DNA of 64,000 bases. Origin: Rhodovibrio salinarum DSM 9154. Lineage in GTDB: Bacteria; Pseudomonadota; Alphaproteobacteria; Kiloniellales; Rhodovibrionaceae. Below the pieces are notes generated by a model. The model did no database searches. It saw only the letters and a program-made list of their open reading frames with translations, and was not told where the DNA came from. Each line of letters starts with the position of its first letter. Position 1 is the first letter of the stretch. The position numbers were made by a program, and so were the translations under genes. Of this stretch, positions 1 through 64,000 are shown piece by piece. Location of the stretch: NCBI RefSeq assembly GCF_000515255.1, contig NZ_KI911559.1, forward strand, positions 282,149 through 346,148, written 5' to 3'.

Positions 1-655
1 CGCCCGGCTGGGCGCTTTCCGCGGCCAGTGCATAGGGATCCGCGATTCCGAGCCCGGCGAGCACGCGACGCTCCAAGGCCTCCATCGTCTCCGCCTCGGC
101 CGCGGCCATATGGTCGTAGCCCAGCAAGTGCAGCAGGCCGTGCACACACAGATGGCTCAGGTGATCGCCCGTCGCCTTGCCCTGGTCGTCGGCCTCGCGC
201 AATACGGTCTCGCGCGCCAGCACCACGTCGCCCAGCAGCACCGGCTCGCCGTCGGGCGAATCGGGGGCTTCGACGTCTTCCAGGTTGGCGAAGGAGAGAA
301 CGTTGGTTGGCTTGTCCTGGTCGCGGTAGTCGCGGTTCAGCGCCTGCACCGTGGCGTCGTCGGTGAGCACGACGCTCACCTCCGCCCCGTCGGGCGCGAA
401 CGCCTGGGCGCCATCGGACAAGCCTGCCCAGGCCGCTTTGGTGGCCCGCTCGGCCAGAGCGTCGGCCGCGGGCACATCATGCATCCAGGTGTCGTCCTGG
501 ATCAGGACCGCCACCTCCAGGGCGCCGGCGTTCGCGTGCGGCGCGGGCTGGATCGGCGGCCCGCCGGTACTTGAGTCGGTTTGCGTCTCTGCGCCCGGAC
601 TTGAAGCCTCCGGCCCGGGCGCGCTGGTGGGGGAGCTTCTAGGTCGTTCGCTCAT
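1..655 (-). CDS. ybeY: Endoribonuclease YbeY (3' end cut by window edge)
   Basis: Metal-dependent RNase that matures the 3' end of 16S rRNA and takes part in ribosome quality control. The visible 218 codons contain the family zinc motif HGxxHxxGxDH, with His172, His176 and His182, preceded by the usual LNRxYR-type segment and an NVLSF stretch. The family is normally about 150-170 residues. Here roughly 60 proline- and serine-rich residues precede the first recognisable family sequence, so either the protein has an extension or the true start lies downstream of the ATG at 655. No stop codon is reached before position 1, so the C-terminus is missing. It lies 71 bp downstream of phoH in the usual miaB-phoH-ybeY order. 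Confidence 0.93.
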   Translation of the reverse strand, partial: MSERPRSSPTSAPGPEASSPGAETQTDSSTGGPPIQPAPHANAGALEVAVLIQDDTWMHDVPAADALAERATKAAWAGLSDGAQAFAPDGAEVSVVLTDDATVQALNRDYRDQDKPTNVLSFANLEDVEAPDSPDGEPVLLGDVVLARETVLREADDQGKATGDHLSHLCVHGLLHLLGYDHMAAAEAETMEALERRVLAGLGIADPYALAAESAQPG

Positions 656-726
656 CTCAGGTCGCCGGTGATTGTCCTATGCTGATCGCCGGGGCGCGCG
701 GTACCTCCGCTCTGCCCGCGGCACGG

Positions 727-1797
727 TCACCCCGCGTTGCCGCCGCCATCGTGACGCCGGTCGCTGCGGTTCTTGTCGCGCGCTTCGTAGGCGCGGACGA
801 TCTTGGTCACAAGCGGGTGGCGCACCACGTCCGCATCGGTGAATCGGACGACGCCCACGCCCTCCATACCCGTCAAAAGCTCGCAGGCATCGCGCAAACC
901 GGACGGCTCGCCCTTGGGCAGGTCGACCTGCGACAGGTCGCCGGTGATCGCCATCCGGCCGTTCTCGCCCAGTCGGGTCAGGAACATCTTCATCTGCACA
1001 GCCGTCGTGTTCTGCGCCTCGTCCAGGATGACGAAGGAATTCGACAGCGTGCGTCCCCGCATGAAGGCCAGCGGCGCCACTTCGATCTCGCCCGAGGACA
1101 GGCGGCGCACCACCTGCTCCGCCGGCAGCATCTCGTAGAGCGCGTCCTGCAACGGACGCAGGTAGGGATCGACCTTTTCACGCAGGTCGCCCGGCAGAAA
1201 GCCGAGCCGTTCGCCCGCCTCGACGGCCGGGCGGGAGAGTATGATCCGGTCGACCCGGCCCTGCAGCAGTTCCTCCACCGCGACCGCGACGGCCAGATAG
1301 GTCTTGCCTGTCCCCGCCGGACCCAGGCCGAACACCAAGTCGTGATCGCGCAGCGCCTGGATGTAGCTGGCCTGCCGGTTGGAGCGCGGGGTGATCGTCT
1401 TGCGCTTGGTGCGGATCGCCAGATCCTCGGCATGCACCTGCGTCGCGCCCCGCTTGGCTTGGGCCGGCTGCGCGGCCGGCGGATCGGAGGGCTTATCGGC
1501 GCTGCTGTCGGACATGCGGATCGCGGCGTCGACTTCGTTCCGATCGACGCTCATCCCTTTCTCCAGGCGGCGGTAAAGCGCATTCAGGGTCTGCTCCGCG
1601 GCCGCCGCCGCATCGGGATCGCCGGTGATGGCGATCTTGTTGCCGCGGGTGGCGATCGAGACGTTAAGCTGTTGCTCGACCCGAGCGAGATGCTGGTCGT
1701 GCTCACCAAACAGCAGTGGCAGCAGACTGTTGTCGTCGAACTGCAGCTGCAACGGCTGGTCCGGGGTGGCCTGACTGCTAAAAGACGCGGGGCTCAA
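727..1797 (-). CDS. phoH: PhoH-family ATPase (PhoH-like protein)
   Basis: A 356-residue cytoplasmic P-loop ATPase of the PhoH family, linked to RNA metabolism alongside YbeY. Walker A is GPAGTGKT at residues 159-166, Walker B is VILDEAQN near 256-263, and the [16 protein letters not shown] block typical of the family follows Walker A. The N-terminal 70 residues resemble the KH-like domain seen in these proteins. Translation appears to start at a TTG that overlaps the TGA stop of miaB, implying translational coupling. No ATG occurs near this point, so the TTG is preferred. The exact biochemical role of PhoH remains poorly defined in the family generally. Confidence 0.93.
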
Positions 1798-3239
1798 ACG
1801 GCCGTGCTCTCCTCGATCCGGGTCCGCGGGGTGGTCGGCATACCTGTATCACCTGCCAAGGTGGCCTCGGCGAGGCGGCCGTGCAAGCTGTTGCCGCGCA
1901 CGCTCAGCACCTCGACCTCGGCGATCCGGCCGATCCGAGTGTCCGGCGCCTCGACCGCCAAGCTCTGCATGTAGGGCGTCCGCCCGACCAACTGACCTGG
2001 ATGCTTGCCCTTGCGCTCCAGCAGCACGGGCAACGTGCGGCCGACCGTCCGTGCATTGGCGGCCTGCTGCTGCGCGCCCAATAGCTGCTGCACCATCTGC
2101 AGGCGTTCGTCCTTCAAGGCTTCCGGGACCGGCTGACCCATCGTGGCGGCCGGCGTGCCCGGGCGGCTGGAGTATTTGAAGGAATAGGCATGGACGAAGC
2201 CGATGTCGGCGATCAGTTGCAGCGTTGCCGCGTGGTCGTCCGCCGTCTCGCCCGGGAAACCGACGATGAAGTCACTCGCCATCGCCAGATCCGGGTTCGC
2301 CTCCCGCAAGCGGCCGACGATCCGGCGATAGTCGTCGGCGCTGTGCCGGCGGTTCATCGCCTTCAGGATGCGGTCGGAGCCGGACTGTACCGGCAGGTGC
2401 AGGAACGGCATCAGTTGCGGCACATCGCGGTGGGCCGCGATCAGCTCCTCGTCGACGTCGAGCGGATGGCTGGTGGTATAGCGGATGCGCTCGATGCCAT
2501 CGATCTCCGCCAGTTCGCGCACCAGCCGACCAAGCCCCCATTCGCCACGACCGTCCAGGCTTGCGCCGTGATAGGCGTTGACGTTCTGGCCCAGGAGCGT
2601 GACTTCGCGCGTGCCCTGCGCGGCCAGCCGTTTCGCTTCCGCAATGACCTGAGACGCGGGCCGGGAGAACTCCGCGCCGCGCGTATAGGGGACGACGCAG
2701 AAGGTGCAGAACTTGTCGCACCCTTCCTGGATCGACAGGAAGGCGGACGGACCCTGCGGCGCGCTCTCCTCCGGCAGGCGGTCGAACTTGTCTTCTTCCG
2801 GGAAATCGGTGTCCATCACGCCCCGGCGCCCATTTTCGTCAGCGGCGCCCTGGCGCTCCACCTGGGCGACCATCTCCGGCAGGCGGTGATAGGTCTGCGG
2901 GCCAACCACCATGTCGACCTGCGGCGCGCGCTTGAGGATTTCCTCGCCCTCCGCCTGGGCGACGCAGCCGGCGACCGCGATCAGCTGCCGCCCGGCCTCG
3001 GCCGGACGTTCCTGCTGCAGGGCGCGCAACCGGCCCAGTTCGGAATAGACCTTTTCCGCGGCCTTCTCGCGGATGTGGCAGGTGTTCAGGATCACCATGT
3101 CCGCATCCTCGGGCGCCTGCGAGGGCGCATAGCCGAGCGGCGCCAGGACGTCCGCCATGCGGGCGGAATCGTAAACGTTCATCTGGCAGCCGTAGGTCTT
3201 GATGTAGAGCTTCTTCTTCGCGCGCGTCGTGTCGCTCAT
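1794..3239 (-). CDS. miaB: tRNA-2-methylthio-N6-dimethylallyladenosine synthase MiaB
   Basis: Radical-SAM methylthiotransferase that converts i6A37 to ms2i6A37 in tRNAs reading UNN codons. The 481-residue length is normal. The N-terminal UPF0004 domain supplies Cys18, Cys54 and Cys92 for the auxiliary 4Fe-4S cluster. The radical-SAM motif CxxxCxxC is Cys174, Cys178 and Cys181 (CDKFCTFC), followed by VVPYTRG. A C-terminal TRAM region ([12 protein letters not shown]) binds tRNA. It is the first gene of the miaB-phoH-ybeY unit. The ATG has no strong Shine-Dalgarno sequence, but the KTYGCQMN start of the fold begins only 13 residues in, which supports this start. Confidence 0.97.
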
Positions 3240-3416
3240 TCGGGGTCCGTTATCGACATCTGTTGCGTGCAGCGGACCCTAGCACCGCCGATCGGTGACA
3301 GGCGAGTCCGTCTCGGTGAATAGGGCCACGCCGACGGGCGCAATCGCAGCAGCAAGCCCATCCTTCTCTCGCGGAGAGGGAAGCGAGAAGGGGAAGCGCC
3401 CCAGCGTCACGAGAAA

Positions 3417-4301
3417 TCACTCCGCCGCGCGGCGCTCGTCCTCGCTGTCGTCGTGATCGTGGTCGTGATCATCGTCGTCCGGCTCGTCGTCGTCCGACAC
3501 CGCAGTGCGGCCGCGCAACAGTTCGGCGACGCCACGGGCGACCTTGTCCTGGCAAGCCTGGGCCAGGGCCTTGCGCGTGCCCAGGTCGTCGATCGTCACC
3601 GGGGGATGGAACACCACCTCCGCTGTGATCGTGCCCAGACCCAGCACTTCCCAGATGTGCGGGGCCATATCCATGTCGCCATACCAGGCGACGAACGGGC
3701 GCAGGTAGCGGCCCATCGGCTGGTCGTCCAGCTTGGTATAGGTCAACGAGACCGGTTGCACGGTCAGCGGCTGGCCGTGCGGGCGTTTCTCGGCGACGGA
3801 GAACAGCGCGCTCTTGAACGGCAGCACGCGGTTGCCGTCGTCGCTGGTACCCTCGGGAAACAGGATCAGGTCGTCGCCCGCTTCCAGCCGGCGGGTCATC
3901 TCGTCGCGCTGCTGGGTGGTCTGACGGCGCGCCTCGCGATTGACGAACACCGTGCGCTGCAGCTTGGCGAGCAGACCGAAGAACGGCCAGTCGCGCACCT
4001 CCGCCTTGGCGACGAAGGACGCGCGCGGTAGCGCCGCGCCCAGGACAGCGATGTCCAGGTAGGAGACGTGATTGGCGGCGAACAGCACCGGGTGACCCTG
4101 CACCTTCTCGCCGTGCCGACGCAGTTTCAGGCCAAGCAGGCGCAGGCAGCGCTTGTGATACCACGTCGGCAAACGCTTGGCGGTCGGCAGGTGCACCACA
4201 AGCGCAAACGCCTGCACCGGAATCAGCGCCAGGGTGAACAGCGCATAAGCGATCAGACGAGCGATCGCGCGGGTGGGCGACTGAAAGGAAACTTCGGCCA
4301 T
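3417..4301 (-). CDS. 1-acyl-sn-glycerol-3-phosphate-type acyltransferase (PlsC/OlsA family)
   Basis: A 294-residue inner-membrane acyltransferase. The catalytic HX4D motif is NHVSYLD (His78, Asp83) and the substrate motif is FPEGTS at 148-153. An N-terminal hydrophobic helix lies at about residues 16-37. It sits 31 bp downstream of an OlsB-like N-acyltransferase, the same order as olsB-olsA, so it may O-acylate lyso-ornithine lipid rather than, or as well as, lysophosphatidate. The C-terminal 30 residues are an odd low-complexity tail rich in Asp and His (alternating HDHDHD) that is absent from the core family and could bind metal. PlsC activity is the safe assignment; the OlsA role is inferred from position. 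Confidence 0.85.
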   Translation of the reverse strand: MAEVSFQSPTRAIARLIAYALFTLALIPVQAFALVVHLPTAKRLPTWYHKRCLRLLGLKLRRHGEKVQGHPVLFAANHVSYLDIAVLGAALPRASFVAKAEVRDWPFFGLLAKLQRTVFVNREARRQTTQQRDEMTRRLEAGDDLILFPEGTSDDGNRVLPFKSALFSVAEKRPHGQPLTVQPVSLTYTKLDDQPMGRYLRPFVAWYGDMDMAPHIWEVLGLGTITAEVVFHPPVTIDDLGTRKALAQACQDKVARGVAELLRGRTAVSDDDEPDDDDHDHDHDDSEDERRAAE

Positions 4302-4332
4302 GGGCGACTCGTTCGGGACCCCGGCGTGGCGC

Positions 4333-5166
4333 TCAGGCGTCCTCCCCGCTCGTCCGGGGAGCGGACTCGTCGCGGGTCAGATGGCGGACATAACGCTCGG
4401 TCACCAAGTCTGTCTTGACGATGACGCAGACGTCGGTGGTGTTGAACTCGTAATCGACCACCGCGCCGTCGCCGACAAACCCGCCCAGACGCAGATAGCC
4501 CTTGATCAACGGCGGCAGCGAGGCAAGCGCGCGCTTGGCGTTGAAGGCATCCGGAGCCAAGCGGTTCATCTCGACGTAGCGGCTGGCGAGCGCAACCGGG
4601 CGCAGCGCTTCCGGGGCTCGATGGTTATGATAGAGGTAGGAGAGTTGCGGCGCCAGCTCGTCCGGATCGGTGCCGTGCATCGAGCCGCAGCCGAACATGA
4701 TGCGCACGTCGTAGTGCAGCACGTATTCCGCGATGCCGCGCCAGAGCAGCTGCATGATCGCCCCGGTGCGGTAGCCGGCGGCGACACAGGAACGGCCCAA
4801 CTCCATGATCTCGCCCTCGGTATTCAAGAGTGGCGAGACATCGTACTCGTCGACCGTATAGAACTGCCCTGCGGACTGCGCCTGCGGACGGCGCATCAAC
4901 CGGTAGGTTCCGATCACCGCACGCGGCCCGTCGCCGATCTGCTGGTCGAACACCAGCAGATGGTCGGCATGCGCGTCGTATCCGTCGAACTCCAGGCCCG
5001 CCTGTTCCTGCTCGGGCGTCGGCTTGGCCTTCATCTCCTCGCAGAACACCTGGTAGCGCAGGCGCTGAGAGGCGCGCACCTCCTCCGCGCTTTCCGCCAG
5101 GCGGATGTGCAGGTTGCCCGAGACCGCGTCGACGGGACGGGCCTCGTTGCGTTCACTGGGCTGCAT
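4333..5166 (-). CDS. olsB: GNAT N-acyltransferase, OlsB-like (ornithine lipid synthesis)
   Basis: A 277-residue GNAT-fold acyltransferase of the OlsB/hemolysin type. It would transfer a 3-hydroxyacyl group from acyl carrier protein to the alpha-amino group of ornithine, making lyso-ornithine lipid. The recognisable family sequence begins with RLAESAEEVRASQRLRYQVF, followed by FDGYDAHADHLLV and a central ELGRSCVAAGYRTG block, as in the OlsB group. The ATG at 5166 is chosen; an in-frame GTG at 5190 would add eight residues, but the GGGAG sequence lies inside that extension and fits the ATG better. It is directly followed by the plsC/olsA-like gene. Distinguishing OlsB from related long-chain N-acyltransferases needs biochemistry. 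Confidence 0.78.
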   Translation of the reverse strand: MQPSERNEARPVDAVSGNLHIRLAESAEEVRASQRLRYQVFCEEMKAKPTPEQEQAGLEFDGYDAHADHLLVFDQQIGDGPRAVIGTYRLMRRPQAQSAGQFYTVDEYDVSPLLNTEGEIMELGRSCVAAGYRTGAIMQLLWRGIAEYVLHYDVRIMFGCGSMHGTDPDELAPQLSYLYHNHRAPEALRPVALASRYVEMNRLAPDAFNAKRALASLPPLIKGYLRLGGFVGDGAVVDYEFNTTDVCVIVKTDLVTERYVRHLTRDESAPRTSGEDA

Positions 5167-5532
5167 CGCAGGTGTCTCTCTCCCTAGCACCGGCCGCGTC
5201 AGGCTGGCCGGCCTGGGTCAACCGCTGGGTCGTCGGTGTCGCCGCCAGATGTTTCGCGCCGGAGCGCCGGGCCAGTAGTCTAACGCACACATCTCAGCGC
5301 GCCTACGCCCGCGCCTGTCGTATCCGCTCGCCCCCGGGGACCGCAATGGCTGATCGTGTCCGGCCGTGGGGCCCGCGGCCGCACCTAACGACGTCAGCCC
5401 CCACATGCAACAGGCGCACAGCCGATAATCGGCCGCGCGCCCGTATACCTTTGTCTGCCTGATCACGCCCGCAAGCACGTGGCCCTGAAAGCCTTCACGC
5501 AAAACGCCGGGACTTGTTCTTGCGAACGCCCC
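5167..5532. other. Intergenic region between mucR and olsB
   Basis: About 366 bases downstream of mucR and upstream of olsB, both on the minus strand. It presumably carries the olsB promoter, but I could not pick convincing -35/-10 boxes. A 94-codon minus-strand frame at 5218-5502 has no ribosome-binding site or recognisable family sequence and is not called. No hairpin followed by a T-run is visible after mucR. Confidence 0.4.
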
Positions 5533-5943
5533 TTACCCCCGACGCGCGCGCGTGCCCAGACCGATCTCCTTGGCCAGTCGGCTGCGCTGCTTGGCATAGT
5601 TCGGCGCCACCATCGGATAGTCGGCCTGCAGCCCCCACTTCTCCCGATATTCTTCCGGCGTCATGTTGTACGCCGTCTTCAGGTGACGCTTCAGCATCTT
5701 CAGCTTCTTGCCGTCTTCCAGGCAGATCAGGTAGTCGGGTGTGATCGACTTCTTGATCGGCACTGCCGGGGTCGGTTTTTCAGGCTGGACCGCCTGGCCC
5801 TGCTCCACCTGCGCCAAAGTCTCATGTACTTCGCGGATTAGCTTGGGCAGATCGTCGACGCCGACCGCATTATTGGCGACGTGCGCAGAAACGATGGTCG
5901 TCGTGAGGTCGAGAATTTCTTTAGATTTGCTCTCGTCGGCCAT
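5533..5943 (-). CDS. mucR: MucR/Ros-family transcriptional regulator
   Basis: A 136-residue DNA-binding protein of the MucR/Ros family, which in alphaproteobacteria controls exopolysaccharide, motility and cell-cycle genes by binding AT-rich DNA. The zinc-finger region starts at about residue 80 with CLEDGKKLKMLKRHL and is followed by the family sequence MTPEEYREKWGL. The second metal ligand is Asp (Cys-x2-Asp), as in many MucR proteins. The usual second His is replaced by Ala-Tyr (HLKTAYN rather than HLxTHH), so this finger may bind metal weakly or not at all. The N-terminus is the helical region used for oligomerisation. GAGGA lies about 8 bases before the ATG. It has its own AT-rich promoter region. 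Confidence 0.93.
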   Translation of the reverse strand: MADESKSKEILDLTTTIVSAHVANNAVGVDDLPKLIREVHETLAQVEQGQAVQPEKPTPAVPIKKSITPDYLICLEDGKKLKMLKRHLKTAYNMTPEEYREKWGLQADYPMVAPNYAKQRSRLAKEIGLGTRARRG

Positions 5944-6229
5944 GTGCTATCCTCGGCTTTTAGATTTATCTTTTTGGATTTATAAAAAAACCTTTTTACC
6001 GAAGCAACAGGAAAATATGGCGTGAACGTCGCGAAACGCTTATCAGCGACTTTTCATCACAGAAACTGGCGTTGGATTTAGGAGATCGGGATAAAGTCCA
6101 AGCGACACCCCGGTTATGACAAGGTCCGCTTTACGGGCCACTCGACAAGTTCGAGCATACAGACAACGAGTAGAATGTTAGAGCCGACAATATCCTGTTA
6201 CTTGAATCCTGCCGAACGCGCGCAACGCC
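5944..6229. other. AT-rich intergenic region upstream of mucR
   Basis: About 286 bases between rimI and mucR. The first 70 bases next to mucR consist largely of A and T runs, in sharp contrast to the GC-rich surroundings. The remainder is also poorer in GC than neighbouring genes. MucR proteins recognise T-A steps in AT-rich DNA and commonly repress their own gene, so this is a likely autoregulatory region. No open reading frame of substance is present. Confidence 0.5.
5979..6007 (-). promoter_or_regulatory. Predicted sigma-70 promoter of mucR
   Basis: Reading the minus strand, TTGCTT (6007-6002) is followed after 17 bases by TATAAA (5984-5979). The expected start of transcription is about 5972, giving a leader of roughly 30 bases before the mucR ATG. 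The spacing is ideal and the -10 box is close to consensus. Assigned by inspection only. Confidence 0.55.
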
Positions 6230-6778
6230 TCAGCGTAAATCGCGGCTCAGCAGGATCGCGTCGTCGGGCCCGTCGCCATGATCGTCGTAATAGTTCTGCC
6301 GCCGACCGACTTCGGTGAACTGCCGGTTGGCATAGAGATCACGCGCGGCGGTGTTGCGCGCGGCGACTTCCAGATGCAGGCGCTGGGCCCCTTGCGCCCG
6401 CGCCTTGTCGGCCACGGACTCGACCAGCCGGCGGCCCAACCCCTTGCGCCGGACATCCTCGAGCACGCCCAGCGTCAGGATTTCGGCTTCGTCCGCGGCG
6501 ACCCGGGCAAGCACGAAGCCAAGCGGCATGACCTCGCCGAAATCGCGTCCGTTGGCCAGGAAAGCGATCGCGCCAGGCCCCTGGATCAAACTGGCCACAT
6601 CGGATTCCGACCAGGGCTCGGCGGGAAAAACGTCGTTCTGCAGGGCTGCGATCACCGGTGCGTCCAGCCGGCCGGCCGGCTGGATATAGGCGTCGCTCAC
6701 TTCTCGGCCGGTGTCGGCGTTGCCGTCCGCCTGGTTGCTGGCGCCCTGGTTCGTGGTGTCGTCGCTGGACGGGGTCAT
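6230..6778 (-). CDS. rimI: Ribosomal protein S18 alanine N-acetyltransferase RimI-like (GNAT)
   Basis: A 182-residue GNAT acetyltransferase. RimI acetylates the N-terminal alanine of ribosomal protein S18, and rimI commonly travels with tsaB. The acetyl-CoA-binding motif is VLEDVRRKGLGRRLVE (Q/RxxGxG/A type), followed by LEVAARNTAARDLYANRQFTEVGRRQNYY, the family-typical N-x-x-A-x-x-L-Y segment. About 45 N-terminal residues rich in Thr, Asn and Asp precede the domain. The ATG at 6778 overlaps the tsaB TGA in an ATGA junction, which decides the start against longer in-frame alternatives. Acetylation target is inferred from family and context. Confidence 0.88.
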   Translation of the reverse strand: MTPSSDDTTNQGASNQADGNADTGREVSDAYIQPAGRLDAPVIAALQNDVFPAEPWSESDVASLIQGPGAIAFLANGRDFGEVMPLGFVLARVAADEAEILTLGVLEDVRRKGLGRRLVESVADKARAQGAQRLHLEVAARNTAARDLYANRQFTEVGRRQNYYDDHGDGPDDAILLSRDLR

Positions 6779-7491
6779 GCGGATCCCTTCTGCGCGTGTG
6801 CGATAGGTGCGGCAGGGCCGGCGCCGGCCGGCCAGGTGACATCCGGCGGGCGCAGGTAGACCGGGCGCGGCGGCGCATCGCGGGACGGCACCGGCTCCCA
6901 AGCAGCGAGCTGGGCCAACACCGCCGGATCGACCAGGGCCGGCGCGCCGGCACGGACCACCCTCCGCCCAGCCGCGGTCAGCGCCGCCTGCGCGCCACCG
7001 TCGCCGGCCAACAGCAGGTCACCCGGCGGTAAAGCGGCGTCGAGCGCGTCCGGTGTCTTCGCCATCGCCTCGCTTGCCGGGCTCAGGTCGGGGTGGAATG
7101 CCTGGGCATAGACGTCCGTTCGTTTGGCATCGATCAGCACCAGTAGTATCCGACCGGCACGTTCCGCCGGATCGGTGCCGGCGGCAATCGCCCGCAGACT
7201 GCCGATTCCGATCACCGGGATGCCGAGCGCGAGCGCATAGCCGCGCGCGGTCGCCAATCCGATGCGCACACCGGTGAAGGCCCCGGGCCCGGTCGTGACC
7301 GCCACGGCATCCAGGTCCGCGTGCGCCACGTCCGCACGCTGCAGCACCGATTCGATCATCGGCACCAGCCGTTCGGCCTGGCCACGCGCCATCTCCGCCT
7401 GGTCGGCGGCCAACACAGCCCCGTCGCGCCAAACGGCGGCCGAGCACCCGCGCCCGGCGGTGTCGAAGGCCAGCAGCGTACGTGCACTCAT
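6775..7491 (-). CDS. tsaB: tRNA threonylcarbamoyladenosine biosynthesis protein TsaB
   Basis: A 238-residue ASKHA-fold partner of TsaD, needed for the t6A37 modification of ANN-decoding tRNAs. Sequence features are the N-terminal LLAFDTAGRGCSAAV strand, then VAVTTGPGAFTGVRIGLATARG, the hallmark of the family. The C-terminal part is more variable, as usual. The start is the ATG at 7491, with GGAGAAGGA about ten bases upstream; an upstream in-frame start would add 33 residues without family similarity. It is translationally coupled to rimI and divergent from the dipeptidase gene. Confidence 0.93.
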   Translation of the reverse strand: MSARTLLAFDTAGRGCSAAVWRDGAVLAADQAEMARGQAERLVPMIESVLQRADVAHADLDAVAVTTGPGAFTGVRIGLATARGYALALGIPVIGIGSLRAIAAGTDPAERAGRILLVLIDAKRTDVYAQAFHPDLSPASEAMAKTPDALDAALPPGDLLLAGDGGAQAALTAAGRRVVRAGAPALVDPAVLAQLAAWEPVPSRDAPPRPVYLRPPDVTWPAGAGPAAPIAHAQKGSA

Positions 7492-7601
7492 CGCCTGGCG
7501 GTCCTTCTCCCGACTGCGTTCCGTGCCTTGTCGCGCACGGCATGGTACATCGCCCCAGAGCCGACTCCGGCGACCCCCGTTATCATCCATGAGGAGCCGT
7601 C

Positions 7602-8171
7602 ATGCCGCTCGTGCGCATCGCGCCGCCCGACTTCGACGTCGAGATCGACCTGCGCTACGCCACCGCCGACAACGTCACCGGCGCGCCGATCTACGCCAAC
7701 GCCGTGGCCTACCTGCACCCGATCGCCGCCGACCTGCTGCAGCGGGCAATCGGGCTGGCCCGACCCTTGGGCTACCGTTTCAAGATCTTCGACGCGTTCC
7801 GGCCGCCGGAAGCGCAGTGGGCGCTGTGGAACGCCTATCCGAGTGACGAGTTCGTCGCCGACCCGCGCCGCGGCGGCCCGCATTCCCGCGGCGCAGCCGT
7901 CGACCTGACACTGATCGATGCGCAGGGGAACGAACTGGAAATGGGCACCGGTTTCGACGCCTTCACCGAACAGGCCCACCATGCCCGGATCGACATCCAG
8001 GCCGAGGCGCAACGCAACCGCGCCCTGCTGCTCGGCATCATGACCGCGGCCGGCTGGGACTTCTTCAAGAACGAATGGTGGCATTACCAGCTCTTCAACG
8101 CCCGACAGCGGCTGCCGGTATTCTCCGACAGCGTCTTGCCAGAGCCGATGATGGTGCCCCCACAGGGATAG
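7602..8171 (+). CDS. ddpX: D-alanyl-D-alanine dipeptidase (VanX/DdpX family, M15D)
   Basis: A 189-residue zinc dipeptidase that cleaves D-Ala-D-Ala, probably recycling peptidoglycan fragments. Zinc ligands are visible as His94 and Asp101 in HSRGAAVD and His161 in EWWHY, with catalytic Glu158. FDAFRPPEAQ is also family-typical, the Arg being the transition-state residue. There is no signal peptide, so it acts in the cytoplasm unless exported otherwise. GAGGAG precedes the ATG by six bases. The gene stands alone and starts the envelope-related block that runs to 13.6 kb. No van resistance genes lie nearby, so a housekeeping recycling role is more likely than glycopeptide resistance. Confidence 0.9.
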   Translation: MPLVRIAPPDFDVEIDLRYATADNVTGAPIYANAVAYLHPIAADLLQRAIGLARPLGYRFKIFDAFRPPEAQWALWNAYPSDEFVADPRRGGPHSRGAAVDLTLIDAQGNELEMGTGFDAFTEQAHHARIDIQAEAQRNRALLLGIMTAAGWDFFKNEWWHYQLFNARQRLPVFSDSVLPEPMMVPPQG

Positions 8172-8183
8172 GCTCACGGCCCG

Positions 8184-8777
8184 CTACTGGATCTCGCAGG
8201 CCTCCTCGAAGCTCAACCGCTTGTCGCGCGGCGGCAGCTTGGCCGGATCGCCATAGCCGAGGTTGCACAGGAAGTTCACCTGCCACTTGCCCTCGGGGAA
8301 GAACGCCTGGTTGACCTTATCCTTGTCGAAGCCGCTCATCGGACCGACGTCCAGGCCGAGCGACCGGGCCGCCAGCATGAAGTACCCGCCCTGCAGCGAG
8401 CCGTTACGGAAGGCGTTCTCCTGGATCGCGTCCGGCTTGCCGGCGAACCAGCTGCGTGCGTCCGCCTGGGAGAACAGCTCCGGCAGCTTCTCGTGGAACT
8501 CCAAGTCGTGCGCGACGATCGCACACACCGGGGCGGCCATCGTCTTGTCGACGTTGCCTGGCATCAGCGCGGGGCGCAGCTTTTCCTTGGCGTCCTGCGA
8601 CTTGGCGAAGACCACGCGCATCGGCTGACAGTTGGCGCTGGTCGGCGGCCACTTGGCCAGATCGTAGATCGCCTGCAGCAGGACGTCGCTGACCTCGCGG
8701 TCCTGCCACCCCTTGTGCGTACGGGCTTCCCGGAACAGCAGGTCCAGGCCGTCATCGTTCAGTATCCGTTCACTCAT
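8184..8777 (-). CDS. Nitroreductase-family protein, RutE-like (probable malonic semialdehyde reductase)
   Basis: A 197-residue FMN-dependent nitroreductase-fold protein. It matches the RutE/HadB-like subgroup through [16 protein letters not shown] near the N-terminus, [30 protein letters not shown] in the middle (the classic GxxxAxxLGLxxxPM flavin segment) and FLCNLGYGD near the end. RutE reduces malonic semialdehyde to 3-hydroxypropionate in pyrimidine degradation. No other rut gene is in the window, so the physiological substrate is uncertain. It is convergent with ddpX, with only 12 bases between stops. Confidence 0.82.
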
Positions 8778-9001
8778 CGCGCCTTAACGCCCTTTCGCGT
8801 GGGTAGGATCTATTGGATGTATCCTTCGGCCGCAGACGGATTCCGCACCGCCGAATAGCCGTTGCGCAATCTGGTCCGCAGGGCGCCAAGGGACAAGAGC
8901 CGGCTTTAAGGCCACCGCTATTGTCTTGTGCCCAATGGGATCGCCCGCCAGAGTCCACATCGACCAGGATACGCGCCAGAAAAAGGAGCGTCGAAAGAAC
9001 C

Positions 9002-10078
9002 GTGGTTTCGCTGATCCGCCTGTTCCACCCCAGTGCCGTGCTGGCCGCCGCCGCACTCCTCGCCCTCGCGCCCGGCGTCGCCCGCGCGCAATCGCAGGGC
9101 GGCACCACAGCCTCAGCGCCCGCGGTCGACAACGGTGCATCCGTTATCATGTACCACCGTTTCGGCGACGGCCGATACCCGAGCACCAACATCAAGCTGG
9201 AGCAGTTCGAGCGACACATCGCCGAACTGAAGAAGGACAAGTACAACGTCCTGCCGCTGCCCGACGTCGTGGCGGCTCTCCGCCAGGAACGGCCGCTTCC
9301 GCCCTATACGGTCGCGATCACGATCGACGACGCCTATCGCTCGGTCTGGGAGGAGGCGGTGCCGCGTCTGCGCACGGCCGGCCTGCCGTTCACCCTGTTC
9401 GTCGCGACCGACCCGGTCGGCGGCAAGGAATACATGACCTGGGACCAGCTGCGCGACCTGGCGCAGATGGAGTTGGCGACGATCGGCAGCCAGACCGCCA
9501 CGCACCCGCACTTGCCCTTGCTCTCGCCCCAGCAGGTACGGGAGGAGCTCGAGACCTCGCAAGCGCGCTTCAAGGCCGAGCTGGGCCGGGCGCCCGAGCT
9601 ACTCGCCTATCCCTACGGCGAGTATTCCAACCCCGTGCAGCAGGCCGCGCGCGAAGTTGGCTTCATCGCCGCCTTCGGACAGCAATCGGGCGCCATCGCG
9701 CGGAGCAGCGAACGCTTTGGCCTGCCGCGCTTCGCCTTGAACGAGAGATATGGCGGCATGGACCGCTTCCGCACGGCCATCAACGCACTGCCGCTGCCGG
9801 TGCAGGATGTCGTTCCGGACGACAACTTGCTCGATCCGGACGAGAACCCGCCGATGTACGGCTTCACGGTGGACCCGGCCATCTCGTCGATCAACGGGCT
9901 GAACTGCTATGCCAGCGGCCGCGGCAAGCTCGACGTCCAGCGCCTGGGCGGCCAGCGGGTCGAGGTGCGCTTCACAAAAGCGTTCCCGAAAGGGCGGGTG
10001 CGCATCAACTGCACCCAGATGGGTCCCGACCGGCGCTGGCGCTGGTTCGGCAACCAGTTCCTGGTCGCGCAGGAGTAG
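9002..10078 (+). CDS. Exported polysaccharide deacetylase (carbohydrate esterase 4)
   Basis: About 358 residues. The N-terminus (LIRLFHPSAVLAAAALLALA...ARAQ) is a clear Sec signal peptide, so it acts in the periplasm or at the surface. The NodB-type domain begins with VIMYHRFGD; the catalytic and metal-binding TIDDAY segment follows, then a THPHLPLL block corresponding to the histidine metal ligands (H-x3-H pattern). The C-terminal ~110 residues after LPRFALNERYG form a beta-rich domain of unknown role, containing a possible disulfide pair. The GTG at 9002 with AAGGAG upstream places the signal peptide at the start; a longer in-frame start at 8813 would bury it. The substrate (peptidoglycan, poly-GlcNAc or other) is not determined. 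Confidence 0.88.
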   Translation: MVSLIRLFHPSAVLAAAALLALAPGVARAQSQGGTTASAPAVDNGASVIMYHRFGDGRYPSTNIKLEQFERHIAELKKDKYNVLPLPDVVAALRQERPLPPYTVAITIDDAYRSVWEEAVPRLRTAGLPFTLFVATDPVGGKEYMTWDQLRDLAQMELATIGSQTATHPHLPLLSPQQVREELETSQARFKAELGRAPELLAYPYGEYSNPVQQAAREVGFIAAFGQQSGAIARSSERFGLPRFALNERYGGMDRFRTAINALPLPVQDVVPDDNLLDPDENPPMYGFTVDPAISSINGLNCYASGRGKLDVQRLGGQRVEVRFTKAFPKGRVRINCTQMGPDRRWRWFGNQFLVAQE

Positions 10079-10083
10079 GGCTT

Positions 10084-11061
10084 TTAGCTTTCGGCTGCCT
10101 GGCCGATCGCGACGGGGACGCCGCGGCGCTGGTTGACCGCTTGGCGGATCTTGTCCCAATCCAGCTGGGCGGCCCGCCCGCCGAGTGCGTCCTGGACGCG
10201 CTGCTTGAGATCCAGATCTGGGTCCGGTTCGAAGCTGCCGGTCTTCTCCAGCTGTCCCGCCTGCTTCGCGGTGGTGTGCGCTTCCAAGTAGAAGGTGTCG
10301 CCGTCCCAGGCGAACTTGAGCGGCTGCTCGACCACCTGCACGGGAGTTCCGTCGGGCACGGTATTGTACAGCGCCTGGATATCGTTCGGGTACATGCGGA
10401 TGCATCCCCGGCTGACCCGCCGGCCGATGCCCCAGACGTTGTTGGTCCCGTGGATCAGATACAGCGGCCAGCCAAGGTCGAGGGCGTAGGCGCCGAGCGG
10501 GTTCTCGGGTCCGGCCCGGACCACCGTAGGCAGACTGGGATCGGACTTGCGCGCCTCCTGGGTCGGCCGCCAGGCCGGGTTCCGGCGCTTGCTCGCGACC
10601 CGTGTCTGGCCCGTCGGCGTATCCAGCCCCTCGCGTCCGATCCCGATCGGGAAGGTCTTCACCGTGCCCGGCTGATCCGCGGGGAAGTAATACAGCCGCG
10701 GCTCCGCAAGGTTGATGACGATCCCCTTCTTCGCGACGTTGGGGAGAATGTGGCGCGTGGGCAGGGTGATCCGCGTCCCCTTGCCAGGCAGCCAGGGGTC
10801 AACGTCCTGGTTGGCCGCAACGAGTTCGATGTAGCCGAGGTTGTGCAGATAGGCGAGGTCGGCCAGCGTCGTCTCGAAATGGGCGGTTGTCGTCTGCATC
10901 CCGCCGATGATGTCGGGCACCTGCGGCTGCGCGCCGGCCTCCTTCTCGGCCGCCAGGGCCGGCGAAAGTGGCGCGGTGAGCAGAGCTAGGGCGGTGAGCA
11001 CCGCGCCCAGAAGGCGGACCGGGTCAAAGATGATCCGTTGCGAAAAACCGAAACCGTTCAT
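10084..11061 (-). CDS. L,D-transpeptidase (YkuD domain) with LysM-like N-terminus, ErfK/YbiS type
   Basis: About 325 residues from the ATG at 11061. A signal peptide (LLGAVLTALALLTAPLSPALAA) is followed by a LysM-like segment (LADLAYLHNLGYIELVAANQDVDPWLPGKG). The YkuD catalytic domain carries the HGT...SRGCIRM signature, with the nucleophile Cys at about residue 220. Such enzymes form 3-3 cross-links in peptidoglycan or anchor outer-membrane proteins to it. The C-terminal ~70 residues form a charged extension. Further in-frame start codons upstream (11109, 11217) overlap the divergent gene at 11111, so the start is not certain. It is convergent with the deacetylase gene, five bases apart. Confidence 0.92.
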   Translation of the reverse strand: MNGFGFSQRIIFDPVRLLGAVLTALALLTAPLSPALAAEKEAGAQPQVPDIIGGMQTTTAHFETTLADLAYLHNLGYIELVAANQDVDPWLPGKGTRITLPTRHILPNVAKKGIVINLAEPRLYYFPADQPGTVKTFPIGIGREGLDTPTGQTRVASKRRNPAWRPTQEARKSDPSLPTVVRAGPENPLGAYALDLGWPLYLIHGTNNVWGIGRRVSRGCIRMYPNDIQALYNTVPDGTPVQVVEQPLKFAWDGDTFYLEAHTTAKQAGQLEKTGSFEPDPDLDLKQRVQDALGGRAAQLDWDKIRQAVNQRRGVPVAIGQAAES

Positions 11062-11110
11062 TTCAAGGCGTGCCGAGGCTGTTACGCTGGAGATCGCAGA
11101 TCGCTGCATC

Positions 11111-12844
11111 ATGCTGTCTACCCGAAATCTGGGCAGGAAGTCTTTAGAAAGAATGTGTTCATTGCGTGTAGGCCTGACGGTCCTGGTTGTCGCGCTTGCG
11201 CCCGCGGTATCAGCCACGGCGGATCAGACGCCCCCAAATGTGCTCGCCCCCACGGCGCTGGAGCGCCAGTTCGAGACCGGCGCCCCCGACCTGCCGCGCG
11301 GCATCAACCCGGCGGCCTTGCGGGATTTCTACGCCGCGCGCGACTTCGAACCGTTGTGGCTCACTCCCGGCAACCCGCGCGCGCGGCTCCTGATCGATCG
11401 GCTGGACGCCGCCGCCAGCGAAGGTCTGCGTCCGGCCGATTACCGGCCAGCGGATTTGCGCGCGGATCTCTCCGCAAATGGCGATACGCAGACACGGGCC
11501 ATGCTCGAACTGCGGTTGAGCGCGCAGTTCCTGCATTACGCCCGGGACCTCGCGACCGGTCGGGTTCGCCCGGGGACGATCAATCCGAACGCCCCCACCC
11601 CGGAAGCCCCTCTGGAGAGCGAGAGCCTGCTGCGCGCCCTGGCGGAAAGCGACCATCCGGCAGACGTCTTCGATTCGCTTGCTCCAGCCAACCCGGCTTA
11701 CCACCGCTTGCGTCGCACCCTGGCGGATTACCGGGAAATTCAAACGGCCGGCGGTTGGCCGCAGATCGAGACCGGACGGACGTTGGAGCAAGGCATGACC
11801 AGCGCGCGGGTCGCACGTATCCGCGCGCGCCTCGCCGCCTCCCAGGATCTGACGATCGCAAGCGACACACCGGACCGCTTCGATGTCCAACTGACCCAGG
11901 CGGTCCAACGGTTCCAGGAACGCCATGGCCTGGAGGCGGACGGTATCGTCGGACCGAAGACGTTGGCCGCCATGAACCTGCCGGTCGCCAGCCGGATCGC
12001 CCAGATCGAGGTGAACATGGAACGCTGGCGCTGGATGCCGGACGATCTCGGCCAGCGCTATGTGCTGGTGAACCTGGCGGCACAGGAAGTCGAACTGATC
12101 GAGTCCGGAAGTGTGCGGCTGTCGATGCGCGCGGTCGTCGGCAAGCCCTACCGCAAGACGCCGGTGTTCTCGGACGAGATCACCTACCTGGAGTTCAACC
12201 CGGACTGGACCCTACCGCCGACCATCCTGCGCCAGGATGTCCTGCCCGAACTGCGCAAGGATCCCGGCTATCTGGCCGCGCACGAGATGACGCTCTACGC
12301 TGGCTGGTCGGCAAACGCCGAGCCGCTCGACCCGAAGGCTATCGACTGGTCGCAGGTCACCCCGAAACACTTTCCCTACAAAATCGTTCAGGCGCCAGGT
12401 CCGCGAAACCCGTTGGGGCAGATCAAGTTCATGTTCCCCAACACCCACCACATCTACCTGCACGACAGCCCGGCCAAGAGCCTGTTCAACCGGGCAAGCC
12501 GTGCCTTCTCCTCCGGCTGCATCCGGGTCGCCAAGCCGTTCGAGCTGGCGGACGCGCTGCTGGACGGCACCCCGGTCGCAGACAGGTTACGCCCCGCCCT
12601 TGGCCTGCCGGAAGTCTCCAAATATGACGCGTACAGCCCGCCGCCGGTCTGGAAGCGCACGCTCATCGATCGTCTACTCGCCCACGGTAAGACCACCTCG
12701 GTTCGGCTGAGCGAGCCCGTGCCGGTGCACCTGACCTACTCGACCGTCTGGGTCGGCGAGGGCGGCACGGTGCACTTCCGCCCCGACATCTACGACCGCA
12801 ACCGCAGCCTGAGCCAGGCGCTTGCCGATCGGCCAGTCCCATAA
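11111..12844 (+). CDS. L,D-transpeptidase, YcbB/LdtD type
   Basis: About 577 residues. A signal peptide (VGLTVLVVALAPAVSATA) leads into a scaffold domain (LRDFYAARDFEPLWL). A PG_binding_1 domain follows (VQRFQERHGLEADGIVGPKTLAAMN) and then a large YkuD domain with the catalytic SSGCIRV motif, Cys at about residue 470. The order scaffold, peptidoglycan-binding, capped YkuD is that of YcbB/LdtD, which makes meso-DAP 3-3 cross-links. The ATG at 11153 is an alternative start that would shorten the n-region. It is divergent from the other L,D-transpeptidase, with the two starts about 50 bases apart, so they may share a control region. Confidence 0.9.
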   Translation: MLSTRNLGRKSLERMCSLRVGLTVLVVALAPAVSATADQTPPNVLAPTALERQFETGAPDLPRGINPAALRDFYAARDFEPLWLTPGNPRARLLIDRLDAAASEGLRPADYRPADLRADLSANGDTQTRAMLELRLSAQFLHYARDLATGRVRPGTINPNAPTPEAPLESESLLRALAESDHPADVFDSLAPANPAYHRLRRTLADYREIQTAGGWPQIETGRTLEQGMTSARVARIRARLAASQDLTIASDTPDRFDVQLTQAVQRFQERHGLEADGIVGPKTLAAMNLPVASRIAQIEVNMERWRWMPDDLGQRYVLVNLAAQEVELIESGSVRLSMRAVVGKPYRKTPVFSDEITYLEFNPDWTLPPTILRQDVLPELRKDPGYLAAHEMTLYAGWSANAEPLDPKAIDWSQVTPKHFPYKIVQAPGPRNPLGQIKFMFPNTHHIYLHDSPAKSLFNRASRAFSSGCIRVAKPFELADALLDGTPVADRLRPALGLPEVSKYDAYSPPPVWKRTLIDRLLAHGKTTSVRLSEPVPVHLTYSTVWVGEGGTVHFRPDIYDRNRSLSQALADRPVP

Positions 12845-13002
12845 AGCAGGCACGACGGCCGCAAGCTATTTCACATAAAAAATCTTGCAATCGTTAACCA
12901 TTTGGCCACCCTGACAGAGCGACGCTGGCACCTACGATTCGCAGATGTGCGTGCATGGCTGCGAGTCGCGTTTTCTCGGCAGGGGTCGAAGGACATCGCT
13001 AC

Positions 13003-13584
13003 GTGAGCACAGCGACCGATACAAAAGCGGACACGCCGTCTTCCGGAATTTGCCGCCGCGGCCTGTTGGCCGGCCTGGGGGCTGGCGCCGCGCTGGCGAC
13101 GGTAAGTTCACCGGCCGCCGCATTTATCCGGCCGCCGCATGCGATGCGACAGCTGGCGTTCGAGAACCTGCACACCGGCGAACAGCTGGTCGCGCCTTAC
13201 CTGACCCGCGGGCGGCTGGACCCTGAGGGACTGAGCCAGCTCGACTACATCCTGCGCGACTGGCGCACGGAAGAAGTGATCCGCATCGACCGGCGGCTTT
13301 ACGTGCTGCTCGACGATCTGCGCCGGCGCCTTGGCAGTGACGCCCCCTACCAGATCATCTCCGGTTACCGCTCGCCCAAGACCAACGCGATGCTGCGCGC
13401 CTCGACCAGCGGTGTGGCCAAGCGCAGCTATCACACCCGGGGCATGGCGATCGACATCGTCGTCCCCAACCGGACCACGGCCGAGGTGCGCGACGCCGCC
13501 CTGTCGCTGCGCCGCGGCGGGGTTGGCTATTACCCGGAATCCGGCTTCGTCCACGTGGACGTCGGTCCGGTACGCCGCTGGTAG
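13003..13584 (+). CDS. Tat-exported DUF882/M15-family peptidase-like protein (YcbK type)
   Basis: About 193 residues. A twin-arginine signal (CRRGLLAGLGAGAALAT) is followed by the YcbK/DUF882 domain. The Zn-binding pattern of the M15 family is visible as SGYRSPKTN, SYHTRGMAIDI and FVHVDVG, giving the H...D...H triad. Members cleave or bind peptidoglycan peptides; YcbK stands near ycbB in enterobacteria, and here it follows the YcbB-type transpeptidase, matching that pairing. The GTG at 13003 has AAGGA nine bases upstream; an ATG at 12955 without a ribosome site is the alternative. Confidence 0.88.
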   Translation: MSTATDTKADTPSSGICRRGLLAGLGAGAALATVSSPAAAFIRPPHAMRQLAFENLHTGEQLVAPYLTRGRLDPEGLSQLDYILRDWRTEEVIRIDRRLYVLLDDLRRRLGSDAPYQIISGYRSPKTNAMLRASTSGVAKRSYHTRGMAIDIVVPNRTTAEVRDAALSLRRGGVGYYPESGFVHVDVGPVRRW

Positions 13585-13718
13585 CCGCCAAATCGCAACT
13601 TGTACCGCGCGGCCTTGACTGGTCATGGGATGCACGCTTTGCGCTGCATTTCCGGGCGCAGCGGCAACTGTAATTGTCTATTTGCGACGGTATTTAACGG
13701 GAAACCGGCAGGGGTCGG

Positions 13719-13746
13719 TTGACATGCCGGGGGGTTGGGTTACCCT
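13719..13746 (+). promoter_or_regulatory. Predicted promoter of the gcv operon
   Basis: TTGACA (13719-13724) is followed after 16 bases by TACCCT (13741-13746). Transcription would begin near 13753, some 35 bases before the riboswitch. The TACCNT form of the -10 resembles the candidate ahead of def. Confidence 0.45.
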
Positions 13747-13787
13747 TTTCGCGGACACAAGCTTGGAGCCATAGCCCATATTCGCCT

Positions 13788-14045
13788 TGCGGGAGAGATC
13801 GGGTCAGCCTGCAGCCCACCGACACATACGTCGGTGGAAACGATCCGGCGCCGAAGGAGCAACCGCCCCGGAAACTCTCAGGCAGAAGGACCGTAAGGCG
13901 ACGGGCACTCTGGAGAGCGAGCGCGCGGGCTCCTGCCCGCTCTCGCGCACCGCACCGAAGGAGTAAACCGCGGATATTCCGCCGGCGTTCGCATGACGCG
14001 ACCCGGCGTTGCGGTGAATCTCTCAGGTCAGACGACAGAGGGGGC
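13788..14045 (+). promoter_or_regulatory. Tandem glycine riboswitch controlling gcvTHP
   Basis: Two consecutive glycine aptamers. Aptamer 1: GGGAGAG (13791), GCCGAAGGAGCAA (about 13850), AAACTCTCAGGC with AAGGACCG (13872-13893), then ACTCTGGAGAG (13907-13917). Aptamer 2: GAGAGCGAG pairing start, CACCGAAGGAGTAA (about 13952), GAATCTCTCAGGTC (about 14017) and a closing ACAGAGGGGG (about 14035-14044). Glycine binding normally switches on the glycine cleavage operon. The ~110 bases between aptamer 2 and the gcvT ATG hold the expression platform, with the GGAGAG ribosome site at about 14142. No terminator T-run is seen there, which favours control of translation. Confidence 0.95.
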
Positions 14046-14154
14046 ATGGCGGCGGATCGACCGGCACGGGCGGCCTCAAGGCCCGGGTTGGGGATCACAC
14101 ACGACCGCCGCAGCCGCCGCCTGAAACTGAACCGTCTGAGCCGGAGAGACGTTT

Positions 14155-15354
14155 ATGGCCGATCCTTCGACCACCGGGGCTCCTGTACCGATTTTTCCCC
14201 GCAGTCCCGCCGATAGCGCCAGCGGGAGCGATACCAAGACCACGCCGCTGACCCACGTCCATCAGGACCTGGGCGCGAAGATGGTCGAATTCGCCGGCTA
14301 TTCGATGCCGGTGCAGTACCCCGACGGCATCGTCGCGGAGCACCAGCACACCCGCACCCAAGCAGGGCTATTCGATATCTCCCACATGGGTCAGGCGTGG
14401 CTGGTCGATGGCAGCGGCAGCGCCGACGCGGCCTTGGAGCGTCTCGTCCCCGGGGATATCCAGGGACTGGAGCCGGGCAAGCTGCGCTACACCATGCTGC
14501 TGAACGACCAAGGCGGCATCGTCGACGATTTCATGGCTGCGCGTCCCGTGGAAGACCATCTGCAAGACCGCCTGTTCCTGGTGGTCAATGCCGCGCGCAA
14601 GCAGGTCGACTTCGAGCTGATCGAACAGACGCTGGGCGAGGCGGCCAAGCTCGAGCGGCTGCCGGACCGCGCGCTGATCGCACTGCAGGGCCCGGCAGCC
14701 GCTGCGGTGATGGACCGACTGGGCCCAGCGGTGGCCGAACTCGCGCCGATGACCATGATGCAGGGCGCGATCGCCGGCATCGACGTCCTGGTCAGCCGTT
14801 CCGGCTACACCGGCGAGGACGGCTTCGAGATTTCCGTCCCCGCAGATCAGGCCGAAACCCTTTTCCGCAAGCTGCTGGACCAGCCGGAGGTCGCGCCGGT
14901 CGGCCTGGGCGCGCGCGATTCGCTGCGCCTGGAAGCGGGCCTGTGCCTCTACGGCCACGACCTGACCGAGGAGACCACCCCGGTCGAGGCCAGCCTGACC
15001 TGGACGATCGCCAAGCGCCGGCGGGAGAGCTGCGACTTCCCGGGCGGCGAGACGATCCGCCAGCACCTGGAAAACGGCGCGCCGCGCAAACGCGTTGGCC
15101 TGCTGCCCGAAGGCCGGGCGCCGGTGCGCGAGGGCGCGGAACTGCATCTGCCCGACGGCGGCGCGGCGGTCGGAACGGTCACCAGCGGAGGCTTCGGCCC
15201 CAGCGTCGGCGGACCGGTGGCGATGGGCTATGTCACGGCCGATCACGCAAAGCCCGGCACTGAACTCGATGCGATGGTTCGCGGCAAGCCGCGCCGCTGC
15301 CGGGTGGTGAAGTTCCCCCTCGCCGGGCCGAAGGTGCGCGCGAGCCAGGGCTGA
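14155..15354 (+). CDS. gcvT: Glycine cleavage system T protein (aminomethyltransferase)
   Basis: T protein takes the aminomethyl group from lipoylated H protein and makes 5,10-methylene-THF and ammonia. At 399 residues it is slightly longer than usual. About 30 N-terminal residues rich in Ser, Pro and Thr precede the folate-binding domain, which starts at THVHQDLGAKMVEFAGYSMPVQY. GLFDISHMGQ and SGYTGEDGFEIS are family hallmarks, and RDSLRLEAGLCLYGHDL contains the conserved Asp-Ser/Arg region. The C-terminal barrel follows (GTVTSGGFGPSVG). It is the first gene of gcvT-gcvH-gcvP under the glycine riboswitch. Confidence 0.97.
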   Translation: MADPSTTGAPVPIFPRSPADSASGSDTKTTPLTHVHQDLGAKMVEFAGYSMPVQYPDGIVAEHQHTRTQAGLFDISHMGQAWLVDGSGSADAALERLVPGDIQGLEPGKLRYTMLLNDQGGIVDDFMAARPVEDHLQDRLFLVVNAARKQVDFELIEQTLGEAAKLERLPDRALIALQGPAAAAVMDRLGPAVAELAPMTMMQGAIAGIDVLVSRSGYTGEDGFEISVPADQAETLFRKLLDQPEVAPVGLGARDSLRLEAGLCLYGHDLTEETTPVEASLTWTIAKRRRESCDFPGGETIRQHLENGAPRKRVGLLPEGRAPVREGAELHLPDGGAAVGTVTSGGFGPSVGGPVAMGYVTADHAKPGTELDAMVRGKPRRCRVVKFPLAGPKVRASQG

Positions 15355-15462
15355 GCCACGACGACCGACGCACCCCGCGACCGGCAACTTTTTCACGTGG
15401 GTGCGCGTTTAAAATCACACAACGCCCAACAATAGCGACGAGATATCAGGGAGACTTAGGCG

Positions 15463-15840
15463 ATGAGCGAGATACGCTATACCTCGGATCACGAATGGAT
15501 CCGGATGGAGGATGACGGCACGGCGACGGTCGGCATCACCAGCCATGCCCAGGAGCAGTTGGGAGACATCGTGTTCGTCGAACTGCCGAACACTGGAACG
15601 GAAGTGTCGCAAGGCGACGAAGTCGGCGTCGTCGAATCGGTGAAGGCGGCGAGCGAGATCTATGCCCCGGTGGCAGGCGAAATTCTGGAAGCCAACGAAA
15701 CGCTCAGCGACGAGCCGGCGACCGTGAACAGCGACCCGATGGGCGGTGGCTGGTTCTTCAAGATGAAGGTCGCCGACCCGAGCGAGGTCCAGGCTCTGAT
15801 GGACGAGGCAGCCTACAAGGACCACTGCGGCGAGAGCTGA
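15463..15840 (+). CDS. gcvH: Glycine cleavage system H protein
   Basis: A 125-residue lipoyl carrier that shuttles the aminomethyl intermediate between P, T and L proteins. The lipoylation site is Lys61 in [17 protein letters not shown] at the N-terminus and the GGWFFKMKV near the C-terminus are standard for the family. It lies about 108 bases after gcvT, and AGGGAGA sits upstream of the ATG. Confidence 0.98.
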
Positions 15841-15905
15841 TCAGGCCGCGATCCGCCCGCCTGGGCAGTAATAGGCCGAGCCGAGACCAAGGGAGACCCT
15901 TCACC

Positions 15906-18818
15906 ATGGCCAAACAGCGTCAAAGCGACCGTAAGCCGTCGCTGAGCGAGCTGGCTCAGAGCGACGATTTCATCGGCCGGCACATCGGGCCCGATGCGGA
16001 CGAACAGCAAGCGATGCTGAAGGCCCTCGGCGTCGAATCGCTGCAAGACCTGGTCGACCAAGCCGTCCCCAGCACCATCCGCGAGACCGAGCGGATGCCG
16101 CTGGGCGCGCCAATGGGCGAGCAGCAGGCGCTCGACGCGCTGCGCGCGCTGGCCGACCAGAACCGGCAGGCGAAGTCCCTGATCGGCCTTGGCTTCCACA
16201 ATACGATCACCCCGCCGGTGATCCAGCGCAACGTGCTGGAAAACCCCGGCTGGTACACTGCCTACACGCCCTACCAGCCGGAGATCAGCCAGGGCCGTCT
16301 GGAAGCGCTGCTGAACTTTCAGCAGATGGTGATCGACCTGACCGGTATGGAGCTCGCCAACGCCTCCCTGCTCGACGAGGCGACGGCGGCGGCCGAAGCC
16401 ATGTCGATGATGCAGCGCGTCTCCAAGTCGAAGTCGAAGCGCTTCCTGGTCGACGCCAACGCCCACCCCCAGACGATCGCGGTGATGCGCACCCGCGCCG
16501 AACCGCTGGGCCTGGAACTGGTCGTCGAGACGCCGGCGAACTTCCCCGGCCAGGAGGCGTTCGGCGTGCTGGTGCAGTACCCGGACACGACCGGCGAGGT
16601 GCCGGACCACCGCAAACTGGTCGAGACGTTGCACGGCGAGGGGACGCTGGTCGCGGTGGCGACGGACCTCCTGGCGCTGTGCCGCCTGCAGGCGCCCGGC
16701 ACGTGGGGGGCGGACGTCGTGCTGGGCAACAGCCAGCGCTTCGGCGTGCCGCTCGGCTACGGCGGGCCGCACGCGGCCTTCTTCGCCACCCACGACAAGT
16801 ACAAGCGCAACGTCCCGGGCCGGATCATCGGCGTCAGCGTCGACACCGACGGCACCCCGGCCCTGCGGATGGCCCTGCAGACGCGCGAACAGCACATCCG
16901 GCGCGACAAGGCGACCTCGAACATCTGCACCGCGCAGGTACTGCTCGCCAACATGGCCGGGCTGTACGCCTGCTGGCACGGGCCCAACGGGCTGTGGACG
17001 ATCGCCGAGCGGGTGCACCGCCTGACCGGCATCCTGGCCGCCGGCTTGCAGGAATTGGGCTTCACGCGGGTCAACACGCAGTTCTTCGACACCCTCACGG
17101 TCGAGGCCGGCGACCAAGCCCAGACCATCGTCAAGCGCGCGCTGGACGATCACGAGATCAATCTACGCGTCCTGGACGGCGGGCGAATCGGCATCGCGCT
17201 GGACGAAACCTGCACGCCGGAGACAGTGGACGCGCTGCTGCAGGCGTTCGCCGGCGAGGCCGAAATCGGCATGCAGGCAGCCAAGATGGACGGCAAGGCG
17301 GTCGACGGTCTGCCGGCGGCGCTCGCGCGCGGCATCGACTACCTCGACCACGCGAACTTCAACGCCGTCCATACCGAGACGGAAATGCTGCGCTATCTGC
17401 GCCGGCTGCAGTCGAAGGACATCGCACTCGACCGCTCGATGATCCCGCTCGGCTCCTGCACCATGAAACTGAACGCGGCCGCCGAGATGCAGCCAGTGTC
17501 GTGGCCGGAGTTCGCGCAGATCCACCCCTTCGCGCCCAAGGACCAGGCGGTCGGCTATCACAAGATGGCCGATGACCTGGCCGACAAGCTGGCGAAGATG
17601 ACCGGCTTCCATGCGGTTACTCTACAGCCGAACTCCGGCGCGCAGGGCGAGTACGCCGGCCTGCTCTTGATCCGCGCCTATCACGAATCGCGCGGTGAGG
17701 GGCACCGCTCGGTCGTCCTGATCCCGACCAGCGCGCACGGCACCAACCCTGCCAGCGCCAAGATGGCGGGGTATCAGGTGCAGCTGGTCGACTGCGACGA
17801 CCACGGCAACGTCGACGTCGAGGACCTGAAGGCGAAGATCGACAAGCACCGCGACAAGCTCGCGGGGCTGATGGTCACCTATCCCTCGACCCACGGCGTG
17901 TTCGAATCCGCGATCAAGGACATCTGCGCGCGCGTCCACGACGCCGGCGGGCAGGTCTATATGGACGGCGCCAACCTGAACGCGCTGCTGGGCGTGGCGA
18001 ACCCGGGCCGGTTCGGCGCCGACGTCGCGCACATGAACCTGCACAAGACCTTCTGCATCCCCCACGGCGGCGGCGGCCCCGGCGTCGGCCCGGTTGGCGT
18101 GGCGGAACACCTGACGCCCTTCCTGCCAGGCCACCCGCTGGATTCCGAATGCGGCGGGGACCAGGCGATCGGCCCGATCTGCGCCACCCCGCTCGGTTCC
18201 GCCGGGATCCTGCCGATCTCCTGGATGTACACCGCGATGATGGGCGCGGAGGGCCTGACCCGGGCGACCGAAACGGCGATCCTGAACGCCAACTACCTGG
18301 CCCACCGCCTCAGCGAGGGCTATCCGATCCTCTACCGCGGCGAGAACGGGCGGGTCGCGCACGAGTGCATCGTCGACACCCGGGTGCTGCGCGACGAATG
18401 CGGCATCTCGGTCGACGACGTGGCCAAGCGATTGATCGATTTCGGCTACCACGCGCCGACCATGTCCTGGCCGGTCGCCGGCGCACTGATGGTCGAGCCG
18501 ACCGAAAGCGAGAGCAAGGCGGAGATCGACCGCTTCTGCGAGGCGCTCCTGACGATCGCCCGGGAGGCGCGGGAAGTCGAAAAAGGGACTTGGCCTCAGG
18601 CCGACAACCCGCTGGTCAACGCCCCGCACACCCTGGCGCAGGTCACCGCCGACAGCTGGGCGCACGCCTATTCGCGCCAGGACGCGGCCTACCCGGCCGA
18701 GCACCTGCTGCACGACAAATACTGGGCACCGGTCAGCCGCGTCGACAACGCCTACGGCGACCGGCACCTGGTGTGCACCTGCCCACCGATCGAGGCCTAC
18801 CGCGAGGCCGCAGAGTAA
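15906..18818 (+). CDS. gcvP: Glycine dehydrogenase (aminomethyl-transferring), P protein, single chain
   Basis: PLP-dependent glycine decarboxylase that passes the aminomethyl group to GcvH. The 970-residue length shows that the two halves are fused, as in proteobacteria and mitochondria, rather than split into gcvPA/gcv[12 protein letters not shown] opens the protein. The N-terminal half holds [23 protein letters not shown]; the C-terminal half holds [10 protein letters not shown] and the PLP lysine in [16 protein letters not shown] at about residue 714. A strong terminator follows the gene. The L protein (dihydrolipoamide dehydrogenase) is not in the window. Confidence 0.98.
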
Positions 18819-18848
18819 CGCGTCCCGCCATACGGCTGGATACACAAA

Positions 18849-18876
18849 GGGGCTCCCAGAACGGGAGCCCTTTTTT
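18849..18876 (+). terminator. Rho-independent terminator of gcvTHP
   Basis: The stem GGGCTCCC (18850-18857) pairs with GGGAGCCC (18863-18870) around the loop AGAAC, followed directly by six T residues. It begins about 30 bases after the gcvP stop. This is the clearest intrinsic terminator in the window. Confidence 0.93.
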
Positions 18877-19093
18877 ATGCGCAGAAAAAGGAACGGATCG
18901 CCGAGCTACCGCGGCCCTTCGTGCCCATAGTGGCTTACAGTGCCCCGCACGACCTGCGCCGCCCAACGTCGGTCTTTGGGGTGCGGCCCGACCGACGCCT
19001 GCAATTTCGGTTACTACCTGCGCGCAACACCGACCACAAGATTAGCTGGTTCGATGCGCACCCGTTACAGGGTTGCGCCACCCAAGCGACTGG

Positions 19094-19516
19094 TTAGGCC
19101 GCGCCGAGCCGGCTGGCGGCGCGTTCGCCGCCAACGATCGCTGCGGCGACCAGAGCCCCCACCGCGAGCGGCACCGTGACCGTCCAGAACGGCGCGCCAG
19201 TGTCGGCGAGATAGGCAGCGGCGAGCAGCGCCAGGACGCCCGTGGCCCCGGGCAGCGTCCGCAGGATCACGCGGGGCAGGCGGTGCACCACATGCCCGTC
19301 GGCATGCTCGCCAGCCATCGAATTGGCGAAGCTGGCGATCCCGCGGATGTAGAACCAGGCGACCAGCGGCACGGTTGCGATCAGCGCGCTGGTCCCAACC
19401 ACCTTATCGAAGCCGTTCCAGGCCCCTGGGAACATGAACAGCGCCATCGGCAGCCAGATCAGAAACGGCGTCAGCATGAACGCTCCAATCAGCCAGGGGA
19501 TGACGTGCAACGGCAT
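19094..19516 (-). CDS. Small integral membrane protein of unknown function
   Basis: 140 residues with three to four hydrophobic segments, at about residues 8-29, 40-58, 86-105 and 109-127. A charged loop (HADGHVVHRLPRVILRTLPG) lies in the middle. AGGAG sits six bases before the ATG, which supports a real gene. It stands alone between the gcv terminator and a small exported protein gene. I recognise no family or catalytic motif. The flanking stretches 18880-19093 and 19517-19726 show no gene I can support. Confidence 0.65.
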   Translation of the reverse strand: MPLHVIPWLIGAFMLTPFLIWLPMALFMFPGAWNGFDKVVGTSALIATVPLVAWFYIRGIASFANSMAGEHADGHVVHRLPRVILRTLPGATGVLALLAAAYLADTGAPFWTVTVPLAVGALVAAAIVGGERAASRLGAA

Positions 19517-19726
19517 GGGAAGCTCCTGTGCGTAAAAGTCCGAGTAGCACGCTCAGGTATACGCATTTACGCACGCACCGCCAGAGAATCCGCCTGCGAC
19601 CCCTGGCCGCAGTGCGGAAATACGGCGATGCGATTGCAGCGGCGCTTCAGGGACCTGCTGAAATGGCTTTGATATACCGGTCCCACCCACGCCCATCTGT
19701 CCGGGGCTGGTAGACGCGCCGACGGC

Positions 19727-20026
19727 TCAGTTGCGGCGGTCGTCCGTGGAGCTGGAGCTCTGGCCGAATTCCTCGATCGCCAGCTCGCGTAGCGCCTTGA
19801 CCTTGTCCTGACTGACCGTCTCGCCGCGGTTCTGCCGGCGCTTCTCGTCCATCGTGGTGCGCATGTCCGGGCCGGAGACCTCGCCCGTACTGGGCAAGGT
19901 CAGGCCGCCGCCCGTGCTGCCGCCACGCACCGCAGCCCCCTTCGGTGGGCGCACATCGCCCGCCAGCGTGGGTTGCAGCGGCGCGGCCAACAGCGCCGCC
20001 ACACTCACAATCAGGATGCTCCGCAT
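19727..20026 (-). CDS. Small exported protein of unknown function
   Basis: 99 residues. The first 22 (MRSILIVSVAALLAAPLQPTLA) are a typical Sec signal peptide. The mature part is polar, with a Gly/Ser-rich stretch followed by a charged helix-forming segment (MDEKRRQNRGETVSQDKVKALRELAIEEFG) and a Ser-rich end. GGAGG lies six bases before the chosen ATG; a longer start 15 codons upstream lacks this. It sits 75 bases downstream of the acetoacetyl-CoA synthetase gene on the same strand. No family is recognised; periplasmic location is inferred from the signal peptide. Confidence 0.7.
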   Translation of the reverse strand: MRSILIVSVAALLAAPLQPTLAGDVRPPKGAAVRGGSTGGGLTLPSTGEVSGPDMRTTMDEKRRQNRGETVSQDKVKALRELAIEEFGQSSSSTDDRRN

Positions 20027-20100
20027 GCTGGGCCTCCGCTTCTCCGCGCCACCGCGACAGTGTGCCATGGTCGCAACGGTCGGTGCGACGGTACGATGCG

Positions 20101-22074
<1,974 letters not shown>

Positions 22075-22119
22075 GCGGGCTCTCTCCTTCAGATGCGGGG
22101 TCGTTAAGACGGTGCCGGC

Positions 22120-23484
22120 CTACTGGAAGCCGACACTGGGCAGCCAGGTCACGATCTCCGGGAAGAAGAACACGACGGCCAGGCCCGTCAACTGCAGCAG
22201 AATGTAGGGCAGCACCCCTTTGTAGATGTCCACAACGCTGATCTCGGGTGGACAGACGCCTTTGACGTAGAAGATGGCGAAGCCGACCGGTGGGGTGAGG
22301 AACGAGGTCTGCAAACAGACCGCGAACATGATGGTGAACCACACCAGGTCGAAGCCCAGGTCGAGGATCACCGGCGCCACCAGCGGCAGGATGATCAGCG
22401 TGATCTCCACCCAGTCGAGGAAGAACCCGAGCAGGAAGACCACGAACAGGATCGTGAGCAATATGCCTTCCGGCGGGAACGGCAGGCCCAGCAGGGCCTC
22501 CTCGATCACCCGGTCGCCGCCCAGGCCGCGCAACACCACCGCGAAGGCGGTCGCGCCCAGGAAGATCGCGAAGATGAACGAGGTGGTGCGCGTCGTCTGC
22601 GCGATACTGTCCTTCAGGACCTGCCAGGTCAGGCGCCGGTTGGCCGCGGCCAGCAGCGTCGCGCCGACCGCACCGACGCCCGACGCTTCGGTTGGGGTCG
22701 CCAAACCGGCGAAGATCGATCCCAGCACCGCCAGGATCAGCCCAGCGGTCGGCACGACCGCAACCAACACGTCCCAGATCACCCGGGGCGTGATCTTCGG
22801 CAGATCCGCCGGCAGCGGCACCGCCTTAGGACGGAAGATACCGAGCGCCAGCACGTAGACGATGTACATCGCGCCCAACAGCAGGCCCGGGAAGAAAGCG
22901 CCCAGGAACAGATCGCCGACGCTCGCCTCCGGCCGGGCCAGACGATCGGCCATCAGCACCAGCATGATCGACGGCGGGATCAGGATGCCGAGCGTGCCGG
23001 TGGCGCAGCTGGTCCCGACCGCGAGCGACTTGGAGTAGCCGTTCTTCAGCATCACCGGGATCGACAGCATGCCGAGCAGTACCACGCTGGCGCCGATGAT
23101 GCCGGTGGTGGCGGCCAGGAGCACGCCCAGCACGATCACCGTGATGGCATAGCCGCCGCGCACCGCGCCGAACAGCTTCACCATGTTGTTCATCAGCTTC
23201 TCGGCCACGCCCGACTTGTCGAGCATGATGCCCATGAAGATGAACATCGGCAGCGCGACCAGGGTGATGTTCTCGACCAGCGACCACAGCCGCTCCGGCA
23301 ACAGCCCGATCGAGCTGCCCCAGTCGAACCACAGATCGGCGCCGAACTGCTCCACCGCCGTAATGCCGACGACGGTCCAGATCACCGCCGTCCCGCCCAG
23401 CACCCAGGCCACCGGAAAGCCGGTGAACAGCAGGGCGCCGAAGGTGGCGAACATGCCGATGACGAAGATTTCTTCCAGGCCCAC
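22120..23484 (-). CDS. dctM: TRAP transporter large permease (DctM-like)
   Basis: A 454-residue inner-membrane protein, the ion-coupled transport subunit of a tripartite ATP-independent periplasmic transporter. It has about 12 hydrophobic segments, including family-typical ATTGIIGASVVLLGMLSIPVML and the repeat-related GTLGILIPPSIMLVL, plus LGFFLDWVEITLIILPL later. The start is a GTG at 23484. The gene follows the DctQ-like gene after 80 bases and precedes aacS; with dctP it makes a complete TRAP system. Confidence 0.95.
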   Translation of the reverse strand: MGLEEIFVIGMFATFGALLFTGFPVAWVLGGTAVIWTVVGITAVEQFGADLWFDWGSSIGLLPERLWSLVENITLVALPMFIFMGIMLDKSGVAEKLMNNMVKLFGAVRGGYAITVIVLGVLLAATTGIIGASVVLLGMLSIPVMLKNGYSKSLAVGTSCATGTLGILIPPSIMLVLMADRLARPEASVGDLFLGAFFPGLLLGAMYIVYVLALGIFRPKAVPLPADLPKITPRVIWDVLVAVVPTAGLILAVLGSIFAGLATPTEASGVGAVGATLLAAANRRLTWQVLKDSIAQTTRTTSFIFAIFLGATAFAVVLRGLGGDRVIEEALLGLPFPPEGILLTILFVVFLLGFFLDWVEITLIILPLVAPVILDLGFDLVWFTIMFAVCLQTSFLTPPVGFAIFYVKGVCPPEISVVDIYKGVLPYILLQLTGLAVVFFFPEIVTWLPSVGFQ

Positions 23485-23564
23485 GGTGTCTTTGCGTCCG
23501 TTATGCGCGTGTTTCGTGCCGGCAGGTTGGGCGAATTGCGGGGCGGGAGCCGCAGCGACCGGGG

Positions 23565-24254
23565 CTAGCCGGTCTGATCGTCGCGCTCAAGAGCTCCGAC
23601 GTTGGTGGCGCGCACGATCGGGTCCGGTCCGGCCGGCTTGGGCCAACCGAACAGGAGCGCCGTGCACTTCATGAGACGCGACAGCACAGCCACGATCAGA
23701 AGCGCGAAGCTGAGCGGGAGGAAAACCTTGATCGCCCAGCGGTAGGGGAGGCCCGCCGGCGCCTGACTAACCTCGCCCTGCATCCAGGAGGAATAGAAGT
23801 AAGGCCAGCCGAGGTAGAGGCCGATCGCCGCGAACGGCAGCAGCAGGAACAGCAGGCCAAATAGCTCGATCCAGGCCTGCTTCTTCACGCTCAGGCGTTC
23901 GTGCAGCACGTCTACGCGCACATGGTCGTCGGAAACCAGGGTGTAGGACAGCCCGACCAGCCAGGCCGCGCCGGCCAGGTGCCATTCGATCTCCTCCGCC
24001 ATCACCGACCCGGAGCCGAAGGCGTAGCGGCCGATCACGGCGACCAGAATCACGCCGAGCACCCCCAGCCACAGGAAGGAAAAGGCAAAGCCGATCCCGC
24101 GCACCGCCTTGTCCACCGCCAGCGACGGACGCGTGGTCGGAAGTTCGGTGTGATGGACGTAATCGGATTCCACCACGGAATGCTGCTGCACGTTCGGGTC
24201 AGGACGGGGGCTTTTGTCGACCATGGTCGCGTCCGAAGTTTCGAGTGGGCCCAT
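23565..24254 (-). CDS. dctQ: TRAP transporter small permease (DctQ-like)
   Basis: 229 residues from the ATG at 24254, which has GGAGG about ten bases upstream. A hydrophilic, charged N-terminal extension of roughly 50 residues precedes four transmembrane segments (starting at GIGFAFSFLWLGVLGVILVAVIG). EEIEWHLAGAAWLVGLSYTL is the family-typical central part. A C-terminal cytoplasmic tail of about 25 residues ends in DDQTG. It pairs with DctM and links it to the periplasmic binding protein encoded upstream. Confidence 0.9.
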   Translation of the reverse strand: MGPLETSDATMVDKSPRPDPNVQQHSVVESDYVHHTELPTTRPSLAVDKAVRGIGFAFSFLWLGVLGVILVAVIGRYAFGSGSVMAEEIEWHLAGAAWLVGLSYTLVSDDHVRVDVLHERLSVKKQAWIELFGLLFLLLPFAAIGLYLGWPYFYSSWMQGEVSQAPAGLPYRWAIKVFLPLSFALLIVAVLSRLMKCTALLFGWPKPAGPDPIVRATNVGALERDDQTG

Positions 24255-24511
24255 ATGCACACCGCCTCCAAGGCCCAGCTATCGAGGCTGAGGACCTCTC
24301 GGCGCTGGGCTTGCGCCGAAGGCGCGGCGGCGGGTCGGTCAGGGAGTCTCACGCCCGACGCGTCGCGCGCAACGCGTATTCCCGGCTACGCGGTCGGGAC
24401 GGGCCTAAAAAAACGTGACGACGTCGCCAACACCCGGCACACGAGTGCACAGGTGCCGGCGACGCCAGACGTCACGTCCGCCGTGCCGAGGAGGGCACGG
24501 CCGTCAGCCGG

Positions 24512-25600
24512 TTACTCGGAGTCCTCGTCGCCCAGGTCCGCCGGCAGGTAAGCGCGCTTGTCCCAGACCTGGTAGGTCTCCTGGAACTTGCGTTGGCTCT
24601 CGTAGACGCGCGCGAAATCCTCGTCGTCCGCGGCCTCTTCCTCAAGCACCTCGCGGGTGACCTGCTGCAGCTCACGCAGGACACTACGCGGAATTTGGTC
24701 GGCGTTCACACCCTTCTCGCGGAATCCTTGCAGGACCTTGCCGTTCTTGTATTCACCCTCGGCAAGGCCGCGCATCGTAGCCGCGGTACAGGTGGTCTCG
24801 ATCAGGGCCTTCTGCTGATCGGTGGTGGCGTCCCACTCCTCCTGGTTGATCAGCATGTACTGCGCGGTGAACGGCTGGTGCCAGCCTGGGAAGAGGTTGT
24901 ATTTCACCACCTTGTTGAAGCCCAGGATCTGGTCGATCGCCGGCATCGAGAACTCGGTGGCGTCGATCGTGCCGGTCTGCAGCGCCTGGAAAAGCTCGCC
25001 ACCAGGCATCATCGTGACCGAGGCGCCCAGCTTCTCCAGCACCTTGCCGCCCAGCCCGGCGAAGCGGATCTTCATGCCCTTGTAGTCGTCCAGGCTTTTC
25101 ACCGGCTTGGAATACCAGCCGGCGGTCTCCGGGCCGATGATGCCACACAACTGGGCGTGCACGTTGAAGCCCTTGTTGGCGTAGACCTCCTGCAGCATCT
25201 CGTGGCCCGGGCCGTAGTAGTACCAGCCGGCGAACGCCCAGGGCTTCAGGCCGAACGGCACGGCCGCAAACAGCGGCACAGCCGGAACCTTACCCTGGTC
25301 GTAGCCGATCCAGGTGTAGCCGGCCGCGACCTTGCCATCGGACACCGCCTCCAGGATGTCGAACGCTGGGACCAGCTTGCCCGGCTCGTAGACCCGCACC
25401 TGCACGCTGCCGCCGCTGGCCGCATTCAGTTGCTCGGCAACGTACTGCGAGGGCGATCCTAGGCCCGGCAGGTTGGACGAAAAGGCGATCGGCATCTTCC
25501 AGCGGATGTCGTCCGCCTGGGCTGGCGCGGCAGCCGCGCCGGCCATGGTGCCGGCGAGCGCGAGCGCGCCGACAGCCGTCTTGAGCTTGGAAATCGGCAT
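24512..25600 (-). CDS. dctP: TRAP transporter solute-binding protein (DctP family)
   Basis: 362 residues. A signal peptide (MPISKLKTAVGALALAGTMAGAAAAPAQA) is followed by a DctP-type binding protein. Family hallmarks are KGMKIRFAGLGGKVLEKLGAS, whose Arg would bind the ligand carboxylate, and MMPGGELFQALQTGTIDATE. The long, aromatic-rich region WAFAGWYYYGPGHEM resembles the subgroup that binds 2-oxo acids or similar ligands. The ligand cannot be fixed by inspection. GGGAGG precedes the ATG by 11 bases. About 250 bases separate it from dctQ, unusually far, so dctQM may also have their own expression signals. Confidence 0.92.
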   Translation of the reverse strand: MPISKLKTAVGALALAGTMAGAAAAPAQADDIRWKMPIAFSSNLPGLGSPSQYVAEQLNAASGGSVQVRVYEPGKLVPAFDILEAVSDGKVAAGYTWIGYDQGKVPAVPLFAAVPFGLKPWAFAGWYYYGPGHEMLQEVYANKGFNVHAQLCGIIGPETAGWYSKPVKSLDDYKGMKIRFAGLGGKVLEKLGASVTMMPGGELFQALQTGTIDATEFSMPAIDQILGFNKVVKYNLFPGWHQPFTAQYMLINQEEWDATTDQQKALIETTCTAATMRGLAEGEYKNGKVLQGFREKGVNADQIPRSVLRELQQVTREVLEEEAADDEDFARVYESQRKFQETYQVWDKRAYLPADLGDEDSE

Positions 25601-25995
25601 CGAGACGTAAACCTCCCTGTGTGTGTCCCGCCAAAACACAAGCAACAAGCGGGACATGTTCGGCGATGGATTTATCCAACGCGGATTCGCACCACGGCGT
25701 CTCACGCGGTGACTCGGGTCTTACTGCCCGTTAGGCCCACGAAGGGCCGTAAAGTGCGCCAAACGCTATCCGTTCCAGCACCATGTCACAAGCCGTGATA
25801 TGTCGTTCTGCCGCGCTGCAAACAAAATCATGAGGTATCCGCTCACTTGTATCGGCCTCCCGGTGTGCCGGGCACGGACACATCGCAAAACGCGTGCACA
25901 ACCCCATGGATTCGCGTGCCCGAGCGGGCACGCATAACGGCCCTGCGCGTTCGCCTTTGCAGCGAGGTTTCCTCTCCGGCTAGCCTTCAGTGGTC
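25601..25995. other. Divergent intergenic region between dctP and the DMT permease gene
   Basis: About 395 bases with no supported gene. Two imperfect inverted repeats with TCAC/GTGA arms are visible, TCAC-GCG-GTGA at 25702-25712 and ATGTCAC-N5-GTGATAT at 25783-25801. They could be operator sites for a regulator of the TRAP operon or the divergent gene. Promoter boxes could not be assigned with confidence. Confidence 0.35.
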
Positions 25996-26946
25996 ATGCC
26001 GCCCGCGTTGCCAGAGCCCAGCAAGCAGATTTCGCGCTCCCGCCGACTCGCCGCGTCGGCAGGCCGGATCCCGTTGCCGGTTCAGGGCGCATTGTTGATG
26101 ACGGCGGCAGCGTTCGGATTTTCCTGCATGAACGCGCTGATCCGTGCCGGTTCCCTGGAGTTGGCGCCGGCGCAGATCGTCTTCTTCCGCAACGTCTTCG
26201 CGCTGGCGTTCATGCTGCCCTGGCTGGTCCGGGTCGGTCGGGCGGGGCTGACGACGCAGCGGCTGGGTATGCACGCGCTGCGCTCGGTGATCGGGCTGAC
26301 GGCGATGACCTGCTGGTTCTATTCGGTCAGCCTGCTGCCGCTCGCCCAGGCGGTGTCGCTGAACTACACCGTGCCGCTGTTCGCCACAGTGGGTGCCGCG
26401 CTGGTGCTGGGGGAGACGGTGCGCGCCCGGCGCTGGACGGCCACCGTTTTGGGCTTTCTGGGGGTGCTGGTGATCGTGCGTCCAGGGGTCCAGGAGTTCA
26501 GCGCGGCAATGGCGTTGCCGATCCTGGCGGCGATGTTCATGGCGACCGCCGCGCTGCTGATCAAGTCGCTGTCGAATACCGAGAACCCGAACGCCATGGT
26601 GTTCTACATGAACCTGCTGCTGACCCCGCTCAGTCTGATCCCCGCGGCCTTCGTCTGGGTTTGGCCCAGCTGGGAGGTGCTGGGGCTGATGGCGCTGGTC
26701 GGCGGGCTTGCCACTATCTCGCACCTGCTGCTGACCCGCGCCTACGCCAAGGCCGACGCCTCGGCGGTGATCCCCTTCCACTACATGCAGCTGCCGTTCG
26801 TCGCCTTGATCGCGTTCGTCGCGTTCGGGGAAGTGCCCGCGCTCTGGACGCTGCTCGGCGCGGCGGTAATCGCCGGGGCGGCGATCTACATCACTCACCG
26901 CGAGGCCCGCGTCGCCAAGGCCGCCCGGCAGGAGGTCGCGGGCTAG
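25996..26946 (+). CDS. EamA/DMT-superfamily membrane transporter
   Basis: About 316 residues with ten predicted transmembrane segments arranged as two EamA repeats. The first starts near GALLMTAAAFGFSCMNALIRAG and the second near MALPILAAMFMATAALLIKSL. Such proteins export metabolites, amino acids or drugs, and the substrate is not visible. A GTG two codons upstream is an alternative start; neither has a strong ribosome site. It is followed after 34 bases by the DMSP lyase gene on the same strand, so the two are probably co-transcribed, hinting at transport of a DMSP-related compound. Confidence 0.85.
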   Translation: MPPALPEPSKQISRSRRLAASAGRIPLPVQGALLMTAAAFGFSCMNALIRAGSLELAPAQIVFFRNVFALAFMLPWLVRVGRAGLTTQRLGMHALRSVIGLTAMTCWFYSVSLLPLAQAVSLNYTVPLFATVGAALVLGETVRARRWTATVLGFLGVLVIVRPGVQEFSAAMALPILAAMFMATAALLIKSLSNTENPNAMVFYMNLLLTPLSLIPAAFVWVWPSWEVLGLMALVGGLATISHLLLTRAYAKADASAVIPFHYMQLPFVALIAFVAFGEVPALWTLLGAAVIAGAAIYITHREARVAKAARQEVAG

Positions 26947-26980
26947 CGCCGCCCCCTCCCTGACGGCTAGGCTCTCGGTC

Positions 26981-27622
26981 ATGGACATCCTGAGCGAACA
27001 ACCCGACTGGCTGTACCTGCTGCGCGAGTATCACGCGACGTTCGGCACCGGCTCTTCCGGCGGCAGCAACGCGATCCGCAGCCACCGCCGGCGGGTGCGC
27101 GAGGAAATCAACCGGCTCGTTCAAGCCGATCCGCCGATCCTGGGCCGGCAGGCGGAGGAAAAACCGGTGACCGCACATCTGGGTCGGGCATTCGACCTGG
27201 CGGCGACCGGACCGCTCAACACCATGGCGGCGACGCTGCGCCGCCTGTCCGGTTATTTCACCTGGGAATGGGGCTATGAGCGGGTGCCGCGCCCTCTCAC
27301 AAAGCGCTACGCCTATTGCGAAATCGCCGGACCGAAAGGCCCGGTGCAGGCGGAGCGGATCATCCTGGGCCTGGTGCTGCTGGCACCGGGAACGACCTAT
27401 CCCCAGCACAGCCATAAGCAGATCGAGGAGAGCTACGTCTCGCTCGCCGGCGCCTGGTCGGAAAACGACGCCGCCGTCTACGCCCCCGGTTCCTTGATCT
27501 TCAACCAGCCGGGCCAGGCGCACCGGATCACGGTCGGCGACCGCGCGCCCTGTCTGCTCGCCTACGCCTGGCTGGGGCCGCCGGAACGCCTGCAGGCACC
27601 GGGCATGACCTTCGGGCGGTGA
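26981..27622 (+). CDS. dddL: Dimethylsulfoniopropionate lyase DddL
   Basis: A 213-residue cupin-fold lyase that splits DMSP into dimethyl sulfide and acrylate. The C-terminal cupin carries the metal ligands His143, His145, Glu149 and His181, plus the catalytic-type Tyr152 in HSHKQIEESY and GQAHRI. Family-wide sequence such as LAGAWSENDAAVYAPGSLIFNQPG and CLLAYAWLGP makes DddL much more likely than the shorter DddQ or DddW. Residues 1-95 are helical, as in DddL. No other ddd or dmd gene is recognised beside it except the upstream DMT permease. Activity is inferred from motif conservation. Confidence 0.9.
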   Translation: MDILSEQPDWLYLLREYHATFGTGSSGGSNAIRSHRRRVREEINRLVQADPPILGRQAEEKPVTAHLGRAFDLAATGPLNTMAATLRRLSGYFTWEWGYERVPRPLTKRYAYCEIAGPKGPVQAERIILGLVLLAPGTTYPQHSHKQIEESYVSLAGAWSENDAAVYAPGSLIFNQPGQAHRITVGDRAPCLLAYAWLGPPERLQAPGMTFGR

Positions 27623-27664
27623 GCGCCGTCGCTCTTGGCCGGTTCAGGAACTTCGCCAGCCCCG

Positions 27665-28327
27665 TTAAATCGGGCTCTCGTCCGCCCTGAGCAGAAACAG
27701 CGCGTGCTCGGCGCGCAGGTTGGCGCGGGTGGGCTTCGCGATTCCCTTGTCGGAGCCGTGCTCGTCGAGCGCGAGCGCGCGCTCGACCGTGATGCCGAGT
27801 TCCTCGGATAGGCTGAGGAAGTCGCGGATCGTGCACAGGTGAATGTTGGGCGTCTCGTACCAGGCGCCCGGCAGCGCCTCCGACACCGGCATAGTGCCTT
27901 GCCACAGCAGCTTCAGACGCACCCGCCAGTGGCCGAAATTCGGGAAGGAGACAATCGCCCGCCGGCCGATCCGCACCAGGTTCGAGAGCACCTCGCGCGG
28001 GTGGTAGGTGGCCTGCAGCGTCTGGCTCAGGATGACGTAGTCGAACGCCTTGGAGGGATAGTCCTGCAGATCGGTGTCGGCGTCCCCCTGCACCACCGAC
28101 AGGCCGCGGCGCACGCTTTCGTTCACGCCGGCCTGCGACAGCTCGATCCCGCGGCCGATCACATTGCGGTCGGCGATCAAATAGTCAAGCAACGCGCCGG
28201 TCTCGCAGCCGACGTCGAGCACCCGGCTACCCGGCTCGACCATCTCGCCGATCAGCGCGAAGTCGGGGCGGACGTGCAGACGCTGGCCGGGAACTTCGGC
28301 CGCCTCGACGGCGCTTGGATGGTCCAT
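27665..28327 (-). CDS. metW: Methionine biosynthesis protein MetW
   Basis: A 220-residue SAM-dependent methyltransferase-fold protein that partners MetX in many proteobacteria and raises its acyltransferase activity. The SAM-binding motif I is VLDVGCETGALLDYL; SKAFDYVILSQTLQATYHPREVL and VSFPNFGHWRVRLKLLWQGTMPV are typical of MetW. It begins five bases after the metX stop, so the pair is co-translated. No methyltransferase substrate is established for the family. Confidence 0.94.
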   Translation of the reverse strand: MDHPSAVEAAEVPGQRLHVRPDFALIGEMVEPGSRVLDVGCETGALLDYLIADRNVIGRGIELSQAGVNESVRRGLSVVQGDADTDLQDYPSKAFDYVILSQTLQATYHPREVLSNLVRIGRRAIVSFPNFGHWRVRLKLLWQGTMPVSEALPGAWYETPNIHLCTIRDFLSLSEELGITVERALALDEHGSDKGIAKPTRANLRAEHALFLLRADESPI

Positions 28328-28332
28328 GGCGG

Positions 28333-29610
28333 TCAAATCTTCAGCCCTCGCAACGACGCGCAGCCTTCCAGGAAGCCGTTGAGCACGGCGAAGAACTCCG
28401 GCTCGTCCAGCAGAAAGGCGTCGTGCCCCTTGTCGGTCTCGATCTCGCAGAACGAGACGTCGGCCGCCGCCGCATTCAGGCCGTGGACGATCTGCCGGCT
28501 CTCCGGGGTCGGGAACAGCCAGTCGCTGGTGAACGAGATCACGCAGTAGCGCACCGGCGTGTCCTTGAACGCCCGCGCAAGCAGGCCGCCGTGCTCCGCC
28601 GCCAGATCGAAGTAGTCCATGGCGCGGGTGATGTAGAGGTAGGAGTTGGCGTCGAACCGGTCGACGAACGCCGACCCCTGATGGCGCAGGTAGCTTTCCA
28701 CCTGGAAGTCGGCGTCGAAGCCGTAGGTGACCGACTTGCGGTCCTGCAGGCGCCGGCCGAACTTGCGGTGCAGCGCCTCTTCCGACAGATAGGTGATGTG
28801 CGCGGCCATGCGCGCCACCGCGAGCCCGCGACGCGGCTTGGTGCGATGGCTGAGATAGGCGCCGTCGCACCAGTCCGGATCGGCCATGATCGCCTGCCGG
28901 CCAACCTCGTGAAACCCGATGTTTTGTGCGCTGTGCCGCGCGGCGCCCGCGATCGGCACGCAGGCGAAGGTGCGCTCGGGATACGACACGCCGAACTGCA
29001 GCGCCTGCATCGCGCCCATCGATCCGCCGATCACACAGAACAGCTTTTCGATGCCGAGATAGTCCAGCAGCATGGTCTGCGCCCGGACCATGTCGGCGAT
29101 CGTGATCACCGGAAAGTCGAGGCCCCACGGCGCGCCCGTCTCGGGGTTGATCTCCTTCGGCCCCTCGGAGCCCATGCAGCCGCCCAGCACATTGGCGCAA
29201 ATCACGAAATACCGGTTCGTATCGAGCACCTTGCCGGGGCCGAGCATGCGCTGCCACCAGCCCGGCCGGTCGGTGTGCGGCGGATCGGCCGGATGCTGGT
29301 CGCCGGTCAGGGCATGGCAGACCAGGATCGCGTTCGACCGGTCCGCGTTCAGCCGACCGTAGGTGCGATAGGCGATCTTGAACGGCCCCAGATCGGTCCC
29401 ACTATCGAGCCTTAGCGGCCGGTCAACGCCCAGTTCCACCACCTGGCCGGCCAGTTCCTGCTGGCTGGGAATATCGGGATCGGCGTGGCTGGCGTCGTTC
29501 ACGGGCAGGTCCACCTTCAAGACATCGCCAACGCCGCGCGCCGAAGACGCGGGCGGTCTGGCCTCTCTTGATCGTTCGCGACGATCGCGCGGCCGGCTGC
29601 GCTTGATCAT
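28333..29610 (-). CDS. metX: Homoserine O-acyltransferase MetX
   Basis: About 425 residues, alpha/beta hydrolase fold. It activates homoserine by O-acetylation or O-succinylation, the first committed step of methionine synthesis. The nucleophile is the Ser of GGSMGAMQ, with the Asp in TSDWLFP and the His in GHDAFL completing the triad. HALTGDQH forms the oxyanion region and [12 protein letters not shown] the adjacent loop; this last region is one of those that separate acetyl from succinyl users, but I do not assign one. About 45 residues rich in Arg, Ser and Pro precede the domain. ATG 29610 is chosen over a GTG at 29640 without a ribosome site. Confidence 0.92.
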
Positions 29611-29677
29611 GCTCGCGCCAAACCCTTTCGATGCGGGCACAGCCAGCCAACGACTCGGGGTAGTGCGCGGGGGCCTG

Positions 29678-29707
29678 TAGCTAGGAAGGTCGCAGCCACT
29701 CTGTCAA
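29678..29707 (-). promoter_or_regulatory. Predicted promoter of metXW
   Basis: On the minus strand, TTGACA (29707-29702) and TAGCTA (29683-29678) are separated by 18 bases. Transcription would start near 29671, about 60 bases before the metX ATG. The -35 box is perfect; the -10 is moderate. Confidence 0.45.
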
Positions 29708-29941
29708 CGGTTGCCGCGGAACCGGGTTTCACGACGAGCCCGATGGCATTCCGCCGGGAACCGCATACCCCTGGCGCAAAGCCGCTCACAGCCTTGGGTC
29801 GGCGGACGGTTTTATTTTGATTCGCGCCAAGCGGAAGCTTATCACTGGGATCGGTTTGACGCCATCCGCACGCCCCTCGGGCGCGTTGTCCAGGCGGAAG
29901 GCCACTCTTTCATTTCAACACGAAACCTGCGTCCCGAACCC
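29708..29941. other. Divergent leader region between metXW and the chorismate mutase gene
   Basis: About 234 bases beyond the metXW promoter. It should hold the promoter for the chorismate mutase gene, but no convincing boxes were found. An in-frame extension of the chorismate mutase frame reaches back to 29711; its sequence is Arg-rich and unlike the family, so it is not taken as coding. No SAM riboswitch consensus was recognised here or in the metX leader. Confidence 0.3.
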
Positions 29942-30796
29942 ATGCCGAACGACCCGTCCACGTTGGCCGACTTGCGCCAAGAGATCGATCAGATCGACGA
30001 CGCCATTCACGACCAACTGATGCGCCGCGGCGAGCTGCAGGCGGCGATCGGGCGGGCAAAGACGGGCAGCGAGGTCTATCTGCGCCCAGGGCGCGAAGCG
30101 ATCGTGCTCCGCCGGTTGATCGCCCGGCATCAGGGCGCCTTCCCCAAGGCGGTCCTGGTGCGTATCTGGCGGGAGATCTTCGCTGCGGGTCTGAGCCTGC
30201 AGAACCAGTTCTCCGTCGCCACGCTCGGCGGGCAGAAGAACGCGCCACTTGCCAACCTGGCGCGCGACCACTTCGGGTCCCTGACCGCGATCCACGCCCT
30301 GCCGTCCGCGCAGCGGGTGCTGCAACTGGTCAGCGAAGGCGAAGCCACGGTCGGCGTGCTGCCGATGCCTGAGAGCGAGGAATCGGATCCCTGGTGGCGA
30401 CGGATGGCCCGCAGCGGCGAGCGCGTGCCGCGGGTGATCGCGCGCCTGCCATTCGCCCCGCCGATCTCCACCGCCGGGCAAACGGAAGGCCTTGCGGTCG
30501 GACTGTCGCAGCAGGAAGACACCGGTGACGACCGCGCCTATATCGTCGTCGAAACGGATCACACGACCAGCCGATCGGCGCTCAAGCGCGCGGTCGAGCG
30601 TGGCGGCTTCACCGTGGTCGACTGGAAATACTGCACGGGCGAGAGCGACGCAGCTCTCTATCTCGTCGAGGTCACCGGCTGCATCGCCCCGGACGACCCC
30701 CGGCTCGCCCGGCTCGCCGGCGACGACACGCCGATCGTGGCGGCCTGGTCGGTCGGCGGCTACGCCCGGCCGCTGGACGCCGACGCGCTGGTCTGA
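29942..30796 (+). CDS. Chorismate mutase (AroQ type) with a prephenate-dehydratase-like tail lacking the catalytic motif
   Basis: 284 residues. The first ~90 (LADLRQEIDQIDDAIHDQLMRRGELQAAIGRAK) are an AroQ-type chorismate mutase domain, with the conserved Arg, Lys and Glu positions at the expected spacing. The rest looks like the periplasmic-binding-like fold of prephenate dehydratase (SVATLGGQKNAPLANLARDHFG, then LVSEGEATVGVLPMPESEE) and ends in an ACT-like region (YIVVETDHTTSRSALKRAVERGGFTVVDWKY). The Thr-Arg-Phe catalytic motif of the dehydratase is not visible. It probably makes prephenate only, perhaps with aromatic feedback through the tail. It is followed after 93 bases by the aminotransferase and tyrA. 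Confidence 0.82.
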   Translation: MPNDPSTLADLRQEIDQIDDAIHDQLMRRGELQAAIGRAKTGSEVYLRPGREAIVLRRLIARHQGAFPKAVLVRIWREIFAAGLSLQNQFSVATLGGQKNAPLANLARDHFGSLTAIHALPSAQRVLQLVSEGEATVGVLPMPESEESDPWWRRMARSGERVPRVIARLPFAPPISTAGQTEGLAVGLSQQEDTGDDRAYIVVETDHTTSRSALKRAVERGGFTVVDWKYCTGESDAALYLVEVTGCIAPDDPRLARLAGDDTPIVAAWSVGGYARPLDADALV

Positions 30797-30889
30797 TCCC
30801 GCACGCTTCCGCAAACGATCACGGCCATCACGCCCCGCGCCGCCATACCCCTGAATATAGACACACGAACGACCGATAGGACGGTTCCC

Positions 30890-32005
30890 ATGGCGCCCAC
30901 ACCGCGCCCCGGTATCCTCGACATCGAGCCCTATGTCGGCGGCGAGGCCAGCCTCCCCGGCTTCGACCGCCCGGCCCGCCTAGCCTCCAACGAGAACGCG
31001 CTGGGCCCCAGCGACAAGGCGCGCCAGGCCTATCTGCAGATGGCCGACGATCTGCCGCGCTATCCAGACGGCAGCGCCAGCGCCCTGCGTGCGGCGATCG
31101 CCTCGGCCCACGGGCTGGATGCCGACCGGATCGTCTGCGGCGCAGGCTCCGACGAGCTGATTGCACTGCTGGTGCGCGCCTATGCGGGGCCGGGTGACGA
31201 GGTCTTGTACAGCCGCCACGGCTTCCTGATGTACCCGATCGCCGCCACCACCGCCGGCGCGACCCCGGTTGCCGCTCCGGAAACCACGGAGTTGAAGGCC
31301 GATGTCGACGCGCTGCTCGCGCGTGTCACCGAACGCACCAAGCTCGTGTTCCTGGCGAACCCGAACAACCCGACCGGCACCTATCTGGACAAGGCGGAGC
31401 TGGAGCGCCTGCACAACGGCCTGCCCGAAGGTACGCTGCTGGTGATCGACGCGGCCTACGCCGAATACGTCGACGAGCCTGCCTATTCGCCGGGCGCGGA
31501 TCTCGTGGACGCCGGCGGACAGGTCGTGATGACCCGCACCTTCTCCAAGATTCACGCCCTGGCGGCGCTGCGTCTGGGCTGGCTATACGGGCCGCGCGAG
31601 GTGGTCGACGTCATGAACCGGGTACGCGGTCCCTTCAACGTCGCCAAGCCGGCGCTGGCCGCAGGCGAGGCCGCTGTGCTGGACCGCGAACACGTCGCCC
31701 GGTCGCTTGAGCATAACAACCGCTGGCGCGACTGGTTTCGCCAGCAAGTCGGCGGCGCGGGCCTGGAGGTGCTGCCCTCGGCGGCGAACTTCGTGCTGGT
31801 GCGCTTCGCCGACCCCGAGATGGCGGAAGCCGCCGTGGCCCACTGCAAACGCCATGGCGTCCTGACCCGGCAAATGGCGAAGTACGGCCTGCCCGACTGC
31901 CTGCGGGTGTCGATCGGCGCGGAGTGGGAGATGCGCCAAGCCGCGGATGTGTTCGCCGAATTCGCCCGTCAGCAGGGCCTGGGCGGCGCGGAACACACGG
32001 CATGA
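30890..32005 (+). CDS. hisC: PLP-dependent aminotransferase, HisC family (probable aromatic amino-acid role)
   Basis: A 371-residue class II aminotransferase of the histidinol-phosphate type. RLASNENALGPS is the N-terminal signature, LANPNNPTGTYLDKAEL binds PLP, and the Schiff-base lysine is in TFSKIHALAALRLGW. The ending RVSIGAEWEM holds the substrate-carboxylate Arg. It lies between chorismate mutase and tyrA and overlaps the latter by four bases. In this position HisC-like enzymes often also transaminate aromatic keto acids (as HisC2 in alphaproteobacteria), so the main role may be tyrosine and phenylalanine synthesis rather than histidine. This is inferred from gene order. Confidence 0.9.
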   Translation: MAPTPRPGILDIEPYVGGEASLPGFDRPARLASNENALGPSDKARQAYLQMADDLPRYPDGSASALRAAIASAHGLDADRIVCGAGSDELIALLVRAYAGPGDEVLYSRHGFLMYPIAATTAGATPVAAPETTELKADVDALLARVTERTKLVFLANPNNPTGTYLDKAELERLHNGLPEGTLLVIDAAYAEYVDEPAYSPGADLVDAGGQVVMTRTFSKIHALAALRLGWLYGPREVVDVMNRVRGPFNVAKPALAAGEAAVLDREHVARSLEHNNRWRDWFRQQVGGAGLEVLPSAANFVLVRFADPEMAEAAVAHCKRHGVLTRQMAKYGLPDCLRVSIGAEWEMRQAADVFAEFARQQGLGGAEHTA

Positions 32006-32994
32006 GTGGCCCCCTGTTCGAGCGCATGGCGCTGATCGGCGTAGGGCTGATCGGCGCGTCGCTATCGTTGGCAGCCCAACGCCACGGTCTGGTCGGCGAA
32101 ATCGTCGGCTGCGCCCGCAAGCCAGAGACGCGGGCGAAAGCCGAGGAACTCGGCATCTGCGCGCGCACCACCGACGATCCGGCCGAAGCCGTGCGCGAGG
32201 CAGACCTGGTGATGATCTGCACGCCCGTGGGCGCTTACGCCGAGGTCGCCGAGCGGATCGCGCCCGCCCTGGCCAAGGGCACGGTCGTCTCCGACGTCGG
32301 CTCGGTCAAGCAGGCGACGATCCGCGACGTCGGCCCCTATCTGCCCGAGGGCGTGCACTTCGTACCGGGCCACCCGGTCGCGGGCACGGAGAAGTCCGGT
32401 CCGGAGGCAGGCTTCGCCGAGCTGTTCGAGCGGCGCTGGACCATCCTGACCCCACCGCCCGGCACCGACACCCAGGCGGTCGAACGGGTCACGCGGCTGT
32501 GGACCAGCTGCGGGGCGATGGTCGAGGAGATGGAGGCGGCACACCATGACCGCGTGCTGGCGGTGACCAGCCACCTGCCGCACCTGATCGCCTACACGAT
32601 CGTCTCCACCGCTGCCGATCTGGAGCCCGGGGAGATGCGCGAAGTGGTGAAATTCTCCGCCGGCGGCTTCCGCGACTTCACCCGCATCGCCGCGTCCGAT
32701 CCGATCATGTGGCGGGATATCTTCCTGAACAACCGCGACGCGGTCCTGGAAGTCCTGCAACGGTTCAACGAGGACATCACCGCCCTGCAACGCGCCATCC
32801 GCTGGGGCGAAGGCGGGTTCCTGGAAGATCACTTCCGGCGCACGCGCGACCTGCGCCAGGAGGTGGTGCAGGCCCACCAGGCCGGTTCGTTCGACCCGCG
32901 GGAACCGGATGCCACGCCTAAGACGCCGGGAGAACGGGCCTTAGCCGACCAAGCGGCACCGGGCCCAGGTACACACGACCCGCACGGAAGCTGA
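32002..32994 (+). CDS. tyrA: Prephenate/arogenate dehydrogenase TyrA
   Basis: 330 residues. The NAD(P)-binding Rossmann motif GVGLIGASLSLAA is near the N-terminus. GHPVAGTEKSGPEAG with the preceding VSDVGSVK and the later HDRVLAVTSHLPHL are characteristic catalytic stretches, and FRDFTRIAASDPIMWRDI closes the domain. It makes 4-hydroxyphenylpyruvate or arogenate for tyrosine synthesis; specificity is not resolved here. The ATG overlaps the aminotransferase stop (ATGA). Its last 77 bases overlap the 3' end of the convergent DUF2125 gene. Confidence 0.95.
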   Translation: MSGPLFERMALIGVGLIGASLSLAAQRHGLVGEIVGCARKPETRAKAEELGICARTTDDPAEAVREADLVMICTPVGAYAEVAERIAPALAKGTVVSDVGSVKQATIRDVGPYLPEGVHFVPGHPVAGTEKSGPEAGFAELFERRWTILTPPPGTDTQAVERVTRLWTSCGAMVEEMEAAHHDRVLAVTSHLPHLIAYTIVSTAADLEPGEMREVVKFSAGGFRDFTRIAASDPIMWRDIFLNNRDAVLEVLQRFNEDITALQRAIRWGEGGFLEDHFRRTRDLRQEVVQAHQAGSFDPREPDATPKTPGERALADQAAPGPGTHDPHGS

Positions 32995-33943
32995 GCGGGA
33001 CGTCGACGCGCGTCTCACCGGTTGCGGAATCGTGGCGGCCCAGCGCGGCGAGCGCCAGTTTGGCATAATTGACCGCGCTGCGGTCGATCCGGCCGGCCGC
33101 CGCCAGCTTGTCCAACGCCGGCCCTAGGCCGCTCACGGCGACGTCCAGCGTGCCGCTCGGGCGCAAACGGTCGTCCAGGCTAAGCACCCCGTCCCCTTGC
33201 AGACTGAGCGGCGCCCAGGTCAACTCTAGGTGATCGACCGCGATTGCGCCGCCGCGCTGGCGCCAGGCCTGCAACTCAGCGCGCGTCCACTGTCGCGGCG
33301 CCCGGCCCTTGAGCGTCCCGCGGACGGCCAGCCGATCGATCCGGTTGCCGAACGCCGTTTCCAGGTGCGCCGGCAGTTCCAAACCGTCCGTCTCAAACGT
33401 GACATCGAGTTCGTGCGGCCCGTCAGGCGGCCGGCGCTCCGGACCCAGGGCGACGAACAGTGCCGCCGCCCGCGTGACTCCCGCCGGCAACCCATCGAGC
33501 GTGACCTGTTCGAGCGTGATCTGCCCGCTCCGCATCCCACCGGACGGCTGCAACAGCAAACGACCGTGGGCGTTTTCCGCGTCCGCCTTGAGCCGACGGC
33601 CGTCGGTCGTCCGCAAGATGTGCGTGCCGGGCGCCGTCACCCGCACGGTGAACGGACTGAGCACGTCCGCCTGCCCGGTCACCACCGGGCCTTCCCAACG
33701 CCAGCCTTGGGGCGCCGCCACAACCGGCTGGCGTAGGGTCGCACGCACGGCCGTGGGGAAACCTTCAACCTGCGGGTCTGCGTTCTGGAAGCTGTAGCCC
33801 TCCGCCATGCGCTCGGCCCGCCAGGTCTCATAGCCCGTACGCACCGCGTTCGACGCCCAGACCCACGTCCCCGCCAGGGCCCCGCCGGCCAGAAGCAGCA
33901 GAAGCAGCGGGACGATTACGAAAACCTTGGTACGCCGGCGCAT
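32918..33943 (-). CDS. DUF2125 family envelope protein of unknown function
   Basis: 341 residues. The N-terminus (RRRTKVFVIVPLLLLLLAGGALAGTWVWASN) is an uncleaved signal anchor or signal peptide, so the remainder is periplasmic. The body is beta-rich with repeated GPV, DGRRL and HLEL-type strands, consistent with DUF2125 proteins found in alphaproteobacteria, whose role is not known. GGGAGGG precedes the ATG by 12 bases. It overlaps tyrA tail to tail by 77 bases. In-frame codons reach back to 34108, but the extension lacks family similarity and hides the membrane anchor. Confidence 0.82.
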   Translation of the reverse strand: MRRRTKVFVIVPLLLLLLAGGALAGTWVWASNAVRTGYETWRAERMAEGYSFQNADPQVEGFPTAVRATLRQPVVAAPQGWRWEGPVVTGQADVLSPFTVRVTAPGTHILRTTDGRRLKADAENAHGRLLLQPSGGMRSGQITLEQVTLDGLPAGVTRAAALFVALGPERRPPDGPHELDVTFETDGLELPAHLETAFGNRIDRLAVRGTLKGRAPRQWTRAELQAWRQRGGAIAVDHLELTWAPLSLQGDGVLSLDDRLRPSGTLDVAVSGLGPALDKLAAAGRIDRSAVNYAKLALAALGRHDSATGETRVDVPLSFRAGRVYLGPVPLGRLRPVLPAS

Positions 33944-34126
33944 CAGCGGGTCGATCCCTCCCGGTATAAAAAGACGACGGACGAGGCTAGAACCATAGGC
34001 CTGCAGCGGCAAAGCGTCATCCGCAACCCCGGCTGCTGGTTTCCAGTAGGCTTGGCGGGACCGATCCCGATGCCTATGCTTCGCGCCTGCAAAAGAAATC
34101 ACGCCCATGCAACCACAGGATCGCCC

Positions 34127-34711
34127 ATGACCGTCCAGGAACTGCCCGGAAAGCCACGTCTCAATCCGCCGGGCGGCGACTTCTGGGTGTTCGGCTACGG
34201 CTCACTGATCTGGCGGCCCGGGTTCCCGCACAAGGAAGCCCGTCCGGCGATGCTGCATGGCTTCCACCGGCGATTTTGCGTTTATTCCCACCGTTACCGC
34301 GGCACGCCGGAAACGCCCGGGCTGGTGCTGGGGCTGGCGCGCGGCGGCTCGTGTCGCGGCCTGGCCTACAAGGTGCCGGAAGCCGAGGGCGAAGCGGTGA
34401 TGGACTACTTGTATGAACGCGAGATGGTGCTGGGCGTCTACGACCCCCACTGGCTCAAGCTGACACTCGACACGGGGGCGCAGGTGCGCGCGGCCGGCTT
34501 CGTGGTCGATCCGACGCACGCGCAATACGCCGGGCGCCTGAGCTACGACGAAATGGCACAACTGATCCTACAGGGCGAGGGCAAGGGCGGCACCTGCCTG
34601 GAGTATCTCCGCAACACCGTTCAGCACCTGGAAGCGCTGGACATGCACGACCAAGCGCTGCACCGCCTACTGCGGGAGGTCGAGGCCCGCCGACCCACAG
34701 CGGCGGAATAG
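34127..34711 (+). CDS. chaC: Glutathione-specific gamma-glutamylcyclotransferase, ChaC family
   Basis: A 194-residue protein of the GGCT-like fold that breaks glutathione into 5-oxoproline and Cys-Gly. The substrate-binding loop is FGYGSLIWRPGF and the catalytic Glu is in DYLYEREM. AGYVVDP-like sequence (AAGFVVDPTHAQYAG) and the LRNTVQHLEALD tail fit ChaC. The ATG at 34127 has AGGA seven bases upstream; a longer in-frame start at 34052 has none. It stands alone, between divergent and convergent neighbours. Confidence 0.93.
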   Translation: MTVQELPGKPRLNPPGGDFWVFGYGSLIWRPGFPHKEARPAMLHGFHRRFCVYSHRYRGTPETPGLVLGLARGGSCRGLAYKVPEAEGEAVMDYLYEREMVLGVYDPHWLKLTLDTGAQVRAAGFVVDPTHAQYAGRLSYDEMAQLILQGEGKGGTCLEYLRNTVQHLEALDMHDQALHRLLREVEARRPTAAE

Positions 34712-34759
34712 CTAGGCACCCACGTTCCGGTGGCCAGACCCCGGTCGCCGAAGCCTAAG

Positions 34760-34948
34760 CTAAGCGTGGTCTTCCTCGGCGTCGTCGCCCTGAATACCGA
34801 AGCCGGTGCACATCGCAATGATCAGCGGGAACCATAGGATCGCAAGGGCCAGCGCGGCGTAATACAGGATACCGGGCCAAAAGAACGCGATGGCGATCAG
34901 CGCCACGATGGCCAGCGCGCCCAGCGCCATGACGATGTTGAAGCCCAT
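34760..34948 (-). CDS. Small membrane protein of unknown function
   Basis: 62 residues with two transmembrane helices (about 5-25 and 29-50) and a short acidic tail (GDDAEEDHA). GGAG lies six bases before the ATG, supporting translation. It is similar in size and layout to the two small proteins at the right end of the window. No function can be assigned. Confidence 0.6.
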   Translation of the reverse strand: MGFNIVMALGALAIVALIAIAFFWPGILYYAALALAILWFPLIIAMCTGFGIQGDDAEEDHA

Positions 34949-35094
34949 GATCCGCTCCGCTTGGTCCGTTTATCCGCCGGTGGTGTGCCGACTATAATTC
35001 TAAGCCGCAAGATGCCGCGCGCATCGGTCGCAAGGCAAGGGTCTCTTTATCGCAAGGTGCAAATGGGGGTGCGGATGGTCGCGATCCGTCTGCC

Positions 35095-35123
35095 TTGACC
35101 CCTTGCGCGCTGCCCCATACCTA
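35095..35123 (+). promoter_or_regulatory. Predicted promoter of def-fmt-truA
   Basis: TTGACC (35095-35100) and TACCTA (35118-35123) are separated by 17 bases. The predicted start near 35130 leaves a leader of about 100 bases before def. Confidence 0.5.
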
Positions 35124-35233
35124 GACGAGTGTCATCCGATAGGCCGCCCGTCACCGGATATCGCGTGAATCTGCATGCGCGCCCCGGCGGTCATCTACAC
35201 TCGCAACGCGACTTCGCATCATCTAGAGCAGCC

Positions 35234-35773
35234 ATGGCCGTCCTGCCCATCCTGATCGCGCCGCACCCAACCTTGAAACGGCGCGCCGACCCGGTCCAAG
35301 AGGTGGACGACGAGATCCGCCAGCTGACCGAGGACATGCTGGAAACGATGTACGATGCCCCCGGCGTCGGTTTGGCGGCGCCCCAGGTCGACATCTCCAA
35401 ACGGGTCATCGTGCTTGACTGCGCGAACGAGGGGGAAGCGCCGCAGCCCTACCGGATGATCAACCCGGAACTGCTCTGGACCTCGGAGCAGCCGGACACC
35501 CGCGAGGAAGGCTGCCTGTCGCTGCCCGAGATCTACGCCGACGTCACCCGGCCAGCGGCCTGCAAGGTCGCCTACCTGGACGAACAGGGACAGCGCCAGG
35601 AACTCGAAGCCGAGGGCCTGCTCGCGGTCTGCATCCAGCATGAGATCGATCATCTCGACGGCGTGCTGTTCGTCGATCATCTAAGCGCGCTCAAGCGCAA
35701 CATGCTGATGCGCAAGCTCGCCAAGCAGCAAGCCGGCAAAAAGCCGAACAAGAAGGCGTCCGTGAACGCCTAG
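35234..35773 (+). CDS. def: Peptide deformylase
   Basis: A 179-residue metalloenzyme that removes the N-formyl group from nascent proteins. All three family motifs are present: [18 protein letters not shown] with the metal Cys, and QHEIDHLDG with two metal His and the catalytic Glu. The ATG at 35234 starts at the conserved [16 protein letters not shown]; an in-frame extension to 35129 is possible but crosses the predicted promoter region. It is followed by fmt after 68 bases, the standard pairing of formylation and deformylation genes. Confidence 0.97.
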
Positions 35774-35841
35774 CCCCCGCCTCCTGTCGAACCCCCGCCC
35801 ACTGGCCTCGGGCCAGCGGGCCCGACGCACAACCGGATATC

Positions 35842-36825
35842 ATGGCCGACAAACTCCGCCTTGCCTTCATGGGAACGCCGGACTTCGCGTTGCCGACGCT
35901 GCGCGCGCTCGTGGACGCCGGCCACGAGGTCGTGTGTGTCTACACCCAACCCCCGGCCCCGGCCGGTCGTGGCCACAAGGTCCAGCCCAGCCCGGTGCAG
36001 CAGGAAGCGGAAGCGCGCGGCATCGAGGTGCGCACGCCGGCCTCGCTCAAGGACGCCGACGCCCAGCAGGCGTTCGCGGATCTGAAGCTCGACGCCGCAG
36101 TGGTCGTCGCCTACGGCCTGATCCTGCCCCAACCGATCCTGGAAGCGCCGCGCCTGGGCTGCATCAATGTCCACGCCAGCCTGCTGCCGCGCTGGCGCGG
36201 CGCGGCCCCGATCCAACGCGCCATCCTGGCCGGCGACAGCGCCAGCGGCATATCGATCATGCAGATGGATAGCGGCCTCGACACCGGCCCGGTGCTGGCC
36301 CGCGAGCGCACGGAGATCACCCATGACACCGATGCGGGGCAGCTGCACGACACGCTGGCGGAAATGGGCGCTAAACTGATTGTGCCGACCCTGGAGAAGC
36401 TGGCGGCGGGCGAGCTCACACCCGAGCCGCAGCCGGAAAAGGGCGCCACCTACGCGGCGAAGCTGTCGAAGGATGACCGCAAACTGCACTGGCACCGCCC
36501 GGCGATCGAGCTGGAGCGGCTTATCCGGGCCTTTGCGCCGATCCCGGGCGCGGTCGCCAAGCTACCGGCGCCCAAGGATGCCGAGCCGAACGCGGAGGGG
36601 GGCCAGCCCGACGGCGAGACCCTGAAGGTGCTGCGCGCGCGCATCGCCGGGGCGGCCCCGACCGGCACGCCGCCCGGCACGGTCATGAACGCCCGGGACT
36701 TCACCGTGGCGACCGGGCTTGGCTGCCTGAAGCTGGTCCGCGTGCAGCGCGGCGGCAAGAACCCGATGGACGCCGAGGAATTCCTGCGTGGGACGCCGCT
36801 GAAGCAGGGCACCGTGCTGCCATGA
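35842..36825 (+). CDS. fmt: Methionyl-tRNA formyltransferase
   Basis: A 327-residue enzyme that formylates initiator Met-tRNA using 10-formyl-THF. [16 protein letters not shown] is the N-terminus, the Asn-His-Asp catalytic site sits in the [26 protein letters not shown] stretch, and [13 protein letters not shown] follows. The C-terminal OB-fold domain begins near residue 210. It lies in the def-fmt-truA group and is followed by truA after 32 bases. Confidence 0.98.
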
Positions 36826-36857
36826 TCCGGCGCTGAGCCCACGACCGACGGCATGCG

Positions 36858-37619
36858 ATGACACCGCAGACGCCAACGCGCTGGAAACTGGTGCTGGAGT
36901 ACGACGGCGGCGGCTTCGTCGGCTGGCAACGCCAGGATAGCGGGCGCGGCGTGCAGCAGGCGGTCGAGGAGGCGGTGCGCGCCCTAAGCGGCGAAGACAC
37001 GCAGGTGCAGGCCGCCGGACGCACCGACTCCGGCGTGCATGCGCTGGCGCAGGTGGCGCACGTCGACCTGCTGAAGCCGCTCGACGGCGATACCTTGCGC
37101 GACGCGCTGAACCACTTCCTGCGGACCGAGTCCGTCGTGGTCCTTTCCGCCGAAGCGGCGGCCGAGGGCTTTCATGCCCGTTTTTCCGCGAGCGAGCGCG
37201 CCTATCTCTACCGCATCCTGAACCGACGGCCGCCACCGACGCTGGAGGCCGGACGCGTCTGGTGGGTGCCCACGCCCCTCGACGCTGCGGCGATGCACGC
37301 CGGCGCACAGCGCTTGGTCGGCCACCACGACTTCACCTCCTTCCGGGCGAGCGAATGCCAGGCGGCGTCGCCGGTGAAAACGCTGGACGCCCTCGATGTC
37401 ATCCGCGATGGCACGGAGATCCGGATCACCGCCCGCGCGCGCTCATTCCTGCACCATCAGATGCGCAACATCGCGGGCACCTTGCGTCTGGTCGGCGAAG
37501 GCAAGTGGACGCCGGACGATGTTACGCGCGCGTTGGACGCCCGCTGCCGGAGCGCGGCCGGGCCGACGGCACCGCCCGAAGGTTTGTACCTGACGCACGT
37601 ACGCTACGACGACGCCTGA
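36858..37619 (+). CDS. truA: tRNA pseudouridine synthase A
   Basis: A 253-residue enzyme forming pseudouridine at tRNA positions 38-40. The catalytic Asp is in [43 protein letters not shown] and the C-terminal [15 protein letters not shown] stretch are family-typical. It is the last gene of the def-fmt-truA group and is convergent with the sodium channel gene. GCATGCGATG at the start offers no strong Shine-Dalgarno sequence, but the conserved core begins within 10 residues. Confidence 0.97.
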
Positions 37620-37624
37620 TACTG

Positions 37625-37642
37625 GGTGTACGCGTACGCCCG
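37625..37642. terminator. Short hairpin between convergent truA and the channel gene
   Basis: GGGTGTA and TACGCCC form a seven-pair stem (one G-T) around the loop CGCG, within the 27 bases between the two stop codons. There is no T-run, so termination is a guess based on position. Confidence 0.35.
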
Positions 37643-37646
37643 CGCC

Positions 37647-38492
37647 TCAACGCTCCCCGCGCCGCTCGACGGCCTGACGCAAGGCCTGCAGCTCCTCGCG
37701 AAGGCCCCGCATCTCCTCGTCCAAACGCTCGTGACGCTGCTGGCGTACGGCCTCGCGCTGGGCTTCCTCGTCCGCGACCTCGGCGCGATGGTGAGCCTCC
37801 ATCGCGTTGACGATGATCGCGATGAACAGGTTCAAAACGGCGAAGCTGGTCAGCAGGATGAACGGTACGAAGAACGCCCAGGCCCAGGGGTGGACCTCCA
37901 TCACCGGGCGGACGATGCCCATCGACCAGCTTTCCAGCGTCATGATCTGGAACAGCGAATACATCGACGCCCCGATCGACCCGAACCACTCCGGGAAGGC
38001 GGCACCGAACAGCTTGGTCGCCATCACCCCGCAGACGTAATAGATCAGGCCCAGCAGCAGCACGATCGAGCCCATACCGGGAATCGCCGACAACAGCGCC
38101 TGCACCACCCGGCGCATCGACGGCACCACCGACACCAGGCGCAGCACCCTGAGCACCCGCAGCGCCCGCAGCACGGAAAAGCTGTGGGTCGCCGGGATCA
38201 GGCCGATGCCGACCACGACGAAGTCGAAGACGTTCCAGGGGTCGCGCGGAAACCGTCGGCCGTAGGCGACGATCTTGGCCCCCACCTCCGCGACGAACAC
38301 CGAAAGGATCGCGGTATCGATCGCCACCAGCCAACCGCCGGCCACACGTGTCGCATCGTCCCAGGTCTCCAGCCCGAGCGTCACCGCATTCAGGCAGATC
38401 AGCGCGGTGATCACCTGGCGCGTACGTGCGTGCTCGACCAACTGCGTCAGGCGCGCCCGCCAGGCGCTTTGGGTCAGGGCGTCAAGGGTCAT
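37647..38492 (-). CDS. Bacterial voltage-gated sodium channel (NaChBac/NavAb family)
   Basis: A 281-residue single-domain, six-helix channel that should assemble as a homotetramer in the inner membrane. The selectivity filter is TLESWSM at 185-191, the same filter as NavAb and sodium-type because of the Glu. The S4 sensor has four arginines at every third position (Arg109, 112, 115, 118). S1 begins at about residue 26, S6 ends near 232. A C-terminal charged helix (about 235-278) with heptad-like spacing is probably the four-stranded coiled-coil bundle of the family. Its role is probably sodium entry in motility or pH response. It is convergent with truA. Confidence 0.92.
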   Translation of the reverse strand: MTLDALTQSAWRARLTQLVEHARTRQVITALICLNAVTLGLETWDDATRVAGGWLVAIDTAILSVFVAEVGAKIVAYGRRFPRDPWNVFDFVVVGIGLIPATHSFSVLRALRVLRVLRLVSVVPSMRRVVQALLSAIPGMGSIVLLLGLIYYVCGVMATKLFGAAFPEWFGSIGASMYSLFQIMTLESWSMGIVRPVMEVHPWAWAFFVPFILLTSFAVLNLFIAIIVNAMEAHHRAEVADEEAQREAVRQQRHERLDEEMRGLREELQALRQAVERRGER

Positions 38493-38643
38493 GGGCGCGT
38501 GCGAAGCTCAACTCTTCAGGTGTCAACAACCGCCCTTAGATGCGCCTTCTCATCCACGATATCCAGGGCAGCCCGACGCGAACCGATACGGCATCAACCG
38601 CAAGGCCCTCTCTACGCGGGATAGGGCATCTTGCAGCCATGTC

Positions 38644-41259
38644 CTAGTCCCCATCCGGCCCGCCGCTGGCCGGGGTGGTGCCCTGTTCGGGGATATCGGT
38701 TTCCGGCCGGTCGATCCGGGCACGGCCGCGGTCCATCGTGCCGGTGCGGATATGCAGGTCGCGCTGCGGGTAGGGAATGACGATATTGCTCTCGCGGAAC
38801 TTCTGGTCGATCGCAAAGCGCAGTTCGCTGGCCAGCGACAGGAAATAGTCGGTGTCCCGCGCGAACACGCGCAACTCGAAGTGCAGCGCGCTTTCGCCGA
38901 AGTCCATGAACAAGACGTGCGCCTCGGGCATGCGCAGCACATGCGGATGCTCGCGCGCCACCTGCAGCAGCAGGTCGTGGACCTCCTGTGTATCGGTGCC
39001 GTGGGCCACGCGCACCGGCACGATCACGCGGCAGACCCGGTTGGTATGGGTCCAGTTGATGATCGACTGGCTGATGAAATCGCTGTTCGGCACGATCACG
39101 GACGACTGGTCGAACGTCTCGATCTCGGTCGAGCGCACGCGAATCCGCTTGATATAGCCCTGGTGCTGGCCGATCACGACCCAGTCGCCCACCTTGATCG
39201 GCCGCTCGAACAGCAGGATCAGACCGGAGACGAAGTTGTTGACGATCGCCTGCAGCCCAAAACCGATACCCACCGACAGCGCACCGGCAACGATCGCCAG
39301 GTTGGAGAGATTGAGCCCCGCGGTCGACAGCGCGATCAGCCCGGCCACGATCAGGCCGAGGTAGCCGGTGAAGGTGCGCAAGCTCTCGCGCACCCCGATG
39401 TCGAGCCGGGTCTGCGGCAGCACACGGGTATCGAGCGTGCGCTGAATCACCCGGGTGATCGACAACACCACCACGAACAGCGCGATCGCAAGCGCCAGGT
39501 CGAACGGCGAAATCGTCACTCCGCCGAGCGTGAAGCCCATCAGCGCGTCCCGCAGCCAGGCCCAGAGGTCGTTCCACTCGACCCCCCAAAGCGGCAAGGC
39601 CAGCAGCACACCCAGGGCCAGCACCAGCACATCGACACCGGCACCGATCCAGAACTGCAGGATCGGCGTGGTGCTGTCCTCCTGCCGTCGACCCGTCGTG
39701 CGCAGCCGGGTCATCTGGAAGATCGTGGTGATGCCCTCGCGCGCGACCGCGTGCAGCAACAGCAGCAGACCGATCAGCACCCCGGTCAGGATGGTGCGCG
39801 TAATGATGTAGCGGGACAGCTCGTAGTAGCCGAACACGATCGAGCCGAGCACACTGAGGGCGAGCGCCAGCACCCCGATTGCCGCCCAGGTGCGGGCTTT
39901 GCGGCGGGCGGCCTTGAGCGCCTCGTCCGTACTCTCGTCCAGTTCCGGGGGCTGCCAGATGTCGCGCCGGGTGAGCGCCAGCAGCAGCGCCGAGACGATC
40001 AGGCCGAACAGCAGATGATGGACGACCGCGATCGCCTCGCCCGCCTGCAATACCCGCCCCATGCGCACGATCAGGATGTCGGCGCCGAACACGATCGCGC
40101 CGACCCGCGCGATCCAGCCCACCCGAACCGCGCAGGGATCGGATACCGGCAGGATGCGCCAGGCGCTTGCCTCCGGCGCGGTGACGGCCCGCGCCAGGCC
40201 ATCGATCAGGAAGGCGAAAGCCACCGCCAGGGCCGCATTCAGCGCTAACTGGTCGAGCAGCCCCTGCATCAGCCCGACTGCCTCAAGATAGGCGTACAGG
40301 GCCGACATCGCGAGCCCGGGGACCAGCAGGTAAAACAGCGTGTGCAGCAACGCGCCGGTGAGGCGTACCAGGGTGGGCGGCGGCTCGGCCTGCGGCGTTC
40401 TGCCGAAGCGCTGCAACAGAATCCGGCGCAGCAGCCACGCGATCACCAGGCTGACCAGGACGATCGCCAGCGCGCCACCAGCGATATTCAGCCAGTCGTC
40501 ATGCGTGCGCTTCAAATGGTCGGCGCTCGCGATCACGGTGACCAGCTGGGACAACGAGCTGGTCAACTGCTCGCCGGCAAACACCCAGGTCTGCGGCGTC
40601 AACGGCGAGGGCCCCCGCACCAGCAGACGGCTGGTGAAGCGCTCCCGGCTGGCGCTCTGCACCTGGCCCAGCAGTTCGTCGGCGCGCGCGATCGCCAGCT
40701 GCGCCTGCTTGAGGCGCGCCCGCTCGTTGTTCAGCTGCTGCTGCAGGCGGTCACGCTCCGTTGCCACCGGGCGCGGTTCGTGCCCGTCCTCCGGCGGCGG
40801 TCCCAGGGCGTCCAGCAAACGCTGGGTCGAATCGACCTGTCCACGGGCCTCGGCCTCGATCGCCGCGGCTCGCTGGCGCAGTTGGGGGAGACGTTGACGC
40901 CAGTAGGTCAGGCGACTGTCGGACAGCAGCAGACCGCTGCCAAGCTCATCCGACGCCTGCTGGGTCTGCTGCAGAACCTCCGACAGCTCAAGCGGCTCGG
41001 ACTGGGCCTGTTCCGTACTCTCGGCCTGCTCGCCACTGCCGCCGCTCTGCGCCACGACCGGGGCCGGTCCCAGAACGAGCAGCGCCAGCAGGCATGCCAA
41101 CACCAGCCCACCCCAGCGGACGCGGGGGAAGCAGAAGGGGAAAACGCGGCGCAAAGGAGTCACGGAAACGCGCACCGTCAATGAAGCTGGACATCTCCGC
41201 CTCGAACGCCTGACCGCGACCGAGACGACAGCCGCCAAGGTAACGGCCAACGCGCCCAT
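38644..41259 (-). CDS. Large MscS-family mechanosensitive channel with DUF3772 domain
   Basis: An 871-residue inner-membrane channel. A signal-like hydrophobic segment (about 48-70) is followed by a periplasmic coiled-coil region (ELSEVLQQTQQASDELG...) of the DUF3772 type, then some ten transmembrane segments. The MscS core spans about 620-760, including NLSNLAIVAGALSVGIGFGLQAIVNNFVSGLILLFERPIKVGDWV, the pore-lining Gly/Ala-rich helix and beta domain. It protects cells from hypo-osmotic shock. The ATG at 41259 is assumed; a GTG at 41163 would place the signal nearer the N-terminus. It is preceded by the channel gene on the same strand only at its 3' side, so probably a separate unit. Confidence 0.9.
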   Translation of the reverse strand: MGALAVTLAAVVSVAVRRSRRRCPASLTVRVSVTPLRRVFPFCFPRVRWGGLVLACLLALLVLGPAPVVAQSGGSGEQAESTEQAQSEPLELSEVLQQTQQASDELGSGLLLSDSRLTYWRQRLPQLRQRAAAIEAEARGQVDSTQRLLDALGPPPEDGHEPRPVATERDRLQQQLNNERARLKQAQLAIARADELLGQVQSASRERFTSRLLVRGPSPLTPQTWVFAGEQLTSSLSQLVTVIASADHLKRTHDDWLNIAGGALAIVLVSLVIAWLLRRILLQRFGRTPQAEPPPTLVRLTGALLHTLFYLLVPGLAMSALYAYLEAVGLMQGLLDQLALNAALAVAFAFLIDGLARAVTAPEASAWRILPVSDPCAVRVGWIARVGAIVFGADILIVRMGRVLQAGEAIAVVHHLLFGLIVSALLLALTRRDIWQPPELDESTDEALKAARRKARTWAAIGVLALALSVLGSIVFGYYELSRYIITRTILTGVLIGLLLLLHAVAREGITTIFQMTRLRTTGRRQEDSTTPILQFWIGAGVDVLVLALGVLLALPLWGVEWNDLWAWLRDALMGFTLGGVTISPFDLALAIALFVVVLSITRVIQRTLDTRVLPQTRLDIGVRESLRTFTGYLGLIVAGLIALSTAGLNLSNLAIVAGALSVGIGFGLQAIVNNFVSGLILLFERPIKVGDWVVIGQHQGYIKRIRVRSTEIETFDQSSVIVPNSDFISQSIINWTHTNRVCRVIVPVRVAHGTDTQEVHDLLLQVAREHPHVLRMPEAHVLFMDFGESALHFELRVFARDTDYFLSLASELRFAIDQKFRESNIVIPYPQRDLHIRTGTMDRGRARIDRPETDIPEQGTTPASGGPDGD

Positions 41260-41396
41260 GTCACGCCCTGGATGGGCATAGGTGCGATGTCAACGCGCGG
41301 ACACGTCTCGAACAGGACTCCAGGCGCCCGGTCGTCACGGGGCCGATCAGGGAGACGATGACCTCAAGTACGCTGTAGAATTGCGGGGAGAACTGA

Positions 41397-42977
41397 TTAT
41401 CGTCTCCCCGGCGCCGCGCGGCGGTAGGAGAGCGCCTCGGCGACGTGGATGCGGCGTACTTGCGCGTGCCCCTCGAGGTCGGCCAGCGTGCGGGCGACGC
41501 GCAGCACGCGGTGGTAGCCCCGCGCGGTCAGGCGGATGCGCTCGACCGCCTGGCCCAGCAGGGTGCGGCCGGCCTCGTCCGGCGCGGCGACCCGTTCCAA
41601 GAGGGTGCCGTCGGCCTCCGCGTTCGAGCGGATCTTCTGAGCGCCTGTTTCACTTGCGTAACGACTGACCTGCACGGCGCGGGCGGCCGCCACGCGGGCG
41701 GCGACCTCCACACTGCCCTCGGCGGGCGGTGGCAGGGTCAGGTCGCCCGCGCTCACCGACGGCACCTCGACGTGCAGGTCGATCCGGTCGAACAGCGGAC
41801 CGGAAATGCGGGCCTGGTAATCGACCGCGCACTTCGGCGCCCGCGCGCAGGCCAAGCCGGCATCGTCCAGGTAGCCGCAGCGGCACGGGTTCATCGCCGC
41901 CACCAGCTGCACGCGGGCCGGGTAGGTAACGTGCGCGTTGGCCCGAGCGATCGACACCCGACCGGTCTCCAGCGGCTGCCGTAGCGCTTCCAGCGTCTGC
42001 CGGCTGAACTCCGGCAGCTCGTCCAGGAACAGCACACCGAGGTGGGCGAGCGACACCTCCCCTGGGCGGGCACGCAGGCCGCCACCGGTCAGCGCGGGCA
42101 GCGAGGCCGAATGGTGCGGGTCGCGGTAGGGCCGCCGGCGCAGCAGCTTGCCCTCGTCGAGCGCGCCCGCGACCGAGTGGATCATCGACACCTCCAGCGC
42201 CTCGGAAGCGTCGAGCGGCGGCAACAGGCCCGGCAGGCGGGCGGCCAGCATCGACTTTCCGGCCCCCGGCGGCCCGACCATCAGCAGATTGTGCCCGCCA
42301 GCCGCCGCGACCTCGAGCGCGCGCTTGGCGCTCTCCTGCCCCTTGATGTCGCGCAGGTCGGGCGCGGCGGCATCCGCCTCCGCGATCCGCGGCACGGGCG
42401 CCGGCAGCAGCTGGCTGCCCTTGAAGTGGTTGATCAGCGCAAGCAGGGAATCCGGCGCCAACACCTCCAGCCCATCCGCCCACGCGGCCTCCCCACCCTG
42501 CGCGGCCGGGCAGATCAGCCCGCGGTCGCGGGCGAGGGCGTGGATCGCCGCCGGCAGCACCCCCGCCACCGGCGCCAGCCGGCCGTCCAGGCTGAGCTCG
42601 CCCAGCGCGGCGTAGCCGGCCAATTCCTCCCCCGGCAGCACGCCGAGCGCGATCAGCAGCGCCAGCGCGATCGGCAGGTCGAAATGGCTGCCTTCCTTCT
42701 GCAGGTCGGCCGGGGCGAGATTGACCGTGATCCGCTTGGGCGGAAGCGCGAGACCGAGTGCGCCGAGCGCCGAACGCACCCGCTCCCGGCTTTCCGCTAC
42801 CGCCTTGTCGGCCAAGCCGACGACCTGGAAGCTGGGCAAGCCGCCGCCGGTGGTCACCTGGACGTCGACGTCGACCACCTCGATGCCCTGGAACGCGACC
42901 GTGCCCACCCGCGCGACCTGCCCGCGCGCGGTGCCGATCCCCGGCCCGCCGGCTGCTTCCTGCCCCGTCTGCGTCAC
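41397..42977 (-). CDS. comM: YifB/ComM family Mg-chelatase-like AAA+ ATPase
   Basis: A 526-residue AAA+ ATPase. ComM is a helicase that promotes branch migration during natural transformation and is widespread even in non-competent species. The N-terminal Lon-protease-like region (FQGIEVVDVDVQVTTGGGLPSFQVVGL) is followed by Walker A GPPGAGKS at about 238, Walker B VLFLDELPEF, and the zinc-like CRCGYLDDAGLACARAPKC segment. The C-terminal domain ends in SYRRAAPG. A GTG at 42977 is used; the family sequence begins about 25 residues later. Confidence 0.95.
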   Translation of the reverse strand: MTQTGQEAAGGPGIGTARGQVARVGTVAFQGIEVVDVDVQVTTGGGLPSFQVVGLADKAVAESRERVRSALGALGLALPPKRITVNLAPADLQKEGSHFDLPIALALLIALGVLPGEELAGYAALGELSLDGRLAPVAGVLPAAIHALARDRGLICPAAQGGEAAWADGLEVLAPDSLLALINHFKGSQLLPAPVPRIAEADAAAPDLRDIKGQESAKRALEVAAAGGHNLLMVGPPGAGKSMLAARLPGLLPPLDASEALEVSMIHSVAGALDEGKLLRRRPYRDPHHSASLPALTGGGLRARPGEVSLAHLGVLFLDELPEFSRQTLEALRQPLETGRVSIARANAHVTYPARVQLVAAMNPCRCGYLDDAGLACARAPKCAVDYQARISGPLFDRIDLHVEVPSVSAGDLTLPPPAEGSVEVAARVAAARAVQVSRYASETGAQKIRSNAEADGTLLERVAAPDEAGRTLLGQAVERIRLTARGYHRVLRVARTLADLEGHAQVRRIHVAEALSYRRAAPGRR

Positions 42978-43202
42978 TGTCGTCTCACCCCCGCGCGACG
43001 ACGATACTATGCGTTCTTACACCGATTACGCGATTCCCCTGATGGGGTCACGCGTTTTCGTGCGCAAAGGATCGCCGCGGTCCGCCGGTGGTCCGCCGGC
43101 TGTCACGCAATGGCCGCACGCCGGCCCTCTTGTCGCCGGGTGCAGGGCATCCCGATATGGGGATGAGCCGAGATGCCGTGCCCTGCCGACGAAAGGTTCG
43201 CC

Positions 43203-43922
43203 ATGCGCCGCAGCCCCACCGCCCTGACCGCCGTCTTCCTGGCCGCCACCCTCGCGACGACCGTGGGCCTGAGCGCGCCCGCCGCGATGGCTAACAACCC
43301 CGACGCCCCGGATAGAACGCAGCAGGCGGCCGCGACCAGCGGACTGCAGGGGGAAGATCAGCAGACGATCGACCGGATCGAGGCCTATCTGACCGGGATC
43401 GAAACGCTGCACGGCCGGTTCGTCCAGGCCGCCTCCAGCGGCGGGCAGGCAACCGGGGAGGTCTGGCTGAAGCGCCCCGGCAAGCTGCGCTTCGAATACG
43501 ACGCGCCGGCCAATATTCTGATCGTGTCCAACGGCAACATGCTGCTCTACTTCGACCGCGAGCTGGAGCAGACCAGCTACGTCCCGCTGTCAGAAACGCC
43601 GCTCGCCTTCCTGGTCAAGGACGAGGTCGACCTGCAGAACAGCGAGGATTACCACGTTGCCGGCCTGGAACGCGGCGAGGACGAGATCGCCGTCTGGGTC
43701 GCGCAGGAAGGCGTCGAGGCCGGCCAGCCGGGCTCCCTGCGCCTGGTGCTGGACGCCGATCCGCTCGCGCTCAAACGCTGGCGGGTGGTGGATCAGCAGG
43801 GCACGGTCACCCGCGTCTCGCTGAACGATGTGCGCACCGACATCGCGCTCGACGACGACCTGTTCGACTTCGGCGAGATCGAGGGCCGGCCGGTCTTTAA
43901 CAACGACCGTCGAGGCCGGTAG
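43203..43922 (+). CDS. lolA: LolA-like outer-membrane lipoprotein carrier protein
   Basis: 239 residues. A signal peptide (RRSPTALTAVFLAATLATTVGLSAPAAMA) is followed by a LolA fold: IDRIEAYLTGIETLHGRFVQ, then TGEVWLKRPGKLRFEYDAP, LIVSNGNMLLYFDRELEQ and the C-terminal DLFDFGEI. LolA ferries lipoproteins across the periplasm from LolCDE to the outer membrane. The ATG at 43203 has AAAGG seven bases upstream; a start at 43173 would add ten residues. It is convergent with the peptide ABC transporter operon. LolA-like proteins of the same fold with other roles exist. Confidence 0.87.
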   Translation: MRRSPTALTAVFLAATLATTVGLSAPAAMANNPDAPDRTQQAAATSGLQGEDQQTIDRIEAYLTGIETLHGRFVQAASSGGQATGEVWLKRPGKLRFEYDAPANILIVSNGNMLLYFDRELEQTSYVPLSETPLAFLVKDEVDLQNSEDYHVAGLERGEDEIAVWVAQEGVEAGQPGSLRLVLDADPLALKRWRVVDQQGTVTRVSLNDVRTDIALDDDLFDFGEIEGRPVFNNDRRGR

Positions 43923-43926
43923 CGAC

Positions 43927-43942
43927 CCGACAGGCCTGTCGG
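43927..43942. repeat. 16-bp perfect palindrome between convergent genes
   Basis: CCGACAGG/CCTGTCGG lies five bases after the lolA stop and about 30 bases before the 3' end of the permease gene. As RNA it forms a six-pair stem with a GGCC loop. No T-run, so it may be a weak two-way terminator or an operator; position is the only guide. Confidence 0.45.
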
Positions 43943-43973
43943 AAGATGTCCCACGGATGTGTGCGCCGCGTCC

Positions 43974-45188
43974 CTACCCGTACGGATCGGCGGCATCGCG
44001 CAGGCCATCGCCCAGGAAATTGAACGCCAGCACCACCACGATCACCGGCACCACCGGCAGCATCAGCCAGGGATAGAGCGCCACCACGTTGATGTTCTGC
44101 GCCTCGCTCAGCAGGACCCCCCAACTGGTGATCGGCGGGCGCAGGCCGAGGCCGAGGAACGACAGCGCCGTTTCGCCCAGGATCATGGTCGGGATCGACA
44201 GGGTGGCGGACGCAATCAGGTGGCTGGCGAAGCTGGGCAGCAGGTGGCGGAAGATGATCCGGGGCGGGCGCGCGCCCATCAGCTGGGCGGCGGTGGCGAA
44301 GTCCTCCTCGCGCAGGCTGAGCAGCTTGGCGCGCACCGCGCGCGCTAGACCGGGCCAGTCCAGCAGGCCCAGAATCACCGTGATCCCGAAGTAAACCCAG
44401 AGCGGACTCCAGGTTACCGGCAGGGCCGCCGAAAGGGCGAGCCACAACGGGATTTCCGGGAACGCGCGGATAATCTCGATCCCACGCTGTGCGCCGACGT
44501 CGACCCAGCCGCCGTAGTAGCCGGCTGCCCCACCGATCCCGATCCCCAGCAGGAAGGAGATCGCGATCCCGACCAGGCCGATCGTGAGCGAGATCCGTGC
44601 GCCATAGATGATGCGCGAGAACATGTCCCGGCCCAGCCGGTCGGTGCCGAGCAGAAACAGCGTCCCGCCCTTGGCCGGACAGACCAGGTGGACGTCGGTC
44701 TCGACCAATCCCCAGAAGCGGTAGGAATCGCCGGAGCAGAAGAAGCGCAGCGGCTGCACGTCGCTGGTGTCGGGCGTGTAGACCCGCTGCAGGTTCTCCA
44801 TGTTCAGCTTGTAGTCGTAGCCGTAGACGAACGGCCCGACGAACGCGCCCTCGTGGAACAGATGGACGCTCTGCGGCGGGGCATAGATGTGGTCGGTAAA
44901 GCGGCTGTGCAGGTCGTAGGGGGCAATGACTTCCGAGATCAGGGTGGAGGCATAGAGCAGCAGCAGCAGGATGCCGGAGGCGACCGCCAGCTTGTGACGC
45001 TTCAGCTTCCACCACATCATCCGCCATTGCGAGGCGCGGTAGAGCCGCTCCTGCGCCGGCGTCATCGGCGTTTCCTCGGCCGGCTGGAAGGGCGCGTCGT
45101 CGACCTGGTGCGGGATCTCTCCACGCGCCGCGCCACCCAGGCGCTGACCCGGCCGGCCGCCGTTACCGTTGCCGGTCGTGCGGCTCAT
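43974..45188 (-). CDS. Peptide-type ABC transporter permease (DppC/YejE-like)
   Basis: A 404-residue inner-membrane permease. A hydrophilic N-terminal extension of about 60 residues precedes the first helix. A roughly 100-residue periplasmic segment lies between helix 1 and the transport core, containing two Cys (FFCSGDSYRFWG and HLVCPAKGG) that might pair. LLGTDRLGRDMFSRIIYGARISL begins the core, and ATAAQLMGARPPRIIFRHLLP is the EAA loop that contacts the ATPase. The long periplasmic segment resembles the YejE/microcin-C type. Its ATG overlaps the stop of the other permease. It is the last gene of the ten-gene minus-strand chain. Confidence 0.92.
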   Translation of the reverse strand: MSRTTGNGNGGRPGQRLGGAARGEIPHQVDDAPFQPAEETPMTPAQERLYRASQWRMMWWKLKRHKLAVASGILLLLLYASTLISEVIAPYDLHSRFTDHIYAPPQSVHLFHEGAFVGPFVYGYDYKLNMENLQRVYTPDTSDVQPLRFFCSGDSYRFWGLVETDVHLVCPAKGGTLFLLGTDRLGRDMFSRIIYGARISLTIGLVGIAISFLLGIGIGGAAGYYGGWVDVGAQRGIEIIRAFPEIPLWLALSAALPVTWSPLWVYFGITVILGLLDWPGLARAVRAKLLSLREEDFATAAQLMGARPPRIIFRHLLPSFASHLIASATLSIPTMILGETALSFLGLGLRPPITSWGVLLSEAQNINVVALYPWLMLPVVPVIVVVLAFNFLGDGLRDAADPYG

Positions 45189-46183
45189 CGCGCGGCCTTC
45201 CCTTCCAGCCGGATCCGCGGGTCGAGCGCGGCCAGCGCCAGATCGCTCAGCAACATCCCGATCACCGTCAGGAACGCCAGGAACATCAGGAACGAGCCGG
45301 CCAGGTACATATCCTGACTCTTCAGGGCGCCGATCAGCATCTGCCCGGTGGTCGGCAGGTCGAGCACGACAGAGACGATCGCCGCGCCCGAGACGACCTG
45401 CGGCAGCAGGTTGCCGATGTCCGCGATGAACGGGTTGATCGCCAGCCGCAGCGGATATTTCAGCAACAGCTTGCCCGGCGACAGGCCCTTGGCCCGGCCG
45501 GTCACGACGTACTGCTTCTGCAACTCATCCAGCAGGTTGGCGCGCAGCCGGCGGATCATCGCGGCAGTGCCGCTGGTGCCGATCACCACCACCGGCACCC
45601 AGAGGTGTGCCAGCACCGAGCCGACCTTGGCCCAGGACCAGGGTTGGCCGATGTATTGCGGGTCCATCAGCCCGCCGATCGAGGTGCCGAACCAGATGTT
45701 GGCGGCGTAGAGCAGCAGCAGTGCCAGCAGGAAGTTCGGTGTCGCCAGGCCCAGGAATCCGATGAAGCTCAGCGTGTAGTCGCCGATCGAGTACTGCCGC
45801 ACGGCGGTGTAGATGCCGATCGGGAAAGCGACCGCGTAGGTGAACAGGATCGTCACCACCGAGATCACGAAAGTCAGCAGCAGCCGGTCGCCAATCAGTT
45901 GCGAGACCGGCAGCTGGTACTCGAAGCTGTAGCCGAGGTCGCCCTGCAGCAGCCCCCCGGCCCACATCAGGTACTGCTGCCACAAGGGCTCGTCCAAACC
46001 GTACTTCTCGCGCAGGAAGGCGATCCGCGCGTCGTTCACGCCCTCGCCTTGGGCAGCCAGCTCGGCGACGTAGGTCGTCAGGTAGTCGCCCGGCGGCAGC
46101 TGGATGATGACGAAGATGATCACGCTGATCGCGATCAGCGTGGGCACCATGGTGATCAGGCGGCGGACGGTATAGGCGAACAT
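45185..46183 (-). CDS. Peptide-type ABC transporter permease (DppB/YejB-like)
   Basis: A 332-residue permease with about six transmembrane helices. RRLITMVPTLIAISVIIFVIIQL starts the protein as in DppB/OppB. IRRLRANLLDELQKQYVVTGRAKGLSPGKLLLKYPLR is the EAA coupling motif. It lies 11 bases downstream of the solute-binding protein gene and overlaps the second permease gene by four bases. With that permease it should form the membrane channel of a family-5 (peptide/nickel/opine) ABC importer. Confidence 0.94.
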   Translation of the reverse strand: MFAYTVRRLITMVPTLIAISVIIFVIIQLPPGDYLTTYVAELAAQGEGVNDARIAFLREKYGLDEPLWQQYLMWAGGLLQGDLGYSFEYQLPVSQLIGDRLLLTFVISVVTILFTYAVAFPIGIYTAVRQYSIGDYTLSFIGFLGLATPNFLLALLLLYAANIWFGTSIGGLMDPQYIGQPWSWAKVGSVLAHLWVPVVVIGTSGTAAMIRRLRANLLDELQKQYVVTGRAKGLSPGKLLLKYPLRLAINPFIADIGNLLPQVVSGAAIVSVVLDLPTTGQMLIGALKSQDMYLAGSFLMFLAFLTVIGMLLSDLALAALDPRIRLEGKAAR

Positions 46184-46194
46184 ACGGCTAAACG

Positions 46195-48189
46195 TTACCC
46201 CGGTTGCGTACGCGTACGGGCGTACGCGTTCTCGTCCCCGGCGTCAGCCGCCGCGTGATCTTCGGCCCACCAAAAGGTGTCCGGGCGATAGATGCCGAAA
46301 AAGGAACCAGGATCCCAGTTGTACAGCCCCTCCTGCGGAACGCCGCGCAAGCGGGTGTGCACCACGACCGGCTGCGGCACGTCGGCAACCAAGCCGAGGG
46401 TGTACTGCTGCTCGGCGTTGATCCGCAGCATCTCGTGCCAGATCGCCCGGCGACGGTCGGACTCGCGGGTGACGTACCACTCTTCGTAAAGCTCCAGCAG
46501 GCGCTTGGGTGCCGCCATGTCGACCGGTTCGCCGGAACGCCCCCCGGTCTGGTAATACTGCCCCCACTTCGACCACTGGTAGCTGTACTGATCGACCGGC
46601 GCGAGTTCGCTCGGGCTCATATCCGCCGTCGGGACGCCGTTCTCTAGCCCCTTCCAAATACCCATCACACTGGAGCCGGCGAAGGTCCGCCGGCGAAAGA
46701 CGGATCGCTGCGTCGCATTGGTGTGCAGGCCGATTCCCACCTTCTTCCAGCTGTCCGTGATCAGCTGCAGCAGGTCGCTTTCTTCGGTGCTGTCGCCGGC
46801 GCTTTCGATCACGATCTCGCAGCGCCGTCCATCGGGCAGCAGCCGATAGCCACGGTCGTCGCGGTCGGTCAGCCCGATCGCGTCCAGCAGCCGGTTGGCG
46901 CGCGCGATCGAAAAATCCGCCCAGACATCCCGGTAGTATGCCTTGTAGAGCGGGCTGCGCGGCAGGATCGTGTTGTTCCCCTCCAGCGCCAGGCCGTAAT
47001 AGATCACCTGGTTCAGTTCATGGCGATGGATCGCCAGCGAGAGCGCCCGACGAAACCGCACGTCGCGAATCAACGCCCGCCAGACGTCGTCGTTCGCGTT
47101 CAGGTTGGGGTAGAGCGCGTGCTTGGAGCCGTAGGCCGGCTTCCACAAGCGTACCTCCAGCGGGAAGCGATCCTCGGCCGCCTGCAGGAAGGTGTAGTTG
47201 TCGAAGCGCAGGTAGCGCGCCTGCAGATCGCTCTCCCCCGCCCCGGTCTTGGCGGGGATGATCCCGGGCGCGGCGATCTTGACCACCAGCCGGTCGATGT
47301 AGGGCAGCTGCCGGCCCTGCGGGTCGACACGGTGGTAGAAGGGATTGCGCGTAAAGATGAAGCGCTGGGACGGCGGCCGGGTGGTGTTCACCCACGGCTG
47401 CAGGGTGGGCAGGTCCGGGTTGTCGTGGTCGTACAGGTTGTCCAGATGGGTGTGCAGATCTCCCCAGTCGCGCTGATTGTACTTGGCGACCCGCGCCTGG
47501 AGCTTGTGCTTGGGCGCGTAGTCGGCGTGGAACTGCTTCATGTAATGGCTGGGACGATACAGATAGAGCGGCAGCGCGCCCGCCAGGTCGTGCAGGAAGG
47601 TCGGGTTCGGCTTCGACCAGGCGTAGACGACCGTGCGGTCGTCAGGAAAACTGACCTGCGGCAGTTCGCCGTCGACCCGCAGCTTCTGCGGCGGCCCGGC
47701 GGGGAACAGTTCCGGGTGGTTGGCCACGTCTTCCCACCAATAGCGGAAATCCTCGCTGGTGAAGGGGTGGCCATCCGACCAGCGATGCCCCCGGCGCAGG
47801 CGGATGGTGAAGATCCGCTCCGCTTCGACCTCGACCGCCTGGGCGATGTCGGGCTGCAGCTCCAGGTCGGGGCTGTAGCCGACCAGCCGGCCATAGCCGT
47901 AAACCGTAATCTGGCTGAGGTCGCCCTGCTTGCCCATCAACAGCCGCAGGTCGCCGCCGTACCGGCCGGGCGATTGCCAGGGCAACGCCAGCGTCTCCAC
48001 CTTGGGCGTTGCGGGCACGCGCGCAGCCATCGCAGGCAGCTCCCCGGCGGCGACGCGCTGGCGCAGGATCGGCGGCTCCTCGCCATTGGCTCCCGCACGC
48101 ACCGGCAGGCCGGGCATCAGCCGCAACGCCGCCAGCGCCGCCGCGCCGCCGAGCAACAACTGCCGTCGGGAGAAGCGCGGCGAGGTCAC
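46195..48189 (-). CDS. ABC transporter solute-binding protein, family 5 (Tat-type signal)
   Basis: A 664-residue periplasmic binding protein. The N-terminus SPRFSRRQLLLGGAAALAAL is a twin-arginine signal (Arg8-Arg9) rather than a plain Sec signal. The body has SBP_bac_5 hallmarks: PDIAQAVEVEAERIFTIRLRRGHRWSDGHPFTSEDFRYWWED early and FRRALSLAIHRHELNQVIYYGLALEGNNTILP in the middle. It is unusually large for a dipeptide binder (about 500-540), as seen in the YejA-like and carbohydrate- or opine-type groups. Ligand unknown; next to glycosyltransferases it might bind a glycopeptide or oligosaccharide (inference). It overlaps the ATPase gene by four bases. Confidence 0.9.
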   Translation of the reverse strand: MTSPRFSRRQLLLGGAAALAALRLMPGLPVRAGANGEEPPILRQRVAAGELPAMAARVPATPKVETLALPWQSPGRYGGDLRLLMGKQGDLSQITVYGYGRLVGYSPDLELQPDIAQAVEVEAERIFTIRLRRGHRWSDGHPFTSEDFRYWWEDVANHPELFPAGPPQKLRVDGELPQVSFPDDRTVVYAWSKPNPTFLHDLAGALPLYLYRPSHYMKQFHADYAPKHKLQARVAKYNQRDWGDLHTHLDNLYDHDNPDLPTLQPWVNTTRPPSQRFIFTRNPFYHRVDPQGRQLPYIDRLVVKIAAPGIIPAKTGAGESDLQARYLRFDNYTFLQAAEDRFPLEVRLWKPAYGSKHALYPNLNANDDVWRALIRDVRFRRALSLAIHRHELNQVIYYGLALEGNNTILPRSPLYKAYYRDVWADFSIARANRLLDAIGLTDRDDRGYRLLPDGRRCEIVIESAGDSTEESDLLQLITDSWKKVGIGLHTNATQRSVFRRRTFAGSSVMGIWKGLENGVPTADMSPSELAPVDQYSYQWSKWGQYYQTGGRSGEPVDMAAPKRLLELYEEWYVTRESDRRRAIWHEMLRINAEQQYTLGLVADVPQPVVVHTRLRGVPQEGLYNWDPGSFFGIYRPDTFWWAEDHAAADAGDENAYARTRTQPG
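46206..46227 (-). repeat. Perfect 8-bp hairpin at the 3' end of the binding-protein gene
   Basis: GCGTACGC (46206-46213), a six-base loop and GCGTACGC (46220-46227). It lies inside the last codons of the solute-binding protein gene and just ahead of the permease gene. Such hairpins often protect the binding-protein message from decay or slow transcription into the permeases. GTACGCGTAC also occurs in the truA/channel hairpin. Confidence 0.4.
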
Positions 48190-50105
48190 GGCGTGGCCTC
48201 CACCGGCTGCGGCACGTGGGTGGCGCGGACGAAGTGCCCCCGGCCCAGATCGATCAGCTGCGGCGGCGTCTTGCCGCGACCGTCATGACCGAACGGCGCG
48301 GGCCAGTGCGCCGGATCGGACACCCGTTCGCTGAGCAGCGCGCCCAGGTCGAGCCGGCGGTTGGGGTCGGGAGCCGGCACCGCCTGCAGCAGCGCGCGGG
48401 TATAGGGGTGGCGCGGATCGCGGAAGAGCATTTCGCGCGGGGCCAACTCAACCAGCTCACCCTTGCACATCACCGCGATCCGGTCGGCCAGATAGTCCAC
48501 GACCGCCAGGTTATGGCTGATGAACAGATAGGTCAGGCCCAGCTCCTGCTGCAGATCGCGCAACAGGTTCAGGATCTGGGCCTGGATCGACACGTCGAGC
48601 GCGCTAACCGGCTCGTCGCAGATCAGCAGGTCCGGCTTGAGCGCGAGCGCGCGGGCGATGCCGATGCGCTGGCGTTGCCCGCCCGAGAAGGAATGCGGGT
48701 AGCGTTGCAGGTGTTTGGGCTCCAGGCCGACCACCTGCATCAGCTCCGCGATCATCTCCCGCCGCCAGGCCTTGTCGCCGATACCGTGAATGGCGAACGG
48801 CTCGCCCAGGATATCGGCGACCGTCATACGCGGATTGAGCGCCGAGAAAGGGTCCTGGAAGATGTACTGCACCTTGCGCCGGTAGGCGTCGAGCTGCGCG
48901 CCCTCAAGCGCCAGTACGTCGCGCTCTTCCCCCCGGTCGTTGAACACGATGCGCCCCGAATCCGGCGTGATCGCGCGCATGATCGCCTTGGACACGGTCG
49001 ACTTGCCACAGCCGCTTTCCCCGACCAGACCCAGGCATTCCCCCCGTCGGATCGTGAAGCTGACATCGTCAACCGCGGTGATCCGCTGCTCGGACTGAGC
49101 GAACCAGCCACTCTTGCGCAGGCCGAAGGTCTTGGTCAGCCCCGCGACCGTCAGCAGCGGCCGGCGACCATCGACCGGCTGGCCGTCCCGCTCGGTCGCG
49201 TCGCGGGCCCACAGCCGGCTGCTCGACCGGTGCGGAACCTCGCGCAACGGCCGCAGCCGCTCACCGGGGCCCATGTCGAAACGTGGAACCGCCCCCATCA
49301 GCGCCTTCAGGTAAGGGTGACGCGGGGCGTCGAAGATCGCCCCGCGCGGACCGCTTTCCACCACCCGGCCGCGGTACATCACCACCACCTCCTCGGCGAC
49401 ATTGGCGACCACACCCAGATCGTGGGTGATCATCAGCACCGCCATGCCGAGTTCGCTCTGCAAATCGCGGATCAGCTTGAGGATCTGCGCCTGGATGGTG
49501 ACGTCGAGCGCCGTGGTCGGCTCGTCCGCGACCAGCAGCGACGGCCGGCAGATCAGCGCCATCGCGATCATCGCGCGCTGGCGCAGGCCGCCCGACAATT
49601 CGAAGGGATAGGTCGTGAGCGCGCGCTGCGGGTCGGGGAAGCCGACCAGGCGCAGCATGTCGCGGGTGATCTCGGTCGCTTCCGTCCGGGTCACGTCGCG
49701 GTGCAAACGCAGCGCTTCGCCCACCTGGTCACCCACCGTGTGCACGGGGGAGAGCGAGGTCATCGGCTCCTGGAAGATGATCGAGATGCGGTCGCCGCGC
49801 AGCGCCCGCATCTCCGGCGACCGCGGCGACAGGGCCGCGATATCGACCGGCGCGCTCCCGTCACTGCCGGGCGCGGAAACCTTCGGATCGTCGAACAGGA
49901 TCTTGCCGCCGTCGATCCGGGCGGCGCGCGGCAGGATGCCCATGATCGCCTGCCCGGTCACCGACTTGCCGGAGCCGGATTCGCCGACCAGCGCCACTGT
50001 GCCGCCGACTGGCACACGGAAGGAGACGCCGCGCACCGCGTCGATCCGGCCGGCCATCAGACCGAAGGAGACGTGCAGACCCTCCACGCGCAGCAGATCG
50101 CTCAT
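48186..50105 (-). CDS. Peptide-type ABC transporter ATPase, fused DppD-DppF
   Basis: 639 residues containing two complete nucleotide-binding domains. The first has Walker A GESGSGKS at 41-48, signature LSGGLRQR and Walker [13 protein letters not shown]. The second starts after about residue 315, with Walker [10 protein letters not shown] near 357-366, signature [15 protein letters not shown] and Walker [13 protein letters not shown]. Both sites look fully catalytic. The first domain ends with the oligopeptide-family tail ([12 protein letters not shown]), the second with [12 protein letters not shown]. It powers the two permeases and is translationally coupled to the genes on both sides. Confidence 0.94.
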
Positions 50106-50701
50106 CCCCGCTCCCCCGAACAGGCGTTTGCGTCGTGCGCAGGGGCGGACGTCCGCGCGATCTCGCGCGCGCGGGCCGCGATGGCGGGCGGCGGCGCAAG
50201 CGTCCCATCGGGGTCAATGCCGAAGGCCTGCATGTTGTGCACCGTCGACGTATCGAGCGGCCGACCGTTGGCCCGCGCGGCCTCCCCAGCGCGCCAGACC
50301 AGGTAGTCGAAGCCGGTCAGGCCACTCTCGAAGCTAAAGCGTGCGCCAGGGGCCTGCAGCTTCAACTGGTAGAAGCCGCCTTCTGCCTTACGCTCGCGCT
50401 TGCTGCCGTAATAGCGCAGCCGGACGGCCGTAACCGCCTGCCAAGTGAGTGGGCGAGCAGTCAGCGTATGGACTATCAGCCCATCCGCCTGCACCTCAAC
50501 GCGGGTCATCTGTCTCATGGCCGTGCGGACGCCAAACCCGGCGAACAACAACATCAGTCCGCCAACCGGCACGCCCAGGCCCCAGCCGATCGGGTTGAGC
50601 GCAAGGACGCAGGCCCCGACCGCGACGCCAAAGGCAGCCCGCAAGTAATCGCCGATCAACGTGCCCGGGGGATAGCGCAGCGTCCGTGTCGTCTCGCTCA
50701 C
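50102..50701 (-). CDS. Small two-helix membrane protein of unknown function
   Basis: About 199 residues from the GTG at 50701, which overlaps the preceding glycosyltransferase stop. Two hydrophobic segments form a hairpin (about 20-55), followed by a soluble domain beginning [41 protein letters not shown], reminiscent of PH-like domains of bacterial membrane proteins, but not a confident match. The C-terminus is Ala-rich. It overlaps the ABC ATPase gene by four bases, tying the glycosyltransferase genes to the transporter genes. No function can be assigned. Confidence 0.7.
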
Positions 50702-51897
50702 CACGCCTCCGTTGGCCCCGTCGCAGTCCTTCCAGTCCCCCCGGTCGGCACCATAGCAACCAATTCACGCAGAATCTGCGATGAGTTTCGAATGCCGGCG
50801 AGGTCGACGGTAGCCTCGTCGATTTGGCGTACCGGCGGCCCGGCGAGTGCGCGATCAATGGCCTGTGCCAGGCGTTGGGGCGTCAGCCCGACTTCGCGGA
50901 CGCTGACAAGGCGGCCGCGCGCAGCCAGCCGCTCGGCCCGCAAGGCCTGCTCGCGCTCGCCACCATCGCCTTCGAACGGGACGACCACACTCGCCACCCC
51001 GGCGGCCAGCACCTCGGTCACCGTGTTGTAGCCGGCCTGACTGACCGACAGACGGCACCCAGCGAGCAGAAGCGGGAAATCGGCCCGGTTGCGCTCGACC
51101 ACCGTATTGGGATCAGCTGCCGCCTGGATCGCATCGAACATGCTTTGGGGCAGGTTACCGCCGAGCAGCACCCGCCAGGGTGCCGTACCGGCCTGGTGGC
51201 TCAGCGCCCGTGCGCGGACCGCGGCGTGGCCAAGCGCGCCGCCCACGGCCCCGCCGCCGGTCGAGACCAGTACCTCCCCGCTCGACGGCACATCCCGCGG
51301 CATCTCCGGGACGACATAGCCGGTGTAGACGAGCTTGTCGGCTATTCGTTGCGCTTCCGGAATAGTTTCTTCCAGCCGTGCCACCTGCGGATCGCCGTGG
51401 ACCAGCACCCGGTCGACATACCGGTCCACGATATCAATCGCCCAGTCGGCCTTCTCGGGGCCCGGCGGATTGAGCAGGTCGCGCAGCGAGACCACGACCC
51501 AGGGACGCGGCCGGCGCGCATGCGCGGCTTCCAGCAGCGGCAGCAACTCGAAGCGCAGGCTACGCCGGCCGAACGGGAACAGTTCGAGCAGCAGCACGCG
51601 CGGCCATTCACGTTCGAACAGCGCCAGCGTCGCATCCCGACGCGCCGTCTTCCAGGCGTCGTCGACCGACCGGCCGTCGGCATCCGCCAAGTGGGAAAAG
51701 CTGGCGTCGCCGGCGCGCGCGGCCGGCAATTGTTCGAGCCGTGCGGCCCCGGGTTGGAGATCCGGCACCGGCAGCCCGCCGCTCGCCAGCACGGTCTCCA
51801 AGCCGGCCGCCGCGCAGCCGGCGGCGATTCGGCTGGCGCGCTGCAAATGCCCGATGCCGAGCAGATGCTGCACGTGAATCAGCACGTCGGCCGCCAC
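50698..51897 (-). CDS. MurG-like glycosyltransferase (GT-B fold), second copy
   Basis: A 399-residue GT-B-fold protein. The N-terminal LIHVQHLLGIGHLQRASRIAAG holds the glycine-rich acceptor-side motif, and the C-terminal SQAGYNTVTEVLAAGVASVVVPFEGDGGEREQALRAERL is the MurG/GT28-type UDP-sugar site. It is a paralogue of the protein at 54970-56217, sharing the start and the GYNT-E motif. The GTG at 51897 is three bases after the phosphatase stop. The donor and acceptor are unknown. MurG itself is not the likely identity because no division genes surround it and MurG has a longer GGTGGHxxPA motif. Confidence 0.83.
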   Translation of the reverse strand: MAADVLIHVQHLLGIGHLQRASRIAAGCAAAGLETVLASGGLPVPDLQPGAARLEQLPAARAGDASFSHLADADGRSVDDAWKTARRDATLALFEREWPRVLLLELFPFGRRSLRFELLPLLEAAHARRPRPWVVVSLRDLLNPPGPEKADWAIDIVDRYVDRVLVHGDPQVARLEETIPEAQRIADKLVYTGYVVPEMPRDVPSSGEVLVSTGGGAVGGALGHAAVRARALSHQAGTAPWRVLLGGNLPQSMFDAIQAAADPNTVVERNRADFPLLLAGCRLSVSQAGYNTVTEVLAAGVASVVVPFEGDGGEREQALRAERLAARGRLVSVREVGLTPQRLAQAIDRALAGPPVRQIDEATVDLAGIRNSSQILRELVAMVPTGGTGRTATGPTEAW

Positions 51898-51900
51898 TAC

Positions 51901-52506
51901 CTAGCTTCCTTCTGCGCGCGCGCCGTCGCCCAGCGGACGGTTAAGCGCGGACACCACCGGCAGGCCATCGCCCGTCAGCTCGAATAGCTGCAAACAGCCG
52001 TCGTGCAACGCCTCCGGCGGCTTGTCGCGCATGTCCCAGCCAGTCGCCAGCGCGTAGATCGCCCGGATGACACCACGATGGGTCACCGCCAGCGTGTCCG
52101 TCGCGTCAGCTGCCAAACGAACCAGCAGCGGCATCAAGCGCGCCTGCAGATCGCGCGAACTTTCCCCTTGGGGGGCCCGGAAGTCGAGACCACGCGCCTC
52201 CCAGTTTTTCATATCGCTTCCGTAACGACTTCGCAGCTCAGGCAACCGCTCGCCCTCCCAGCTGCCCCAGGAACGCTCCGCCAGCGCCGGTTCGATCCGC
52301 GTCCCCCTCAAACCGAGCAGTTCCGCGGTTTCCCGCGCCCGGGTCAGGGGGCTCACAAGTACTTGATATGCCTTAACATCTATTGGCACCCGCCATTGCG
52401 CGACCGTCGCGCGGCCAGCCTGCGACAGCGGCACATCAGTGCGGCCCTGAATGCGCTTCTCGGCGTTCCAGGCGGTGGGGCCGTGGCGAATCAGGGCCAG
52501 TTTCAT
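51901..52506 (-). CDS. Histidine phosphatase family protein
   Basis: A 201-residue phosphoglycerate-mutase-like enzyme. The phosphorylated His is in LIRHGPTAWN, Arg and Glu of the site appear in SPLTRARETAELLG and ERSWGSWEG, and VTHRGVIRAIYALATG holds the second His. It could remove a phosphate from a sugar phosphate or cofactor within the glycan pathway (cobC-like phosphatases share the fold). Its ATG overlaps the upstream glycosyltransferase stop (ATGA). Confidence 0.88.
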   Translation of the reverse strand: MKLALIRHGPTAWNAEKRIQGRTDVPLSQAGRATVAQWRVPIDVKAYQVLVSPLTRARETAELLGLRGTRIEPALAERSWGSWEGERLPELRSRYGSDMKNWEARGLDFRAPQGESSRDLQARLMPLLVRLAADATDTLAVTHRGVIRAIYALATGWDMRDKPPEALHDGCLQLFELTGDGLPVVSALNRPLGDGARAEGS

Positions 52507-53633
52507 GCCGATCTCCCTGCAACCTCATCCAGCAGCGCCCCTATTCGTTGCGATACCGTATTGATTGAATGCTGCCGGGCGATCTTCCGCCGCGCCGCCG
52601 CCCCCATACGCGCCCGGGTGTCTGGATCATCGAGCAGGTCAGCAACGGCCCAGGCGAACGCATCCGGGTCATGCGGCGGGACCAAGCGGCCGGTCTCGCG
52701 ATCGGCCAGGATCGCGGAAACCCCGCCAAAATCGCCGCAAACGGCGGGACATCCGACGGCCTGCGCCTCCAGCAGGGCCATGCCATAGGCCTCGTTCACC
52801 GCCGGCCAGACGAACAGATCGGCGCTTGCCAAAGCGCACAGAGTCTCACCCGAATTTGTTACGCTTGCGTACCGAATATGCTCGGCGACCGGGACGAAAG
52901 CCGCTTCCACCTCCGCCCGCACCGGCCCATCGCCCAACACCAACATCTGCCAGCGTCGGTCGCCCAGGCGGCCCAGCGCGTCCGCCAGTTCGCGGTAGGA
53001 GGCCAGCTTGTCCCCAGCGCGCATCATCGCCACCGCGATTATCCAGGGCACCTCCGGGTTCAGACCATAGACCGCGGCCAGCGTGGTGCGGTCGGGGCGC
53101 GCCGCATCGATCTCGGTCGTGTCCAGGAAAGGCGGCAACGCCACCTGCCGCACGCTGGCCGGCAAGCAGTCCGCATCAACCGGATTTATCGTCAGCACCG
53201 CCGCCGCTTGGCGCAGTGCGGCCGCGACCTGCCGGTGCCCGGCGTCCCAAGGGCCGCCAGCGCGCTTGGGGGCGTGGGAGGCCTCCACCACCAAGTAGGG
53301 AATCCCCAGCATTTCCGCAGCCGTGGGGCCGATCCAGTCAGGCGCCTTGTAGTATAGATGATAGGTCAGCCAGACCTGCGGCCGTTGCGCCGGCGGCCGG
53401 GTCCGAACGCGGCGCACATACCGCGCCGCCAGCCGTCGGCCGAGGGCGGCGAGCCGTGCCTGACGCGCGGGATCGCCCTTGGGATCGCGGCTGCGCAGCC
53501 GGCTGGCGAGCTCAACTGAACAGCCCGCCCGCTCCAACGCCTGCCACAGCAACTGCGCCATTCGCCGGTCGCCGGACGGAACCGGATGGTCCGGCGGCTT
53601 CAGCGGGGCATAGAAGGCGACCTGCGTCATCAT
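52503..53633 (-). CDS. Glycosyltransferase family 4
   Basis: About 376 residues, GT-B fold. The N-terminus (MTQVAFYAPLKPPDHPVPSGDRRMAQLLWQALERAG) is typical of GT4. The sugar-nucleotide site is SADLFVWPAVNEAYGMALLEAQAVGCPAVCGDFGG, with the E-x7-E pattern, followed by GRLVPPHD. The paired ATG at 53633/53630 has no strong ribosome site, but it lies 16 bases after the previous stop, so coupling is possible. An in-frame ATG at 53678 would overlap the upstream gene by about 28 bases. Donor and acceptor unknown. Confidence 0.86.
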   Translation of the reverse strand: MMTQVAFYAPLKPPDHPVPSGDRRMAQLLWQALERAGCSVELASRLRSRDPKGDPARQARLAALGRRLAARYVRRVRTRPPAQRPQVWLTYHLYYKAPDWIGPTAAEMLGIPYLVVEASHAPKRAGGPWDAGHRQVAAALRQAAAVLTINPVDADCLPASVRQVALPPFLDTTEIDAARPDRTTLAAVYGLNPEVPWIIAVAMMRAGDKLASYRELADALGRLGDRRWQMLVLGDGPVRAEVEAAFVPVAEHIRYASVTNSGETLCALASADLFVWPAVNEAYGMALLEAQAVGCPAVCGDFGGVSAILADRETGRLVPPHDPDAFAWAVADLLDDPDTRARMGAAARRKIARQHSINTVSQRIGALLDEVAGRSA

Positions 53634-53649
53634 TTTGTATGCGTAACGA

Positions 53650-54927
53650 TCATTCAGCTGCCCGTCGCGGAACATCCGCAACGTCGCCGCGCAGCAGGTT
53701 GGCCAGCGCGTCGATCTGACCTTCGGCGTCGAACGCCGCGCGGACCCTTGCCGCGCCCGCCTGCCCCAGCGCCTGCCGGGTCGCGGCATCGCGAATCAAC
53801 GACGCGAGCGCCGCCGCCAATGCGTCCGCGTCGCCCGGCGGCACCAGCCGACCGGTCTCCCCCTCGCGGATCAGCTCGGGAATCGCGGAGACGTCGGTGG
53901 CGAGACACGCCAGCCCCTGGCTCTGCGCTTCCATCAGCACGTTGGGCAGACCATCGCGATCGCCATCGGGCGCGATCCGGCTGGCCAGCACGAACAGGTC
54001 GCTGTCCCGGTAGGCGGACAGCACGTCCGCCTGCGCCTGCGCGCCGCGCCAGTCGATCCGCTCCGCCAGGCCCAGCCGGCCGGCCTGCGCACGCAGTTCC
54101 TCGCGCAGCTCCCCACCGCCGATATGGGTCAGGCGCCAGTGCAGCTCCGCCGGCAATCGAGCCAACGCCTCTAGCAGCACGTCGTAGCCCTTCTTGCGCA
54201 CCGCCCGGCCGACGCTGATCAGCCGCACCGGGTTTTCGGGATCGCGACCATCGCGCGCGCCGGCAGGCGCCGGCGTCGCCGGAAAGCGGTCGAGGTCGAG
54301 GCCGTGATAGACCAGCCGTACCTTGGCCGGCTCGTCGGCCAAGCTCGCCAGATGATCCCGACCGACGGCGGTGCAGGTCGTGAGCCAGTCCATCTCCTTG
54401 AGCTTCTCGCGGATATCCCAGTCGGGCGTGGTCCAGATATCCTTGGCGTGGGCTGAACAGCACCAGGGCAGCCCGCGCATCAAGGCGGCATAGCGTGCGA
54501 CCGACGCCGGCGTGTGCAGGAAATGGACATACAGCCGGTCAACGTCGGCCGGCAGCTCTGCGGCCAAGACGCAGGCCTGGCCGAAGCGGCGTACGCGATT
54601 GCGCGTGGGATCGCGCCGCAGGTCTGCCAGGAACGCCCGGCGGGCGCGGCCGTAGCCCGGCAATCGACGTGCCGTCCGCCAGCCGCGCAGCACGCGGCCC
54701 GGGGCCTTGTGGAGGTATTCCGGTAGATAGCTGACCGGCGCCTGGATCTCGTCGTGGATTGGGTGTGTCTTGGCATCGTACGGCCGGCGCAACGAAACCA
54801 GCCGCAGGTCGAAACCTCGCTGCTCCAGGGCATGCAGTTCCTGGGCGATGAAGGTCTCGGACAGGCGTGGGTAGCCCTTGAGCACCACCGCAAGGCGCGG
54901 CGGGTTGGTCGGCGCGTGGGTCGGCAT
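53650..54927 (-). CDS. Glycosyltransferase family 4 (exopolysaccharide/colanic-acid type)
   Basis: A 425-residue GT-B glycosyltransferase. LAVVLKGYPRLSETFIAQELHALEQRGFDL opens it, matching the WcaL/AmsK-like group of exopolysaccharide transferases. The acceptor-side HAKDIWTTPDWDIREK stretch and the donor site DSDLFVLASRIAPDGDRDGLPNVLMEAQSQGLACLATDVSAIPELI (E-x7-E variant) are clear. It starts 42 bases after the MurG-like gene. Likely role: adding a sugar to a surface glycan or glycolipid intermediate on the cytoplasmic face. Confidence 0.9.
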   Translation of the reverse strand: MPTHAPTNPPRLAVVLKGYPRLSETFIAQELHALEQRGFDLRLVSLRRPYDAKTHPIHDEIQAPVSYLPEYLHKAPGRVLRGWRTARRLPGYGRARRAFLADLRRDPTRNRVRRFGQACVLAAELPADVDRLYVHFLHTPASVARYAALMRGLPWCCSAHAKDIWTTPDWDIREKLKEMDWLTTCTAVGRDHLASLADEPAKVRLVYHGLDLDRFPATPAPAGARDGRDPENPVRLISVGRAVRKKGYDVLLEALARLPAELHWRLTHIGGGELREELRAQAGRLGLAERIDWRGAQAQADVLSAYRDSDLFVLASRIAPDGDRDGLPNVLMEAQSQGLACLATDVSAIPELIREGETGRLVPPGDADALAAALASLIRDAATRQALGQAGAARVRAAFDAEGQIDALANLLRGDVADVPRRAAE

Positions 54928-54969
54928 GACGGACGACAGCTCGGATCAGGGGATGGGGTAGGAACCGGC

Positions 54970-56217
54970 TTAGCGCCCGGCGCGCCAGGCTTCCGGCACG
55001 GCATCGTCCGCGCTGGCGGCGAGGTCGAGGCCAGTGGTCGGCGCATCGAGCCATTGGCGCACCAACTTGGCGACGTTGCGCCGGCCTTCCAGCAGACCGG
55101 GGATCACGCCGCTGGAGGGCAGCGGCTGCTGCGGCAGGCCGCGCAGCGCGGTGGCCATCTTGCGCGCCGGGCGCACGGCATCGTCTTCCAGCATGCGCAC
55201 AAGCCCGAGCTGCGCAGCGTGACTGGCCCGGATATACTGCTCCCGCCGCGGGACGGTGCGCGGCACGATCAAGGCGCGCTTGTCGAACGACAGGATCTCG
55301 CAGAAGGTGTTGTAGCCACCCATACCGACGACCCCGACCGCCTGGGCCAGCAACCCTTCGATATGCGCATCGAAGGTGATCGCCTCCACCTTGTCGAGCT
55401 TTTGCGCGCGGTCGAGAAAGTCGTTCTGGTGCTCGCTGCCCATGAACGGGCCAAGCACCAACAGCACGGGATACGGCAAGTCCGGTTCGGCCTCGTAGGC
55501 GCGCAGGACCCAGTCGATGATCGCCTCACCGTCGCCACCGCCGCCCACGGTGACCAGGATGTAGGGCGCCCGGATCTTCTCCAGCCGGACCTTGGGCGCG
55601 TTTGCCGCGCCCTCGCGTGGCAGATAGCCGGTGTAGACCATCCGCCGCATGAGCGAAGCCGGGAGATCAAGCCCGTCGAGCGGCCGGCAGATCTGCGGCA
55701 GGCCGTAAACCCAGATGGCGTCGTAATGGTCGACCAGCGCGGGCACCGCCTGCTTGCGCCGCCACTCCTCCGTCAGCGCGTCGGGATCGTCCATGACGTC
55801 GCGCAGGCCCAGAACGCACGGCACGCCGCGCGCGTTCAGGTAGGCCAGCGTCTCGCGCACCTCGCCGCGCAGGCCAAGCGGCTCCTTGTCGACCAGGAAC
55901 AGATCAGGCTGGAAGGCTTCGGCGGTATGGCGGATGATCGCCGCGCGCATCGCCATCGTCTGCTCGATCGCCAGCGGCAGCTTGAGCGAGGTGTACTCGC
56001 CGTTGCGCAGCTTGATCACGCCCGGGATGCGCACGAAATCGACCCGGCTGCGGAAGTCGAAATTGCCGATGATCGGCGAGCCGGAGAGGATCAGCACCGA
56101 AGCATTCGGATTGTCGTCGACGATCGCATGCGCGATCTCACGGCATCGCCGCAGATGACCGAGCCCGAAGCTATCGTGGCTATAGATCAGAATTCGGGCC
56201 GGTTTATCGTTGGCCAT
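54970..56217 (-). CDS. MurG-like glycosyltransferase (GT-B fold), first copy
   Basis: About 415 residues. RILIYSHDSFGLGHLRRCREIAHAIV is the N-terminal motif; the C-terminal GVVGMGGYNTFCEILSFDKRALIVPRTVPRREQYIRASHAAQLGLVRML is the nucleotide-sugar-binding part, with VTVGGGGDGEAIID between the domains. It is the first gene of the ten-gene minus-strand chain, with GAGGGGGC before the ATG. A longer reading frame continues upstream to 56517 through the intergenic palindrome and is not believed. Functionally it is a likely glycan or glycolipid transferase; substrate unknown. The palindromic operator at 56288 lies 71 bases upstream. Confidence 0.86.
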   Translation of the reverse strand: MANDKPARILIYSHDSFGLGHLRRCREIAHAIVDDNPNASVLILSGSPIIGNFDFRSRVDFVRIPGVIKLRNGEYTSLKLPLAIEQTMAMRAAIIRHTAEAFQPDLFLVDKEPLGLRGEVRETLAYLNARGVPCVLGLRDVMDDPDALTEEWRRKQAVPALVDHYDAIWVYGLPQICRPLDGLDLPASLMRRMVYTGYLPREGAANAPKVRLEKIRAPYILVTVGGGGDGEAIIDWVLRAYEAEPDLPYPVLLVLGPFMGSEHQNDFLDRAQKLDKVEAITFDAHIEGLLAQAVGVVGMGGYNTFCEILSFDKRALIVPRTVPRREQYIRASHAAQLGLVRMLEDDAVRPARKMATALRGLPQQPLPSSGVIPGLLEGRRNVAKLVRQWLDAPTTGLDLAASADDAVPEAWRAGR

Positions 56218-56287
56218 GGGTGCCCCCTCGTCACGAAGCTGCCGCCAGCGTTCACCGCACGGTTCTGGCAGCAATTCCCCCAGCCGG

Positions 56288-56307
56288 AAAGTGACCGCGG
56301 TCACTTT
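56288..56307. promoter_or_regulatory. 20-bp perfect palindrome, CRP-type operator candidate
   Basis: AAAGTGACCG/CGGTCACTTT is a perfect 20-bp inverted repeat. Its core GTGA-N6-TCAC matches the recognition spacing of CRP/FNR-family proteins. It lies between divergent units: 71 bases from the MurG-like ATG and about 170 bases from the ABC exporter start. A cyclic-nucleotide-binding protein and an adenylate cyclase are encoded 3-5 kb away. Identity of the bound regulator is inference. Confidence 0.7.
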
Positions 56308-56475
56308 TGCACACCTGCGCTGATGCGAAAACTCACAATACAGGGACCACCGTTCAGGTGCGCCCGGCTTGCACGGCCGCCCAGTGCATGCGAGACGACA
56401 CAGTTGGATAGATAACAGAGGATCCAGCCCCAACGGCCACGCCGCAACGCCGCTGGACTCCCGGCCTGGGCTCAA

Positions 56476-59199
56476 GTGGGCATGGAAAGCAACCTTTTCC
56501 GGTACATCTGGCGGCACAGCCGGCGCGAGCAGTTGGGTATCCTGTTCCTGGTCGCGCTGTCCCTGCCGTTCTATTTCCTGTCCCTCAACCTGCCCAAGGA
56601 CATCGTCAACCGGGGCATCCAGGGCCAGGGGTTCGCCGGGCCCACGGACACGCAGACCTTCCTGCGCACACCGGTGCCGCTGTCCGAAACGCTGAGCGGC
56701 GAGCAGCTATATTTCTACGACGGCATGCAGCTCGACCAGACCTCGCTGCTGCTGTCGCTCAGCTTCGTGTTCCTGGGCCTGGTGATCGCCAACGGCCTGT
56801 TCAAATTCGTCATCAACACCTCCAAGGGGCGGATGGGCGAACGGGTGCTGCGCCGGCTGCGCTATCAGCTGGTCGACCGCATCCTGCGATTCCCGCTGCC
56901 GCATCTGCGCCGGGTCAAGCAGGCCGAGGCGGCCACCATGGTGAAGGACGAGGTGGAACCGCTCGGCGGCTTTATCGGCGACGCCTTCATCTCACCCGCT
57001 TTCCTGGGCGGCCAAGCGTTGACCGCCATGGTGTTCATCATGGCGCAAAGCTTCTGGCTGGGCGGGATCGCGCTGGTGATCGTGCTGGTCCAGGCCGGCC
57101 TGATCCCCAAGCTGCGCATTCCAATTCTGCGGCTTGGCAAGCGTCGCCAGCTGACCGCACGTGAGCTTGCCGGTCGGGTCGGCGAGCTGGTCGACGGGGG
57201 GCTGGAAATCCACGCCCACGATACTTCCAATCTGGAACGGGCGGACATTTCCGACCGGCTGGGGAAGATCTTCGAGATCCGTTACGAGATCTTCCGGCGT
57301 AAATTCTTCGTGAAGTTCCTGAACAACTTCCTGAGCCAGTTGACGCCGTTCATCTTCTACGCGGTGGGCGGCGTGCTGGCGATCCAGGGTCAGCTGGACA
57401 TCGGCGCACTGGTCGCGGTGATCGCGGCCTATAAGGATCTGCCCGGACCGGTGAAGGAATTGATCGACTGGGAGCAGCGCCGGCAGGACGTGCAGATCAA
57501 GTACGACACCGTGATCGAGCAGTTCCAGCCACCGGTGATCCTGGAGTCCGAGCGCCAGAACCCGGACGCCGATCCCGGCCCGCCGCTCCGCCAGTCGGTC
57601 GATCTGCGCAACGTCACGGTGAACGACGACGGCGACACGCCGATCCTGAAGAACGTCGACCTGTCCCTCCCGATCCCGGCGCGCACGGCCATTGTCGGCG
57701 CCGGCGCCAGCGGCAAGAGCCAATTGGCCCAAGTGGCCACCGGCCTGTTCCTGCCGGCGGGTGGGACGGTGCTGCTGGACGGGCGCGACACCACGAATTT
57801 GCCAGAAGCGGTAACCGGCCGGCGCACCGCCTACGTCGGGCCGGAGTCCTACCTGTTTCCGGGCAGCGTGGGCGACACACTGCTCTACGCCCTGAAGCAC
57901 CGCCCGATCCGCGCGGCCGAGCGCGCGGCCGCGGACGACCAGGCCAAGGACGCCGCCGACCGGGAAACGGCAGCCGCCGGCAACACCCTGCTGGACCCCG
58001 AAGCGGACTGGATCGACTACGATGCCGCCGGGGTGGACGGGGCGGCGGCGATCCGCCAACGCATGGTCGCGGTACTGGAGACGGTGGACATGGGAACCGA
58101 CGTGTACCGCTTCGGCCTGTCCGGCACGATCGATCCGAACCTGCGCCCGCAGACGGCCCAGGCGCTGCTCGAAGCGCGGAACGCCCTGGCGGTGCGCCTG
58201 CAAGCACAAGACCTGCAAGGCCTGGTCGAGCCGTTCGATACCGACCGTTACAACAGCAACGCCACACTCGGCGAGAATCTGCTGTTCGGCACGCCGATCG
58301 ATCCGGCGTTCGCCCCGGACCAGCTGGCCGACAACCGGATCGCGCGGGAAGCCATGCAGACGACCGGCCTGGAAGCGTCGCTGGTCGCCATGGGCCTGCA
58401 AATCGCGCGCACAATGGTCGAGATTTTCGCCGACCTGGAACCGGGCCACCCCTTCTTCGAGCAGTTCTCCTTCATCGATGCCGAGGAGCTGCCACGTTAC
58501 AAGAGCCTGGTGGCACAGGCCGACAAGGTCGGCCTCGACGCGCTTCCGGACGGCCAGCGCCGACAGTTGAAGCGCCTGCCGCTCGACTATGTCGAAGCCC
58601 GCCATCGCCTGGAGCTGGTGGGCCCCGAGATCGAACGGCTGGTGGTGGCCACCCGGCACGAGCTGGACCGGCGGATCGTCCGGGAGCGCCCGGAAGCCGT
58701 CGAGGTCTTCGACCCCGAGCGCTACAACGCCGCCGCGTCCTTGCAGGACAACATCCTGTTCGGCCGCATCGCCCATGGCCGGGCGAACGCCGTGACCCGG
58801 ATCGCGGCTGCGATCGCCGAGGTGCTCGACCGTCTGGACCTGCGGGCCAGCGTGATCGACGTTGGGCTGGAGTATCAGGTCGGCGTGGCTGGTAAGCGCC
58901 TATCGGCGGTCCAACGGCAGAAGCTGGCGCTCGGCCGGGCGCTGATGAAGCGCCCGGACCTGTTGGTGATCGACCAGGCGACCGCGATCATGGACGGCCA
59001 GACCGAAATGCGAATCATGGACAACGTGCTGCGAGAACGCGCCGAAGGCGGCGTGATCTGGGTGCTACACCGCGCCCAACAGGCCAGTCGGTTCGATCGG
59101 GTGGTCGCGGTCGAGGCGGGCCAGATCGCCGAACACGGCCGCTATGACGAGTTGGCCGGCGCAAACGGTGCGCTCGACCGGCTGATTGCCGATGACTAG
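56476..59199 (+). CDS. ABC exporter-like membrane ATPase with split, degenerate nucleotide-binding domain
   Basis: 907 residues. Six hydrophobic segments within about 20-320 form an ABC-exporter membrane domain, with a periplasmic stretch (about 45-90) between helices 1 and 2. Walker A is GAGASGKS (408-415) and a Q-loop-like ESYLFPGSVGDTLLYAL lies at 457-473. The signature motif, LSAVQ (809-813) instead of LSGGQ, comes about 390 residues after Walker A; the usual gap is about 100. Walker B VIDQAT has Gln834 where the catalytic Glu belongs; the switch His865 is present. The insertion contains two more Q-loop-like copies, NATLGENLLFG (595-605) and AASLQDNILFG (753-763). ATP hydrolysis may be slow or absent. 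GTG 56476 or ATG 56482 starts. Substrate is unknown; glycan or glycolipid export is inferred. Confidence 0.8.
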   Translation: MGMESNLFRYIWRHSRREQLGILFLVALSLPFYFLSLNLPKDIVNRGIQGQGFAGPTDTQTFLRTPVPLSETLSGEQLYFYDGMQLDQTSLLLSLSFVFLGLVIANGLFKFVINTSKGRMGERVLRRLRYQLVDRILRFPLPHLRRVKQAEAATMVKDEVEPLGGFIGDAFISPAFLGGQALTAMVFIMAQSFWLGGIALVIVLVQAGLIPKLRIPILRLGKRRQLTARELAGRVGELVDGGLEIHAHDTSNLERADISDRLGKIFEIRYEIFRRKFFVKFLNNFLSQLTPFIFYAVGGVLAIQGQLDIGALVAVIAAYKDLPGPVKELIDWEQRRQDVQIKYDTVIEQFQPPVILESERQNPDADPGPPLRQSVDLRNVTVNDDGDTPILKNVDLSLPIPARTAIVGAGASGKSQLAQVATGLFLPAGGTVLLDGRDTTNLPEAVTGRRTAYVGPESYLFPGSVGDTLLYALKHRPIRAAERAAADDQAKDAADRETAAAGNTLLDPEADWIDYDAAGVDGAAAIRQRMVAVLETVDMGTDVYRFGLSGTIDPNLRPQTAQALLEARNALAVRLQAQDLQGLVEPFDTDRYNSNATLGENLLFGTPIDPAFAPDQLADNRIAREAMQTTGLEASLVAMGLQIARTMVEIFADLEPGHPFFEQFSFIDAEELPRYKSLVAQADKVGLDALPDGQRRQLKRLPLDYVEARHRLELVGPEIERLVVATRHELDRRIVRERPEAVEVFDPERYNAAASLQDNILFGRIAHGRANAVTRIAAAIAEVLDRLDLRASVIDVGLEYQVGVAGKRLSAVQRQKLALGRALMKRPDLLVIDQATAIMDGQTEMRIMDNVLRERAEGGVIWVLHRAQQASRFDRVVAVEAGQIAEHGRYDELAGANGALDRLIADD

Positions 59200-59241
59200 C
59201 CGCTTGACCAAGCTGCCAGAATCGAAGCTGTCATCAAGCGG
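59200..59241. repeat. 8-bp inverted repeat after the ABC exporter gene
   Basis: CCGCTTGA (59200-59207) and TCAAGCGG (59234-59241) are separated by 26 bases, starting right after the exporter stop codon and ending about 78 bases before the next ATG. It may be a processing hairpin or regulator site; there is no T-run. Confidence 0.35.
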
Positions 59242-59318
59242 CAACGAACTGCGTGCGAAACGCGGGTGTGACAAACTGGTCGGGACGTGCCTGGCGGGCG
59301 CGCGCAAAGGAGGCGGCG

Positions 59319-59768
59319 ATGGGTCTTGAACAAGAGGTCGATATCCTGCGGCGGATTCCGCTGTTCCAGAACATCGAGCCCTCCAAGCTCAAACTGATGG
59401 CGTTCGCGAGCGAACGCGTGACCTTCGCCGACGGCGCCGCCCTATTCGAACAGGGCGAGGAGGGGGATGCCGCCTACATCGTGCTCGACGGCACGGCGGA
59501 CGTGCAGGTGACCGCCGACGGGGGATCGGCGATCACGATCGCCCAGGTCGCCAGTAACGACATCGTGGGCGAGATCGCCATTCTGTGCGACGTTCCCCGC
59601 ACCGCCAGCGTGGTGGCGACCAGCGAGCTGACCACGCTGAAGATCACCAAGGAATTGTTCTTTCGTCTGGTGCACGACTTCCCCCAGATCGGCGTGGAGG
59701 TGATGCGCGTGCTCGCCCACCGCCTGGAAACCACCACCCGCCAACTCCGCGAGGCGCGCGGCGGCTGA
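59319..59768 (+). CDS. Stand-alone cyclic-nucleotide-binding-domain protein
   Basis: A 149-residue protein consisting almost entirely of one cNMP-binding beta-barrel. IPLFQNIEPSKLKLMAFASERVTFADGAALFEQGEEGDAAYIVLDG is the N-terminal half. The phosphate-binding cassette is VGEIAILCDVPRTASVVA, with the conserved Gly-Glu and Arg, so cAMP or cGMP binding is plausible. A final helix (VLAHRLETTTRQLREA) has no helix-turn-helix, so it is not a CRP-type transcription factor; it may act on a partner protein. AAAGGAGG sits just before the ATG. It lies 119 bases downstream of the ABC exporter, probably co-transcribed. Confidence 0.92.
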   Translation: MGLEQEVDILRRIPLFQNIEPSKLKLMAFASERVTFADGAALFEQGEEGDAAYIVLDGTADVQVTADGGSAITIAQVASNDIVGEIAILCDVPRTASVVATSELTTLKITKELFFRLVHDFPQIGVEVMRVLAHRLETTTRQLREARGG

Positions 59769-59806
59769 GGCCGCGCTGCGCACGCCATTTGCCAAAGAAG
59801 GAACCG

Positions 59807-60301
59807 ATGAGCCGTCTCGACAGCGCGATCCGACGCCTGCAGGCCCAGCGCGCCTGCCTGAACGCCGCCGCCGAGGCGGTCGCCGACCGGCCCGGCGTGG
59901 TATTCGAGCTGGGCTTGGGCAACGGGCGCACCTACGACCACCTGCGCGAGAGCTGCGCCGGACGCGAGATCTTCGTGTTCGAGCGCCAGGTCGCCGCCCA
60001 CCCCGATTGCGTGCCCGACGACGCCCACCTCTATCTGGGCGACGTGCTGGAGACGCTGCCGCAGGCGGCTGAGCGCTTCGCGGGGCAGGTCGCGCTGCTG
60101 CACGCCGACATCGGCACCGGCGACGCGGCGCGCAACGCTCGTCTGGCCGGGGCCATCCAACCGTTCCTGCCCCATCTGCTTGTCCCCGGCGGGATCGCCG
60201 TGACCGACCAGGAGATGCCCTGGCCCGACGCCGAGCAGGTCGCCTTGCCCGACGGCGTGGCGCCAGGGCGGTATTTCCTGTACCGGCGGGTTAGCGATTA
60301 G
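59807..60301 (+). CDS. Small class I SAM-dependent methyltransferase-like protein
   Basis: A 164-residue Rossmann-type protein. GVVFELGLGNGRTYDHLRE resembles motif I (E/D-x-GxGxG), LLHADIGTGD is the acidic loop after beta-4 and LLVPGGIAVTDQEM corresponds to the beta-5/6 region. It is short for a methyltransferase (family members are often 200-250), with no obvious target-recognition domain. AAAGAAGG lies upstream of the ATG. It follows the cyclic-nucleotide-binding protein after 38 bases on the same strand. Function unknown; methylation of a glycan or lipid is only a possibility. Confidence 0.72.
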   Translation: MSRLDSAIRRLQAQRACLNAAAEAVADRPGVVFELGLGNGRTYDHLRESCAGREIFVFERQVAAHPDCVPDDAHLYLGDVLETLPQAAERFAGQVALLHADIGTGDAARNARLAGAIQPFLPHLLVPGGIAVTDQEMPWPDAEQVALPDGVAPGRYFLYRRVSD

Positions 60302-60373
60302 GCAGTCCGGGCGGTCTCAGGGTCACTTCCAGCAAGGCATTACTGGACGTGTAGTGAATTCCCGGATGCCCGC

Positions 60374-61759
60374 TTACGCCAGCCGCACGACGTCGACCGG
60401 CTGGCCCACCCCCTCGATCCTGGCGCCTGGCAGCTCCTGGATCGGCGCGGCCGGGCGGTAGCCCTGCTGACAAGCGGTGTCGTAGGCGTGGCGGGTCACA
60501 AGCGCCCGGCTGCCAAGCGCTGCGTTGTGTTTCTCCAGCTTGGCGGACAGGTTCACCGCCTCCCCGATCACGGTGTACTCCAGACGGTCCGTCTCCCCGA
60601 CCGCGCCGAACACCACACGCCCGCAGGCCACCGCCGCGTTGACCGGCACGCAGGGGCGCCCCCCGGCCGCCAACCGCGCTTGCCAGGCGCGCGCCGCAAC
60701 CATGATCTCCTCGACCGCACGCAGGGCATCGGCGGCGTAGCTGTCGGTGCTCGCGGAGGCGCCGAAGGTCGCCATGATGCCATCGCCCAGGAACTTGTCG
60801 ATCGAGCCGCCGTGCTTGCGCACGATCGGCACCATTTCCGCCTGATAGTCCGCCAGCAGGCGCATCACCGCATCCGGCGCGACCTGCTGGGCCAGCGGGG
60901 TAAAGCCCCGCAGGTCAAGGTTCAGGATCGCGGCATCGCGCGATTCGCCCGCCCCGACGCCGATCTCCTCGGATTGTACGATCCGATCGGCGACCTCCGG
61001 CGAGAAGAAGCGGGACAGGTCGTTCGCCGCCGTGCTTTCGGCGACGCTGGAGACCAGCAGCTTACGCGCGCGCACGATGGCGAGCGCCAGAATACCGGTC
61101 ACCGTCAAGATCGAGATGATCTTGTCGAACTCCGCGCCCAGCAGCACCGCGTTGGAGGTCAGGTAGGTCACGTAGTTCCGGGTGATCATCGGGTCTTCCG
61201 GATTGACCGTGACCACATAGATCACCAGCACCGCCCATCCGGCCGCCGCCGCCAGCCCGGCGGTCAGCACGAACCGCGCCTCGAACCGAAGCGCGCGCAA
61301 GGCGATGAAGATGAAGACGTAGAGCAGCGTCGGCGACTTCAGATAGAAGCTCGCCGGCTGTTCGTACTGCAGGTGGAACGACCAGATCAGGACGAACAGC
61401 AAGGCCATGTCGATCACGATCGACAGGTAGAGGAACCAGTCGCCAAGATGCGTGCGGTAGGAGGCGGCCAGCCGGATCAACGTGAAGCCGAGGTAGGCCG
61501 CCAGCGCGTAGGGCACCGGCTGGAAGGTATCGTGCGCTTCGAACGTTTTCGGCGACAGCCAGTAGAGCGCACCGAACACGGCGACCACAGCGAGCTGTAC
61601 CCAGCCGACCAGCCGCTCGGTCGCATCCTGCTGCCGGGTAACCTGGCGGCGCACGCGTTCGGGCAGCCGGCCCCGCGTGGTGGTGTCGGCCACCAGCAGT
61701 TGACCCATCAGCCCAGGCCAACGTTCGACTGAGTGTGGCAATGGCGTCAGGTCGCTCAT
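60374..61759 (-). CDS. Class III adenylate cyclase with six-helix membrane domain
   Basis: 461 residues from the ATG at 61759 (a GTG at 61783 would add eight). Six transmembrane segments lie at about 53-231, then a short linker and the cyclase domain. The metal Asp residues are Asp282 in AILNLDLRGFT and Asp326 in FLGDGIMATFGA. The purine-selecting positions are Lys322 and Thr396, which fits adenylate (class IIIb-like) rather than guanylate cyclase. RLEYTVIGEAVNLSAKLE and the dimer-typical GRVVFGAVG are present. It is convergent with the methyltransferase-like gene and probably produces the cAMP sensed by the neighbouring binding protein. Confidence 0.93.
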   Translation of the reverse strand: MSDLTPLPHSVERWPGLMGQLLVADTTTRGRLPERVRRQVTRQQDATERLVGWVQLAVVAVFGALYWLSPKTFEAHDTFQPVPYALAAYLGFTLIRLAASYRTHLGDWFLYLSIVIDMALLFVLIWSFHLQYEQPASFYLKSPTLLYVFIFIALRALRFEARFVLTAGLAAAAGWAVLVIYVVTVNPEDPMITRNYVTYLTSNAVLLGAEFDKIISILTVTGILALAIVRARKLLVSSVAESTAANDLSRFFSPEVADRIVQSEEIGVGAGESRDAAILNLDLRGFTPLAQQVAPDAVMRLLADYQAEMVPIVRKHGGSIDKFLGDGIMATFGASASTDSYAADALRAVEEIMVAARAWQARLAAGGRPCVPVNAAVACGRVVFGAVGETDRLEYTVIGEAVNLSAKLEKHNAALGSRALVTRHAYDTACQQGYRPAAPIQELPGARIEGVGQPVDVVRLA

Positions 61760-61851
61760 GCCCGCCAAAATACGCGTTCCCACGCCTCCTGGCGCGTCAG
61801 AACCGCGTGAGCCGGCCGTGAACAGCCTGAGTTGGCCGCCAGAGCCGTGCT

Positions 61852-62208
61852 CTACGCGGCACGCTGGGCCAACGCGCGGCGCATGATTCTTTGATAATAA
61901 GGCTGTGGGGCCAGGTATTTGGCGACGACGCGTCCACCGGCCACCTGCAGGACGGTGCCACTGGTGGGCACTTCGACCTCCTCGCCATCGACCTCCAGGC
62001 AGAAGGCGAAATGAAAGCGCTGTCGCGGCACCATGTCGCCGGTGAAGCCGTCGATCGTCACCGTCGTGTGGTCGAGCTGGACGACCGGATAGACTCTGCT
62101 GTCGATCCGCGCTCGGGCAACCGTGCCGGGTGCCGCGGCGTCTGCGCGGCCACCCGCATTCCGCGGCCGACTGGCGGATTTCGGCTTGAACAGGTTAAAC
62201 GGCCACAC
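61852..62208 (-). CDS. PilZ-like domain protein (tentative)
   Basis: 118 residues from a GTG start with GGGAAGG upstream. The core IDGFTGDMVPRQRFHFAFCLEVDGEEVEVPTSGTVLQVAGGRVVAKYLAPQPYYQRIMRRAL resembles short alphaproteobacterial PilZ-type barrels linked to exopolysaccharide control. The c-di-GMP-binding RxxxR motif is not seen, so nucleotide binding is doubtful. It lies just upstream of the adenylate cyclase gene on the same strand and downstream of argG. Confidence 0.55.
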   Translation of the reverse strand: MWPFNLFKPKSASRPRNAGGRADAAAPGTVARARIDSRVYPVVQLDHTTVTIDGFTGDMVPRQRFHFAFCLEVDGEEVEVPTSGTVLQVAGGRVVAKYLAPQPYYQRIMRRALAQRAA

Positions 62209-62297
62209 GGCACACGCCTTCCCGCAATCCCATTGCGATAGCTTCCGGTGCGAAGCGTATGAGATTGTAGGTTAACGGTGGCTTAGCGCGCGAAGCG

Positions 62298-63506
<1,209 letters not shown>

Positions 63507-63646
63507 CGCCGCTTCTCGCGCTTGTCTTGGGTATGGCATCCGCCCGAGCGATCCGGGCGCGCGCGGAGTATAGGGATCAAGCGGTGTGGAGCAAGGAGCG
63601 TGGACAGAAGCATATCAGGATATGCCGTCGGGGGATGCGGAGGCAC

Positions 63647-63868
63647 TCAGCCCTCTTCCGAACCGTCCATTCCGGCATCGGTCGGCGATTCGTCGTCCCG
63701 TGGCCAACGGATGAATGCCAGGAACCAGGCAGCCACCAGATAGGCCGGTGGGATCAGCGCGGTCAGCGCCCACAGCGGCGAGAAGCCGGTTTTGATCGCG
63801 ATGCGCGCGTGCAACCAGACCAGTAGAACCGCGATCGCGATTTCCAGAATAAAGCTGCCGAACCCCAT
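63647..63868 (-). CDS. Small two-helix membrane protein of unknown function
   Basis: 73 residues from the ATG at 63868. Two transmembrane helices (about 6-26 and 34-54) are followed by an acidic tail with the sequence IRWPRDDESPTD. A longer frame begins at 63934 but would overlap the preceding small gene. It begins five bases after that gene's stop, so the pair is probably one unit. No family recognised. Confidence 0.6.
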   Translation of the reverse strand: MGFGSFILEIAIAVLLVWLHARIAIKTGFSPLWALTALIPPAYLVAAWFLAFIRWPRDDESPTDAGMDGSEEG

Positions 63869-63873
63869 GGCGC

Positions 63874-64000
63874 TCAGGACTCCTGGGAGGGAAATACACC
63901 CTTGCCGGCGCGCCTGCTTTCGCCGTTTGGCCATTTCTGGAACGCCAGGATCGCCGCCGCAGCCGGCAGGCCAATGTAAGGCAGGAACACCAGCAGGCTG
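63874..64000 (-). CDS. Small membrane protein (5' end outside window)
   Basis: A partial frame reading ...LLVFLPYIGLPAAAAILAFQKWPNGES and ending in a TGA at 63874-63876. The hydrophobic stretch and the following KWPNGESR resemble the layout of the next gene (IRWPRDDES), suggesting a duplicated pair. The start lies beyond the right edge. Confidence 0.5.
   Translation of the reverse strand, partial: SLLVFLPYIGLPAAAAILAFQKWPNGESRRAGKGVFPSQES

Follow-up and report, generated by a model that had tools for sequence, protein, structure and literature searches.

An open reading frame within the 64,000-nucleotide stretch of Rhodovibrio salinarum DSM 9154 DNA analyzed here (the window) encodes an ABC exporter-like protein in which the Walker A and signature motifs lie 394 residues apart. 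This raises the questions of what fills the gap and whether a protein built in this way still works as an ATP-driven exporter. The original prediction, made from the sequence alone, described an ABC exporter whose nucleotide-binding domain (NBD) is split by a ~390-residue insertion with internal repeats, and suggested that a duplicated and diverged half-domain could make a regulatory ATPase or a non-hydrolysing gate. The motif positions given there were exact (Walker A at 408-415, LSAVQ at 809-813, Q834 behind Walker B, and three Q-loop-like motifs at 457-473, 595-605 and 753-763). The features of the protein are as follows, TMD being the transmembrane domain.

56476..59199, + strand: degenerate ABC-exporter-fold protein (TMD and NBD with insertion), 907 aa, GTG start
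56476..57555, + strand: Type I/IV exporter TMD, residues 1-360, the best-conserved part of the protein
57697..57720, + strand: Walker A GAGASGKS, residues 408-415
57826..58206, + strand: copy 1 of the Q-loop-to-signature-helix unit, about residues 451-577 (position 468, Arg568), from hhalign and AlphaFold2
58207..58698, + strand: copy 2 of the unit, about residues 578-741 (Asn601, Arg727), from hhalign; its structure matches the ABC helical sub-domain
58699..58953, + strand: copy 3 of the unit, about residues 742-826 (Asn759, Arg821), leading into the signature, from hhalign
58900..58914, + strand: signature LSAVQ, residues 809-813
58960..58977, + strand: Walker B with D833-Q834

Protein family and distribution

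The TMD and NBD were observed within the same chain, with a Pfam match to PF00664 (ABC_membrane, residues 92-317, 5.7e-11) followed by one to PF00005 (ABC_tran, 1.5e-15), the NBD being recognized in two parts, residues 391-495 and a C-terminal part. The family-consensus start is an ATG at 56482, which is residue 3 of the 907-aa reading frame. An Rfam scan of the gene region gave no match. Public annotation is generic for both the protein ('ABC transporter transmembrane domain-containing protein') and its downstream neighbor ('cyclic nucleotide-binding domain-containing protein'), and the NCBIfam exporter cut-offs were missed, with NHLM ABC1 the best at 174.5 bits against 853 and MsbA at 164 against 602. 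Neither Pfam nor NCBIfam has a model named for this layout, in agreement with the earlier statement that no named family was known to have it. Our literature search, in which subscription journals were thinly covered, found no functional study of the family, the duplication or the gene cluster and no biochemistry of any member.

The nearest relative, from Rhodovibrio sodomensis, is 85% identical over its full length. Full-length orthologs were observed in 50 of the 61 genomes of the order and in 132 of 385 genomes of the class Alphaproteobacteria (88 of 277 sampled genera), so about one third of the sampled alphaproteobacterial genera carry a protein that has nevertheless been labelled a generic ABC transporter. 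The gene is also found on rhizobial plasmids. In a survey that drew 398 genomes from across the phylum, the insertion layout was matched within the class Alphaproteobacteria only. Together these ABC-exporter-like membrane proteins make up a conserved family of the Alphaproteobacteria that has no name.

The gene is under strong purifying selection: dN/dS against R. sodomensis is 0.19 for the gene as a whole, 0.16 for the TMD and 0.21 for the insertion; the overall value rules out a decaying pseudogene. A frameshift joining two genes, raised earlier as a possible artefact, is ruled out together with a gene-fusion artefact, because the full-length layout is common to 118 non-redundant relatives and full-length orthologs occur across the order and class. 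The pSymB copy of Sinorhizobium meliloti 1021 (842126-844429) matches only residues 140-894, while most other S. meliloti records cover ~98% of the query; this shortened copy may reflect a strain-specific lesion or a sequencing error.

Origin of the insertion

Across the 118 relatives the distance from Walker A to the signature has a median of 394 residues and a range of 367-466. The same distance is ~104 residues in the MsbA-type exporter of this genome. The ~390 residues first reported are therefore correct as the span between the two motifs, while the net excess is ~290 residues. Where a single ABC-alpha sub-domain would give ~100 residues from Walker A to signature, we found 394 with three homologous units. 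Comparison of the family sub-alignments with hhalign gave E-values of 4e-14 for units 2 and 3, 8e-7 for units 1 and 2 and 9e-6 for units 1 and 3, against E>=0.15 for control comparisons of the repeats with the TMD, which bears out the internal repeats as more than chance. Longer versions of units 1 and 2 could be aligned end to end by profile (E 1.3e-7). Extending the profile alignment of units 2 and 3 through the signature helix yielded no confident alignment, and for this part homology is suggested by the predicted structure and the repeated Asn and Arg positions.

Each unit shares a common layout of a Q-loop-like strand, a [ST]xxxN[LI]L[YF]G motif, helices, and a helix bearing an 'AR' arginine. 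The equivalents of the canonical Asn are nearly invariant, with Asn at position 468 in 117 of 118 relatives and N601 and N759 in all 118, and the equivalents of the canonical Arg (R568, R727 and R821) are kept in 97-100% of relatives. Counted on the sequence, Asn and Arg are separated by 62 residues in copy 3, exactly as in the MsbA-type exporter of this genome. Because copy 3 has this spacing and also runs into the signature, it is the ordinary copy, and copies 1 and 2 are expanded. The duplicated half-domain proposed earlier can thus be sharpened, from profile alignment and structure, to two extra tandem copies of ABC-alpha (Q-loop to signature helix) that sit between the Q-loop and the signature.

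Structure prediction, which had been proposed as a check, was carried out with AlphaFold2 for both the full protein and the insertion. The full model had a mean pLDDT of 85, with values of ~90 or more across most of the NBD and insertion, and the insertion modelled alone reached 87.8 and resembled the ABC-alpha sub-domain. All 239 residues of the ComA NBD (3vx4) could be aligned to residues 368-905 of the full model, at 2.0 A and with Z 28.4, and since the whole ComA domain is accommodated, the NBD fold is predicted to be intact, the additional copies looping out of it. The top VIA matches of the insertion alone were NBD segments of ABC exporters covering ~71 residues of the helical sub-domain, namely 8xsr_B 474-545 (Z 6.1, 2.5 A) and PCAT1 8vp5_B 568-640 (Z 5.2, 2.7 A); VIA re-ranked Foldseek candidates, and a match of Z 6 is modest taken alone. 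Foldseek with the insertion alone returned no match below E 0.95. A known foreign domain was rejected as the source of the insertion, which had no Pfam match, a best PDB sequence match of E 0.081 and nothing significant by Foldseek.

Degeneration of the ATP site

Residues of the ATP site were counted in an alignment of the 118 non-redundant relatives, using the numbering of the Rhodovibrio protein. A canonical Walker A (G..GK[ST]) was observed in only 7 relatives; Lys or Arg is present at 414 in 108, and residue 415 is Glu or Asp in 95. The Q-loop Gln at 456 is found in 27 and the H-loop His865 in 36. None has LSGGQ, of which the terminal Leu809 and Gln813 are kept in the family. Residue 833 is Asn in 74 relatives, Asp in 20 and Ser in 16. 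At 834 we found Glu in 62, Asp in 21 and Gln in 12, so that Gln834, pointed out earlier, proved to be lineage-specific and was rejected as the key feature. All five catalytic residues occur together in a single relative. The earlier suggestion of a non-hydrolysing protein thus loses the reason it was given, yet it gains others from the family-wide loss of the Walker A Ser/Thr, the Walker B Asp, the signature glycines and the H-loop His. The question posed earlier of whether relatives have an intact Glu and LSGGQ has a split answer, with the Glu common and LSGGQ absent.

A catalytically competent site, comprising GxxxxGK[ST], LSGGQ, Walker B DE and the H-loop His, was found neither in the Rhodovibrio protein nor as a property of the family. 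The Rhodovibrio protein is among the least degenerate members, with GKS, LSAVQ, D833, Q834 and H865, and in the tree it is placed among relatives with GKD or GKE and N833. Its GKS and D833 may represent either retention or reversion, as the tree fits both.

The transmembrane part is the better conserved half of the protein. Within the order, conservation was 0.80 for the TMD against 0.68 for the NBD core, whereas MsbA of the same order showed the reverse (0.71 for the TMD and 0.79 for the NBD, with nearly invariant motifs). This pattern fits selection for the membrane part more than for the ATPase.

These data bear on the view that the protein is an ordinary ATP-driven exporter in which the insertion is regulatory or structural and the altered motifs still hydrolyse slowly, for example with an acidic residue 415 that takes over at the Mg site from the Walker B Asp. 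The frequent Lys/Arg at 414 and the Glu/Asp at 834 (83 of 118) speak for it. So does the near exclusion between an acidic 415 and Asp833 that a relocated carboxylate predicts, Asp833 being present in 9 of the 95 relatives with an acidic 415 against 11 of the 23 without (Fisher p 9e-5, an optimistic value since the sequences are related); it looks as if one Mg-site carboxylate had changed sides. The complete loss of LSGGQ, the scarcity of His865 and Gln456 and the lower conservation of the NBD relative to the TMD all count against it, and we regard this reading as doubtful, though a real possibility. Residual ATP binding or turnover is possible, as judged from the Walker A Lys/Arg that most relatives keep and the Glu kept by 62 of them.

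Known exporters with degenerate sites, such as CFTR, TmrAB, Pdr5 and TAP, combine one degenerate site with one canonical site (PMC7756269). They resemble the present family in their non-canonical Walker B, H-loop and signature, and differ from it in that here a single gene is found, a homodimer would hold two degenerate sites, and the Walker A Ser/Thr has been replaced by Glu/Asp. The precedent of a canonical partner site (PMC7756269), along with the retained Leu809 and Gln813, would fit a protein that supplies the degenerate half of a heterodimer and pairs with a canonical half-exporter from another locus, as in TmrAB or TAP. No second gene with an exporter-type TMD was seen in the conserved clusters, and the Walker and signature elements are all degraded within one protein. 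We consider such a heterodimer unlikely, although a partner encoded at a distance may exist. Type I (type IV) exporters in general (MsbA, PCAT1, TM287/288, TmrAB) provided the best sequence and structure matches and share the order of exporter TMD followed by a complete NBD, but lack the two extra ABC-alpha copies, the eroded ATP site and the higher conservation of the TMD over the NBD.

Cyclic-nucleotide-binding partner and gene cluster

The strongest functional clue, absent from the original prediction, is an adjoining or fused cyclic-nucleotide (cNMP)-binding protein. The genes surrounding the ABC gene in the window are listed below.

59253..59768, + strand: cyclic-nucleotide-binding (CRP/PKA-type) protein, Pfam PF00027 4e-18, likely start 59319
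59807..60301, + strand: Methyltransf_17 SAM-dependent methyltransferase (Pfam), present in many clusters
60374..61783, - strand: class III adenylate/guanylate cyclase with an N-terminal membrane part (Pfam)
54970..56217, - strand: GT28-like glycosyltransferase (Pfam), divergent neighbor of the ABC gene
52503..54927, - strand: two GT4 glycosyltransferases of the cluster (Pfam)
50698..52506, - strand: second GT28-like glycosyltransferase and a histidine-phosphatase protein of the cluster (Pfam)
43974..50105, - strand: Dpp/Opp-type ABC importer (two permeases, SBP_bac_5, double-NBD ATPase)

A cNMP-binding gene was observed immediately downstream of the ABC gene in 139 and fused to it in 12 of 155 testable distinct loci (151 in total), with none in the other 4. 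The 139 adjacent cases comprise 122 found by script and 17 that were added, mostly Bosea with overlapping reading frames, of which representatives were inspected. Fusion, seen for example in Aestuariispira and Ruegeria, places the cNMP-binding domain at the C-terminus of the ABC protein in all 12 relatives, and because such fusions occur, the separate proteins probably interact physically. The Gly, Glu and Arg of the phosphate-binding cassette are those of the cAMP-binding domains of CRP and PKA. We found the Gly in 167 of 167 partners, the Glu in 138 and the Arg (Arg116) in 148, and from these conserved residues the partner is predicted to bind a cyclic nucleotide. The cassette is eroded in members from Bosea and Rhodobacterales, so binding may not be universal in the family.

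HetC of Nostoc offers a precedent for an ABC exporter whose function requires a CRP-type nucleotide-sensing domain; it is a peptidase-ABC exporter whose N-terminal cNMP-type domain binds ppGpp and in which an ATPase residue is needed (PMC10986499). At the 151 loci counted above, a cNMP-binding domain is either part of the ABC protein, as in HetC, or encoded next to it. In contrast to HetC, with its C39 peptidase and N-terminal sensor, the present family is without a peptidase, carries its sensor C-terminally or in a separate downstream gene, and has a degenerate ATPase site.

Glycosyltransferases encoded divergently upstream of the ABC gene are conserved throughout the order and also occur there in other orders. 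The wider cluster, with the Dpp-type importer and a class III cyclase, was observed in this window and on pRL11 of Rhizobium johnstonii, and the importer is also part of the Azospirillum cluster. This recurrence of importer genes, along with a KATP-channel SUR chain as the top VIA row of the full model (7w4o_B, Z 29.3, tied with true exporters), would suit a SUR-like regulator, that is, an ABC-fold receptor that performs no transport and controls the importer or the cluster glycosyltransferases. The importer is not beside every copy of the ABC gene (e.g. the fused Ruegeria copy), and the TMD is the best-conserved part and holds invariant polar residues, as expected for a translocation path. 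We consider a role of this kind decidedly unlikely.

Proposed model

The explanation that we favor, tentatively and at a little under an even chance, is a homodimer-type exporter-fold protein (from a single half-transporter gene) that has largely lost hydrolysis and gained cyclic-nucleotide control, and that would serve an envelope glycan or glycolipid. Computation shows the exporter TMD to be intact, and the duplication, the eroded ATP site, the purifying selection and the gene pairing or fusion were likewise established computationally; its ligand, gating and substrate we infer as follows. Cyclic AMP or another nucleotide would bind the attached or docked cNMP domain and change the association of the NBDs, which would in turn open or license the TMD pathway. 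With the extra ABC-alpha copies added to it, the NBD pair would act as a non-hydrolysing transmission element, and these copies may relay the signal to the TMD, given that their ordinary counterpart contacts the TMD coupling helices. The cargo may be a glycan or glycolipid of the envelope that the neighboring glycosyltransferases produce, a guess from the neighbors only. In the Rhodovibrio protein, with its Lys-Ser, Walker B Asp and His and with Gln in place of Glu, ATP may bind and keep the NBDs in a closed state while being hydrolysed slowly or not at all.

A broader possibility, on the doubtful side, is that ABC-fold transporters or gates opened by cyclic nucleotides form a class of their own, in which cNMP control of an ABC-alpha-triplicated pseudo-ATPase NBD dimer has replaced the ATPase cycle. 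Such a class would be the ABC counterpart of the cyclic-nucleotide-gated channels. Should the motor prove to be a signal-gated pseudo-ATPase, bacteria would be shown to use the ABC exporter scaffold with no hydrolytic cycle; the family could then be compared, as an independent case, with CFTR and SUR and would tie cyclic-nucleotide signalling directly to envelope glycan export. The triplicated ABC-alpha is a natural test of how this sub-domain couples the NBD to the TMD.

Cyclase genes and upstream region

Cyclase genes were observed beside the ABC gene in Bosea and other lineages, and a cyclase is often part of the cluster. The transition-state arginine of class III cyclases is usually found within NxxxR. 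In the cyclase of the window (60374-61783, - strand) a Lys appears to occupy the expected Arg position (VNLSAKLEK), which may make its activity or specificity unusual. The ABC gene is missing from all three genomes of the order in which no class III cyclase was detected; these are few, related and of one family, and the co-absence is suggestive only.

Between the divergent GT28-like and ABC genes lies a perfect CRP-type palindrome, AGTGA-CCGCGG-TCACT (56291-56304), and in R. sodomensis TGTGA-N6-TCAC occurs at a comparable position (-167). GTGAN6TCAC was observed upstream in 4 of 152 relatives against ~0.6 expected, and we treat control by cAMP-CRP as a weak lead that is not counted as evidence. 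On pRL11 of Rhizobium johnstonii, where the ABC copy spans 12435-14824, one of the cluster glycosyltransferases may, by gene density, correspond to pRL110056, called an O-antigen biosynthesis gene and important for root colonization (PMC11103875).
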